64,000 nucleotides of DNA from Magnolia sinica (taxonomy: Eukaryota; Streptophyta; Magnoliopsida; Magnoliales; Magnoliaceae), in contig NC_080583.1 of assembly GCF_029962835.1 (NCBI RefSeq), forward strand, positions 51,067,658 to 51,131,657, given 5' to 3'. Shown here one piece after another: positions 1 to 64,000 of this stretch. Both the position numbers and the translations under genes were made by a program. The notes under the pieces were generated by a model. It saw only the letters and a program-made list of their open reading frames with translations, was not told where the DNA came from and searched no databases. Positions within the stretch are counted from its first letter, which is position 1. Each line of letters starts with the position of its first letter.

Positions 1-690
1 AAACAAACAGACGGTGTGGGTTTACACATCATTAAGGTGGGTCCCATCCCACACGTGCAACACGTGTGGGGTGGGCCTCATACGTCTGCTGTTAAAAAAA
101 AGGATGGACGGTATGGTATAATACATACCTCATGATCGGACACACAGAACTTGCTGCTTGTCAATACAGCAGCTAATAGCTGGGGTGCGGTAGCCCAGGT
201 AATCCACTTCCCACCGTCCAATCCCTGGACAGTGAGGATACACACATCGATACAAGGTAGGCCCCACACGCTGCTATGGTAGGGTCCACGTCCAAATAGA
301 TGGACGGTATGATGAAACACATACATCAGGGAGGTGTTGATCTGCACCGTTGCAGATGGAGGGCTGGAAGAAATAGATGGATGATGTGAATAAAACCCAA
401 CATCAGGATGGGCAGTCCTGCAGCTACTGGACGGTGTCCAGTAGCGTCCCACGGACGGTGTGGATCGTACACATCATGGTGGGCCTATTCACTGGATGGT
501 GGGCCTGTTCACATCACACACAGTCGGGTGGGTCCCTCCGTCCCAACTGGATGGTGAATAAAATACATAAATCTGGTGTGTCCCTCATCTAGTCCCAGGG
601 ACGGTGCGGACACCACACATCAAGGTGGGGTCCACACGTGGGCCACCCCACACAGCGTGGATAAAAATACATGAATCAAGGTGGGCCACA
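1..690. repeat. Degenerate minisatellite, GGACGGTGTGG/ACACATCAAGGTGGGCC units
   Basis: About nine to ten imperfect copies of a roughly 55-70 bp unit follow each other. Each contains a GGACGGTG-like start, an ACACATCA core and a GGTGGG(T/C)CC end (for example near 10, 105, 300, 450, 480, 600 and 655). Open frames here are low-complexity and coincidental. Related units recur near 4.25-5.7 kb and 21.5-22.0 kb. Confidence 0.55.
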
Positions 691-1356
691 CATTAAAAGG
701 GAGAGAGAGAGAGACGTGAGTAGTGGATGGACCCCGCCACTATGGGTCCCACTTTAAACAATGCATACATCAAGATGAGTCCCACCATATGTGGGCCCTC
801 TAATCATCAAAATCACACAAAAATCACCCACCTTTGATCTTCTCGGACTTCTCCTCATCTTTAGCTCCAAAGGTATAAGGTTTAAGGGTTGAGATGAAGC
901 TTAGATGGTGGAGATGGGAGATAAGAAGTGGGCCACACAAAGCTCTCTCATGGAGCTTGGACGATTGCTTGGGAGGAAAATGGGATAGAGATGAGAAAGA
1001 GAGGTGATGTAAGGAGAGAGAGGGATGGTGAGTGATGGATGGAGTGAGTGATGGGTGTACTTGACTAGGTATGGGTTGTAAGAGAGAGAATTAAATTTAG
1101 GGTTGCTCTTATACTTGACATGATGGGATGTGGTGTGATTGATTGATGGGACATGTTCTCTTGGGTTTGTAAATGCGCGGCATTTTTCTCAAACTAAACG
1201 CGGGCCCACATCTCCTGGCTCGGGTATCACCTCGGCGCACGAGACGCGGCATCGGAATCGCAACGACGGCGCGTTCGCAAAGGTACAAGTCTCGGGTTGA
1301 TTTGACTCTGGAATAAGGGATATGACTCAGGCTCGCATGCAACTGCTATCTACGCG
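691..1356. other. Intergenic, no gene recognised
   Basis: The stretch is purine-rich around 700-1090 (GAGAGAG and GGGATGG runs), followed by a more GC-rich part at 1180-1300. It may be an LTR remnant, but no paired copy is visible in the window. Confidence 0.3.
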
Positions 1357-2319
1357 TAGAGGTGGGCATCGAGCCGAGTTGAGTCGAGGTGGGCTAAGCT
1401 TGGCTTGGCTTGTCCATGATGTACTCGAGTTCGAGCTCGAGCTCGAGCTCGGCCTCGAGCTAAACATTGAAGCTTGGCTTGTTTGCCAAAGTTGTCGAGT
1501 TGAGTTCGAGTTGAGCTAGTGGTTCGAGTCGAGTCGAGTTTACCTCGAGCTTGTTGGGTGAGTGAGTAATGGATTCTGTTCTTGATCCTCCTCCATTGAT
1601 GAAAAATTTAAAAATCTTAAGAGAATCAAAACAAAACCCGATGAAAAAACCAAACAAAGCTTCGAATCGGATGAGGAAACCTATAAGAACCGATCTGTTC
1701 TTGATCTTCTTCCACCAGCAAAAATCCAAGTACTAGAAAAGAAATAGAGCATAACACAGATCAGAAATCCAAGTAATGAGCTCTAGCCAATCAGATCATT
1801 GGATTTCCTTGAAGCTCTAACAAATCTGAGAAGAACCCATCTCGGATTTCTTGGGTTTCTCGCCTAAGAAGTAAATCTCAAGAGATTGAAATCATATTAT
1901 TGTGGAGCTGAAATGAAAACTGGTGGTGGTGGTCCGGGTGGGCGTGCGGCTGGCAGTGGGCAGAGAAAGAGAAGAAAGGGAAAGGGAAGGGGGTGCATGC
2001 GGTCAGGTAGAAACTCTAGGGTTTGTTTTTTATTTTTTTATTTTTAAGTTTAAACTTAAAACTTATATATATATATATAATATTTAATATTTTTATTAAT
2101 CGAGCCGAGTCGAGCTGGAGTTCGATCTTTGAGTCGAGTCGAGTTCGAGTTCGAGTCGAGTTGAAATGCCCCCTGGTCGAACTTGGCTTGAACTCAACTC
2201 GAGCTTCAAATAATTAGCTTGGCTTGGTTTGAATCGATCATTCAAGCCGAGCTAATCCGAGCTGACTTAAGCCGAGTCGAGCGAGCTTTTCGAGCTAGCT
2301 TGACTCGTGAACAGCCCTA
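1357..2319. mobile_element. hAT-like non-autonomous element with TCGAG-rich ends
   Basis: The 963-bp segment is flanked by 8-bp near-identical duplications, TCTACGCG (1349-1356) and TCTATGCG (2320-2327). It starts TAGAGGTGGGCATCGAG and ends CTCGTGAACAGCCCTA, so the termini are imperfect inverted repeats of the TAGRG..GGGC/GTTCAC..GAG type. Both subterminal zones (1367-1550 and 2100-2310) are dense in TCGAG/GAGCT motifs, which could bind a transposase. The centre is AT-rich and codes for nothing recognisable. The 8-bp duplication is typical of hAT elements. Confidence 0.65.
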
Positions 2320-2327
2320 TCTATGCG

Positions 2328-3545
2328 TCGCGGGTCACCAGAATTTGACTGAGAGGACCATGGAAGCCTACGGAACGGTACGGTTTAGGATATGGGTCTC
2401 ACAGGTAATGTGGATATAAAACAAAACAAAAAAATCATGGTGGGCGCCATAGTCACGAATCCATCGACCTCGATCCTCGACGGTTCTCTTGATCCACCAA
2501 ATCCGCATTCTCATGGTTTGTAGTGCATGCATCTGGGTAAATCTAGTTCGTTGGAAAAATTGAATCAATCATTAAAGTATTTCTTTTCATAGGTTGTGCA
2601 AGGTCAATAAGGCTAAAATTGCATGGATTGTCTGCCACGACATGTGAAAGCTTGGTGGAGCTTAGAATAGGGTGAATAAGACCACTTAAAAATTATTGTC
2701 TAATTAAATAATTTACCAATTCAAACTAATAAGGCAATTAACACTCAGGCTTCTCATGGAGACTAACATGCACACACCTATGTGCGGTGAATTCGGCCTT
2801 ACACAAAAGCCTAAATCCTACACAAGAACCTATTTGAATTTGATTCACAAACTCTATACTTAATCCTATACAAGGAAAGAGTGTGAAATTGACTATAAAA
2901 AATAACAACCTTACTTATCGGATTAAGACGTTTTGTAGTACCTTGCTTAAGATGGTTCTTCAATGCTCTCCCATACTTGAATTAGCTTCTCAATTGCTCT
3001 CACAATCTTTTAAGGAGATAGTTCACCTCCACGATCAAATACCTTGCATGCGATGTACCAATGAGGTGACCAAGGAAAATGAGATGATGACTAAATTTCC
3101 TATAACTAAAGGTTTTAGTTGATTCCTAGTAGAGATTCACCTAGATGGGTGTTCTAGAGGATTTAGCCAGGGATATACTGATATGTTTAGTGTTTAATCT
3201 GTAGAAAATGGTGGAGATTAAATGCATCTTCATAATGTAGGTTAGAATCCTCATTAGAGTGGTAAATCTTAAGAAAATGACTTGAATCTCATAGGTTTAA
3301 AGGCTTAGGGCCTGTTTATTAATGATAAAATTCTTCACTTAATACGAAACGCGGAAAGCACTTGATGTTTAGCGGTGTTTGTTAACGCCAAATAAGGAAA
3401 GCTCTCCATCAGTTTATGTAAAAAAATTTCGGTGAACGATGTCTAACTTAATGGTGAATCCAGAACGTGCTCCACAATTTTTTTTAAAAAAAAATCCAAT
3501 ATTGCCCAAATTTTCTTGTTTACGTAGTAAACAACCCAACTTTTA
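2328..3545. other. Intergenic AT-rich DNA, no gene recognised
   Basis: No coding similarity was seen. Around 2640-2700 the text resembles the junction zone of a copia element (a GAATAGGGTGAATAAG motif), and 3310-3345 resembles a MITE end (GGGCCTGTTTATTAA). Neither could be paired with a partner end. Confidence 0.3.
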
Positions 3546-4250
3546 ACGTGTGATACTTTTCTGGGCCCACCTGATTTATATGTAACATCTACTGTCAGGC
3601 TCGTATCCAAGACCGTATCGTCCCATAGGCTCCCGCGGTCCTTTCGGTCGAATTTCGGCGACCCGCGATCTGTTATCGGCATTTGCACGTGATCTTGAGT
3701 CGTGTCCAGTATATCTAAGTTGGCTCGACTCGAAACTTGTATCGTCATGACCGAGTCGTCGCCGCGGTTCCAATGCCGCGTCTCGTGCATCAAAGCGACG
3801 CTTAGATCAGAAGTTGTGGCCCGCGCATTACAATGGCTGTGGACCGCACATTGTCGGACCTACCTATCCCTATGACACCATTCACTAGGTGTCCTTATAT
3901 AAGTAATAATGGCTCCTCCTCTTAAGTCAACACCTCCCCTTACCTAGGCATTTATGATAGCCTTATATCATTATGACAAGCCATAACTTCTCTCTCTTAT
4001 CTCTCTCTCCCTCCCTCTTTCTTCTTCACTTTTCCTCCATTGTTGCAAGCTTGGGACGTCCAAGCCACCCAAAATTCAGCCATCTCCCACCCATTCTCCC
4101 TACTAATCAAGCCCACCAAACCCCATCTCGACCATTAAATCAACCTCCTTGGAGCTCTTAGACTTATTGGAGGAAAGAGGAGTTCAAGATCTTGAAGTGG
4201 GTGCTTCTCTCTCTCTCTCTCTCTCTCTTTCATTATTTTGGTGTGATGAT
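3546..4250 (+). repeat. LTR-like block with TATA box and CT-rich leader
   Basis: The block begins TGTGATACTTTTCTGGGCCC, which resembles a gypsy LTR start. It contains CCTTATATAAG (TATA, about 3893-3903), then a C/T-rich untranslated-leader-like stretch (3980-4230) ending in a (TC)n run at 4207-4228. The order U3, TATA, leader fits a solo or truncated LTR. No second copy or primer-binding site was found, so the call is tentative. Confidence 0.35.
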
Positions 4251-5935
4251 GTGGCCGTGTGGCCCACCCAGATGTACCCCACCTTGATGTATGTCTTATC
4301 CAACCATTCAAACCATGTGGGCCTTACCTAAATGAGGATGAGAAAAACATTAATATCAGATTGATCAAGTGGACCACGTCCACGCGGGACCCACCAACCG
4401 TGGTCCCCACACATGGGACCCACCTTGATAAAAACGTTCACGTCCAGCGTCCCTAGACGCTGGACGTTGAGACATGTGAACATACCGTGGATGTACTAGC
4501 AGCAACAAGAAATATATATATATATATATAAGGTTTTTGGGTGGGCTGCTCATGCAGGCCCCACCTTGAGGTATAGGTCTAATCCTCATTGTCCATCTCA
4601 TTCCCCAGCTCATTTTAAGCGTTGAGCCGAAATATGAGACCAATCCGATTATCTGGCGGGCCATATCATAGAAAATAGTAGTTTTTACCGTTAAAATCCG
4701 TTAGGACCCACTCTAATGTTTCTATGCATCAAAATACATCGAATATTGGGCTCATTTAGACTATCTTAAGCCATATGATCCAATGGGTGGGGTGGATTCT
4801 ACTGATGTGGGCCCTACCTGTGAAAAACCATCATAAAACAAAAAATTTTATAAATACTTACTAAGGGGTTGGACGCCCCCCTAGCTGCTGACGTCCAGAG
4901 TCCCGAGGACGCTGCAGCAGGATCTGCTGGACCTAGGTGGGACAGTGGGCCCCACCTCAGGCCCCACCTTGATGCATGTGGAGCATCCACAACATGCAAT
5001 TGATGGGTCCTCTTTTGGTATGGGAATACCCCAAAAATCTACGCGTTCATGGTACTCAGGTGAACCACACCACTAACAGCACAAGATTGAACGTCTGCCA
5101 TTGATACTCTTTTTGGGTCACAGGAGTCGTGAATCCATATGAAATTTGTTTTTCCCCTTTATTCAGGTCTCTGTGACCTTATCAAAAGATTGGATGAAAA
5201 TAAACGTTACGGTGGGCCCCACGTGGGACCCACCAGACGTATGATCTTATCAACCGTCCATCCATTCTTAGATGGGACGCGCAGGAGCTTGGACTAGCCA
5301 CCTTGGTATATGTGTTTACATCCAGGCCGTCCGTCCAGGCCTGGATCTGGATGGACTAGACGTTATCCTTTGAAGTATTATATATTATATAATATAATAT
5401 ACATATTATGTATATAAGGGATGGTGGTCCGACGTGGGAAACCACCTTGCTGTATTATTATATTATATATGATATATATTATTATATAATATAATATTTT
5501 ATATTAAATAGACAATATGGTGGGTCTGGCATGCAGGATATGGCCCCACCACGATGCGTGTTTTGTATCGTGGGGCCACCGTGGTACGTGGGTTTTTGCC
5601 ACACGCGTCCAGTGGGACCCACCATAGATGTATGCGTTTTATCCATCTGTCTGTCTATCTGGACGGTGGCAATAGAGGCCCACCACTGATGGATGTGTTG
5701 CATCCAGCCGTACACCCATTTGGCTAGCTTGTCTCAAGGCTTGAGACTAAAAATAAGAGAGATCCAGTTATCAGATGGACCATACTACATAAAACAGTGG
5801 ATTAAACGCCCACTATTGAAATCCCTTTTGGGATTACAGAAGTTTTAAACTAATAAGATATTTGTTTTTCCTCTAAATCCAGGTCTTTGTGATTTTATGA
5901 ATAGATTGAATGGGAATAAACCCTATGGTGGGCCC
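4251..5935. repeat. Cluster of GTGGGCC-type dispersed repeats
   Basis: Several degenerate copies of the window's commonest repeat lie here: GGGCCCCACCTTGATG-like ends, CAGCTCATTTTAAG, a CACCATTGA core and a CAGGTCT..GTGACCTTAT core (for example 5163-5182). A (TA)n run occurs at 4510-4531 and AT-only tracts at 5375-5510. No gene is visible. Confidence 0.5.
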
Positions 5936-6082
5936 ACGAGAATTTAACGGTGGAAATCTTTACCACCACTATTATTTGTGGTATGGTCTAGTTGATCCTT
6001 TGGATATGATTCATATATATATATATATATATATATAAGCTCTATAATGATTTCTATCCATGAATGAATGGTTTTGGAACTG

Positions 6083-6250
6083 GCCCATTTGATTCGTCCC
6101 ATTTGACTCGGCTCATTTGAATCGACCCATTCGATTCGACCCATTTAGATCGGCCCATTTGACTCGGCCCACTGATTCGGCCCATTTGACTCGGTCCATT
6201 GATTCAGCCCATTTGAATTGACCCATTCGATTCGGTTCATTTGAATCGGC
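6083..6250. repeat. 16-bp minisatellite CCCATTTGAxTCGG
   Basis: About ten imperfect copies of a 14-16 bp unit (CCCATTTGACTCGG and variants such as CCCATTCGATTCGA) stand in tandem. Reverse-strand translation gives a repetitive low-complexity peptide, which I do not regard as a gene. Confidence 0.75.
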
Positions 6251-6660
6251 GTGATGTTTACATGCCATCAATGTTAAAACCTCTCTAGGGTCGACAGTGA
6301 TGCTTAGATGCCATCAATACCATTCATAATGTCATTCCTACGGATATGAACTGAAACCACAAATATTAGCCCTATTTAAAACTTCTGTAGCCCCAAGATA
6401 TTTCAACAATGGACATTCCATTGTCATGTTTTCAGCCCATTTGAGCATTGGATCTGGCTAATTGTTGGCCCCATATGCTAAAATGATTCATAAAACAGAT
6501 GGATGGGGTGGATTTCTAACAAAAATCATGTTGGGCCCCACTTAGGTTTCCAGCGCCAGAACTTCCTACTAAAGTCTCTGGCAGGAACTCCGCGTTCGAA
6601 TCTGGGTGAGCGGATTAGGAGCAACCCGGGATCCACCGAGGTGGGTGGGACCCTTGACTG

Positions 6661-7082
6661 TGGGGTCCACGATGATGTTTTTGCAAAATTCACCCCATTT
6701 ATATGTTTTGCGAGCTCATTTTAGACCATGATACGAAAAATGAAGTGGATCTAAAACACAAGTGGGCCACATGGGAGGAAATAGTTGAGATTCAATGACC
6801 ACCATTGAAACATTAGTATGTTCTTGAAAGTTTTGTATCAACCCAAGTATTTTATTTTTTCATTTCATCCCAATGTTCATGACCTTATAAACGATTTGGA
6901 TGACATATAATCATCAAGGTAGAGCCAGTGAAGGTTTCAATAGTAGACATTTCTTTCTCCAATATTCCCTCTCATGTGGTCTACTTGAGTTTTGGATCCA
7001 CCTCATAATTGGTCATGTGTCCTAAAATGAGCTCGCAAAATGGATGGATGGGTGGATTTCTCACTAACATCATGGTGGGCCA
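6661..7082. mobile_element. MITE with about 60-bp terminal inverted repeats
   Basis: The left end (6661-6723) and the reverse complement of the right end (7021-7082) align over about 60 bp, sharing GATGATGT near the outside and TTTTGCGAGCTCATTTTAG at the inner end. The internal part has the CACCATTGAAA and GACCTTATAAA cores seen in other copies. It is non-coding. The superfamily is not clear because I could not define the target-site duplication. Confidence 0.6.
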
Positions 7083-7900
7083 CACCTAGCATATCAATAA
7101 GTTGGATGGCAAATAAACATTCCCGTGGAATCTATGAAGTTTTAAAGGTAGGGATTCAATCATGATTGTTTCATATGGGTAAATGTGTCAAATTAATATA
7201 TTTCAAACATTTCAGACGTTAGTTAACAAACAAATTATTTAGATTTATTATTAGTTTTTTGACTTCAGATTCAAACTTTAAATTCAGATTTTAGATTCAG
7301 ACTTCGGATTTCAGATTTACCAAACATGCCCTTAGGATGAGAGATATAAGTGGAGAATCACCTAAGCTCTAATTGCATAAAAAATCCATCCAAATGTCCA
7401 ATGCCCAAATGTCCTTTATATAGAAAACAATTTGCAACAATTATAAAATGTGAAAAAAAATGACATTCTCGATCGATCGACCGAGGGCTATTAATTGATC
7501 AAACTTTGTCAAATTTGGTTAGAGAACTCGTTGGACAATTATGGCCATGTTCGATCGATCGAGCTTGACCGTTGATCGATTGAGAGTGCTGGTTTGTGCA
7601 GTTTGGTTTCTAGCAACTTGGGAACTCTTTAGCTTATTTAAGCATGGTTAAATGGAGCTACTAAGGCTAAAGGATGATCAATTGAAGGTATACCTATTAA
7701 GGTCAGGATTATCTAAAAGTTATGTTGTTTTGGATTTAAGGTTATGATCACCAAGGCACCTCATGATTTATCTTATATTCAGTCATTGATGCTTCTTGTT
7801 CTTATGTCTTAGGTCTTTAACTTTTAAGGGCTCAATCAACTCAAAGACATGACTTACATGATTAACAAATATGTATACAAATAAGTGCACTAACAAAGAC
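7083..7900. repeat. LTR-like sequence with GATCGATCGA palindromes
   Basis: The sequence includes CGATCGATCGA-type palindromes at about 7470-7485 and 7550-7580 and a GTCCTTTATATAGAAAAC stretch (about 7410-7428) that could be a TATA region. The style matches copia LTRs carrying repeated palindromic boxes, as at 20100-20350 and in the element at 40283. No internal region is attached, so it would be a fragment. Confidence 0.3.
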
Positions 7901-8904
7901 CACCATCAAATTGGAGGCTACAAAAATGATGGTCAGAAAGAAAATGATATAAGGTTTGTATTCCATGAGGGGGTGTTTAGTTTTATAAGTATAACAATAA
8001 ATGGCTAGAAATGAGTAATGATATGCACTGTGACATCACTTATATTTGGCTATAATGATGAGTTTATCATTATTGTTTGTATTTTTTCAGGCATCACAAT
8101 ATAATTTTACAATGTAAAAATGTAGTGGTTATAATTTCTTTTACCCATTATTTTTATAAGTGTATTTGGCTCTCAATTTATGAATCGTAAATTTTTTTTT
8201 TTTTAAAATAGACACTTTAAAATAATAATAATGCCTCATTTACTTTGAATCACATAATAAATTTATAAGCCAACCACACTAAGAGTAAAAGTGCAGTTAA
8301 GCAAGGCCATCTCATGTAATATTTTGGATGGTAAAACCCGTGCCTAATAGGGTAATTTTCTCTAAAGTGGTGAAATCATTCAAGTCGCATAAAATCCAAC
8401 CCGTATATCATGTAGACCACCTCTTTCTTTGGCTTTGATCACAAAATTAAGGCTGATTCAACAATCACCAGGCTTAAAATGATACAAAAACTACTAAATT
8501 TCTTGTAGTATGGCTGACCAGAGTTTTTGAATTATGGGATCTCTGTGTAATCCTTTCATCTCGATGAGACACACCAGATGAATGGATTGGATGGCATGTA
8601 AACATCATGGTGGGCCCCACACAAACTAATGGTGAATATGAAGCAGTGCACTTGATGGACGGGTGGACCTCACGAAAGTTCCACCCACATGGCACTTGGT
8701 TACCGTTAGGTCCCTAGGCGTGAGGTACTCTAGCGGAGTTCTTTCAGACATGATTTGAACGGTCTAGATTGGCAGAGAAGTTTGCCACCTAACTTTATTG
8801 ATTATACCCAATTAATAAACGATGGCAAACGCACGGGGAAGTCTCTCCGTGCAATAAAATGCAAGGCATCCCGCTCGCCTAGCATTTAAATTTCAAAATC
8901 CAAC
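7901..8904. other. Upstream flank of the EB1 gene, no gene
   Basis: AT-rich at 7980-8330, with a GTGGGCCCCAC repeat fragment near 8590-8630. The promoter of the EB1 gene should lie in the last few hundred bases. No convincing TATA box could be chosen by eye. Confidence 0.35.
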
Positions 8905-8910
8905 CCATTT

Positions 8911-8947
<37 letters not shown>
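8911..8947 (+). repeat. (CT)n microsatellite in the EB1 5' leader
   Basis: An almost uninterrupted (CT)n run ends about 45 bp before the EB1 start codon. CT-rich tracts near transcription starts are common in plant promoters and leaders. Whether this one is transcribed is inference. Confidence 0.7.
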
Positions 8948-8950
<3 letters not shown>

Positions 8951-8991
8951 GCCATTTCTTCCTTTGATTCGTGAAGGAAAAGAAAAGAAGA

Positions 8992-11900
8992 ATGGCAGGA
9001 GCAACGAACATTGGAATGATGGATTCGGCATACTTTGTAGGCAGAACGGAGATCCTTGCATGGATCAACTCCACTCTCCACCTCAATCTCTCCAAAGTTG
9101 AAGAAGTATGCATTTCCGATCACACCCCTCCCTTCTTTCGTTAGTTTCCAAGAAATAAGAGATTTGTTTTGATGGGTTGAATGATTCAGGCTGCTTCAGG
9201 AGCGATTCAGTGCCAGCTAATGGATGCTGTCCATCCTGGGATTGTACCGATGCATAAGGTCAACTTCGATGCCAAAAATGAGTATGAGATGATCCAGAAT
9301 TACAAAGTCCTTCAAGACGTCTTCAATAAACTCAAGATTACAAAGGTCTATTCTCTTCTTCTTCTTCATCATCTCCGTCTCTATGCCCATTTGGGAAATT
9401 GGGTTTTCATTGTAGGTTGTTGATTTTGCGGTAGTCTTTCCATTTCTTGGATTTCAATTTTATTGGCTTCTCTCACATTCTATTTCCTTTCTTTTCCTTT
9501 CTTTTTTTGTTCGGTGTTATAGCATATTGAGGTGAACAAGCTGGTGAAAGGAAGGCCTCTTGATAATCTGGAGTTTATGCAGTGGATGAAGAGATATTGT
9601 GATTCTGTCAATGGCAGCCTTTTGAACACGTGATTTTCCTCTTTCTTTCTTGATTGTTTTTTTGGCTTTTTTCTTTTTTCTTTTCATGCCTGAAATGGTG
9701 AGAATGAGATACACAAAACCCAATTTCTTATCTGGGTTTGCTCCACATATGTAAACATAGATCATAGGTATGAGATCCAGGCCATTCATCAGGTGGGCCC
9801 TGCTGGGTATCTTTTCTTAAACAAAAGTTTGTTGATCTGCTCATCAGATGGGCCACATACTTATGTTGAATATAGGCGGTTGGTCAATTTTTAATTGTCC
9901 TTTCTTTTTCGAACACGTGGATTGCTTGACATGTGCACTGGTCCTTAATGAAACATCTGGATCTCGCACACATTGTGATTTCAGATCATTTCTCCATTAG
10001 ATGGACCTCAAACAGCAAATAGTATGTTTGAAAGACGGGAAGATAAAACCTACATTGATTCAACTGATATTCTGATTTTTTTTTTTTTGGCAGTTTCAAG
10101 TCAGGTTTCAAATTTCAAATTCGCCATCTTTGTGAAATCCTGATATTCTGATTACTTTTTTGTAAAATACTCAGATCTCTTGCTTCACTGGGCTAATAAT
10201 TTTTACAACTTGTGCCACTTATCTTGGTTTGCAACAGCACCAGGTGCATCCAAACCATACAAAATAACCGTATCTTATATAGGAACTATCTCCCCTGCTA
10301 TTGCATCTTGTGGCTGAAAAAGCCCTGTACCTGAACTACTGGTAAAGGTGCATGTAGGTGATCAGTTCTCATATTATATTTGAGAACTTTCACATACAAC
10401 CCCATCTTGAAGTCTCACCTACTGTGAAAATCAGGCTGCAGTTCTTGTTGGGTGGTTTGTACCTTTGTGCCGAGCATACCATAGGTTGTCCATTGATTTC
10501 GACAGTGTGGGCCTCCTGGTTTTCTCCTTAGGTGATCTTCATGGTGTGTCCTGCCTTTTGCACCGTTTGGATGTCCTACACGTGTGATACATTGGCAGGA
10601 AAGGTGGGGTTCTATTGACAGTTCACTAATAGTACTTTTATCTGATCACTGGTATTTTCTCTCTCGTCAAACAATATGCATAAGGAGGAAAGACTTTCGG
10701 GCTCTTTTTGTGGCATGTCCTCATACCTGTAAAATCTCTACATGAATGTAGTTTTCACATCCAAATGCCAGAAAGTTCTAAAATTCCGGAAAGTCTTTCC
10801 ATAAGTGAGACTTTACTCACATAGTCACATCCAAATGACACCGTATTGAATTTCAGAATTGTAAAAAGACAGATTATTTATTAATTTTATTTTTTAATTA
10901 CTTGGCATTCTGACGAACCTTGGTCAAGAGAACAAACTTTGTTTGTATTTCAAGGCTGCTGTTTTTTATAGCCAAAGTGCCTGGATATAAAATTTGTTTT
11001 CTATTTCCTTCACCTTGCATGATTTTGCCAAATTCTCATATTTTGAAAATAACTAAATCAAATTTTCCTGATGTTTTATCCTTTTATTTATTGTTAAGAA
11101 CCTAACCAATATGCCAAAAGCCCCAGGACTGATGGAACACATCAAACTAGGTTATATTAAACCCTTGGGATCGTAACATTCACCACGCTCCACAGCCGAT
11201 ATCCACGGCAGCCCATCCTATGGCAGCATTCACTCTAACCTCTTTTTCATGCTGTGGGGCCTTTTGCTCTGGTCCATGTTGCCCTTTGTTAAGAACTTAA
11301 CCAATACGCCAAAAGCCCTGGTACTGATGGAATGCGTCAAACTAGGTTATGTTAAGCCCTTGGGATTGTAACATTCACGCTGTCCTTGAATTTATTTCAT
11401 GTTTCTTGGTTATGTTTTTGCCCACCTTTAGGTTATATTTGGATGCGCAATTGAATCGAGTTTTGAATATTCAATCTAAAAAGCTAGTGTTTCCTTGTAC
11501 TCATGATGAGGAAGTGGCCTTAAACTTGAAAGGAAATTGCAATTTCGATTGTTTCCAGTTTGCCATGGTTAAAATTTCAGTTCTATTCATCCAAGCACAC
11601 CCATAGTGTTTATCTATGAATACAAGTCTACGGTAAAAGAAAGCCCTTTCAGTATTGTACATGGCTGTGTATTTGTTTAATCCAGTTACAATCCCTTGGA
11701 AAGAAGAGAGACTTGCAAAGGAGGAAAAGAGACAAGCAAGAGAACTGCACCTGTGCAAGCTTCAACCAAGTCCTCAAATGCTGCAGCAAAAGCCCATTCA
11801 TCAAACAATCCACGAAAGAATGAAATTAACACTGCCAATCCTGCAAATCCGTCAGTTAAGAACGCAAGACCTGCTTCTAGTGGAGGACATGCCTATGACG

Positions 11901-12464
11901 AGCAGGTAATTCAAATTCATGTGTTCATATGAAACTTTCGAGATGAAGAACTAAATTCTAATTTGAATTGAATGCAGATCACTGAGCTGAAGCTATCTGT
12001 GGATAGCCTTGAGAAGGAGAGGGACTTCTACTTCGCAAAGCTGAGGGATATTGAAATCTTGTGCCAATCACCTGATATAGAGCAGTTGCCCGTAAGGAGT
12101 GCACCTCTTCTCTCCTTATTTATTTGGATGAATTTGAACTGCATTTACTAAAATATTGCTTCCTAATTGTTATCGTACATTACAGATAGTTGTTGCAATA
12201 CAGAGGATATTGTATGCCACAGACGACAATCCCTCTGTGGTGGCAGAAGCCCAGGCAATGGTCTCAAAGCACCAAAAGCAAGAACAGCGAATAAGTCCTA
12301 TATCTGATATAGTTGATGACAAACCGAAGCTTGAAACACAGAAGAGAAAGAACATGTCAACTCTTGAGTTTGATATGGCTGCCAATTCTACGTTGTCGCC
12401 AAGACAAAGGCTCTCAGATGTCTCGGATGTTCATCACAATGGATCACCTCTAACTACTTACTGA
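8992..12464 (+). CDS. EB1: Microtubule plus-end-binding protein EB1 (EB1A/EB1B-like), six exons
   Basis: Tracks growing microtubule ends in the cytoplasm. Exons: 8992-9105, 9190-9345, 9523-9629, 11686-11905, 11978-12091 and 12186-12464. Every intron is GT-AG and the frame stays open (990 nt, 329 aa, stop TGA). Residues 1-126 hold the N-terminal calponin-homology domain, including [10 protein letters not shown] and the FNKLKITK and [19 protein letters not shown] stretches. Residues 127-199 are a Ser/Ala/Asn-rich basic linker. Residues 200-250 are the EB1 dimerisation coiled coil ([19 protein letters not shown]). The tail ends with the [12 protein letters not shown] motif typical of plant EB1A/B rather than EB1C, and lacks the animal EEY end. 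The start is chosen because [12 protein letters not shown] matches the family N-terminus. Intron 3 is long (2056 bp) and contains repeats. The gene looks intact. Confidence 0.95.
11091..11378. repeat. Two 93-bp direct repeats in EB1 intron 3
   Basis: 11091-11183 and 11286-11378 align without gaps at an offset of 195 bp, with about ten substitutions. Both start TTGTTAAGAAC and end GTAACATTCAC. They lie inside the 2-kb third intron of the EB1 gene. A segmental duplication or a repeat terminus is possible. The 102-bp spacer is not duplicated. Confidence 0.75.
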
Positions 12465-12660
12465 TCTTCCGTCATCGAGGATGACAAGGAGGGTTTGGTT
12501 TCATCAGGTTCGAGGACTGCATCCCTTCTCATCATTTATGTGTTTCTTATTGATGTGATGAAGTAGAGGACTTGGGAACTTGGAACGTAATGCTTTGATA
12601 TAAGGCTCTCTTTTTGGTGGTCTATCTCATTCATATGGTGGGCCCCTTGGTGAATGGGAG
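12465..12660 (+). other. Probable 3' UTR and downstream flank of EB1
   Basis: Non-coding sequence follows the EB1 stop. A GT-rich stretch near 12508 could be a splice donor for a 3'-UTR intron reaching the TTTCAG at 13561-13566, but nothing proves this. No clear AATAAA signal was seen before the repeat that starts near 12680. Confidence 0.35.
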
Positions 12661-12679
12661 AATCTCCCTCAACGTTGTC

Positions 12680-13305
12680 AGACCGCATATGTGATATGTG
12701 GTTCTCTGCAATCACATATGCCTATGCAATTGCGGTTGTATAATTTTAATTTTAATTTTTGATTTTTTTTAAAAAAATGAAAAAATAAGGGGAAAAATTG
12801 AAAAAAAATGTAGAAAAATATAAGACCTAAAGAGAAACTTCCCTAATTTAATATATAATGAATGTAGTAATTTTACATAAATAAAATTAGTTTGTGACTT
12901 GTTACAAAAATGAATGAAATACATTAAATTCAACACTCAGCAATATAGTTAAGTAACTAAACAATCAATAAGCTATTTATTGTACAAATACAATTTTGAA
13001 GTTACATCTTAATGTTTATTATTTATTTTATACACTATAACACTGACACTACTTACAAGTTACAACTTAGTTACACTAACACTAAGTTATACCACAAGAA
13101 GTTACAACTTAGTTACACTAACACTAAGTTACATTCAACAATTTCGTTACACAACAGTTACAAGTTACACTACTCACTAAAGTTCGATATTTTTGGCAAA
13201 AAAAAAAAGTGCCAACAGTTGGCGGATATGCGATCGCATATCCTTGCACATTTAGCATACATGATCGCATATGCGATATGCACGTGTATATGCGCTCGCA
13301 TTTAA
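12680..13305. mobile_element. Palindrome-rich element with GCGATCGC-type ends
   Basis: The left part (12680-12735) and right part (13222-13305) are rich in GCATATG(C/T)GAT palindromes, including ATATGCGATCGCATAT at 13227-13242. The interior is AT-rich and carries two identical 33-bp repeats. AACGTTG (left flank) and AACATTG (right flank) could be a target duplication. A MITE is the best guess, and the superfamily is uncertain. Confidence 0.4.
13057..13131. repeat. Two identical 33-bp repeats, offset 42 bp
   Basis: 13057-13089 and 13099-13131 are identical (AAGTTACAACTTAGTTACAC and on to AAGTTA). Each unit is internally near-palindromic because AAGTTACAACTT and AACACTAAGTT pair. They sit within the AT-rich core of the surrounding element. 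Confidence 0.85.
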
Positions 13306-15182
13306 TAACATTGATCTCCCCCATCAAATGATACCAACCGTTTGATCAGGTCTCCAATAAATGGGATCCATTGGCTATGACAATGGATTGCTAGGATCAT
13401 CTGATGGAAAGACCCACCCCACGATGGGGCCCACCAGATCAACATCTTAGGTTACTGTACCGTTGCTGGGTCGAATGGAAAAGCCCTGTTTCTTTTAATT
13501 GGCATGCCATATAATTCAACATCCGCAGTCTCACCTGATGGTAAATTGATCTACTCTTCATTTCAGGTATCTCTGAGGGCTGCTGGATTTTACTGAGTCC
13601 TGCTGCTTTTGATATTATGGTGGGTCAGGCATGTGAGGAAGATCTGTCAGGATGGTCTGACATAATTTTAGTAGCATAGAAACATTTGAATACGACACAG
13701 GTTCAAGTGTAACTGCATATCCTTCCCTTGTTGTTTGTTGGAATGTAGATGCTTAGGATTCAATGTAGAACAACCTAGTTGCTCAATGTTTGAGCTTCAT
13801 ACTGAATTTTCTCTTACGAACATGTACTATGGAGTGCCCAAAGTTGTTTATTCTATTTTTTTTTTTTTTTTTTATAAATGTTGGAAAGCTTGTTTTCTGT
13901 TAGATTTTTACAGTTAAAGAGTCTTATGTGATGATGATTGATCTCTTATGCATTGTGCTTACCATCTTTGGTAATCTTCTTTCTCATGCATCTGACTGGC
14001 TTGTGGTGCTGCTGATTTTCATCTTTCAGTGTTTGCATTGCATGCTGCCAAGTAAACATTTAGAATTCTTCCAACATTGTGATATTTGGGCCCATGGCAC
14101 ATACGCCTACTGCAAATACCCAATAAATGGTCTTGATCTTTTGTCCATGTACGCCATGAGAGATGACACCTATTGCAAATACCTAATGAATGGTTATGAT
14201 CTCGTCCATGAAAATGTTGTCCTTGCAGGGCACTGTATCCTATTTTCTGGTTGGTTTATTATTTTTTTCTTTTTAAAATAAAATGGTTGGGGGGATAATT
14301 GTAATGTTTGAGTAGTGTTTGGCTGTTTTGACTGATCATACATGTTAGTTACAGGAAAACTTGTACTCAAGTGCTCACTCCTGCTGTCTATTCGCTTTAG
14401 ACTGCCATTATTGTCCCCCTTTCTAGCAATTTATAATTTTATAACATTGGGAAAAGGGTGCCTCCCTCCCTCTGCTTCTACACCTGATTTTGTGCAGCTA
14501 CATAAATATTCCAAGTCGACATAGAAAAGTGGGGAATTGGGATTGTGTTGTGTGAGGTTTGTATTGTTTAGAAAGCTTGATATTTCCTCCCTTAATCCAA
14601 TGTGCAAGCTGTTTTTTTTTTTTTTTGTTACATATTTGCCGTCATTAAGGTTAAAAAGTATCATCTGAAATAGATATATGCATTGCCGACCCTGTATTGG
14701 TGGTGAACGATAGATACAGTGTGTCAAGATTGACTTTTAAACCACAATCACCCTTGTTGGGGTTGTACTGAAATTTTGATGGTACCACCATTCTTTCTCT
14801 ACTGAACAAGTGATTTGTTTCACACGTGTTATGCACTTATGAGACATTAAGGCTTTTTTCTTTTTAAATTTTTTTTAACACACACCTACATCTTATGGGC
14901 ACTTGATCTCATGATCTGAGTGTTAAAACAGAACTTTTTTACTGCTGAGCCATGGAGCTGGACCTGACATCTAGGCCTTTCACTAGGTGGGCCATATATA
15001 TGTACATGAAAATATGGCTACGGGAAAAAGATAGCTGCATACATATGGGGTGCATCTGATTTTACCTTAGATTTTTGGCCCGGCATGTTCAGACACGGAT
15101 TGCCTGCAGCAGCCCTAAGACATGGGGCCCATCATGATGTGCATGTGGGACGTGGGGTGCGGTTTGGTTGGTGATCCTGACG
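13306..15182. other. Intergenic, no gene recognised
   Basis: About 1.9 kb without protein similarity. Poly-T runs occur at 13855-13872 and 14611-14626. A weak 62-bp-offset direct repeat (TGCAAATACC(C/T)AAT) lies at 14112-14210. GTGGGCC repeat debris begins near 14980. Confidence 0.4.
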
Positions 15183-15559
15183 CTAGCTAGCAAGTGTCAA
15201 AGCTCTGTGGGTCCATCATGATGTATGTGTTTTTATTGAAGCTGTCCATTCATTTTTTTCAACTCATTGTAAGGCATGAGCCTGAAAAATGAGGATCCAA
15301 ATCTTAGGTGCACTGCATCACAGTAAACAGTAGGGATTGAACGCTGAGGCCACAGAAATATTGGATCAAGCTGACATTTGTGTTTTCACTACATCCAGGT
15401 TTTGTGTTTTCCCGTGGTGTTGTCCACCTGAAATTTTGATCTGCGTCATTTTCCTGTAGTGTTGTCCACCTGAAATTTTGAGCTTGCAAAATGGATGGGC
15501 AGCATGGATAAAACACATCCATCATGATGGTCCCCACAGCTTTGACACTAGCTGGCTAG
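15183..15559. mobile_element. MITE with about 85-bp terminal inverted repeats
   Basis: The left end CTAGCTAGCAAGTGTCAAAG and the reverse complement of the right end, CTAGCCAGCTAGTGTCAAAG, continue to match through the GGGTCCATCATGATG and TGTCCATTCATTTTT portions. The element is 377 bp and non-coding, of the same GTGGGCC-repeat family as the copies at 6661 and 51731. A long-stem hairpin is expected. Confidence 0.65.
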
Positions 15560-16530
15560 AGTTGGGGTTACTAGCCAAACTGTGTGTCCTGGGATCCAGC
15601 CAGGTGGGTGCAACCTGGCTGCAGGGCCCACCTCAATATATGTGTTATATATCCAGTTGTCCATCTGTTTGCCAACTTATTTTGGTAAAATGAAGTAGAT
15701 ACAAATTAAGCTTAGCAGGGATACCAAAGTTTTTGGGTCAAGCTGTTTGTTTTGTTTTTGTTTTTTTATTTTTATTTTTATTTTTTATTTTCCTTGATCC
15801 ATGTCTGTGTGACCTTATCAAGCAAATAAACATAACGGTGGACCTAAGATATTTTTAGCAGTGGTATCTGCTTCAATTTTTGGACAATGGACTTAAAATA
15901 AACTGGCAAAACAGATGGTGTGATGTGATGGACATTCACCCCCATCAATCAGATGTACCCTTCCATGACTTAAGGTGGGCCACACTATAAACATCAGTTG
16001 AGAGTGGATCTTCATTATCGTTTATGGGGTCTACTGAGACGTGGTATAGAAATACAGCCCATCCATTGTGTATGCCCCACTTGGATGAGGGGTCACATTA
16101 AGTCTCCAAAACTTAGGTGCAACTCAACAAATGCTTTTACATTTTTTGGACATGATTTCACATTATTTCAGATGGTGTGGTTCACTTGAGTTCTGGATGG
16201 ATATGGCTGATTTTTAGCACATCACATAACCTAAAGGGGACCTACCAAATGCAAGGTGTGGATCTCCATCACACATCACGGTAGGCCCCACAGAGCTTGA
16301 CCTCTCTCTCTATGTGTGGGGAAATCGTACTATGAGGTCGACCTTACATAGCTTCCCTATAGTTTATGTGATGTGCCAAAAATCGGCCGTTTCCGGAACA
16401 CAGGTGTGCCACATCATCTGAAACCATAGAAAATCATATTTAAAATATCTAAAATCATTTGGTGGGGCCCGCTTGAGCTTTGAAATAGGCTAAAATTTGG
16501 TGTGGCCTCTCATCTAAGTGGGACATACAA
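15560..16530. repeat. Further degenerate GTGGGCC-family MITE copies
   Basis: At least two more copies overlap here, with ends such as GGGCCCACCTCAATATATG (about 15625), GTGGGCCACACT (15975) and TAGGCCCCACAGAG (16283). The internal GACCTTATCAA core is at 15811-15822. The copies are too decayed to bound exactly. Confidence 0.45.
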
Positions 16531-17412
16531 TGAATGGTTTGGATGTCTAACATACGTCTCATTGGCTCTATATACAATCAGTAAGGTTTTAATGCGTGGG
16601 CATCCAGTCTCTGTTGGAAAATCCAATACACAACGGAGGATAGAAGAAAACGATCAGATCTATCGGGTTCAAGGCTCGACTTGAATAGTCGATTTCTCAA
16701 GACAGGTTTGCTGCCCTTTTTCTGGAAATTCCAACAAGTGCAAATGAAGGAAATCTGCAAATTGTGTTCAGGATACAATGAACTCTCAATCCAATTTTCA
16801 ACACGAAAATTTGCACATTTAAGTATTGAACAGATCTCTAGTTTTGACACCGATATGCCTTAAAACGTTCAGAAAAAACTCAGCAAGAAATTAGATCGAG
16901 AGTAATTGCACAAAAGATGATATAATGTTAAGAATTAAGAGTTCATGCTTCTGGATTATAGTATCTAAGATTTATATCAGTTGAAAGGTTATGGATTTCT
17001 TCCTGAAGAGGTGCTAAAGAGCCTCTTCAAGAAATCCATACCCATTCACAGCAAATAATTACCTTTTCATGAAAGGACATGACTATATGTCCTATGACAG
17101 TTATTTCTGTATCTATTCAGACATGAGCAGTTATCCAATAGGAAAAATTGAATCCACATAAGCGACACATGACATAGGTGCCACATGTACAATCATGTCA
17201 CAATTACTCTTAATCAACAAAGGTCATAAATCATCAGGATAAACCCTCGTTCAATTCCAGTTGTACCATGGCTGAAAAAAAGTTTGAACCATGTGCCAAA
17301 AAGACTATCTTTTTGCTCCTTGCGACGATGCGAAGTGCTAAGTGCGCCTAATAAAGCGCCTAAGCAGCCCTACAGCCCACGCCACGCGGGCGCGAACGGT
17401 GCTTCTCACCGT
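16531..17412. other. Intergenic, no gene recognised
   Basis: No coding similarity on either strand. Two short near-inverted stretches occur near 16997-17040 (GGATTTCTTCCTGAAGAGG versus CCTCTTCAAGAAATCC), giving a local hairpin of about 19 bp. Confidence 0.4.
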
Positions 17413-17478
17413 CCTCGAGGAGATTTGAACCCTGGTTTCATAAGTAAAAACCCCTTCTCTTACCAACTGGCTATACAC
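17413..17478 (-). repeat. tRNA-like SINE head or decayed tRNA
   Basis: Read on the minus strand, the segment has an A-box-like TAGCCAGTTGG and, about 36 bp later, a B-box-like GGTTCAAATCT, in tRNA order and spacing. A stem around TTTTTACTTATGAAA could be an anticodon arm, but no canonical anticodon loop or acceptor stem closes. This fits the pol III promoter of a tRNA-derived SINE better than a functional tRNA. Confidence 0.45.
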
Positions 17479-18552
17479 ACTATTTATGAAAAGTTTAAAT
17501 AATTAATATATTTATTTACTTTCTAAAAATAACTTTTATTTTTGAAATTTATTTCTATTCTAAAAAACACAACTTTCACTACTGTTATTTGCGGTGTGGC
17601 CCACGTAGGTAATTGTTCAACTTGGTTTTAAGGTCCATGGATCACCAGAGAAGGGAGCATTTGATTAATGGGATGTCATAAATGATTATGGGCCACAGAG
17701 CTGTATCCTATGGGAGCAGAGAGTGAAGAGGGAAATTGTGGACACGATGACATAAATACGTCATCATGCGCATGCCACTGTAAGCATGCACTGTTCATGA
17801 AATTTTAAGATTACGTGTGTCAGTTGTATATATACCAGTCTTGTATATGGTAAATCCATCGGATGAATAGCACGTGTGCAATTACTTTGGAATTGTTATG
17901 ATTGAAGGTGAAAAATAGAAAATGAATCACTTAAAGATAGACGTAAAGTGCGTTATGATGTCGCTATCTTTAAGGCGATATTCGCACCCTACTGGTGATT
18001 AAACCAATTTACAAGAGGGTTACAGCAAATCCGCCTCCAGGATATAATAAGCCTCTTCTCTAAGACCGGAAAAATGTGGGTTTCGGCCAGCAAAATCGAA
18101 AAACCGCACCCCAAACACACTTTTATAGCGTACAACCCTAACTTTTGTGCTGTTACAATTTACCTTCTGAAAAATGTTTGCAATTTACTACCTGAAAACT
18201 ATTTGCAGTTTAGCGCTTGAAAACTGTATCTTTCCCAAAACCTTTCAAAAACGAAAATGGAGAAGAAGAAGAAGAAGATGGAGAGGAGATAGTTGGAATT
18301 ATGAATTCGGATTGACCTAAAAATGGGTTTATATAGAATCACAAGAGATGCTTAAGGCCCTTTTCATGAAAAGACATCTTCTTCCATGATGTCTTTTCAT
18401 CAATGGTGGTGTCTTTCTAACAATGACATCTCTCCATTTCAAATTCAAAAGATGCTTCCTTTACCAAAAGGCATCACCATTCACACCAATAATCACCAAA
18501 GCCACAACCATTCTTTTCCCAAAATAAAATTTCTTTTCTTCTTATTTTGAAA
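17479..18552. other. Intergenic AT-rich DNA, no gene recognised
   Basis: Nothing coding was recognised. A short (GAA)n run lies at 18260-18276. The right part may already belong to the copia LTR that precedes 18911. Confidence 0.35.
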
Positions 18553-18911
18553 AAACCTAAAAATCCATCACTAGTTTTCAAAATACAGAGGTCAAGGTAT
18601 GTAAGGAAAATATGTGCATAGGAGAAAGTGTCTTATGAACTTGAACCTTCACTTAGTGTAAATAAATCAAAGTTGAATCAAAATCCTTAGTGACCATGGT
18701 CTTGAACTAAGTATTCTATATGACACAACTGGACATGTTACACACACATATATTTTATAGTGATTATTTGTTACTTTGTACCGTGGTTTTTTTTTTTTTC
18801 CAAAAGGGTTTTTCCATATTAAAATCGGAGTGTTTGTGTTTGTGCTTGATTGGTGCAATTGGATTAAGTCACTTGATTCATCTATGTGTGCTTCTCTTGT
18901 TCCCCAATAAG
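18553..18911 (+). repeat. Probable 5' LTR (part) of a truncated copia element
   Basis: The region immediately precedes a primer-binding-site-like sequence at 18912 and should therefore be the 3' part of a copia LTR. Its left boundary is not defined, and no second LTR copy was found in the window. Confidence 0.35.
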
Positions 18912-19150
18912 TGGTATTAGAGATAATGTTGGGGCACAGGCTTGAATCTGAAAGTGAATATCAATGGTTGCCAATCCTGAATATGATGTTGATAAGTACT
19001 CCGGGAAAAAATTGAATTATGGAAGGTCAAGATGATTGGCCTATTAGTTTAGAAAAGATTAAACGAGGTCCTTGAGAAGCGACCGGAATCTATAGATGAC
19101 GATGAATGGGACAAACTAGATAAAAAAGCGAGAACCTTGATCATTCAAGG
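18912..19150 (+). pseudogene. 5' stub of a copia retrotransposon: PBS and start of gag
   Basis: TGGTATTAGAGA at 18912-18923 resembles the initiator-Met tRNA primer-binding site (usually TGGTATCAGAGC). A start at 18964 opens a copia gag N-terminus: MVANPEYDVDKYSGKK, a one-base frameshift near 19006, then ELWKVKM, a stop, and EVLEKRPESIDDDEWDKLD. The similarity to copia gag leaders (an xLWKVKMxxLL block, then DDDEWxxLDxKA) is clear by eye. The element ends abruptly near 19150, where GTGGGCCCCAC repeat sequence starts, so it is a 5' fragment. Confidence 0.7.
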
Positions 19151-20640
19151 GAGCAAGGGGTGGGCCCCACTGAGTGAAACCGGCGGACCCACGTCCGCTC
19201 GCTGTGAGAAGTGAATTTGGAGAAGAAGAGTCGGTCAGCGCTTGCTGACCGACTTTCGGATGTTTGGTGCACGCCCGGTGCACTTGCGTCCCTTGCACAT
19301 GCACTGCATGTATGGGTCCCACAGAGATGTTTGTGAGAAATCCGCTCCGTCTATCCGTTTTGTCAGCTCATTTAAACAGTTGAGACCAAAAATGGAGAAT
19401 ATCCAGATATCAGGTGGGCCCCACTTAAGGATTTAAGGGGTTGATCTATTCGTTTGGCCACTTCCACAGCGATCCAATGGCTGATTTTTGATTTGTACGG
19501 CTTATTTAAGGTCTTCAGGCCATATATGGAGTTTCGAGCTGAACGGATGGTGGGAACCCTGTGATCTTGTATTCTGTACCAATTTCAGGCTACTTGAGCA
19601 TTAGTTTCTTGATTTTCTTGGATCCCTGGCGTGCAAATATGCCGATCTTGGTCTCCTGGGGTCCATCCCATGCTTTGGTGTCATCAGAGCGTTAAATCCA
19701 TGCTTTAAGCATCCTTTTTCAGTCCATGCTCGTAAATACACTCTGTATCACAAACACAATTAAATCAGGCCATTAAAGGTATCATGCTTGTAAATTCATA
19801 CAATAACTGGGTCTGATATGCAATATTTGACCCACAACAACTAGCGTTGTTGGCATGCCGCGCAACAAAATCTTCTCTTTAAGCGTTCTTCTCCTTAGCC
19901 CTCAAAATCACTTCGCAAGAGAAAACATATGAAAATAGATCAATTAAGTGTATTTATATTCCTAAAACCAATGAATAACAAGGGAAAAATATGCAATATT
20001 TGATACTCAACAGTAGACTCCTTTAATTCAAACTAAGAGGGCATCCTTATATAGCTTTTGTGTCCACTGACTTGAGAAAATTATGCACTTACGCACACCA
20101 TTGATCGCACCTTCGATCAATCGAACTCCAATAGATATCCTTTAATCGATCAAAACCTCTTGTTCGATGGAATCAAACATGTCAAAAATTGTCCAATAAC
20201 TTTATTAAAAAATTTGGTATTTTGTTGATCAATCGATCTCCACTTTTGATTGATCGAAAGTGTCAAAACGTATGCAGAGAGTTTCATCTATAAATCCAAA
20301 TTTTCTCGATTGATCGATGACCTCTCGATCAAATTGACAATTGATTGAAAATTATTGTCTTCTCTTTACTTCACAGCACGAGCTTGACAATCTTTCATCT
20401 TAAGTACATGTTTCATTTTGATATTCAAACTTTGGTTCTTCAATTCTTTAATTGCTTTTTCTTCACTTCTCTTGGGCTTTAAATCTCCATTTTAGCTTAG
20501 ATTCTCTTGGATTTTTCTTAATCTTTTGCACATTAGAAATTCACCTAATTAACCAGTTTAACATTCATATGCAAGGAAAAAGGATGCAAATATGGGGATA
20601 AATATATAATATTTAGTACTTATTAGAGGCGCAAATCCTT
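19151..20640. repeat. Repeat debris: GTGGGCC copies and an LTR-like block
   Basis: 19155-19560 carries GTGGGCCCCAC repeats. 19850-20600 resembles an LTR with repeated (C)GATTGATCGA palindromes at about 20100-20160, 20225-20265 and 20305-20345. No gene or paired LTR was found. Confidence 0.35.
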
Positions 20641-21480
20641 TTGTGTGCCTGTAGAAGAGAAAATTGATGGATTTCATGCGGCTACAATTAAATGTGCTAA
20701 TTAATGAGGCAACGTACTAATACATTTATAAAAGACTCGTTGAGAGAACTATCTTATCACATATCTATCTATAATACACTTAGCGAAACTATTTCTCATA
20801 ATCGTTCCAAAATGAAAGATCTTCCCAGAGACATTTTTACAACTGCCAACTATAATAATCACATGGTGGCCACAACCCCAATGTCTCTAGGGTATGCGTG
20901 CAAATGCACTATGCAAATGGGTGAATGCAATAATTTGTAATCTGAGTCATGTAACCATGCCATGCAAATTGTGCATACATGCAAGATGACCCCATCTCAT
21001 GCGGGTCTCCTGAAAATTCCCAAATTGTAGGTTTATCAATGCAGTTATGCCATACATAGGCAAGCCAACAACCATGGCATGAGTACCAACCACCATCCCA
21101 TGGCGTACCTCATGATACATTCACATCCATAGTCAGACATACATATGAGCATATGAATAGGCATGGTAAACATTACACTAATCATATTATTAGTGTCAAC
21201 CTTATCATGCTAGGTATACTAGCATATTGCCAATCATGACACATATATACGTATCCTCATTTGTACATATCATGTAGATGCGTAACACATTTAGTAGTCT
21301 AATATAAAGAGAGCGCCATGTCAATGCAAAGAAAGTATTATAGAAATCAAAAGCTTAAACAATACACTAATCATAAACTGTGGCGCCACGTTAATAATTG
21401 AGGAAGTCACGTTAATCATCAAGGAAGTGCCATATCAACACAAACATAAGTAGCAGGATTAGATAAACGCATCATTTACA
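20641..21480. other. Intergenic, no gene recognised
   Basis: AT-rich, with many ATGCCATG/CATGCAT words at 20940-21250, but no coding similarity or bounded repeat. Confidence 0.35.
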
Positions 21481-22090
21481 ATAGGTGGGGCCCAATTGGA
21501 GCGGTCCTGTAGATAGGTTAGGTGACAAAATAAACATTACAGTGGGTCTTATTGGTAAGCATTCAAGTACCACTGTTACCATTTGTGGCCCACCTAAATG
21601 ATATGGGAAACAGGGTAGACTGCGTGGATGAAACACATGCATTATGGTGGGTCCCCACGAGTTGGACCCCCTGCTCGTGCGCAAAGAGGGGTTCCGCCGT
21701 ATGCCGCTGCTGGACAACAACGTCACCTGGACGCTGTTCGTTCAACGGTGAAAATGTAAATATATGTATGTTGAAATGGGGCCCACAGGTGGATGATCCA
21801 GTCCGTCCATTATGTCAGTAAGCCCGAAGTGAGCCCAAGAAAACCTATTTTTGATAGGTTTTTAGTCGAGTTTGAACATCATATTGGGGGCTTCAATGGA
21901 GGACGCTCAACCTCACTATTTTCTGTTGCATGGTCCACCTGAAATCTGGATCGTCCCCATTCTTGGGAACCATGCTTAAATTAGCTGACAAAGTGGATGG
22001 ACGGTATGGATATAACATATCCCTCATGGTGGGTAAAAATAAAGGGTTGGATGGGAATTAAACCCGAGAAAGGTTTAAACAGTGGGCGTC
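21481..22090. repeat. GTGGGCC-family repeat copies
   Basis: Motifs include AGGTGGGGCCCAATTGG (21483), TGGTGGGTCCCCACGAG (21645) and GGATGGACGGTATGGA (21993). At least two degraded copies are back to back. Confidence 0.45.
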
Positions 22091-22098
22091 ACTGTTTC

Positions 22099-22544
22099 CT
22101 GGAGCTGGGGACGGGACGACTTGACTCGCCAAACTTAATTCGTCCCACTCGTTTAGATCCCACACGATCTGAACCGACTGGGTGAGTCAATCTGAATCGA
22201 GTTGACTTAGTTCAATCCGAACTCAAACCGGTCGAGTTCGAGTCACTCAGTAACTTGACTTGACTCGACCCAAAATCTAACTCGGTGACCCAATCAAGAA
22301 CTCGCCTCGTACATATATATATATTAAAAAAAAATTCAGATATGACGTTTCAGATATGAGATGCCGTGTAGCTGATAGAGAGGCTGCAATTCTAACAAGT
22401 GAATATAGGTTTTTAGTTTAAGCCAAACCCGGACTCAGATCATGTCTGGCATAATGGAGATCGAGTTCCCATCAGGCCTATTTCAAAACCGGATCGGGTA
22501 AAATCAGCCCTAACTCGATCCGACTTGATTCGATGCCCACCTAT
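22099..22544. mobile_element. hAT-like non-autonomous element with perfect 8-bp duplication
   Basis: The 446-bp segment is bracketed by perfect direct repeats ACTGTTTC (22091-22098 and 22545-22552). Its right end read inward is ATAGGTGGGCATCGAATCAAG, which matches the left end of the element at 1357 (TAGAGGTGGGCATCGAG). Its left end CTGGAGCTGGGGACGGGAC is a weaker inverted partner. It is rich in GACTCGA/TCGAGT words near the ends and has an AT-rich middle. It encodes nothing. Confidence 0.65.
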
Positions 22545-22552
22545 ACTGTTTC

Positions 22553-23640
22553 TTATGATAGGGTCCACCCGAAATCTGAATTTTCCTCAAATTTAGACCC
22601 ATGGCCTAAAATAAACTAGCAAACTGGATGGACGGTGTGGACACAACATGTGATGTATAGACCACAAAAGTGGGCTAAAAAATATACCACAAAAAATTTG
22701 TGGTAAAGACGATTGTGGCACAGTCTTCTTTATGCTAACGGTTGTGGCATAACCTTATCTGCCTCAAATCTAAGCCATCAGAAAACTTTCCAACACCTAA
22801 ATATGCAGGATACATGTTAGAAATGAGAGATACACGGTTAAAACAAGAAATTAAACGGAAAACACTCGCTTTGTTGAATGGTTAGACGGCTCGGATCAAT
22901 ATCCTAACCCTTTGCTTACGATTCCTCTCTCTGTCTCTGCCTCTAAATTCGATTGTAGAAACCCCTTTGGTTGGAGGTTATAAGTAAGGGTAAAGGGATA
23001 AGATCACCTGAACCTGAGCCTAGGATGTATTTTCACCAGGTTTGAGTCAGCCGAAGAAGAAAATAAATTGTGGAAATTAAAGTTTTTATTTATTTTTATT
23101 TTTATTATGTTGCACATCTTTCCTTAATCCGACTTAATCTGACCCGGCAATGGTTTGACCGGCATTGTTTTACTTGTGAAAGTGTTATAGTTATGGTTTA
23201 TCTGAGTCTATAATGAACAACGGGATATTTTAAAAGGTTTAGGTGCACTTGTAATCCAAAGTAACATGTGTGCATATTCCATATACAAAATCATTGGTGG
23301 TTTTTAGTTGTACCCCATGTGCTTCGTAATGATCAGCTTATTTTGATATTTGGGTGACCCATTTGGCGGATACAGGTACGATAGATGGTCAGATAATTGG
23401 CAAAAATCAAAGTAGTCAGATGGTTAGAAATTTGTCATGTAAAAGGATTATCTTACGGTCACTTTTGCAAATGGACATGGACAGAGTGGGTTTTTGGGGT
23501 GATCTATATATACCGATAGGTTCAAGTGATTGTTCGCATGTACAGATTATTCAGATCGTCATTCTGACAGTAGGTTAAGCATATTCATAGGTGACGAAAA
23601 AGATGAACGATCCGAATCTTAATTTGATGTTTAAGCAAGC
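22553..23640. other. Intergenic, no gene recognised
   Basis: A short GGATGGACGGTGTGGA repeat unit at 22626 is followed by anonymous AT-rich DNA. The part from about 23000 may be the left half of a long LTR ending near 24714. Confidence 0.3.
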
Positions 23641-23664
23641 GGATATGGGCTGAGTTATTAGCGC

Positions 23665-23875
23665 ATGTTGCCGTCCACTATGGCCGTCCTTTCACATGTA
23701 TTTAACCAGGTGACTGATCACTATGGGCGTACCTGAGAGTATTTTATCAAGTGATCAACTTACTATGGGTGTCTTTTCTGTATGGATTTGATCGAATGGC
23801 TAGTCAGTATAGATGTACTTTAATGTATTTTACCAATTGGCTAGTTTGCTATGGGCGTGCATTTCAGCTAGATGT
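23665..23875. repeat. Minisatellite of about 50 bp, CACTATGGGCGT units
   Basis: Four to five diverged copies share (C/G)ACTATGG(G/C)(C/T)GT, a TGTATTTTACCA-like stretch and a GTGGCTGATC-like stretch. Confidence 0.6.
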
Positions 23876-23941
23876 GCATTTCAAGACTGAATGCATTTCA
23901 TGTATTCATGCATACAAATAAGATAACTTTGTGCGCGTTTC

Positions 23942-24145
23942 ACATGCTTAAGGACTCATATGTTTAGACTAACATGCTTAATACTTATATGTTTAGAGCT
24001 AACATGCATAGGACTCTTCAGAGCTAACATGGATAGGACTCATATGTTTAGACTAACATGCATAGGACTCATATGTTTAGAGCCAACACGCTTAGGACTT
24101 ACATGTTTAGAGATCTTATGCTTAGAAATTTATATGCTTAAGAAC
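23942..24145. repeat. Minisatellite ACATGCTTAGGACTCATATGTTTAGA
   Basis: About seven copies of a 27-33 bp unit (ACATGC(A/T)TAGGACT, then CATATGTTTAGA) stand in tandem. The plus-strand open frame gives a periodic Leu/Arg/Cys-rich peptide, a product of the repeat and not a gene. Confidence 0.75.
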
Positions 24146-24720
24146 GTGTACAAGTAGTGAATTCATATTTAGCTAATATGACGAGGGTATAATCTTGGCG
24201 GTACTTCTTCACTATGTTGGTTACTAACTCTTTCTATTTGATATGTATATAGATGATCTAGCAGTAGCTTCAGACGCTGGTCTCCTTGAGAGCACCCCGA
24301 TAGAGCCACCAGGCGAGGAGTTGGGTGATGGTGTGCCCGTTAGTAGTGTGGCTGAGCTCTATGAGCTCAATCAGTAGCCGGCTTGTTCTTCCCTTTTTGA
24401 TAGCTGCTTCATTACATTTGGTTATTTTGTGGTTTCTATAGAGCCCGGTTGGGAGGCGTTGGATGATACATTTTGGATTGTATATTTTGCAAAGTTCGCC
24501 CTGCTTCACCATGCCGTAGTTATTTGTACTTATCTTTAGATACCCACTGTGCCATTATGTGCGACTCTGATCAGTAATTGTGATGGAATGTTAATCTAAC
24601 TATTCGGACAAGTGGGAAATCCACCCACGTGCGATTATCCCTTATTGTGACACTCGGGTTCTTGTCGCGAGGGTAGTGTGCTCATGAGGCGGAAGCCGAG
24701 GTGTTACACAAAAAGACCTT
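24146..24720 (+). repeat. Possible 3' end of a gypsy LTR
   Basis: The segment ends ...GAGGTGTTACACA near 24714 after CACTCGGGTTCTTGTCGCGA, a style typical of plant gypsy LTR ends. The matching internal region is absent, because a LINE follows directly. Tentative. Confidence 0.3.
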
Positions 24721-24764
24721 TAACTCATTGAGATGAGACTTTCTTCTTGCTAGTCACTATTTCC

Positions 24765-26400
24765 TTAATTTTCCTGATAAATGGACAAGTTGGATTAATT
24801 CTTGTATCTCTTCGCCCTCCTCGGTCATAATCTATGGCGAGGGGTCCCATTTCTCCCTTTCTATTTTCCATAGCCATGGAAATGTTCTTTGCCCTATTAA
24901 CTAGATGTTTTGCAAATAATTCAATTAGTTCTCTACTTTCTATGGGATCAATTACCAACTCACACCTTTTCGTGGATGACCTTATGATTTTCACGAGTGT
25001 TGACCCGCAAAATGCAATGAATTTCAAAAACCTTTTCTCTAATTTTGGTACTCATTCAAGCTTTGGGATCAATCTTAAAAAAAGCGTGATCATCTTGTTT
25101 GGTTCTTTCAAGTTAAAGAGATCATCAAATCCACCCTTGACATAGAGGAAGGTCAGTTGTTTAGGTAAACCTGGCTCTCTCTTTATTCATCTAGGTTTCA
25201 TATTAGGGATTGTGAGTCCTTGATTGATAGTCTCAATGACAAATTGGGAGGGCGGAAGGCTAATCTTCTGTCATTTGCTAGCAGGCTAGAACTAACTAAT
25301 TCAACTCTCTCAAACCTTCACATCTTTTAGTTTCATGCTTTCTCCTTCCCAAGGCTACTTTGATATCCAAGAAAGGAGAATAAGGAAACTCTAAGGTTCA
25401 CTCTATTTGTTGGGATCAAATATGTAAAACCAAAAGTGATAGTGGCCTTGTGATAATTCCCCTTAAAATCACTGCCAAAACTTGCCTTATTAAGCAATTA
25501 TAGAAGATCATTTGCAAGGAAGATAACGTCTGGAGTAAGTGGGTTCACAAAAAATACATAAATAATAGATCTATCTGGCATGTAAAGCCCTCTTTGAATG
25601 TGTCATGGGCTTGGCTTAATATCCTCAATATCCATGATATTTCCAAGAAACAAGCCAGATACTTGGTTGGCATGGGAAATAGCACATCATTCTAGTATGA
25701 CCATTGGCTTGGAGATGACAGCCTTGTTGATCAATGTGGTGAGAATATTATTGCAGATTTGGGGATGGGACCAGACATTAAATTTAGCATATTTATTCAA
25801 AATAGTGAGTTGCAATCCCCCTATTTTTCAAATATCGAGCTAAGTGAAATCTTTGATCAAATGAGACAATTATCTCTTACCCCTACTGAGGATGAATTTG
25901 TGTGGACCTTATCTCCAAAAGGCTATATTGCTTTCAGCTTGGCAGTGCAGGCTTGCCTTTCTCAAAAGGCTCAAGACTAAATATATACTGGTAAGATTTA
26001 ATATTATCAATGATAGTCATTGCCTTTTCTACCTTTGTCCCTTATAAACTGCTGAGCATATTTTCTGAATACCTGTATCTTATGGAGTTAGGAGAGGATC
26101 CACCAAAAGCTTTCCATCCCTATCATTTCCTCTCCCATTATTATTCACATAGTTAGCTATCTTGTGGATAACTCTATAGATCCGGTTAGCAACCTTTTGA
26201 GTAGATGCTGGTTCCCAACCTTTGCCTGGCACATTTGGAGGAAGAGAAACAACCGTCTCTTTAATAAAGTCTCCCTTCTTAAGGAGATAACCCTGAGACA
26301 TGTTTTGGAGGAGATGAGATCTTGACTTATGTTCATATTGGGGCTTACTATTGCTATGGCTGCGACGGTGCATATTTTGGCTGCCTGGAATCTCCAACTT
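24765..26400 (+). pseudogene. Decayed LINE (non-LTR) reverse transcriptase and zf-RVT region
   Basis: 24765-24842 reads WINSCISSPSSVIIYGE. A frameshift then leads into RGPISPFLFSIAMEM and, at 24955-24990, SHLFVDDLMIFT, which is the catalytic F(A/V)DD box of plant LINE reverse transcriptase. INLKKS, the post-catalytic region, follows. From about 25560 the frames give IWHVKPSLN..WAWLNI, ARYLVGMGNS and DEFVWTLSPKGYIAF, matching the segment between RT and the zinc-finger (zf-RVT) domain. At 26000-26045 a degenerate Cys-rich NDSHCLF region follows. Many frameshifts and stops make it non-functional. The 5' half (endonuclease, ORF1) is missing, as is common for 5'-truncated LINEs. Confidence 0.85.
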
Positions 26401-26710
26401 CCTTACGTCTTACTCCCAGTAAGTCTATGAATCACAATCTAAAGGTTTTAGGAAATCACCACGGTCCCTCTTGGACACTCATGTGCTGAAATTAACCCTT
26501 CCAAGATTAGTCGCTTTTGCTATTTATGCCCTCCTTCAGTCTGGGATGCTATCTTTGATGCTGACAGTCAAGGGCAAGGAGATAAAGAGTCTCCATGTTA
26601 TCCATTTTAGCCTTATGATATTGGTTTCTATTGTTCAAAAGTTCTCATTGAGGTGAGCAATGAAGATTACTATTCGGTGATTAGAAACCAGATACTTCCT
26701 CTTATAGTAT

Positions 26711-26890
26711 GAGACTTTTTGCCTGTAATTTGAGATCTCATATAGCGTGTACGGAGAGGAGGGGGTGGTCAGTAGTAGGTGAAATAAAGCTCTAATCTCT
26801 AAACTTTTTTACCTGTAATTTGAGATCTCATATAACGTGCATGGAGGGGAGGTGGTGGTCATTAGTAGGCAAAATAAAGCTCTAACCGCT
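26711..26890. repeat. 90-bp tandem duplication, two copies
   Basis: 26711-26800 and 26801-26890 abut exactly and align without gaps, with about a dozen substitutions. Both contain CCTGTAATTTGAGATCTCAT and AAATAAAGCTCTAA. This is a simple tandem duplication after the LINE remnant. Confidence 0.85.
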
Positions 26891-26935
26891 AAGATTGCAA
26901 ATGTCTCATCTAGCAGTTTCATATGTATTATTTCT

Positions 26936-27150
26936 TAGAAAAATTGCCTCATTTCTTTAACCTGATCGCGTCAATTAGTCTTTTCTTCTTTGGGTTGTTG
27001 GCCCTTCTCTTGTCCTTTTTCTTTTCCCTTCCCTGGCTAGGGTATGGGCTCCTTCCCTAGCCTAGGGTGTGGGTTCTTCTTTTCTCCTTTCCTGGCCTGG
27101 AGTATGGGTGCTTCCCTGACTCAAGATGTGGGCCTCCTTTTTTTTTTGGG
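26936..27150. repeat. Pyrimidine-rich degenerate repeat, CCCTGGCTAGGGTATGGGC
   Basis: Three to four copies of a roughly 35-40 bp unit (CCTGGC(C/T)(T/A)(A/G)GGGTATGGG followed by a CT-rich spacer) occur between 27030 and 27140. Confidence 0.5.
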
Positions 27151-28246
27151 CTGCATATCCTTTTAGAAAAAAAAATAATAAAGAGTCATCTTATCTTCCA
27201 AAGAAAAAGTAGAAAAACCTGAGTTTGCATGGAGTGCAATATAGAGCATCCATTAAAGGGGGCTCACAGGAAGCTGCCAAATGAAGTGCAGTGGCCATTC
27301 TACTTAAGAGTGGCAATGGGCTGGACTAGGGGCCCTGGTCAATTAAGCCTACAGCCCTAGCCTGAATAGGACTGAGAAGGCCCTGGCCTTGGATGTATAG
27401 GACCAACATGTAAGGAAAAATATTTAAATGATCAAATGTTTGTAATAGGCCAATTAAAGAATTATTATTATTATTATTATTATTTTTTGGGTATCCTTCA
27501 TCTACAACGATTCCCATCATATAAATGATTTGAATTGTTGAATTATGACTCCAATCCAACAACTATCACATGTATTTATGAATGGGAAATCGCTCGCGTG
27601 TGTTTAAACCATCCAGTCTTTTTTGCATAGTGGTAGCACACATGATGAATAGACTGGGTTAGTCATCATCAATCAAGGCACGGACACAGCCTAAATTTTA
27701 ATCCTGGGCCTGGTACTTGGGCCAATTTCAAAGGGCCAAGCTCACAGGCGATGTACTGCCACTCAATGTAAATATAGTAATTTTCCAGATTATTCCGAAC
27801 TCACCCTTTTTGCAACTACAATGCATCTTCTCCAGTGAAACACACATATGCTCTGTGCTAGGAGGTCACATTCGAAGAATAATAAACACTATGGACTCAC
27901 TAAAGAAAAAAGACTATTGAATGAGTGCTCTCATCAACACAACAGGGTCTACAATCGTTACCTCCAAAACTTAAAAAATACAGAGTACACAAGTCAGCAT
28001 CAAAACAAGGCTCTCACATGAACACCAACCTACGTCAAAATGCACCTTCTTCATCATCATATCACCATCTAGGTCCTTTTTGTTTTTTCTCACCTTCCAT
28101 ATTTCCTGTCTGATGATCAGAAATGCTTCATTTCCTGTGAATGCATCCTTGAGGTGCACCATACCTGATGAATGGCCACAATCTTACATGCGTGTTTTTA
28201 GATTGGAATGTCTAGCAAAATCTCCTCTTCAATCCTCTAGTTACTG
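27151..28246. other. 3' flank of the receptor-kinase gene
   Basis: A (ATT)n run lies at 27463-27485. No other gene was found. The 3' UTR of the minus-strand kinase gene should lie in the last few hundred bases before 28246. No polyadenylation signal could be assigned with confidence. Confidence 0.4.
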
Positions 28247-31200
28247 TTATGACAGTAACTTGTCAAGGATTTGTAAGGCTTCCTTCATGGCTGGCCTCTT
28301 CTGTGGGACCAAAGAAGCACAGCTGAACCCCAACTTGAAGCACATCAGCAAGGCCTCCTCTTTCCCTTCCAGCTCAGCTCGAAGTATGACATCAGCCATC
28401 ATCAGGACCCGATTCCTATCCTCCCCAACTAGCCCGACATTCAACTGGCTAGTGATCTCCTTTTCAGAGAGCACCTTCCCAGAGATTATCTCTAAAAGCA
28501 CCATACCAAATGAGTAGACATCCCACTTGGGGTTGGGCTTGAGGCTCTTGAGCGACTCGGGTGCATGATAAGGTGATGCACACCATGCGGACACACTAGC
28601 ACTGGCCCTTGTTGGCAGGTCTTGGAGGTTGTCCCTAGAGACCATTGACTGCTTGCTGCTGAAATGCTGCCCTGAACCACCTGATGCCTTGTTGGTCGTA
28701 TCCCCAAATATGAGTCGTTCCAGCCCGAAATCTGAGATTGTTGGCTCCATATCCGGACCCAGAAGGATGTTGGTTGGTTTGAGATTGCCATGGACATGCT
28801 TCTTCTCATGCAAGTATGTTAGACCTCGTGCCACTCCCCTTGCAATCCTGAGCCGAACTTCCCATGATAGATTGCACAGAGAGGAACCTGTTTTCTCTGC
28901 ATTCATCAATGCATGCACTTTAGTGAAAGGCATTGGTGGATGCTAATGTACACCAAAAAGGAAATGTTAGTGCTAATACACCCAGCATGGCCTACGTGGT
29001 GTTTGGATGCATGCATGAGTGAATTGGATTACAAACTTTCTATTTAAACAAAAGGAGATGGCAGAAATTAATGATATTTCCTAGTATTCATAATGAGGAA
29101 GCAGCCCTTAGTCAAATTACAGTTATACATCTTTCGAGTAGTGTTTTAAATAGCTATGCTACGTAGCCTAGCTTAGCCTTAATGCTACGTAGCTCATGAA
29201 AATAGCTTAAGTCGAGTGAACCCTACGCTACATGATAATTTGAATATGCTACATGCTACAGACTATACGCTACAAGCTCTCTTACATTACAAGTTATTTT
29301 TCACTACAACATTAAAATCAGATGATGTTTTCAATGATTTGTTACATTTTTCTATTTTCAATAAAAATTAGATAATCTTTTTAATGCTTTTGATAAAATA
29401 ATATAAGTAACAATACTAAATCAGTTTCGTTGCTCTTCTTTACCCTTTATACTTAATCATTGTCCTTTCTTATTACTTTAGGTTACATTTGGTTGCACCA
29501 AATATCATGCAATTTTGTTAAATTTCATTATTAATCAAGAATAATTTGGTGTTGAATATCGCTATGTAGCTTACACCTCACGCTTCAGAGGGGTAAGCGC
29601 TATGCGACACACTATTCGCTATTTAAAACACTACTTTTGAGTCCTACTTGAAAGCAATATACCGGCAATATTTTGGAGCCTAGATCCTAAACATGCTTGT
29701 TAAGGAAATTACAATCTGCTTAGTTCTAAGTTCATAAACTAGCAACCTTTGTTCAATTTGGTAGTGCACCCAAACACACCCTCGCGCTAACATGCACCAT
29801 ACTGAAAAGAAAATTGTGAAAATACAAAAGTACATGTTACTGAAACCGATTACTAACAATTGCTAACGTACACCAGAAGCAAAGAAAGGAGAATGCATGC
29901 ACACAGTGCCCTGGTAAGATCTGACATATTTTGCTAATTTGCTCCAAAAAAAAATCAACCAAAAAGCTGAATGGGTGGCCCTGGGTTCCACGCCAATGAA
30001 GAAGGTTCATAAGGTTCATACAATGGAACTGGGGATGCCCAAAAAAATCTCCCCTATCGAAAGATGATAACCTTTGTTTGTGGTCCCTTCTCTGTTGAAC
30101 ATTTGACCTTTCAGGTACTTTCTTCCTAACCCTTTTTATAGGCCATTGATTTAGGTGATAGGATGCACCAGTGGGAGCCATTTTGGCATCCCCATTCATG
30201 GTCAGGCCCATCTGAGCTAAGGCTCTCTCAACCCTTTTATAGGTCATTGATTTAAGTGATAAGATGCACCAGTGGGAGCTATTTTGGGATCCCCATTCAC
30301 GGTCAGGCCCAGCACCAGATAAGCCCCCACCATTGGTGGCAGCGGCATTGTACTCCAGAAGCAGCAGCACTGCCTGCCTTCAGCGGCAGGGCCAAGAACC
30401 TCCTCCTAGTGGGCCCGCAGCCATCGCTTGTCACTGTCGCTCGCCCGTTGTCCTCTACGCTTACATGAGATCTTCTTAAGCCCTTGTGTTGTACATTTCC
30501 AGCCAACCGATTCATGATCTGCGATACTTGTTTACACAGCTTGTTTGGTTTTCCACGTATTGTGTTATTGGTTGTTTCTTACGAGCATTATGGATGCTCA
30601 ATTAAACGGAGAGTCAGGGCCCACTAAACGGCAACCAAACTTGTGTGCCAGCAGGGTTACATTGGATGGGTGCACCTACTTGACATGGTCCCAATCCGCC
30701 AAAAAGTATCTTGGCAGAGAGCAGAAATTGGGATATATTGATGGCATTTCGATAGAACCTTCACAAAGTAATCCATCCTGTGATGAATGGGTGAGTGACA
30801 ATTATATTTTCACGAGTTGGTTGCTTCATTCTATGTAACCTGAGTTTAGTGGGCCATTGATGATGTGCATGACAGCAAAAAAAATCTGGGACACGGTTGC
30901 AGAGACCTATTCACATAAAGATGATCTTGCCTATGCTTATTAGTTGCATAGGAAAATTACCCACATACAACAGGGGAATTGTCGATAGAGGCATATTATG
31001 CCTCTTTATGTCAAGAGATGGAAGGAACTAGATTATTATGTGCAATCTTTTACTATTCCCACTGAGTTGTTGTTAAAGAATTAATTGGGCTAATTTGTAT
31101 TTGGGCCAACTCCATATTTATAATTTGTATTTATTGCATCATTAATAAAAACAAGGTGAGAACTTCTCTAACCCTATGATGTCTCTTCCTCTTCTCCATC

Positions 31201-34200
31201 TCTCTTTCTTCTCTCCAATGCTTCTCTCTCTCCCTCAGGTTAAATCTCTTCTCCTCTAATTCTTCTTCTTATTTTCCTCATTAACGCTAGCCCACACACA
31301 TGTAGCACATTGTTCCCTTTTACAGTTTAGAAAGTGGCATGAAAAACACCAGATTTTTGAGTTCCTTGTGGACTTGGTGACAAATTTAAGCCTCAATGTA
31401 TTCATGTCTTGGGAAGGGAATCCATGCTTTCATAGAAATGGTTTATAATTACCTTCGGATCGAGGCCATTCGTTGTGCTTCCATTGCTTCCCAGCCTTCA
31501 CTCAGTTTAAAGAGATCAGTAGTTGTTTGATCCATACCAAGGGGAGAAAGTCCTCCACAAAGAATAACAAATGTATTGATTATGCAGCTTCTTGAACCAT
31601 GGGTAGAGACATCTTGATTTGTTCTCAATGTGGCAGACAATATTACACCTAAGATTTTTGTTATGATTTTGCACCTACATCTTCTACCTTGGCCCAAGAA
31701 AGGGGCTAATGCTGCTACAATTGAGGAGCACATCTTGTCTTTCTAAGTTATCATGTCTCAACATCGAGTTGTTGATTCTCACGGCCTAGTTATGGATCCA
31801 TCGGGAGACACTTCAGGTGTCTATACCAATCATGTGTCCCAGCTTGTCAACTGACCACATGACTACTTAGGATGGTAATTTCCTTGTATATTCTCCCTTT
31901 CCTTATAAAGTCCAACTAGCTGATGGGTACTACTCTAGAGTATCTGGGAAATTCTATCAGCTAGGTTTCATTAGTGCTCTAACCAAACAATTTCACTGCT
32001 CTAATACCATGATTTTGGCCAGAGAAATTAGCGTTAGGATCGATCCTTCACCCAATCTTATTTATAAGGCTAAAAACATATGGTGATCCAAAGGACTATG
32101 GAAATACAGATACTACTAACAACAGTTCTGATGACTACATCTACATGGAATCACCGCTTTATAAAATTCTTCATGAAGAAGATCCTTGCTTCATGATTCC
32201 TCCCAAAGAAAGGACTAACCACCTATTCACCTACAGACAGTTTTAGGGTACTTTAACCTACAACCATATTTACAAGCATTTTTTTTCTCTCAAAATATTT
32301 GATGTTTAGGGGCAAAAGTGGAAGTAAATTTTCCAGAGGTATTAAAAAATAGGCAGTAGCATGCTGCCAATAGGTGATCAGTTCTCCCAATAAGAAAAGG
32401 GCGTCAAAATGCCCAAACTACTTAAAGTGTTGTTTGGATTTTCAGTTAGTACAAGCAGTGGTAATGGTCCACCAATCCATACAGCTGATATGACATACCT
32501 CGTAGTGGAATTGATGGTCCACACCCAAGAAATCCCCTTGACTGAGCAATCCAAGCTGTATTATATCTGCAGCTTTCCCTTTGTTGAATGTGAACCATTG
32601 CTGTATTTTCTCTGTCAACGGACTACTGTTTGACCTACTACTGAATGTTAGAATTCTTCCCATCCCATGGGTTTTTTGGTGAATGGGACATCCAAAGTGG
32701 GCCATAATACCAAACCTTTTGATCTCTCAACCATACGCCTCACTTGTCCCCACTTGCACAAATGAAAACCCATAGAAGAACCTCTCAGGCTAGCATTACC
32801 TCAAAACTTCTTGCACATGTGCACCATTTGCAACATGGACAACCGAAAAAGTATGCCACAAAACATCCAGCTTAATTTATCAAAAGCATCGATTCTAAAA
32901 TCTTAGGTCTCGTCTGATTGACATTTAAAGATAATTTAATCTCATTTTAGGTAATAATAATTATGATTTTACAGATCATAATTTATATAAAGTTATGACT
33001 TATAAAGATTTTTTAAAGGGATTTTTTTTATAAAATGCAACCTTTTTTTTTTTTGGCATAACTAGATAGAATCACCCAAATTAATTTTTTTTAGATGTCA
33101 CCACCCACATTTGAGGGTCTCTTTATTTTACCACTTTCCGTGGAATCCAAGTCACATCCATTAACCTATTTCTAAAAATGACGAAAATACCCTAAAAGGG
33201 GCATCTTTACATATATTGATGGAAGGTTCAGTCCAAATTGCTACCCACCATCTTGAAATGGCCCAGACTGCTGTCCACTTACTCTTTAACGGTCTTGATT
33301 GCTGTTTACAATCTTGGAATGGACAAGATCACTGTCCGCATACTTTTGAACAGCCTAGACAGTTGGCCACCTACTTTTGAATGGTTCAAATCGCTAGCCA
33401 CCTGGAGTTGAATGGTCTAGATCAGTATCCTCCATCTTAAAATGGTCTAGATCATTGTCCATGAACTATTGAACAGTCCAAATTGTTGTGCATGTTATCA
33501 TTTCTTTAGGAGTGTTTTCATCATTTTTAGAAATAGGCTAACTGTCATTGCTTGAATTTGATAGAAAGTAGTAAAATAAAGGGAGTCATGAAAATGTGAG
33601 TGGTGATATCTAAAGAAATTTTCTTTTAGAATGCTTGTCTAATTAGGCTAAAAAACAAGTGGCATGTCCTAAAAAATCCTATTTTTTATCCTTACCAAAA
33701 CCTCTAAAGCATAATTACATATATCTGAAATGAGATAAACTTATTTTTAAGTAGTAAATAAACAAGGCCTTAGCATACCTGCTAGATCCAAAGAAAACTA
33801 GATTGAGTGAATAAAGTGCATTCCTAGCAGAACCCCTGAATGGTTACTAGCATGCGCCCAAGAGCATTAGAAGAGAGAAAGGGATGGGGTTGTTCCTTAC
33901 TTTGAGAGGCGTTGGCAAGGCTGCCATTCGGAGCATAATCATAGATAACAAGCTTCTCATCTTCTCCCCAATGGAACCCTCGCAATCGAACCAGATTCGG
34001 GTGGCGTAACTTGGCAATGATCTTCACCTGGTTTTCAAAATCCTTCAATTTATCTATGTAACTCTCTCCTATCCTCCGAACCGCGAATGTACTCCCATCA
34101 TCAAGCACAGCTTTGTAAACGATGGTGGGACCGGCAGATCCAAGAATATAAGCTGAAGCTTTGAGCAGCGTCTCCAGCTCAAGCTCCTGTTCTCCATCCA

Positions 34201-35545
34201 CCATAACAAGCGCACCCCCATTTCTCTCCTGCTGCTGCGGCTGTTGATTAGATCTCTGTTCTTCAGCTTCCGATCCTGTTGATTCCGATGCTTCCTCATT
34301 GCTGCTGCAGCTGCTGGTTCCTTGCTTACTTAAACAAGGCCATCGGATCTTTGGAGAATTGGAAGGCGAAGATTCCTCATTTCCTGACTTTTCTACCGTC
34401 TTTTTGTCTTCTGATTCCATCTTCTTCCTTTTTGCCCTCTTGGACTGGTACAAGTATAGTCCTAGTACTGAAACAATGCCGATTCCCACTAAATCTCCGA
34501 TGATTATTCCTATGATAACCCCTGGTTTTAGCCCTCTTTCCGTCTCAGCCACATTCCCCGGCCTGGCTCCGGGCGGGCCATCCTTGGGTTTGTCAAGGCT
34601 CTTGGGAATGGCTGCGATCGCAAGAGGAGTAGTTGATGTAGAGCTGTTGGGCGGAGTAGACAATGTAGAAGGAATCGAGCATGGATTCTTGAGCGGTTTC
34701 CCACACAGATCAGGATTCCCGGCAAACGATTCTGCTCTCCGATAATCAAAGCCACCCTTCTCAGGAATTCCACCCCCCAATTTATTAAAAGAAAGGTCCA
34801 AACTAGCGTTCGCTGGGATTCCTGATGCGAATCCTGGCGATATCCCTCCCGAAAGCCTGTTGTAAGAAAGATTCAAAGAACGGAGGTTACGGCCTCCATC
34901 GACTAAATCCGTCGGCAGAGAACCATTCAAGAGGTTCGAAGACAGATCGAGGACCTCCAAATTGCCGAACCCACGGGGAAGGTTGCCGTACAAGTAGTTA
35001 TTACTCAAGCAGAGAACAGTGAAGTTGGGGAGAGAAATCAAACTGTCCGGGATCCTCCCCGTCAATGCATTATCAGAAAGGTTGAGGAATTCAAGGCTTT
35101 TAAGGCTCCCAACGGCGTCAGGAAGCTCGCCAGAGATCTCATTGTTGGCGAGGGAAAGGATTCGAAGCTGGGAAGCATTGAATAGAGATAGAGGGAGGGT
35201 GCCGTTGAGGAAATTATCTGATAGATCAAGCTGTTGGAGTGTATCGATCATGCCAAAATCAGTAGGGATGGAGCCGAGAAGCTTGCTGTTAGGGAGAGCC
35301 AAGCTCGTAACCCGACGAGACCATGAAGATTCTACAAGTAAGTCCGTACACTGAATCCCGTTCCATTGGCAAGGAGTGTCGTCGTTGTAGTTCCAGCTCT
35401 CGAGGACTGAGAGAGGGTCGCTGAGGACTGAGTATTTGAAGGAGAGGAGGGAGATGCCGTCCGAGTTGAGAGCTGTGAGTTGGATCGGACGAGTTAGAAG
35501 TATGAGGGAGAGGAAATGCAGAGTGGAGGCGAGACGGAGAATCAT
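28247..35545 (-). CDS. LRR receptor-like kinase, probable pseudokinase (At4g37250/At2g23300 type)
   Basis: Plasma-membrane receptor of the plant LRR-RLK family. Exons on the minus strand are 35545-33901 and 28896-28247. The intron is GT-AG (AAA|GTAAGG, TGCAG|AG) and the join is in frame, giving 764 aa. Residues 1-25 are a signal peptide, 27-66 the LRR N-cap (CQWNGIQC) and 84-265 seven to eight LRRs (LxLxxNxLxGxIP). C281/C289 form a C-cap, a Pro/Ser/Thr stem follows and 343-366 is the transmembrane helix. Residues 367-450 are a basic then Ser/Glu/Gln-rich juxtamembrane region, and 455-764 the kinase fold. The VAIK lysine is Arg (AVRR, 488-491), the HRD aspartate is Asn (HGNLKPTN, 584-591) and DFG is kept (604-606). 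Catalysis is therefore doubtful, as in its relatives. An upstream in-frame ATG at 35575 adds ten basic residues; I prefer 35545 because it starts the signal peptide. Ligand unknown. Confidence 0.9.
29137..29635. mobile_element. MITE with perfect 18-bp terminal inverted repeats in the kinase intron
   Basis: AGTAGTGTTTTAAATAGC at 29137-29154 is the exact reverse complement of 29618-29635. The 499-bp interior is AT-rich with many GCTACGTAGC/GCTACA words near the left end and GCTATG near the right. It encodes nothing. The flanks do not give an unambiguous target duplication, so the superfamily is open. Confidence 0.7.
30132..30311. repeat. Direct duplication of about 79 bp, offset 101 bp
   Basis: 30132-30210 and 30233-30311 align without gaps. 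Both carry CATTGATTTA(A/G)GTGATA(A/G)GATGC, ACCAGTGGGAGC and the ending GGTCAGGCCCA. They lie in the kinase intron. A long minus-strand open frame across them (30370-29837) is produced by the repeat and lacks any domain. Confidence 0.8.
30590..31090 (+). pseudogene. Copia gag relic inside the kinase intron
   Basis: The plus strand reads MDAQLNGESG (start 30590), then TYLTWSQSAKKYLGREQKLGYIDG, EWVSDNYIFTSWLLHSM and a stop at 30836. It continues PEFSG, AKKIWDTVAETYSHKDD, a stop, HRKITHIQQGN and, after a frameshift, WKELDYY. This is the UBN2/Retrotran_gag-type N-terminal gag of plant copia elements (LTWSQxVKxxLxGRxKLGYIxG; WDTVxxTYS; LxxKIxxxxQG). Stops and a frameshift disable it. It lies opposite in strand to the host kinase gene. 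The pol part was not recognised further along. Confidence 0.75.
31091..32280. other. Kinase intron, unassigned retroelement-like DNA
   Basis: It follows the gag relic and may be the rest of the same copia element, but I saw no convincing protease, integrase or RT motif. Pyrimidine-rich at 31185-31265. Confidence 0.3.
32281..33079. other. Kinase intron, no feature recognised
   Basis: AT-rich, without a bounded repeat or coding similarity. Poly-T runs at 33026 and 33044. Confidence 0.3.
33080..33630. mobile_element. Foldback element with about 110-bp inverted ends and internal 35-bp repeats
   Basis: 33085-33190 and the reverse complement of 33520-33625 align over about 110 bp, sharing words such as ATTTCTAAAAATGA, TTTATTTTAC and GATRTCACCAC. 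Between them, at 33240-33490, lie about eight diverged tandem copies of a 33-36 bp unit (TGGTCTAGATC, a GTCCAC-like box, CTTTTGAA). It sits 270 bp from the exon 1 splice donor of the kinase gene. Inverted ends around a minisatellite are typical of plant foldback transposons. Confidence 0.65.
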
Positions 35546-36100
35546 GCTTTGTTTTTTTTTCCTGAATGATTGCACGTCGTCGCTGTTTCTATCTTTCCAC
35601 TGCTAAAACGAGGGGATATAGAAAAGGCTGAGACGCAAAGGAAAGGAGAAGAAATTTATTACTCTGGCTCAGTGGGATCGATGATACGACGGTCATTTGT
35701 AACTTGCATGTTTAATAGAAGCAAGTTAAATCAAACCGTCCAAATTATGCGTAATAGCTTAGTTTCATGGAAAACCTTAAAAAAGAAAAAAGAAAAAAGA
35801 AAAAGAAGAAGCTCACTTGATTATCTAACTATCAGATTGGTGAGCATTTAATGGACCGTTTAAAAAGGAAATATCCAATGGACATTTGATTGGGAGTGTT
35901 CAATACCACAACGTAATCTGTTTTACTCTAGATAATATATGTGACGTGTACACTTTATAATTGCCTGCGTATCAAGACGGCATATATAAGCTGGAGTATG
36001 AGTAACTTACCTACTCCGCTGGCATGACTAGTATCCTTGCTGGTTTTGTTAGGAGTGGATTAGGTGCGGTCCTTACCATTGATGTCCGTATTCCACTCCC
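35546..36100 (-). other. 5' flank of the kinase gene
   Basis: This should contain the 5' UTR and promoter of the minus-strand kinase gene. An A/G-rich run lies at 35779-35808. No certain TATA box was found by eye. Confidence 0.4.
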
Positions 36101-36275
36101 ATGGGGTTCATCCGTTTTTCCGGATCATTTTGTGGCTTTAGCTAAAAAGTGAAGCAGATCCGATTCTTAGGTGGACCATGAGAAAACAGTGATGATTGAA
36201 ATCCTTACCATTAAAAGCCTTCTGCCTCCCACCATAACGTATCATTAATGTTTATTTTCCATCTCTCAAATGAAG

Positions 36276-36343
<68 letters not shown>

Positions 36344-37313
36344 TCAAATTTGACCATCCTTTAAGGTTAACAATAGTCAATTACCATTATTACCTATAGT
36401 ACCGTCCACCTAATTTTGAATGGAGACGGACACTATTTTCTGTCTCCAGTACCAACGTCAGTACTGGCATGTGTTATGTGGTACTCACCTTAATGCACGT
36501 GTTTTTTTTTTTAATTTGGAGGTGGATTGGCTAGCGTGGTTAAAGACCAGCTGTTCAAAAGAGATCAAAGTTACATGTCCCATAATAGTGTATTTATTAT
36601 ATCTATACCATTCATTCATTTGGCAAGATCATTTTAAAGCTTGAATCTAAAAATGAGTCATATCTAAAGCTCAAGTAGAGCACACCATTAAAACATTCAT
36701 AAGTCCCACCACTACATTTATTTTTCATCAAATCTATTAGTAAATTCACACAAACATGAATTAAATGAAAAAACAAATATCATTTTGATCCAAAACTTCT
36801 ATGACCCTCAAAAGGGTAGGCATTCAATCTCCGTTGCTTTTTACAGTGTAGTCTATTTAATATTTGAATTTGTCTATTTTTTTTTTTTACTCAAGCCTCA
36901 TGGTAAGCTCAAAAAATAGATAGACCTGGTGATGAAATCCATGTATCTTAGTGACATCAACAAGACATCAGCATGTATGGTACACCAGCTAATCGGCTTC
37001 CATTTTATTAACCCGGTGAATTTACTTTTTGAGTTCATTTTACTGCACCAGCCAAAAAATAAAGTAGATCTAAATCCCAAGTGTACCGCACCACAAGCCA
37101 TTCAAAACTTATGAACCGTGCTATAATGATCATTTGTTAGCCGACTTGTTGATTAAGTTAGGTAGACATGTACGGAAGGAAATTACAAGAACCTTTATCT
37201 AATTCCCATGAGTTAGTCGACAGTTAGATTTACTCATTTTTGGGTATGGCCTTAAATTGACGGACACATACATCATTGTAGGCCCAATAGAGCTTTTCCA
37301 GCACGGGTCACTG

Positions 37314-37383
<70 letters not shown>

Positions 37384-37560
37384 CTATTACACCCATCACC
37401 TGCGGCCTTCATTTTAGACTTAAAATAAAAATCATCTCAGATATACAGCTCAAGTCGCCAGTGCCATCCGGAGAATAAAGTTGGAATGCCCACCATAGGT
37501 ATGTGTGTGCATACACTATGATGTGAATCTTTAATCCAACCCATTAATCAGGTGTAACTC
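36101..37560. repeat. GTGGGCC-family repeats with long TA and CA/TA microsatellites
   Basis: A (TA)n run of about 66 bp spans 36277-36342. A compound (CA)n(TA)n spans 37315-37378, and poly-T runs are present. The surrounding sequence holds degraded dispersed-repeat copies (GGTGGACCATGAG at 36172; AGCTCATTTTA-like words). No gene is visible. Confidence 0.55.
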
Positions 37561-38449
37561 ACGCGGAAAAATTGAAGATACAAAAATCAATCTTATCTGT
37601 TGATTATGTCGGCCAAACCACATGAACTTAAAGGTTTTAGGAGAACTTTACAAATTTTCCGTTGTTATCCCCTGTTAGAGACTTTTATCGGGCTGATTCT
37701 TTGCATTTACCGTTAAAATAACGTCTCTCACGCTATGGACGGAGTAGATTACCATATATAACGTTCTGGGCCTCACAGAACTGGTTGTTTTACGCAGCTG
37801 TGTAGAACAAACCTGGGAGACGATTCCGGTCCGTGAAGGACCCGGAGCCTGAGTCGCTGCCTCGAGTCTAGAACTCGAGATGGACAGGTTCAAACTTCAA
37901 AATATTGGTTTTAACGAATCGTATAAATGTTTCGACCTTTCAATACGGTACGTGGCTCGTATATTTTCATAGGGTACGCAGTTTTTTCAGTTATAGCTAT
38001 TAGGACCTATGTTTCTTTAATCCAGACCGTTGGTCTGTCTTTGCCCACCATGGATGGATTATGAATAAGAAGTTTTAACATTTATATTTTTTTGGGAGTG
38101 ATAGATGGTTAAGAAAAGAAATAAACATTCATCTTAACAGGGGCCTAGCATTCATTGATCATGGGGCTCGCTCCATCAGAGCTCACTGACTAAACAGTGG
38201 AATGGTATGGATTTGAATAATGGTACCGATTTGAATGATGGGCCTCAAATAGTTCAAAAACACAAAAACTAAACTGGACTCATATTCATTGGGGTCGGGT
38301 TGGCTCCCACACGCAACTCAACTCGATATTCAGTTATTAAATTATTAAGAATAATTAAGTAATAATAGTTTCTATGAGTAAAACTGACATGTTGGGTGTA
38401 AAATGAAGGGGATGGCTTGGTGTTAGCACTTGACTGCTCATGATAATGA
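37561..38449. other. Intergenic, no gene recognised
   Basis: No coding similarity. The minus-strand open frame at 37893-37675 has no domain and no plausible gene context. Confidence 0.35.
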
Positions 38450-38765
38450 TGTTGGGAGAGAGATCTCTTCTCTAAAACATGTATAATAATATGGTAATCA
38501 GAAGAATGGAAAAAAAAAAAAGAAGAGTAAATTATAACTCAAAGATTTATATGGTTCCTTTCCGTGCATCCAAGGATTTACATCAATCTACTATGCTCAA
38601 AGCAAAAATTTAAAAACAACTCTAAATACAATGACAACTCTCCATCTCTCACGACATAATATATATTACTCTGAACAAACTAAGATTTACGTAAAATTTC
38701 ATATGAAATAGTGATGGATGGATGAATAGTACACCTATGATGATCTGACTCCACCGATCTTAACA
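38450..38765 (-). repeat. LTR (3') of an old copia element, minus orientation
   Basis: It starts TGTTGGGAGAGAGATCT and ends CTTAACA. It is clearly similar along its length to 50987-51321 (shared AAAGATYTAYATGGTTCC, CAATACAATGACAACTCTC and ACACCTMTGATGAT). A polypurine tract reading TCTTCAAGTAGGAGAT on the minus strand abuts its right side, so this is the 3' LTR of a minus-strand element whose 5' LTR is at 50987. Confidence 0.75.
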
Positions 38766-38798
38766 ATCTCCTACTTGAAGATTGATCATAAGCAATCT

Positions 38799-39893
38799 GT
38801 CACGACCTTAAATCTAAAACCATGGTTAAGACTAACCCCAGCCTTAGGGATAGAGTCATGACTTGGGTTATGGAAAAAGTAAACATTCATATTATTGGTC
38901 TCGAATTCGGCCACTTGGAACATGTCTGTGGATTGTGGGTGTACCAAAACCAATTGGGTCTGATTCAAATCGTCACCACTGACTCCTGGCGTTGAGATAG
39001 AGCAAGGTTTGGTCATGAGCTTAATCGTTCATCTATTCAGCCAACTGTTGTGTGCTCGTTATTCAGGCGATTGGCGGAGGTTGAGGTTCTTCCTCTAATG
39101 AGCTCTTTCTTACCTTGAAAATTCAAAGACTTTCAAAGGTGCAACAGTTATATATTTGAAACGGAAAATATTGAGAAGAGATGAATGCAGGCAAAAACGT
39201 GTAACTTACCACTACAGTGAGATCACTGACCTGTCTTAGAGCAGCATAGTGCTTCTAAAAGCAGCATGTAGATGAGCGAGGCAAAGGCAATGCCAGAGAT
39301 TACAACTAAGGTAGTGTATGAGTGTAGGTAGACGTGTTCCTAAACTAAGCTCTTACTTCAGATCCGGCATGTAGGCGCAAATGGAAGTGAATTACAGCTA
39401 ATGACTATGGCTAAGAGTCGGTCCGACATATGCGCATGGACGAACTAAGATTAGATCTACACTAAGGGTCTATTGTTACTGAGCAGGGCATAGATAAACC
39501 TAGATACACAACATTACGCTGGATTTGTGGTTGGGTTTTTGGATTCAGAGGGAACTCTTTACTCTAGATCTGCTTATGCTATTTATAGCTTTCTAGAGAA
39601 AACTGAAGAACAACCGCTAGTCCACGTGGTGCCTTCACATGCAACCAACTGGGAAAAGAGCAATTACATTTCATTGATCGTGATCTTATCTTCATTTTAT
39701 ACTTAGAAAGTGCTTAGGGTTGACACTGCTGGAACAACTACTCGCCTTTATCCGAAGAAAACTAAAAAAGCCGAAAACAATCTCGAAAAGGTGAACTGAT
39801 CCCCAATCCCCTGACGGATGCTTTGTAAATATCTTATGTCACTTGGCTACATCTGCACCGTTTATCTGGTCCACACAGATTTTGGTATAAACA
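38799..39893 (-). repeat. Probable 3' LTR of a Tat-like gypsy element, minus orientation
   Basis: The segment starts TGTCACGACC and ends GGTATAAACA, and is followed at once by TTCCCCCCTCAC, which on the minus strand is a polypurine tract (GTGAGGGGGGAA). That places a 3' LTR of a minus-strand element here. The partner 5' LTR was not found on the right side of the nest and may be deleted. The left border is inferred from the end of the surrounding copia sequence. Confidence 0.45.
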
Positions 39894-40140
39894 TTCCCCC
39901 CTCACATTTCTAGCTATTCGACAAAGAATGGTTGGAAATGTGGTTTTGCATTAATGGGTTGGCCACGACTTAATATCTTTGCTTCTTAGATAACAAACGG
40001 TGTTGATGTCCTTTTATTCTTTGTGTCATGAAATACTATGTGTCACCTAGAGAATACGTTTTCGTATCTCTGAAGCAACTTTTATCTCAGAATTTGTTTT
40101 GATCATTATGCGACAATTAATGCAACACATGTGGTGGCCT

Positions 40141-40228
40141 TATATATGCTATCTCGTCTTCTTTCTTCATCTCTTGTTTGTTTTTCTTTCTCTTAAAACC
40201 CTAATTTTCCGCTTCACTATTTGTCGTC
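40141..40228 (+). promoter_or_regulatory. TATA box and leader of the antisense PMD gene
   Basis: TATATATGC at 40141 is followed by a CT-rich leader containing AAAACCCTAATTTTCC (40194-40209), a telo-box-like AACCCTAA element common in plant leaders. A start codon at 40229 follows. The promoter faces into the gypsy element, against the direction of its pol. Confidence 0.5.
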
Positions 40229-40282
40229 ATGGCTCTGAAGAAATCAAAACTTTCTGAAATTCTAGTATCTCTGACTACTTCT
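40229..40282 (+). pseudogene. N-terminal fragment of the PMD gene, cut by copia insertion
   Basis: ATG at 40229 gives MALKKSKLSEILVSLTTS, open up to the exact left border of the copia element at 40283. The rest of the gene resumes beyond the element at 45433. Assignment to the PMD gene rests on strand, order and the leader upstream. The 18 residues alone have no recognisable domain. Confidence 0.45.
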
Positions 40283-40864
40283 TGTTGCGCAGCACGCCAA
40301 CAACGCTAGTGAACCGAGATCCAATTTCTAGTATCACCCACAAACAATAAACAAGAAAAAATATAACCTAGAAGAAGAATCAAAGCATTCTACACAAACC
40401 ACAAGACAGAATATACGTGGAAAAATCCCAAACAAGGGTAAAAAAAATCACTGGTGCAAGCTTCCACTATGAAGAAAAATGAGATTATAAGCAATATACT
40501 AACCTTTTCCCTTTAGACATATAGAGAAAGCCCTTTGCATACACCTTAGAATAACTCTCATAACCCTAGAAAAGCCCCAGGGACCCCTATTTATAGTTTA
40601 GACAACTTCCCTTTCGCACCCTTACGAAACCGACTTAAATTTCTCAGTTCGTATCAAATCTGCAAAACGAATCTGCGTAACCTCGACTGGTTGAGCAAGC
40701 TACTCGACTGGTCGAGCGTCGAGCACGGGCCTCGACCGGTCGAGTACCTCGGAACCAAAAAACTGATGCTCGCTGGACTTTGAGTTGAGCCAGTCCTCGA
40801 ATGGTCGAGTGGGCCACTCGACCGGTCGAGCAACCCTGTCCAGATGTGACTCCACATCCCAACA
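40283..40864 (-). repeat. Copia 3' LTR
   Basis: Contains five copies of the palindromic box CTCGACYGGTCGAG (40682-40835), where the other LTR has seven. This accounts for most of the length difference. Confidence 0.9.
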
Positions 40865-40934
40865 ATCCCCCACTTGGAGACACATCACCATAAACCTATG
40901 TCTTCTACATCCGGAGTGCACCACCTCCCCATCT

Positions 40935-42068
40935 TCAAGCCTGAAGACCAATCAAAGCTGAACAGAGCTTCAGCTTCTCCCGTGTGACCGCCTTGGTTAG
41001 CATATCCGCAGGATTCTCACTTGTATGAATCTTCTCTAGAGCAATTAATCCATCTTCCAGTAACAAACGTATGAAGTGATATTTGATGTCAATATGAAAG
41101 ACTAAATTCTTAGCCAAGTGTATTGCACTCTGACTGTCACTGTACATCTTGCAATCTGCTTGCTTCTTACCCAACTCTTCCATGAAACCTTGCATCCACA
41201 CCATCTCCTTGCATGCTTTTATAGTTGCAACATATTATACTTCCGTTGTACTGATAGATACTATCTTCTGTAACTGAGAGACCCAACTGACTGCAGCACT
41301 ACCCAGAGTAAAGACATAACATGTAGTGCTTCTTCTGCTGTCGATATCTCCTGCCAAATCTGAATCTATGTAGCATTGTAGCTTGATTTCTGATCCTCCA
41401 TAACACAGCCCTACATCCTTAGTACCTACTAAGTATCTAAGGATCCACTTCACAGCTTCCCAATGTTCCTTCCTGGGGTTGTTCATGAACCTACTAACAA
41501 CTCCCACTGCTTGAGCAATATTTAGCCTCATGCGCACCATAGCATACATGAGACTCCCAATAGCTGACGCGTATGGGACTTTAGCCATGCAGTCCCTTTT
41601 CTCCTGCGTCTTCGCACCTTGTTCCTTAGAAAGCTTGAAGTGGTTGGCTAATGAAGTGCTAACCGGATTAGTACCTCCCATATAGAATCAATCAAGTACC
41701 TTGGCTATGTACTCTGCCTATGACAAAACTAGTTTCTTATTTTTCCTGTCATGCTTTATCCTCATGCCTAGGATTTATTTTGCAGCTCCTAAATCCTTCA
41801 TGGAAAATTCTTTAGACAGTCGTCTTTTGAGATCTGAGTTGTTCTTCATGCTCGATCTGACCATAAGCATATCATCAACGTACAGAAGAAGGATGATGTA
41901 AGACGTATCAAACTTCTTCAAATAGCAATACTGATCTACTTGACATCTCTTAAAACCATTTCCCGACATGAAACTGTCGAACTTCTTGTACCACTGCCTC
42001 GGGGCCTGCTTCAGGCTATATAGACTCTTCTTTATTCTACACACCTTGTTCTCCTTTCCTTGTGCCAC
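40935..42068 (-). pseudogene. Copia reverse transcriptase and RNase H, broken
   Basis: 42068-41775 reads CRIKKSLYSLKQAPRQWYKKFD and LLLYVDDMLMV, the copia RT palm with an intact YVDD. The same frame continues through stop codons near 41775, 41700 and 41235 into SALYAMV-like RT thumb and RNase H sequence (41681-41235: MYAMVRMRLNIAQAVGVVSRFM, CYIDSDLAGDIDSRRSTTCY). It then reaches MYSDSQSAIHLAKNLVFH, ADMLTKAVTREK (41204-40935). All segments share one frame, so only point-mutation stops interrupt them. Confidence 0.85.
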
Positions 42069-42361
42069 GTATCCTGTCGGCTAATGCATATATATCTCTT
42101 CTTTAATGTCGCCATGAAGAAAGGTTATCTTAACATCTAGTTGCTCTAGATGTAAGTCCTATATAGCCACTATACTCAAGACAATGTGAATTGTAGACAT
42201 TTTCACCACAGGTGAAAATATTTCAGTGAAGTTGATACCTGCCTTTTGTTAGAACCCTTTCACAATCAATCTAGCCTTGTATCATTTTGAACCATTGTGC
42301 TCTTCCTTCAGTCTGTAAACCCACTTGTTATGAAGAGCTTTCTTACCCTTGGGTAGAGTGA

Positions 42362-43922
42362 CTAGCTCCTATGTACGATTAGACTCAAGAGAGTATCCAT
42401 GGCCTGCTCCCACTTAGCCCGTGTATCTAACTGTAATGTCTCTTCAAAACACTCTAGTTCACCATTATTTGTCAGCAGTAGATAATATAAGGAGGGTGAG
42501 TATCGGATCGTGGGTCTCCCCTCCCGAGTAGACCTCCTTACAACTGGTGTTTGCGACTCTGCCTTATAATACTCCTGTGCATGATCATCCTGTGGCACTG
42601 TAACACTTGTGTCCGGTAAATCTTCCAACTCTATGAATTCTTTCTCATCAGCCTTATTTTGTTGCACATTAACCTTATACATCACTTTTTCATTGAAGAC
42701 TACATCTTTGCTTCTGATGATTTTCCTGTTTTCTATATCCCAAAACCTGTAGGCAAAATCATGCTTCCCATAGCTTATAAACGTGCACCTCCTGGACTTC
42801 GCATCCAGCTTGTTTCTATGCTCTGCATCAATGTGAACATATGAAGTGCAACTAAACACTCTGAGATGTGTAAGGTTCACTTCTTTCCAAGTCCACGTTT
42901 CTTCTGGTAGCCTACCATCCAATGGTGCTGAGGGACTTCTATTGATGAGATATGCGACAGTATTCATGGCATCTGCCTAAAACGTCTTGGGCAACCCTAC
43001 ATGTAACCTCATACTCCTGGTGCGCTTAAGGATATCCTGTTAACGCGCTTAGCCACACCGTTCTACTGTGGTGTCCCTGGAATCATTTTCTGATATTCGA
43101 TTCCATTTGCTGCACAATACTCCTCAAACCTCTTATCACAGTACTCTCCCCCATTATTTGATCTGATACATTTTACAGTTTTACCTATCTCATTTTCTAC
43201 CATTACTTTCCACTTCTTAAATACATCGAATACATCAGATTTATGCTTTAAGAAATAGACCCATATTTCCTACTAACATTATCAATAAAAGAAACAAAAT
43301 AACGTGAGTCATCAAGAGATGATACCTGTGCTGGTCCCCACACATCAGTGTGTACAAGCTCCAATAGATGTGTCTTTGGAACGCGTCCTGTTTTCTTAAA
43401 ACTTACCATCTTCTGCTTACCATACATGCAGTCCTCGCAAAATTCCAAGTCAATAGACTTCAGCCTTGGCAGCTTCCCTTTTGATAATAGCAATTTCATC
43501 CCTTTCTCACTCATATGTCCCAACCTCTGATGCCATAATTGCCCGTTCACTCCAGTTGATGCGACTGCGAGTGAACTATACGATCCTAAAGTCACGTACA
43601 AAGTACCTTCTTTCTTACCTCGAGATATTACCAAGGCACCTTTTGTGATCTTCCAGGAATCACTAGTGAATGTCGTCACATATCCGGTATTGACCAACTG
43701 CCCCACTGATATCAAATTCCATTTCAAACTCGATACATGTTTGACATCCTTCAATTTCAAAGTCGTTCCATCTTTCTGATTTATATGAATGTCTCCCTTT
43801 CTAAGAATACTGCACGGCTCATTATCACCTAGGTAGATTCTCCCGATGTCACTTAACACATAATCACGCAGAACTTCTTTACACGAAGTGGCATGAAACA
43901 AAGCACCCGAGTCTATGACCAA
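42362..43922 (-). pseudogene. Copia protease end, GAG-pre-integrase and integrase, broken
   Basis: Minus-strand 43922-43248 starts with the copia protease box (VIDSGALFHAT). It then reads LWHQRLGHMSEKGMKLL with the CxxC of the integrase zinc finger (FCEDCMYGKQ) and VHTDVWGPA and FIDNVSRK of the DDE core. 43247-42968 is frameshifted (an RSNNGGEY-like motif and GTPQ-N-GV remain visible). 42967-42362 gives MNTVAYLINRSPSAPLDGRLPEETW and LRVFSCTSYVHI, the integrase C-terminal region. At least two frameshifts separate the pieces. Confidence 0.85.
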
Positions 43923-43999
43923 GACTCATTCCTTGCATCAAGAGACAAGATCAACGCCTCTGTGTCACTCTCCTCAGATAGATTCACTAAATCATTCCC

Positions 44000-44617
44000 G
44001 CATTGAGAGCTTCCTTCTTGATTCTTAAACACCTTGTAATCACCTTTAATCTGTCCTTTCTTCCCACAATGCCAACACCCATCTTTATCTTTCGGTCCCT
44101 TAGACTTCTTCCTCGACTTAGAACGTCCGTGTTTATTGCCTCATTTGTTCAGCGATTTTTCTCTTCCTTCAACGTTTAGAGCATTCCCTGAATCCCCTAA
44201 AACTCCCGATGTCTTTCTTCTAGATTCTTTGTTGAGAATTAGACCGGCCACATCATCGAACTTCAGCTTTGTCGAACTTAAAGAATTGCTCACGGCAATC
44301 ACCAAACCATCCCAACTGTCTGGTAAACTGGACAAGATCAATAACGCCCTAACCCCATCCTCAAAAATAATGCCAACAGATTTTAATTGGCTCGTGACTA
44401 TATTGAACTCGTTTAGATGTTCAACCACGCTCCCACCATCTGACATCTTCATGTTCAATAGCCGTTTCATGAGATGAACCTTGTTGGACGCTGAGAGTTT
44501 TTCATACATCGTAGCTAGGGCTTCCATTAATTCTTTTGTGGTTTTTACCTTGGATATATTAAAGGTGACGATCTTAAACAAAGAGAGTCGGATCGTTCCT
44601 AAAGCCTTCTGATCCAA
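44000..44617 (-). pseudogene. Copia gag with zinc knuckle
   Basis: Minus-strand 44617-44141 reads MDQKALGTIRLSLFKIV, ELMEALATMYEK, HLNEFNIVTSQLKSVG and ILSSLPDSWDGLV, a classic copia gag (UBN2) core. A stop near 44140 is followed by a basic stretch and the CCHC-type knuckle WHCGKKGQIKGD (about 44080-44045), in which the last Cys/His are altered. The start of gag in 44700-44618 is also disrupted. Confidence 0.85.
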
Positions 44618-44818
44618 TAAAAATCATTCATCATCTGTTATCTTCTCTGGTTTCTTCTCTTTTCCTTCTAGAGGAATATAGAGGTCCTTCTGATACAGAT
44701 AATCCTCCATCTGCATCTTCCAGAAGGCAAAGTTTGAACCATCAAACTTCTTAATTCTAATCTTTCATTCTTCTGTCATCGCTCCCACTTCAACTAAACT
44801 AATAGCTTTGATACCAGT

Positions 44819-45432
44819 TGTTGCGCAGCATGCCAATAACGCTAGTGAACCGAGATTCAATCTCTGGTCTCACCCACAAACGATAAACAATAAGAAATAT
44901 AATTTAGAAGAAGAATCAAAGCATTCCACACAAACCAAAAGACAAAATATACGTGGAAAAATCCCAAAAAATGGTAAAAAACCATGGGTGCAAACTTCCA
45001 CTATGAAGAAAAATGAGATTACAAGCAATATACTAACCTTTTCCCTTTAGATGTCTAGAGAAAATCCTTTGCCCACACTTTAGAATAACTCCCATAACCC
45101 TAGAAAAGCCCTAGAGACCCCTATTTATAGTTTACGTAACTTTCCTTTCGCACCCTTGCGAAATTGACTCAAATTTCCACAGTCCGTATCAAATCTACAA
45201 AAAGAATCTGTATAACCTTGACTGGTCGGGCAGGCTACTCGACTAATCGAGCGGACCCTCGACCAGTCAAGCATGGGCCTCGACCGGTCGAGCACTTCGG
45301 AACCAAAAAAATGATGCTCGCTAACTTTGAGTTGAGCCAGCCCTCGACTGGTCGAGTGGGTCACTCGACCGGTCGAGCAAGGCACTCGACTGGTCAAGCA
45401 GTCCTGTCCAGATGTGATTCCACATCCCAACA
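44819..45432 (-). repeat. Copia 5' LTR
   Basis: About 90% similar by eye to the 3' LTR. Seven palindromic CTCGACYGGTCGAG-type boxes lie at 45218-45402. The PBS adjoins its left edge. Confidence 0.9.
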
Positions 45433-46330
45433 GATTTATGCTCAAAAGATTAGTAAATAAATATTTGGAGATTTGGAAGTCACTAATGAATAGTTTACAT
45501 GACAAAGATCCAAGGAAACCAAGTGAGGAATAAGATAAGTCCCCCTGTTATGGCTGAAACATCTTGATGAGTGGGTATATTGGTATTAGCATGTCAAAGC
45601 ATAATTTCTCATTCAATAGACCGAGATTGACATAGCTGAATGCATTCATTTGTCAACATGCAAGATTAAGCCCAATCCTACTCTCGTTCTTGCGGTGGCT
45701 TGCTTTTGAGTCATTTGACCAACTCATTTCATTTTCATTGTGGCCCTATGAGTCCGACCATGATGGATGTCTATGTTTTAACGTCTCTTCTTTTGTCAGG
45801 ATACCAATTTAATCCAAGATCTGCCCATGACAAGCCTTCATTTGATGTCGGCGATATATGTTTATCATATACTACGTTCATGGAACAGAAATGCAAAATC
45901 GAAGGAGAGGTTGGCCATCGGGAGAATTGTTCTTTCATCCCAATGTAGATTTGTCGGTCACTTGTCTATGTTAAGGCTGACAAAATAACTAAAGAGTATG
46001 TTGGTCTAGTTGACTTTCTTACATCCGGAACGCAAGTAGTGGTTACTCCTTTCATTCTTCCTCATTTCTATTATAATATACATACCCTGACTTTCAACGA
46101 TCCATATTTGGTAGGCGATCCTTTCTGGTTACTCAAATTGTGGCTTTGCGAATATTTTCACAACTTCAGTGGTAAAACTGTGGGGACCACTAGACAACTA
46201 ACTTCTTACGAGTATTGTCAAATTAAGGATTTTGTAAAGCCTATCTCCTTTGATGAGTGCCTGCATCATCTCTCTTCCCTTTAGCTTGATGAGCCCTATA
46301 AATACATTCATGGGCTTCACCCGTAACTCT
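45433..46330 (+). pseudogene. Plant-mobile-domain (PMD) protein remnant, antisense in a gypsy element
   Basis: 45539-45700 yields LLWLKHLDEWVYWY and IAECIHLSTCKI-like pieces, after which a frame change near 45705 leads to TNSFHFHCGPMSPTMMDVYVLT. 45750-45945 continues YQFNPRSAHDKPSFDVGDICLSYTTFMEQ. After a TAG at 45946 the same frame gives EYVGLVDFLTSGTQVV, PFILPHFYYNIHTLTFND, GDPFWLLKLWLCEYFH and SFDECLHHLSSL, with DEPYKYIHGLHP after a stop at 46282. The FHFxxGPMxPTxxDVxxLT and GPFWLLQLWLxEYF motifs are the PMD (aminotransferase-like, MAIN/MAIL-related) signature. At least four lesions make it dead. It lies head-to-tail with the promoter and ATG at 40141-40282, from which the copia element separates it. 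Confidence 0.8.
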
Positions 46331-46959
46331 AAGCACTTTTATGATGTTTAAACGTTTCATGAGAAGGTCGTCATGTCCTTTTTAGAATAACTCATCATTA
46401 TCAGGAAATAATTGTATGCTTTTCTTTTAATTTTTCGGTCAACTTTGACATCTAGATTCTTTAGATACCGAATTATAGGTAATTTTTAATCATCTTGATC
46501 GATTTTTAGTTTCCAGATTCTTTTGTATGGCTTCCATTTATCCACAAATGGCAACAATCACACCTGAGCTTTCATAGACCTTTATATGATCCCTTCTGGA
46601 AGTCTAAGATTGGAAGAAAGTTGTGTCATTTTGTTGCCGTTAATATATTCTTCCTTAGGGAGGAAATCTATTGTGGCTTCGTCAAAACAACATAATATTT
46701 TTCTGGTCAACACTAAATAAGGAATTAGTATTTCACTTTCACACTTCTACCTAGTGTTAATTTGATTAATGACTAATTAGTATTTCACTTGGTTAAATAC
46801 TCTCCATTGATTAAATACTCACGTTTTCATCTTAATCAATGAAAAAAATGACAGTCTTTCCTGTTGAATTTGAAATGAATTGGTGAGAATAATTGACTGA
46901 CTAAGAAAATTTCATAATTCTTTTTTGTTCTTTGAAGGTTGTGTTTATGATAGCCCGTC
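46331..46959. other. Between PMD remnant and gypsy RT; perhaps the PMD C-terminus
   Basis: Plus-strand frames keep short PMD-like stretches (FHEKVVMSFLE just after 46345) and then become anonymous. The region lies between the end of the antisense gene and the truncated pol of the host gypsy element. Confidence 0.35.
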
Positions 46960-48700
46960 CCTTATTTCAGTTTATCTCAATCCATCTTTGATGCACTAGG
47001 AATCTAAGGAAGTTCCCTGTTGAAATGTCAAATGCGCATTTCAAATGATTTATTTTTAATTTATGCATCTCATACGCTCAAATGCTTGGCGTAGGTGAGA
47101 AAGATAGTCGACCAAGTCACAAGATTTGACAATTACATCATAATATATACTTCTAAAATATGACGAATCATATCATGAAAAATATCATTCATGACTCTTT
47201 GATAGGTTGCCCCGACGTTCTTAAGTCTAAATGACATCATCTTCCAACAAAATGTGTCAATACCTCCCGGACACCTAAAAGCTATTTTTTTTTTACATCT
47301 TTATCTGCGATATATATTTGATTGTAACCAAAATGACCATCTATGAATGATATTATTTTATGACTTGCTGATGGATTAATTAATTGATCATGAACGAGTA
47401 TAGTGTATTCATCCTTAGGAGTGGCATGATTCAGATTTCTGAAATCAATACACACTCGAATTTTTCCATTCTTTTTTACCACATGAACTGTATTAGAAAT
47501 CCACTTGGCATACTTGATCGGCTAAATAAAGCTTGTCTTTAGGAGTCTTTCTACCTTTTCTTTGACTTTAGAAGTGACTTCCATGGTCAACCTTCGTGTT
47601 GGCTATTTGACTGATCTGAACCCTTAATCGACAATCAATGCTCAAATAATTTTTGACTTAGACGTTACATCTCAAGGTAATCCTATGCAAAGTAATCCTT
47701 ATATTTTTGCAGAAGTTCGACCATGACTTCACTCTCTTCTGGCAATAAGTGACCACTGACATATGTTGGCCGGGGATCATGGTCATCTCCTAGATTAATT
47801 TCAACCAATGGATCTTGAACATCTGTTTGAATATCATCAAGCTTTGTCGAAGGGGCTTCTAAGTCTTTAAAGTATATACAGTCTTCGACAATTTCATCAT
47901 GCTCTAGTAAACATTCGGCGATATTAATATAACAATGATGTCTTAGGTCACGCTCATCCTAAGCTCGTTGTATCTTAGTGAAGCAAGCTGTGATTTTAGC
48001 TAATTCTCGATTCTTTTCTAAGTTTGTATTCGTGGAAACTCTTCGACAATGTAAGAGCATTATGACTGATACACAACTAATTCTCCCGATGTAACTACTT
48101 CTTTGTTAATAGTCATATTTATGTCTTTTACCTTAATCATTAATTTTTTTGATACTGAAGCTCCAGTTGAACGACCTGTTCGGTTTCATACTATAAAGAC
48201 TACAGGCCCAACTTTGTTCTAATACAGATAAGCTTATGCATCATTGGATTTCGTACGAAGTGGTTTACTATTTGTTAACACCACTTCGACCTTTCCTCTG
48301 TTCCAAAATATAAGGAATTGATGAAGGGAAGAAGAAATACAAAAGTTTGCATGGATTCAATCTTGTCCGAAGAGAGTATTATAATTTGAGGATGATGGTA
48401 CTACAAAGAAAGTTGTTAATGCATTCTTGCTTCTGAACGTTAATTCAATCGGTAAGATTCATTCGGCATTGATTATGCCACCAGTGAATAAGTAACGGTT
48501 ACCTTTTATAGCAATCAAGTTGGAATAAGTTTTGCCCAACTTCTTTAACATGCTTATCGACAAGATGTTGATTGTTGGTCCATTATCAACCCAGATATGA
48601 GGAATAGGATAGCTATCCATATGTGATGATATAACTAGAGGTTTAAGGTGTTGTGACATTGTAAACGAAGGTTGGACGAAGATTACCTTTTTTGCATGTG
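46960..48700 (-). pseudogene. Tat-type Ty3/gypsy protease and reverse transcriptase remnant
   Basis: Minus strand 48659-48459 reads WVDNGPTINILSISMLKKLGK, a retropepsin box of the VDNGSxxNILP type. 47600-47280 reads YAKWISNTVHVVKKNGKIRVCIDFRNLNHATPKDEY, then IISFIDGHFGYNQI. 47280-46970 reads FRCPGGIDTFCWKMMSFRLKNVGATYQRVMN, EVYI.DVIVKS (the YVDD region, altered), HLRQAFERMRMHKLKINHLKCAF and FLRFLVHQR, where it stops. Order and motifs are gypsy, and WISN..VKKNGK is Tat-like. The sequence between protease and RT and after HQR is degraded, so RNase H and integrase are not visible. Confidence 0.8.
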
Positions 48701-49775
48701 TATCCGATTTAATGGTAATAGTAGGTGTACCTTTGCAATTGGTTGGTTATTGATGTGTTATCTCCTCTTTTACCTATGTTGCTCATTTCTCTTTGACATA
48801 ACCTTCGATAATATTTAGCTTATTTGTCCTAGCTAATAAATTATCAGAAAGCGTGAACACCATGTTGCAGCTTACTTTTAATGGCGGTAATTTTACGAAT
48901 GTGATAGTTGCTATCTCTTATTCACCAATTTCCTCTTCATCATATAAGTTTGTGGCCTGTTGGAAATCCACGTCTTCTTCTAAAATCTTTACATTCGCCA
49001 ATATTTTTTAAATTAGCATATTCTCCTAAGGAGCCATCATCATTTGAACCTTTTTCTAATAGGTCATCTTGCTTTGCTTTGTTAGTGAATTATTGTTCAT
49101 TTTGAACGGTTTGCTGACTCGCACCTAGCGTAACCATCTTGGCCTTTTGTTTCTTGTTTAAATTATTCACTCCTGCCTAATTTCGACTTGAATTTTGTTA
49201 AACATGGACAACATGCCATCTTGTTCAATCATATGTTCGATTCTGCATTTTCATATCCTTTTTTGCTACTCTCTGTCGTTGCCAACGACGTTTTTGTATT
49301 CTCATCATTTCCTACGGATACCGCGGAAATTTAGGACGAACAACATTCATCCATTGGTTGGTTGTATTTGTAATTGGTTTGACCATTCTTGGTTGTTTTC
49401 CATCACATCCTTTGGCAAAGCTTCACTACTACATGGATTAACGTTCTTTGGATGAACAATTTGGTATTTCCAAATATTATTATACTTGACGTATTTATTA
49501 GCTTGACCCTTTGGTGAATGATATTCCTTCACCAATCACTGTCATTGAATATCTTCATGACAACTTTCACACAAACCATTCTTGGATTAAGCCATGGTTT
49601 TATGAAAATCTTATTTAACTAGGGTCAGCCCTTACATTGTCCTTTGGGAAAAAGAAAAATCTTATGATATATCGTAGTGAGATAAACCAATGGATAATAA
49701 TACTTACATGATCAATGGATGAGATGGATAGAAAAGGGTTGGCCCCACATGTTGAACGGCTTGGATTGGGCCACA

Positions 49776-49823
<48 letters not shown>

Positions 49824-49920
49824 TTCCTTCTCACATTTCCATGCCCAAGGGACATGCGCCCCTTCTTTATAAAGTCTTCATGTGTCTAGAATTTTCAGAT
49901 TTGGAACACGCCTGACATCT
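48701..49920 (-). pseudogene. Degraded upstream (gag) part of the Tat-like element
   Basis: No clear gag motif remains; minus-strand frames are broken everywhere. A (CT)n run lies at 49782-49815. The expected 5' LTR and primer-binding site were searched for by eye here and not found. The right limit is set by the point at which copia gag/protease sequence resumes (about 49921). Confidence 0.35.
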
Positions 49921-50986
49921 TTTAGCTTTTACATTGTCCCATTCGATTAGTTTATTTGAACATCTCCCTTTCCAACAATAGAGTAAGGTTCATCATCTCT
50001 AAGATAGACTTTTTCGAGATTACCCTACACATAATTAGGAAGAACATCCCTACTCGAAGTAGCATGAAACGATGCATCAAAATTTATTACCCACGAATCA
50101 TTACGAGTATCTAAATATATAATTAGGGAATCATAAATATTTTCTTTAGAGATGTTTACAAAATATTTACTTCCATAATTATTGTTTTCTTTTGGTTTAT
50201 TTGAAGCTTTACATTCCCGCTTCATGTGTCCCTTTTTTCCTCAATTCTAGATTTTCTTGTGTAAGCTTGGATGATTTATTCTTCTTCGATCTTGAATGAC
50301 CATGATTTTTGTTTCCTCTGTTTGGTGTTCTTTTCCTTTCTTCAGCATTCAGAGCATTCCTCGATGTTTCAATTGAATATCCTAAGGCTTTCCTCCAAGA
50401 TTCCTCACTTAGAATGAGGCTTACCACACTTCAGCTTTGTTGATCCGATAGAATTGCTCATGGCCACCACTAAAATGTCCCAGCTATCTAATAATGCTAA
50501 TAAGATTTTAAAAAAAAGCTTTGATTTCATCATCAAATTTAAGGCCTACAGACTTTAACTAGTTCGTGACTATATTGAACTCATTGAGATGCTCAACCAT
50601 GTTTCCGCCATCATATATCTCCTTATTGAACAACCTCTTCATTGAAAGAACATTTTTGGAAGTAGAGGGTTTTTTCGTACATCATTGATAGGGTTGTCAT
50701 CAGATTTTATGTGGTCTTCTCATTTGAACACTATATTTCGTTAGAGAAAGTCGAATCGTTCCCAAAGCCTTTCTGTCGAGTACCTCCAAGTGGCGTGCTA
50801 TCGGACATCTTCTCTATTTTTTTTTTCGATTTTCCTCCAAGAGGAAGATAGAAATCTTTCTAATAGAGGTAATTATTTTCCATCTACATCCTCTAGAATC
50901 CAAAGTTCGAACCATCGAACTTTTCAAGCCTCACCTTTTCATCTTTCAACATTCCTCCCACTCAAATCAAGAGCTCTGATGCCAGT
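49921..50986 (-). pseudogene. Gag and protease start of the outer copia element
   Basis: Minus strand: 50225-50025 reads NDSWVINFDASFHATSSRDVLPNYV (protease box, DSGA changed to DASF). 50427-50209 reads VSLILSEESWRKALGYSIETSRNALNAEERKR with a basic tail. Further up, SLPDSW-, HLNEFN- and MKRLFN-like pieces are scattered over 50440-50700. The domain order matches the copia element at 40283, from which it differs throughout, so it is a related but older family. Its pol is missing to the left, where Tat-like sequence begins. Confidence 0.75.
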
Positions 50987-51169
50987 TGTTGGGAGAGAGA
51001 TCTCCTCTCGACCACATACAAAGCAATGTCGAAATCAAAATAAAGTAGAAAAAGATAAATCATAACACAAAGATCTACATGGTTCCCTTTTGGTACATCC
51101 ATAGATTCATCCCAATCTATTATACTTAAAAGGAAAAAAAAATGAAGAAGCAGCTCTCAATACAATGAC

Positions 51170-51209
<40 letters not shown>

Positions 51210-51321
51210 AGAGTATATATTACTCAAAATGAATTAGGTTTTATATAAAATTCCATGTGAAATAAAGTGATGGCTAGATAAGCAATACACCTCTGATGAT
51301 TAGGCTCTATAGATCCTAACG
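50987..51321 (-). repeat. LTR (5') of the outer copia element
   Basis: It starts TGTTGGGAGAGAGATCTCC, and ACTGGCATCAGAGC on the minus strand abuts its left edge as the primer-binding site. It is similar to 38450-38765 but includes a (TC)n run at 51174-51206. Flanks of the two LTRs (AATGA and GTGCT) do not match as a target duplication. Confidence 0.75.
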
Positions 51322-51730
51322 GTGCTTATTTTTCACCCTTACATTTTTCTTTTAAGCTTTGTACTATGAAATTCATCGCCAACCTAGTGCCTCAGTTCTA
51401 ATTATATTATAGATTCATGTTGACTTGTTTGAGTTAGTGAACAATTCCATGAGGCTGGATGAGTTATGATTGAATCAAACCTGTCAATGAGGTTGATGGT
51501 GATTCAGCTCCAAATGTTGACAAGTCAAGTGGACTTGCCGCCTTTTGGGTCAAGTAACCGAATTTTAGAAGTATGCCTTATAAGAGTAGTAAATGTACTT
51601 AAGAAAACATGGCTAATCATTTAATAATTCCCCTTTATCCACCATTGGCAATCTAGCGAGGTTGGCTTGGATACAAATTGCTTGCCCCACCCTGTTGCAT
51701 GAGCTTCTTATGTAAGGAAGTTAATTGGAG
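51322..51730. other. Intergenic, no feature recognised
   Basis: No coding similarity or bounded repeat seen. Confidence 0.3.
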
Positions 51731-52136
51731 ACCTACCATGATATTTGTGAGAAATCCATTTGATCCATCCGTTTTTCCAATCATATTAAGACATTGAACT
51801 AAAGGATTTAAAACTTAAGTGGGCAACATGACAGCAAATAATAATTGAACGTCCACCATTAAAACATTTGTGGGGCTATAAAAAGTTTGGATTAGGATAA
51901 TAATTTTGTATTTTCAATTCATATCAATATAAATAGCCTTTGAAGTAGTATGGATGTCATATAAACATCACAAGCCACTCAGGGAGGCTTCAACCATAGG
52001 CATTTTCCAACCCACTTTTTACTATCAGGCGGCCTACTTGAGTTTTGAATCTGTGTCATTTTTTAGCCTATGTTATAACATGATCTGACAAAATGGATAG
52101 ATGGATTGAATTTCTCACAAACATCATGATGAGCCT
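51731..52136. mobile_element. MITE of the GTGGGCC family
   Basis: The left end ACCTACCATGATATTTGTGA and the reverse complement of the right end (GTGAGGCTCATCATGATGTTTGTGA) share the outer motif. They continue with GAAATCCATTTGATCCATCC versus GAAATTCAATCCATCTATCC and a TTTT(C/G) stretch. It is about 406 bp and non-coding, the same type as 6661 and 15183. Confidence 0.6.
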
Positions 52137-52533
52137 CACTTAGCTTCCTAGAGCAGTAAGTTCCACCAACAATTCGTGTCTGCTTGCTTTACTTGAAAGC
52201 TCAATTCAGTTTGACTTGGTATTTAAATATCAAATTAATATTAATATTTCTTGAATAATAAATAAAAATGTGAACCAAATTAAAGAATACTTGTTCAAGG
52301 TTTGATGTTCGAAACACACCAATCTCATAAATCATTTTATTAAAAATCAAATTCACTTGCTTATCGGCCAGTGACTCGACTTGATTTCTAATCTAGTTGA
52401 GTTAGCTGAGCTGAGTTTCTAGTTGATTCATCAAGTTTTAGAACTATAGGTAGATTGACAATGGCATACAACACGAGAAAAAGCTTGGTTACAAAAGAGT
52501 GGCCCATGGTTTCATGTACTTTGCTATGCCTGT
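52137..52533. other. Flank of the Tat element, no gene
   Basis: AT-rich, with TTGACTTGG/GACTCGACTTG words near 52210 and 52375. It is the left target flank of the full-length gypsy element. Confidence 0.35.
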
Positions 52534-53375
52534 TGTTATGGGAAGATCCGAGCCCTTTCAATTTCGAGGTTCGACGCCATCTTAATCTGATCAAATGCAT
52601 AAGAGATAATCTGGAATGGTGAAAATGATTGAAGGAAGAAATGATTCTCGGCTCGGCCCCAGTTGTGCTCCTACTCCGAGATTGTCAGTTCAAAATAATC
52701 TGAGGCTGGGACAGTTAGTGTGAAGCTCAGACCGGAACTTACTTGCAAGACCTTGGGCCATCTCACTACTGCTCGACCAGAGATAGATCGTCCAACCACC
52801 CACATCTGCATGTTGCCCGTTACGGGGAAACTCAACTAAACGAATTAGTTAAGCCCATTAACTGCCTCGGTGCTCGAAGGGGAGAGCTTGAAGGTCCGAG
52901 GCTCGGAGTCAGGGTCTCTTTAGTCTGAGATTCCAAGCTAAGGCTGGGGCCGGATGTGAACATCCCATGCACTAAACTAAGAAACTGCCTTAAGCGGATA
53001 TTAATGAATATCTCGCCCACAGATACGCCCCTCTAAGGGACGATACGTTACACAATCCCTGGATTACGGACAATATCTCCACGATCATAGTATCCCACTA
53101 ATTGAGTGAATCGTGCCGAGATTAACGGACCCAGACCGTCCGATAGGTAGGTATAAATACAAGGGGATCTCATTACTACAGGTATACAACATCTAGCACC
53201 CTCTTACTACACTCGAACTTAGACCCAGATTCCCTTGACCTGACTTAGGCATCGGAGGGTCCCCTGCCTAGACTAGGGTCTCCTTTGCTCATTGTGAGTG
53301 TGCAGATTCAAGACGCTAAAGCGGCTCTGAGTTCGTGGATCGGAGTAGAGGGTCGTCCAGATTTAGTCATCAACA
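52534..53375 (+). repeat. 5' LTR of the Tat element
   Basis: Contains TATAAATA at 53152-53159, the likely core promoter, and ends CATCAACA before the primer-binding site. Confidence 0.92.
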
Positions 53376-53434
53376 TTTTTGGCGCCGTCTGTGGGAAACT
53401 GATACGAAAGGTCAGGTTCCTATTCTTAAGCATA

Positions 53435-54990
53435 ATGGCAAGAGGAAAGAAGAAAGTGGTAGCTGTGGAACCGGAGCAAAATCATCAGAACCGTTCCTCT
53501 TCGCTACTTCACGCCGAATCGGCTCTAGGGCTTTCCCAGCATTCTCGTAATCAGGCGAGAAAGTATCGAGCTATGCAAAGTGAGATACAAGCCTTGTGCG
53601 ATGAAATTAACCAGATGAAACAGCAATAGTAGCCGCAGCCACATCCTACTCAGGAAAATCCTGTTCCAGAACCGGTTGGTCCAGTAGTAGAAGCCCATTC
53701 CGCGCTGAGTATGAGACCCGAGGGGCCCCAACGTCAACCCGCTCGGGTGTCAGCTTCAGTTCAGGACCCTCCCCCGACCCAAATCCGAGTTCCGACCCTG
53801 AACACAGTGACTCGAGTGCCGATGAATGCCTTAGTTACCTCGGCCCTGGCACCAACAGATTTTCGCCATGAGTTAGAAAGGAGGAGGGGAAGGAGAACTC
53901 TCGAAGTAGAAAACACATAAGAGATGGTGGCTAAAAATAAAGATCCATGGGAGACATGGTTTGCGGAGCTTAACAACAAGATTCTGACGCTAGAAAAGAA
54001 GCAGTAGCCGTTGTCAGTTCCCGCCGCCGTTCAAGCAATGATGGAAGAGACCGAGCTCCATTCACCTCTGCGATCATGAGCAAGGTGATACCACAGAGGT
54101 TTCGTATACCTCTTATCATCTAATACTCTGGGTCTTGTGACCCATCCAAGCACGTGGAGGCTTATCATTCATGGATGTAAATCCAGACAGCAAGGGACGC
54201 GATGATGTGCAGGGGTTTTTCGATCACGCTCACAGGATCTGCTTGGAGTTGGTATCGTCAGCTCAAACCCAACTCCATTGGTTCCTTCACAGAACTCAAC
54301 CGATTATTCCTTAACCAATTCATAAGCGGTAAGAAGAGTCGAAAGCCGAATACTCATCTGTTCACCATCAAGTAAGAGCCTAAGGAGTCATTGAAGGACT
54401 ACATCGCTTGTTTTAATGAGGAAGCATTATAGGTGAAAGACTACGACGACAAGATAGCACTCTCTGTTATGTTCAGTGGTTTGAAAGAGGGAAAGTTCAC
54501 CTTCTCTATTGGAAAGAATCCACCAAAGATGCTAGCTGACCTCGTTCCCAGAGCTTAAAAGTATACTAATGCTGAGGAATTCTCCAACGCCTGCAAAAAT
54601 GTTCAAGTGACAGAGCCGACTGGTAAGGGGAAGAGGTCAAGGAACGCAGAACCTCAGGCATCCAGCAAAGGACCAGATGATCAAGCTTTTCGCGATCGTC
54701 GTCCGAGCAGAAAACCAGAGGATAAATTTCACTCCTACACTCCCCTCAACACATCTACTGAGCAAATTCTATTGGACATCAGAGGGCACAAGCTTCTGAA
54801 TTGTCCTGTCTGTATGAAGGCTGACCCGGATCATCGAGACAAATGCGAGTACTGTCGTTTCCATTAGGATCACGGCCACAACACAGCCGATTGCATGGAT
54901 CTCAAAGATGAGATCGAGACCCTTATTCGTAAGGGTCATCTGTGCCGATATACCAAGGAAGAGAGAACCGCTTGGAAAGAAGAGTGAGAG
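53435..54990 (+). pseudogene. Gag of the Tat element, interrupted
   Basis: ATG at 53435 starts MARGKKKVVAVEP, followed by a polar region with a TAG at 53627. After several lesions the Retrotrans_gag core is readable at 54250-54600 (LKPNSIGSFTELNRLF, NQFISGKKSRK, LFTIK.EPKESLKDYI, VMFSGLKEGKF). 54607-54864 gives KPEDKFHSYTPLNTSTEQIL and DKCEYCRFH; after a [28 protein letters not shown] completes a CCHC-like knuckle (CxxC...HxxxxC). The motif order is that of Tat gag. It encodes the capsid precursor and is inactive because of stops and frameshifts. Confidence 0.85.
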
Positions 54991-55119
54991 CAGCCGAATA
55001 ACACCACAGAAGAGCTAGCCGAAACCCACACCATCTTTGGGGGCTCGTTTGGTGGAGGAGATTCGAACTGGGCTCGAAAAGCCCATTCTTGAAAGTCTGA
55101 TCTAGAACACTACATCCAC

Positions 55120-55815
55120 ATGACTGAGCGGCTGAGCAAAGAACTCCAGGTCAGCCCGTGCAGTATGACCTTCTCGGAAGACGATGCGTGCAGAATCCAG
55201 CATCCGCACGACGACGCCCTAGTAGTTATTATGACCATAGCCAACTACAAGGTGTACCGCATCTTGGTCGACATCGGAAGCTCAACAGATGTGATATATT
55301 CTGAGGCTTTCAAAAGAATGGAGATTCTAAGGTCATGCCTCAGACCTGCGAAGACACCCTACACGACTTTGCCGGAGAAAGGGTCTCTTCGAGGGAGCCA
55401 TCTCCCTCCCTATGGCCGCGGGAGAAGGACAACATCAAATCACCCTCATGGTAGATTTCCTCATTATCAATGTGCCATCATGCACAACGTTATTCTGGGC
55501 AGACCTTCTTTCAATGCAATGAGGGCAGTCGTCTCCACCTATCATTTGATGATGAAATTTCCCACCGAGGGCGGAATAGGCTACCTTCGAGGTGACCAAC
55601 ACGAAGCTCAGAGATGCTACGCGATAGCAGTGAAGAAAGGGTTCGTGAAGCAAGCGCTCACCGTCAACGTTCTAGATCCCAGAGGACCTGTGGAGGACTC
55701 ATCTGTGGAAGACCTAGAGAAAGCACCGCTCGACGAGGCAAACTTGAGCAGAACTGGACAGCTCGAAACATCGTTGAATTCTGAGCAGCGGTCCGAAATG
55801 CTAGCCTTCTTATGA
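55120..55815 (+). pseudogene. Tat protease region
   Basis: An open segment of 231 codons. YRILVDIGSSTDVIYSEAF is the retropepsin active-site block, with the usual DTG/DNG read as DIG. ILGRPSFNAMRAVVSTYHL is the conserved flap-proximal block. A frameshift-like disturbance lies around codons 85-115 (SLRGSHLPPYGRGRR). The segment runs on into the linker to RT and stops at 55813. Confidence 0.8.
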
Positions 55816-55865
55816 CAACACAGAGATGACAACACAGAGATGTCTTCACATGGTCGCATGAATAC

Positions 55866-57090
55866 ATGCCTGGGATCTCTCCGGATGTCATGGCCCACAA
55901 GCTGAATGTGGACTCGGATTACAAACCCGTGAAGCAGAAGAGAAGACCGTTCGATGTTGAGCGGTATGAAGCCATAGCCGATGAAGTCTCTGTACTGCTC
56001 GGCACTGGTTTCATAGAGGAAGTACACTATCCCAATTGGATCGCAAACGTGGTCCTCGTCAAGATAGCCAACGGGAAATGGCAGGTCAGTGTGGATTACA
56101 CGGAACAAGGCCTATCTGAAGGATAACTTCCCATTACCTCGGATCGATCAACTGGTGGACAACATAGTGGGGCACGGATTACTCTCCTTCCTGGATGCTT
56201 ACTCCGGATACAACCAGATCGCGATACATCCCCCAGACAGGCAGAAGACTACCTTCGTCACTGACAAGGGACTTTACTGTTACCGGGTCATGCCGTTTGA
56301 CCTGAAGAACGTTGGGGCCACGTATCAGAGGCTGGTGAATCAAATGTTCGCCAAGAAAATAGGGCACACTATGGAGGTGGAGGAACCTTCGCCATCCTCT
56401 GAGAATATCAGATGAAGCTGAATCCCGCGAAGTGCGCCTTCGGAGTTGGCTTCGGTAAATTCCTCGGGTTTCAAGTCAGCCAAAGAGGCATTGAAGCGAA
56501 CCTCGACAAGATCAAGGCACTCCTCGATATGAGTTCGCCTCGGACTATTGAGGAGATACAATGCCTCACCGGACGAGTAGCAGCACTCGAACAATTCATA
56601 TCTAAAGCTACGAACAAATGCCTCCCCTTTTTTTCAGCAGTTGAAGGGTTATAAGAAGGTAGAATAGACGTCGGAGTGTGAACAGGCTTTCCAGCAGCTG
56701 AAACAGTATTTAGGTTCGTTACCCCTACTGTCTAAGCCCGAAGAAGGCGAGCCCCTGTTCTTGTATCTTGCAGTCTCAGCCTCAGCTGTCAGCTCGGCCC
56801 TGATTAGAGAGGTAGGGGCCAAGAAGCGTCCCGTATATTATGTGAGTAAGGCCATGGTGCCCACCGAGACGAGATATCCAGCTCTGGAGAAGTTAGCGCT
56901 CTGTCTCATTGTCTCAGCTCGGAGGTTACATCCCTACCTCCAGGCTCATTCTATCATCGTCTTGACCGACTCTCTCCTTAAACAAGTCCTCCAGAGGCCT
57001 GAAGTGTCAGGTCGGCTAACCAAGTAGGCCATTGAACTCGGGGAGTTTGACATCCAGTTCCGACCAAGGACAGCCATTAAGGGCAAGCTG
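55866..57090 (+). pseudogene. Tat reverse transcriptase and RNase H with catalytic deletion
   Basis: 55866-56100 reads VKQKRRPFDVERYEAIADEV, WIANVVLVKIANGKWQVSVDY. A small deletion shifts frame at about 56103, then NKAYLKDNFPLPRIDQLVD, FLDAYSGYNQIAI and MPFDLKNVGATYQRLVN follow. At 56371-56385 MEV is joined directly to TFAIL, so about 20 codons including the catalytic YVDD are lost and the frame shifts. 56412-56654 resumes MKLNPAKCAFGVGFGKFLGF, and 56761-57027 (LALCLIVSARRLHPYLQAH, VLTDSLLKQVL) is the first RNase H. It cannot be active. Confidence 0.88.
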
Positions 57091-57610
57091 TGGCTGACTT
57101 TATTGTAGAATTTACCACCCCGAACGAAGAAGGGATCAGTGCCGAAGTCGAGAAGGCTCATTCGCCTGTCCCTCCAAGTGATCAAGAGGCGGTATCAGAA
57201 CCAGGATGGATTCTCTATGTAGATGGGTCGTCCAATGCTAAGCGTGCCGGAGTAAGAATTGTCCTAGTCGCACCTGATTCCACACCCATTCAGTATGTGA
57301 TCAGACTCGGTTTCAAGACCTCTAACAATGAGGTGGAGTACGAGGCTTTGCTGGCCGGACTCAGGCTAGCGGCCAGTCTGGGAGTCCAGTCTCTCCAGTT
57401 ACGATGTGATTCTTTGCTAGTACTGAACCATATCTCCACTGAATACGAGGCCAAGGAGACTAGGATGGTTGCCTACCTCGCCGAAGCAAGGAAGCTGATA
57501 GAAAGATTTTGGAGCTGCACTATCCATCAGATTCCTAGAGCAGAAAATTCCTGAGCCGACGCCCTAGCGAAGCTAGCCTCGGTCACGGAAGGGAAGATCC
57601 CGCGAGTCAT
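57090..57610 (+). pseudogene. Second RNase H (archaeal-type) of the Tat element
   Basis: WILYVDGSSNAKRAGVRIVL, NNEVEYEALLAGLRLA, LRCDSLLVLNHI and, after a TGA at 57552, ADALAKLAS carry the D-E-D-D set of an RNase H fold. A second RNase H downstream of RT/RH marks the Tat lineage. The domain is nearly intact: 154 open codons, with one stop shortly before the last catalytic Asp. Confidence 0.85.
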
Positions 57611-58925
57611 TCCCGTGGAATTCATAGAACATCCGAGCATCGACCAGACGGAGAAGAAAACGGTCAATCCAGTAGATGATACTCTGAGCTGGATGGACCC
57701 GATTTATAGCTACCTCACATTTGGTGAGGTCTCCTTATATAGGTTGGAAGCTAGGCGCCTGAGAGTCAGAGCAGCACGGTATGTAATCCTGGATGGGATC
57801 CTGTATAAGAAAGGACATTCATAGCCCTATCTCAGGTGTCTCTGACCCGATGAGGCAGATTATGTGATTCGGGAGATTCATGAAGGCATTTGCGGAAATC
57901 ACTCTGGTGGTCGAGCCCTAGCTTTAAAAATACTCTGCCAAGGATATTTTTGGCCGACCATCAGGGAAGAGTCGAAGAACTATGTTAGAAGGTGCAACAA
58001 ATGTCAACGGTACGCGGCTGTGCCAAGGTAACTAACAGAAGAAATAACTCTCATGAGCGGTCCGTGGCCGTTTGCTCAGTGGGGGATCGAAATCATCGGA
58101 CCCCTACCCACTAGGAAAGGACAAATCAAGTTCGTCATTGTTGCAGTTGACTACTTCACCAAGTGGGCCGAGGACGAGCCCGTTGGAAAGATCACAGAAC
58201 AGAAGGTTGTTGATTTTGTCTGGAAAAACATCATCTGTCGATTTGGGATTCCATGCACCATCGTGTCTGATAATGGCAGGCAGTTTGATAATGACAAGTT
58301 TCGAGGTATGTGTCGAGTGCTCGGCATCATGAATATGTATTCTTCGCCTCGGCACCCGCAATTCAATTAACAGGTGGAGGCAGTTAACCAGGTCATCAAG
58401 CACCATCTCAAAATAAAATTAGAGAAAACGAAAGGTAACTGGGTTGAGGAGCTCCCATTCATCCTCTGGGCTTACAGGATTACGGCTCTATCATCCACTG
58501 GGGAGACCTTATTTTCACTTTTCTACGGCTCAGAGGCAATAGTGCTAGTTAAAATTGGCCTCCCTACAGCTCGGGTCAGAAATTATCAAGAGAATCAAAA
58601 CGCCGAGCAGATGGCAGCCAACCTGGATCTACTTGAAGAAGCTAGAGACATCTCTAGACCCTGGGTCGCTGCTCGATATCAACAGGTAGCGTCATTTTAC
58701 AATTATAAGGTCAAGACCAGATGGTTCCGTCCAGGGGACCTAGTCCTTCGTCGAGTCTTTTAGAACACCGCAGAACTGTGGGCTGGGGCACTTGGGCCTA
58801 ATTGGGAAGGGTCATATCGTGTGGTCCGACCGACCAAACCTATCTCCTACCACTTAGAAGATCTCGAGGGTTGTTAGCTCCCCCACCCTTGGAACGCTGA
58901 ACATCTAAAAGTTTACTACCCTTGA
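57611..58925 (+). pseudogene. Tat integrase
   Basis: The zinc-binding HHCC motif is readable at 57880-58015 (HEGICGNHSGGRALALK and CNKCQRYA). The DDE core is WGIEIIGPLPTRKGQ (first D replaced by E in the usual GxDxxGPL), VSDNGRQFDNDKFR (second D) and QVEAVNQVIKHHLK (E), the last after a TAA at 58368. The C-terminal part reads WFRPGDLVLRRVF, stop, WEGSYRVVRPT, HLKVYYP, with a final TGA at 58923-58925. Five or more stops are present. Confidence 0.87.
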
Positions 58926-59549
58926 TGTAATGGTCGTCGAGGACCCCCAATAAATGTACACCTTCGAGCGGCTAGCCTTTAAGGCCCCCAATAAAATTCA
59001 CATTTCTTCGTATCTACATGAGCGCATTATCTACTAATAAAAAGTTGCCTCTTATAAGCAGGGGCCGACTTAACGAACTGATCCCTTAAAAAAGGGGTTA
59101 ATACGTTATCCCATGGAAGTTCCATAAGGCATCCCCTCATATTAGGGGGAAAAGCCCATAGATGACCCGACTCCTCGACAGAGAAGTCAGTTCATCGTCC
59201 GACCAACTGGTTTATTAAAAGTTTCTCGCCAATCGTGGGAGGAACCGATCCCCTAGGGGTCCGGTCCTAACAATTGCAATACCGCAGAGTTCTACGAAAT
59301 GACATTAAAATGAGCTAACCCGTCTAGGAGTCGGCTCGGCAATGCCCCGAAATGAACTAACCTGTTAATGAGTCAATGATTCGGTTCGACAATCAACAAT
59401 TAATAATCACCATCCAAAAATCAACTATGGATTAACATATAAAAAATCATCATCCACATGCCCTCTCTAGGGGGTAAAAAAATATCATCCATCGGATAAT
59501 TCACCAAAAGACAAGTTCAGAAAAGTTATAAAGAGAGAAATGTTGGAGA
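58926..59549. other. Untranslated stretch between pol and antisense gene
   Basis: Contains GGAACCGATCCC- and AAAAGGGGTTAA-like short repeats and several CTAAC(C)CGT words, but no coding frame. It separates the convergent 3' ends of pol (plus) and the antisense gene (minus). Confidence 0.4.
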
Positions 59550-62114
59550 CTATCCAGTTGGAGGAGCTTGGGAGGCAGGAGCTTGATCTGGGCGAGCGTC
59601 ATCTTCGAGCAGCAGAGGCTCAAGGTTAAGGTCCGGATATAGATCCTATACCGCATCAATGCAAGCATCGAAGCCACAGTTGTAAAACTTTGTAGCTTCA
59701 GCGGCCCTCTCCTCTGACGCCTTGAAGGCATTTACTGTTGCAGCCACCGCCGAGGCTAGGGAGCCTCGTCTTTAGATCGTTGAGCCTTCTTCGCTTGGAA
59801 GACCGCTCTGTGCAGCTCTTCCGTCGCCTCGGCTCTAGTCTGCTTCAGCGCATTCACCAATCGGGCGTTCTCCTTGGCGAGTGAGTCTGCATGGGCCCTG
59901 GCTCAGGACAGCTCAGCCACAGCAGCACCGCATCTGGCTTCAAGATCGCTCACGACCACCTTCAGCAGGAGCTCACGGATCTTTCCCTTGTCGAGCTGCC
60001 GACGCAGTTCCGCCTGCTCCATCCAAAGGAAGGTGGCCTCGTCTCGTAGGGTCCCGACCTCGCCCTGGAGGGTTTTCACCTCAGCGTCTTTCTTCGCAAG
60101 CTCCCTCAATCTCTCCCAAGTCAGAAGGAGCCTTGGGACGGACTGAACAAAATCAAAATAATGAGCATTCAAACATAGTAAAAACTGAAGGTAGGAAAAG
60201 TTGATAGAAGTACCCAGTAAAAGATGGAAGTATGTCATTGACGACAAACTTGTCCGATTTGGTGAGAAGGATGGATATCTCCTCCTTCGGGTCGTGCTTA
60301 GCAACCCAGCGGACCAAGCAGGACATGTGGTAGCCCGGATGAAATCTCTCCCCGCTTGTTCCCACCTGAGCCGACCCTGTCACTTCCCTGGCCCTAGTCT
60401 GGCTGCCTGTTGAGGCATGAGCCTCAGTCCTAAGATCGTTTTCGACTTCGGGAGGGGAGAGCATGGCGTCAGCCATCCAAACGGCCTCCTCCTGTTCGGA
60501 TGAAGGTGGGACAGCTATGCAGGGCTCGGGGGCTGCGCGGGGAGCTTCAGTAACATGAGGGGTGACGACGGGGGGAAGGGTTGGAGCCGGAGCATTGACA
60601 GTAGTGATCTCAGCAGTAAATGGTGTTGGAACTGGAGCTGCAGTGACAAAAATTAGGGCCGAATGGCCCTTGCCATGAGGAGCAGCCAGCCTCCTCTGAA
60701 CAGTAGTCTTTGTTCGGGTTTCGGCACTCAACATCTCCTCGACCATTAGGGCGACCTTCCTCCTTTGGGACCTAGAAGCCTCGGCCATGCTTGCGTATAA
60801 AGTAATGAATTAACAACCAAGTTAAGAGATTCAATCCTTTCAAAGTAAGGAACGAAAGAAAAACTTACTGAAGGAAGTGGGGAGTGGCTTGGACTTGCAA
60901 AGTCCGGACCAATGAAGGTTGGCGGCTATGATCAGATCCGACCAGGAGCATAGGTCTCCCGAGCGTGCCCTAGCCTTGGCAACCTGATTCTTCTGATTCG
61001 AGGTAAGGAGAGGCAAACCTCTTAAAAAATTTACAGAAATAAAAGAAAAGCTTCAGTCCAACCACAACAAAAGGGAAAAGGATGTAAAAAAATAAAAAAT
61101 GTGTAAGGTTCGACCTAGTGTAGTAAATCGGGTGGGGACCTGAGTCATCAAGTTCCCAAGCTTTACTGCAGGCACCTCCTATTCGCCCAAAGCCCAGAAC
61201 CATTTATTCTTCCAATCCTTGTTAGAGGATGGAAGATTCATGACCACCCCCGACCCTTTGCTACCGCAAGTCGGAAGTAATACCACGGCTCATGGCTGTC
61301 ATGCTTGACTAAGTACAAGCTTATCAGCTCCTCTGGTGTCAGCTCTGGGTTCTCAACTTGACGCCAGATGATGTGAGAAGAGATCAAAACCCTCCAAGCA
61401 TTGGGGGTAAATTGGCTAAAAGCAAGTCCCAAGTAGGTCGTCAGGGCTCGGACGAAGGAATGCATAGGGAGTCGGAGTCCGCATTGCAGAGCGCAAAGGA
61501 AAATTGTGACTTCCCCATCAGCAGGAGCATCGGTGGTGTCGAGGGGCTCTGGCGCCCTTATCTGTACGGAGTCCGGGATCTCGAACTCCGATCAGATATA
61601 TCCCATCTGGGACTCCACCAACACGGAGCCTCTCGGGATGACCTCCGAGGCTCACCCACTCACGGGTATCTCGGCACCGCCCGTCACAGATTCTCAGGGG
61701 GCTCAGGCGGTCTTCTTTTTTGCCTATGCGGCGCGTCCGAGCCCCCACTTCTTCGCCCCTTCTCAGCTGGGGAAAGAGAAGTACTGCTTCTAAGGGGCCT
61801 TCAGATACCCCTCTCCTGTCATTCGAGCTTCCCGGCCCAGAATCGTCATCCAGGTCATAATCTTTTCGGACCATATCCAAATCGGTTAACATCCCATAAA
61901 TAAGAGAAATAAAAAAGCGCTAAAAGGAGGGACTCACCGGAAAGTCACTGGGAATCACCTCTGCCAGAAACCCCTGATAGGTCGAAATCGCCCTGCCGGA
62001 AGCTTCAAATCGGCCGGAATTGCCTTCATCGAAAATCGCCTCCTCAGGAAATCAACAATCACAAATTCAGAACGCAAAAATGAGGAGTGTTTCCAAAGCG
62101 CTAGGGTTTATATA
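59550..62114 (-). pseudogene. Spliced antisense gene of the Tat element (Transposase_28/PF04195-like)
   Basis: Runs opposite to pol. A TATATAAA at 62114-62107 (minus) with AACCCTAG just after it is a plausible promoter. An early exon (about 61892 to 61130) contains EFEIPDSVQIRAPEPLDTTD and then MHSFVRALTTYLGLAFSQFTPNAWR and HEPWYYFRLAVAKGRG, the core of the family named putative gypsy-type transposon (PF04195). Further exons are visible: 61020-60868 (NQVAKARARSGDLCSWSDLI, donor CAG|GTAAGT), 60789-60214 (MAEASRSQRRKVALMVEEML, then a Pro/Ala/Thr-rich stretch, donor GG|GTAC) and 60142-59550 (WERLRELAKKDAEVKTLQGE..., a long coiled coil, ending APPTG). TGA at about 61590, frame changes near 61237-61465 and a stop in the last exon show decay. 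The function is unknown. Confidence 0.75.
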
Positions 62115-62540
62115 GCCTGGGAGAGACCTTTGCATTAATGGTGAAGCATAATGGCCGCAGCCGAATCGTCGCGAGCCGACTTCGGAACACACGTGGATGT
62201 AGGTCACTGGCTCAAGCTCTGCCAGACTGCGTGCTTTTGACATTGGGTGATGAGCGCGAGGTAGCAGAAATGGTGCTCGAGCAAGGGAAGCGTCGCTCGA
62301 ACGTCTCTCATGGCATACATGGTGGTCAACCATAGGGTCAACGATTATTCGAGATCTTAACCGTCGCCACGTGTCTGCTGGAGGTGAGCCTGTGACAAAA
62401 AACCCCGAGGACGTATCTTTTCCAACATAGAAATCATGATTGTAACCGCATGCGTGGAAGATACGACAGGGGAAGCTGTTGATCTTCCGCACATATTTAC
62501 TCTCCGAGTCCGTGTCCGAACTTGAAGAGTAGGGGGTTTC

Positions 62541-63381
62541 TGTTATGGGAAGATCCGAGCCCCTTCAATTCTGAGGTCTGACGTCATCTTAATCCGATCG
62601 GATGCATAAGAGATAATCTGGAATGGTGAAAACGATTGAAGGAAGAAATGATTCTCGGCTCGGCCCCAGCTGTGCTCTTGCTCCGAGGTTGTTAGTTCAG
62701 AATAATCTGAGGCCGGGACAGTCAGTGTGAAGCTCAGACCGAAACTTACTTGCAAGACCTTGGGCTGTCCCACTACTGCTCGACCAGAGACAGATCGTTC
62801 AACCACCCACATCTGCATGTTGCCCGTTACGGGGAAACTCAACTAAACGAGTTAGTTAAGCCCGTTACCCACCTCGGGGCTCGGAGGGGAAAGCTCGAAG
62901 GTCCGAGGCTCGGAATCAGGGTCTCTTTAGTATGAGATCCCAAGCTGAGGCTGGGGTCGGACGTGAACATCCCATGCACTAAACTAAGAAACTACCTTAA
63001 GCGGATACTACCGAATATCTCGCTCACGGATACGTCCCTCTAAGGCATGATACGTTACACAATCCTTGGATTACGGACAATATCTCCACGATCATATTAT
63101 CCTACTAATTGAGTGAATCATGTCGAGATTAACAGACCCAGACCGTCCGATAGGCAGATATAAATACAAGGGAATCTCATTGATACAGGTACGTAACATT
63201 TAGCACCCTCTTACTACACCCGAACTTAGACCCAGATTTCCTTGACCTGACTTAGGCATTAGAGAGTCCCCTGTCTAAGCCATGGTCTCCTTTGCTCTTT
63301 GTAAGTATGCAGGTTACAGACCCTAAAGTGGCTATGAGTTCATGGATCGGAGTGGAGGATGTCCCGATTTAGTCATCAACA
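62541..63381 (+). repeat. 3' LTR of the Tat element
   Basis: TATAAATA lies at 63159-63166. About 90% identical by eye to the 5' LTR with a strong C/T and G/A transition bias. Confidence 0.92.
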
Positions 63382-64000
63382 CTGTCAAGGGATATCCTAT
63401 TATTTGATTACGTACATTCGAGGAGTTGTTTACCGAGAAATTAGGGTGAACTTTCAAACAATTCCTTCTATACCATCAACACCTCACTGTGCATAATCTC
63501 CCGGTCATGCAAAAGGTCGCCACGTCATCATGATGGAGATCCTGTGGTCAAACTCAAACTATGGATGTCTTCCTTCTACTGAGTGTATCGATCATGCATG
63601 GCCCCACGTCACGTGCAAAAAGTTCACGTGTATACAGTATTTAATAATGGAATTATGAAGTGGCGAAAGCATGTTAACACTTTTATAAATCCTGTAGAGA
63701 GAGAGAGAGAGGGGTCTATGATTAGGGGTTCGATTTATTCAGTGGACACTAGTACTGGATTTTCGTTGAGGAGGACGCATCCACTGCCAAGTGCCATTGT
63801 ATGAAGCACTCGATCATGGTACACGTGGGAACATTATCTAGATTCTGACCATTTATCTACTGGGCCCCACTTTGGATGGGCCATGCGACCAAAGCTATGT
63901 TTGTTAGATGATTCTGAACGTAGATGAGACGACCCTTTTGCCCATTGAATATATATACACCGTTGTTTGACCATTTTCCAAATTGTATAGTAGGACCCAG
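63382..64000. other. Right flank of the Tat element, no gene
   Basis: A short (GA)n run at 63697-63710, ACACGTG/TCACGTG words at 63608-63628 and 63820, and a GGGCCCCAC repeat fragment at 63861. The plus-strand open frame at 63583-63804 has no recognisable domain. Confidence 0.4.

Follow-up and report, generated by a model that had tools for sequence, protein, structure and literature searches.

The retrotransposon at 52534-63381

Self-comparison of the window (the whole 64-kb stretch of DNA that was analysed) delimited a Ty3/gypsy element at 52534-63381, with the 4-bp sequence CTGT on both outer flanks of its LTR pair. The LTRs were found to have diverged by a K2P distance of 0.1125 over 841 columns (72 transitions and 14 transversions), and at a substitution rate of 1.3e-8 per site per year the element would be about 4.3 million years old. 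Directly inside the 5' LTR, at 53380..53395 on the plus strand, lies a stretch beginning TGGCGCC that we take to be a candidate primer-binding site. The LTRs and the pol domains recognized are as follows.

52534..53375 (+): 5' LTR, TG...CA ends; 89.7% identical to 62541-63381
56068..56412 (+): pol reverse transcriptase (RT) piece; PF00078 RVT_1, 4.8e-08
56668..57024 (+): pol RNase H; PF17919, 2.8e-20, and PF17917, 1.8e-14
57081..57551 (+): pol second RNase H, in the aRH position between RNase H and integrase; PF13456 (RVT_3), 1.1e-16, and PF00075, 6.5e-06
58032..58367 (+): pol integrase core; PF00665 (rve), 4.8e-11
62541..63381 (+): 3' LTR, TG...CA ends; pairs with the LTR at 52534-53375

Pol is split into many frames, the RT itself being in pieces, and no Pfam match was found for the gag-pol pieces 53633-53917, 54559-54864, 55093-55812 and 58371-58760. 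The domain order RT, RNase H, second RNase H and integrase is that of Ogre and Retand, the angiosperm Tat subclades described as having an additional RNase H placed between the first one and integrase (PMC6317226). An antisense ORF with the TRP28 domain (PF04195), which marks Retand, was found in the region separating pol from the 3' LTR. The earlier note had claimed a Tat-type element, and this is borne out by the position of the second RNase H and by the antisense PF04195. The LTRs (841-842 bp), the internal region (53376-62540, 9,165 bp) and the distance of approximately 3.8 kb between the last pol frame, which ends at 58763, and the 3' LTR all fall inside the ranges given for Retand, which are 315-1,194 bp, 7,380-12,869 bp and 2,933-6,566 bp, respectively (PMC11963269). 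Taken as a whole, these features are best explained by a probable decayed Retand-type (Tat lineage) LTR retrotransposon.

Tandem repeats, a feature that membership does not require, were limited in the TRF search of the element to a 14-bp unit at 55812. This unit is repeated 2.2 times with no mismatch at 55812-55842 in gag-pol, where one open frame ends at 55815 and the next begins at 55830. Elsewhere in the window, an LRR receptor-like kinase gene occupies 28247-35602 on the minus strand; it consists of two long ORFs 4.9 kb apart, with a GC content of 0.38 between them and 0.49-0.50 within them.

Coding content and layout on the antisense strand

The minus strand between pol and the 3' LTR was resolved into the candidate layout below, given in the direction of antisense transcription.

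62106..62115 (-): TATA box, CTATATAAAC; 0.10 expected per window, 2 seen
61938..62085 (-): putative exon 1, possibly 5' UTR; ends at the donor 61937, start placed from the TATA box only
61862..61937 (-): probable intron A, at the T-rich, low-GC island 61855-61928; acceptor 61862 tentative, read by eye and unscored as a pair
61115..61861 (-): putative exon 2, the TRP28 exon; in-frame stops and a frame change
61385..61501 (-): PF04195 (TRP28) match, residues 31-69 of the ORF 61238-61591
61019..61114 (-): putative intron B as drawn; 96 nt, GC 0.29, T 0.52; in phase, donor weak
60869..61018 (-): putative exon 3; one frame open
60790..60868 (-): putative intron C; 79 nt, GC 0.30, T 0.46; out of phase
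60214..60789 (-): putative exon 4, Pro/Ala-rich; fully open, holds most of the 218-aa frame
60143..60213 (-): putative intron D; 71 nt, GC 0.30, T 0.51; out of phase
59550..60142 (-): putative exon 5, coiled-coil-like C-terminal part ending in a stop codon; stops and a frame change
59211..59550 (-): 3' UTR-like stretch; T-rich at 59373-59550, AATAAA at 59216-59211, 3' of the last stop

The antisense PF04195 coding content that had been claimed earlier, and for which a profile search had been asked, was recovered in the minus-strand ORF 61238-61591 scoring 30.7 bits (cut-off 26.2) and covering positions 3-41 of the 69 in the profile. A TATA box 5' of the antisense segments had likewise been claimed and is present. 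The four longest stop-to-stop frames of the minus strand were 218, 158, 133 and 117 aa, lengths that were matched by rank in 4, 3, 3 and 1 of 500 dinucleotide shuffles, respectively, and the sum of the four was matched in 1 of 500. The plus strand of the same stretch likewise has long frames (196, 121, 120 and 118 aa). The 196-aa frame, at 61313-61903, lies opposite exon 2 and is perhaps a shadow of the antisense frame.

The coiled-coil content proposed by the earlier note was upheld in part, one of four 42-residue windows having a clear heptad pattern (equalled in 5 of 2000 shuffles), and was marginal or absent in the other three (73, 69 and 707 of 2000 shuffles as good). Family searches returned no match for 61518-61919, 61602-61916 or the exon 4 ORF, and for the coiled-coil ORF only two matches, both under the cut-off. 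The PDB sequence search gave two matches with E values of 0.14 and 0.8, which were taken as chance, and no Rfam match at gathering scores was found in the 64-kb window.

With stops and a frame change in both exon 2 and exon 5, the antisense gene of the present copy is a pseudogene, and its decay matches that of the pol of the same element. The present copy is broken and therefore shows an ancestral layout rather than a working gene.

Intron-like blocks, splice sites and reading frame

The exon-like blocks have a GC content of 49-57%, compared to 29-30% GC with 46-53% T on the antisense strand in the blocks between exons 2 and 5. A scan for 70-nt stretches in which GC did not exceed 0.33 and T reached 0.44 or more gave four island groups within the antisense gene (60133-60241, 60790-60879, 60980-61133 and 61855-61928), and further ones in its 3' flank at 59373-59550. 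All were T-rich on the antisense strand only, the sense strand having none. No island was found on either strand of gag-pol (53376-58930), of 62086-62540, of the 5' LTR or of the two host kinase ORFs. A scan for candidate introns, defined as GT...AG pairs of 60-200 nt with T at least 0.42 and GC at most 0.38, gave 26 on the minus strand compared to 0 on the plus strand, with 3 non-overlapping ones compared to at most 1 in 300 shuffles. The composition limits of both scans were chosen after inspection of the sequence, and the 26-to-0 strand count is not independent of the islands since the T filter sees an AT-rich block on one strand only. Introns of plant pre-mRNA are T-rich on the coding strand, and the T-richness of the antisense strand is the best evidence for splicing, which appears to be the likeliest reading of these features on sequence grounds.

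AT-richer 2.57-kb blocks of the window contained up to six non-overlapping T-rich GT..AG stretches with a score of at least 6 per strand. A single stretch of this kind is consequently weak evidence, and it is the contrast between parts of one element that carries the argument. Taken singly, the splice motifs are unremarkable: the two top donor-like motifs of the stretch lie on the plus strand. The best minus-strand donor is CCG|GTGAGT at 61937, the end of exon 1. The earlier note had described GT-AG joins at 60868/60789 and 60214/60142. Such pairs do exist, but the positions cited mix intron and exon bases; strictly, the two introns would run 60868..60790 and 60213..60143. Besides these two, there is a T-rich block at approximately 61114..61019 and probably another after the donor 61937.

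The best-scoring site pair was out of phase at all three junctions tested. Among the 25 pairs listed (of 26), 9 were in phase, which is the level of chance, and junction phase was rejected as evidence of splicing. At least one weaker in-phase pair is available at every junction, for example 61114..61019, 60864..60790 and 60249..60132. The intron B pair 61114..61019 scored 6.5 and ranked sixth among the 17 pairs listed for that junction, the best being 61166..61021, which scored 7.3 and is out of phase. For intron C, the weaker donor at 60864 would restore the phase, and for intron D the donor 60249 scored 14.0 compared to 11.0 for 60213 and is likewise out of phase. The out-of-phase junctions may be part of the decay, or the sites may be wrong. 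An antisense gene of several segments with introns, as the earlier note had it, is thus upheld as to the presence of intron-like blocks and falls short as to the two junctions that it named, both being out of phase. Overall, its observation was partly confirmed and its interpretation partly supported.

In a codon-usage scan of 34 windows centred at 62030-59555, the best frame was antisense in 22 and on the plus strand in 12. Upstream of TRP28 (62030-61655) the plus strand was best in six of six windows. Frame -2 was best in six of the eight windows across exon 4 (60755-60230) and frame -0 in all six across exon 5 (60155-59780), so that the best frame changes across intron D.

Alternative readings, relatives and possible role

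We give a probability of roughly 70% to the reading that this is the antisense accessory gene of the lineage, carried by a Retand-type element, with its own promoter and no fewer than three small U-rich introns, probably four. The gene lies on the 3' side of pol, ahead of the 3' LTR; its promoter would be just inside the 3' LTR, and it would be transcribed by pol II into a separate antisense transcript that is spliced by the host. Its product would have three parts in order: the TRP28 domain, a Pro/Ala-rich linker and the coiled-coil-like part. The introns would survive since reverse transcription copies the sense RNA alone, in which they lie backwards and hence remain unspliced. The earlier reasoning that antisense introns survive by not being removed from the sense genomic RNA was judged sound.

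Two adjacent antisense genes, one for TRP28 (exons 1-3) and one for the coiled-coil part (exons 4-5), each possibly with introns, would account for the ATG at 60788, which stands at the head of exon 4 and could begin a separate gene, and for junction C being out of phase with the best sites. They would also agree with a survey of Retand in which 104 antisense ORFs were recorded in relation to 63 clusters, with 11 Smc domains among these ORFs (PMC11963269). However, the GTAAGT...AAG ends and the T-rich 79-nt block between the two halves look intronic, and the weaker donor at junction C is in phase; we regard two genes as unlikely. An intronless antisense gene, in which the AT-rich gaps are later insertions or decay that mimics introns, would suit a copy as decayed as this one, given its LTR divergence (K2P 0.1125), and the out-of-phase best sites at all three junctions. 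Against this, the decay of methylated elements should affect both strands and pol equally, whereas each of the four island groups has its T-richness on the antisense strand, and the gag-pol of the same copy has no such island. We regard an intronless gene as improbable.

It has also been suggested that the antisense RNA rather than a protein is what matters, with convergent transcription giving dsRNA and siRNA that silence the element. The gene lies wholly within the region that the sense genomic RNA crosses toward the 3' LTR, and silencing by dsRNA from antisense transcription has been proposed, together with a call for attention to antisense and spliced transcripts (PMC7264820). Such a reading, which we consider improbable, leaves unexplained both the long antisense frames and the occurrence of TRP28 in nearly all Retand clusters (PMC11963269).

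The gene is of a known accessory kind, here probably with introns, and is not a new kind of system. Antisense TRP28 ORFs are a hallmark of Retand, being reported in 97% of its clusters, and TRP28 is predicted to bind DNA (Vicient 2025, PMC11963269). The account in the earlier note is to be corrected in that this kind of gene was already well described as the Retand hallmark (PMC11963269), and that both the antisense promoter and nuclear product of maize Grande and the dsRNA idea were in print (PMC7264820). The present copy resembles the Retand TRP28 ORFs in its antisense orientation, its place between pol and the 3' LTR, its TRP28 domain and sizes within range, and its coiled-coil-like part recalls the Smc-like domains of some Retand antisense ORFs (PMC11963269). 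It differs in that the survey deals with ORFs (at least 600 bp, from ORF Finder), while here three or four introns are needed to link the parts (PMC11963269). TRP28 in ORFs shorter than 600 nt was reported in five clusters, three from Sambucus and two from Camellia (PMC11963269), which may fit a gene split by introns. The antisense gene of maize Grande, gene23 (Gomez-Orte 2013, via PMC7264820 and PMC11963269), is likewise a 3' internal antisense accessory gene that has a promoter of its own and encodes a nuclear protein (PMC7264820), the likeness being one of description and not of sequence. An intron in a Tat-clade element has a further parallel in the gag-pol intron of Ogre (PMC6317226).

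A multi-exon antisense gene had been presented as a puzzle; given the spliced antisense transcripts of HTLV-1 to -4 (PMC10186651), the layout is less puzzling than first claimed. HBZ of HTLV-1 and APH of HTLV-2, -3 and -4 come from a spliced antisense mRNA in a reverse-transcribing element, and the proteins are reported to be nuclear (APH-3 also cytoplasmic) and regulatory (PMC10186651). Their promoter lies in the 3' LTR and is not internal, and no TRP28 is reported for them in the available text, so that they offer a precedent in working and not a relative (PMC10186651). Their introns may persist for the same reason as those proposed here.

By analogy with these spliced deltaretrovirus antisense proteins, a nuclear protein could regulate the element at transcription or at a nuclear step of its cycle. 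A regulatory protein is a tentative assignment of the role, some other role is rather unlikely, and RNA or siRNA alone and a combination of protein and RNA or siRNA are each distinctly unlikely. With somewhat less than even confidence, we suggest that the separately catalogued Retand antisense ORFs (TRP28, Smc/coiled-coil and TRP28 ORFs under 600 nt) all belong, as exons, to a single spliced gene under its own promoter, resembling the deltaretrovirus genes and independently evolved, whose antisense orientation guards its introns from loss at reverse transcription. If such genes are routinely spliced, surveys built on ORFs would have described only incompletely the principal accessory protein of a plant retrotransposon lineage that is widespread. 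The introns would also mark antisense expression, since a spliced read must then stem from the antisense gene and not from genomic RNA. The layout is a useful lead for splice-aware re-annotation.

In the text of PMC11963269 the word "intron" is absent and "exon" and "splic" occur in the reference list only; introns in a Retand-type antisense gene are not discussed there or, in the portion available, in PMC7264820. No paper on introns in a Tat/Retand antisense gene was among the matches listed. The likeliest sources, Gomez-Orte 2013 and Steinbauerova's extra-ORF paper, were outside this scope, and the layout is not claimed to be unpublished. In searches for relatives, a viral contig scan that used the TRP28 ORF as query gave 8 pattern matches, and a scan of contigs from prokaryote genomes that used the RT piece gave 56; none was confirmed in either case, and tblastn of plasmids with the TRP28 ORF gave no match.

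Two other repeat features were observed in the window. Minus-strand Ty1/copia pieces at 40282-45380, with copia-type gag, Pol_BBD, GAG-pre-integrase and SH3_retrovirus domains, are flanked by a direct-repeat pair (40282-40833 and 44818-45380) that is 86.6% identical. An inverted repeat at 6660-7085, with arms of approximately 155 bp that are 76% identical, is perhaps a MITE.
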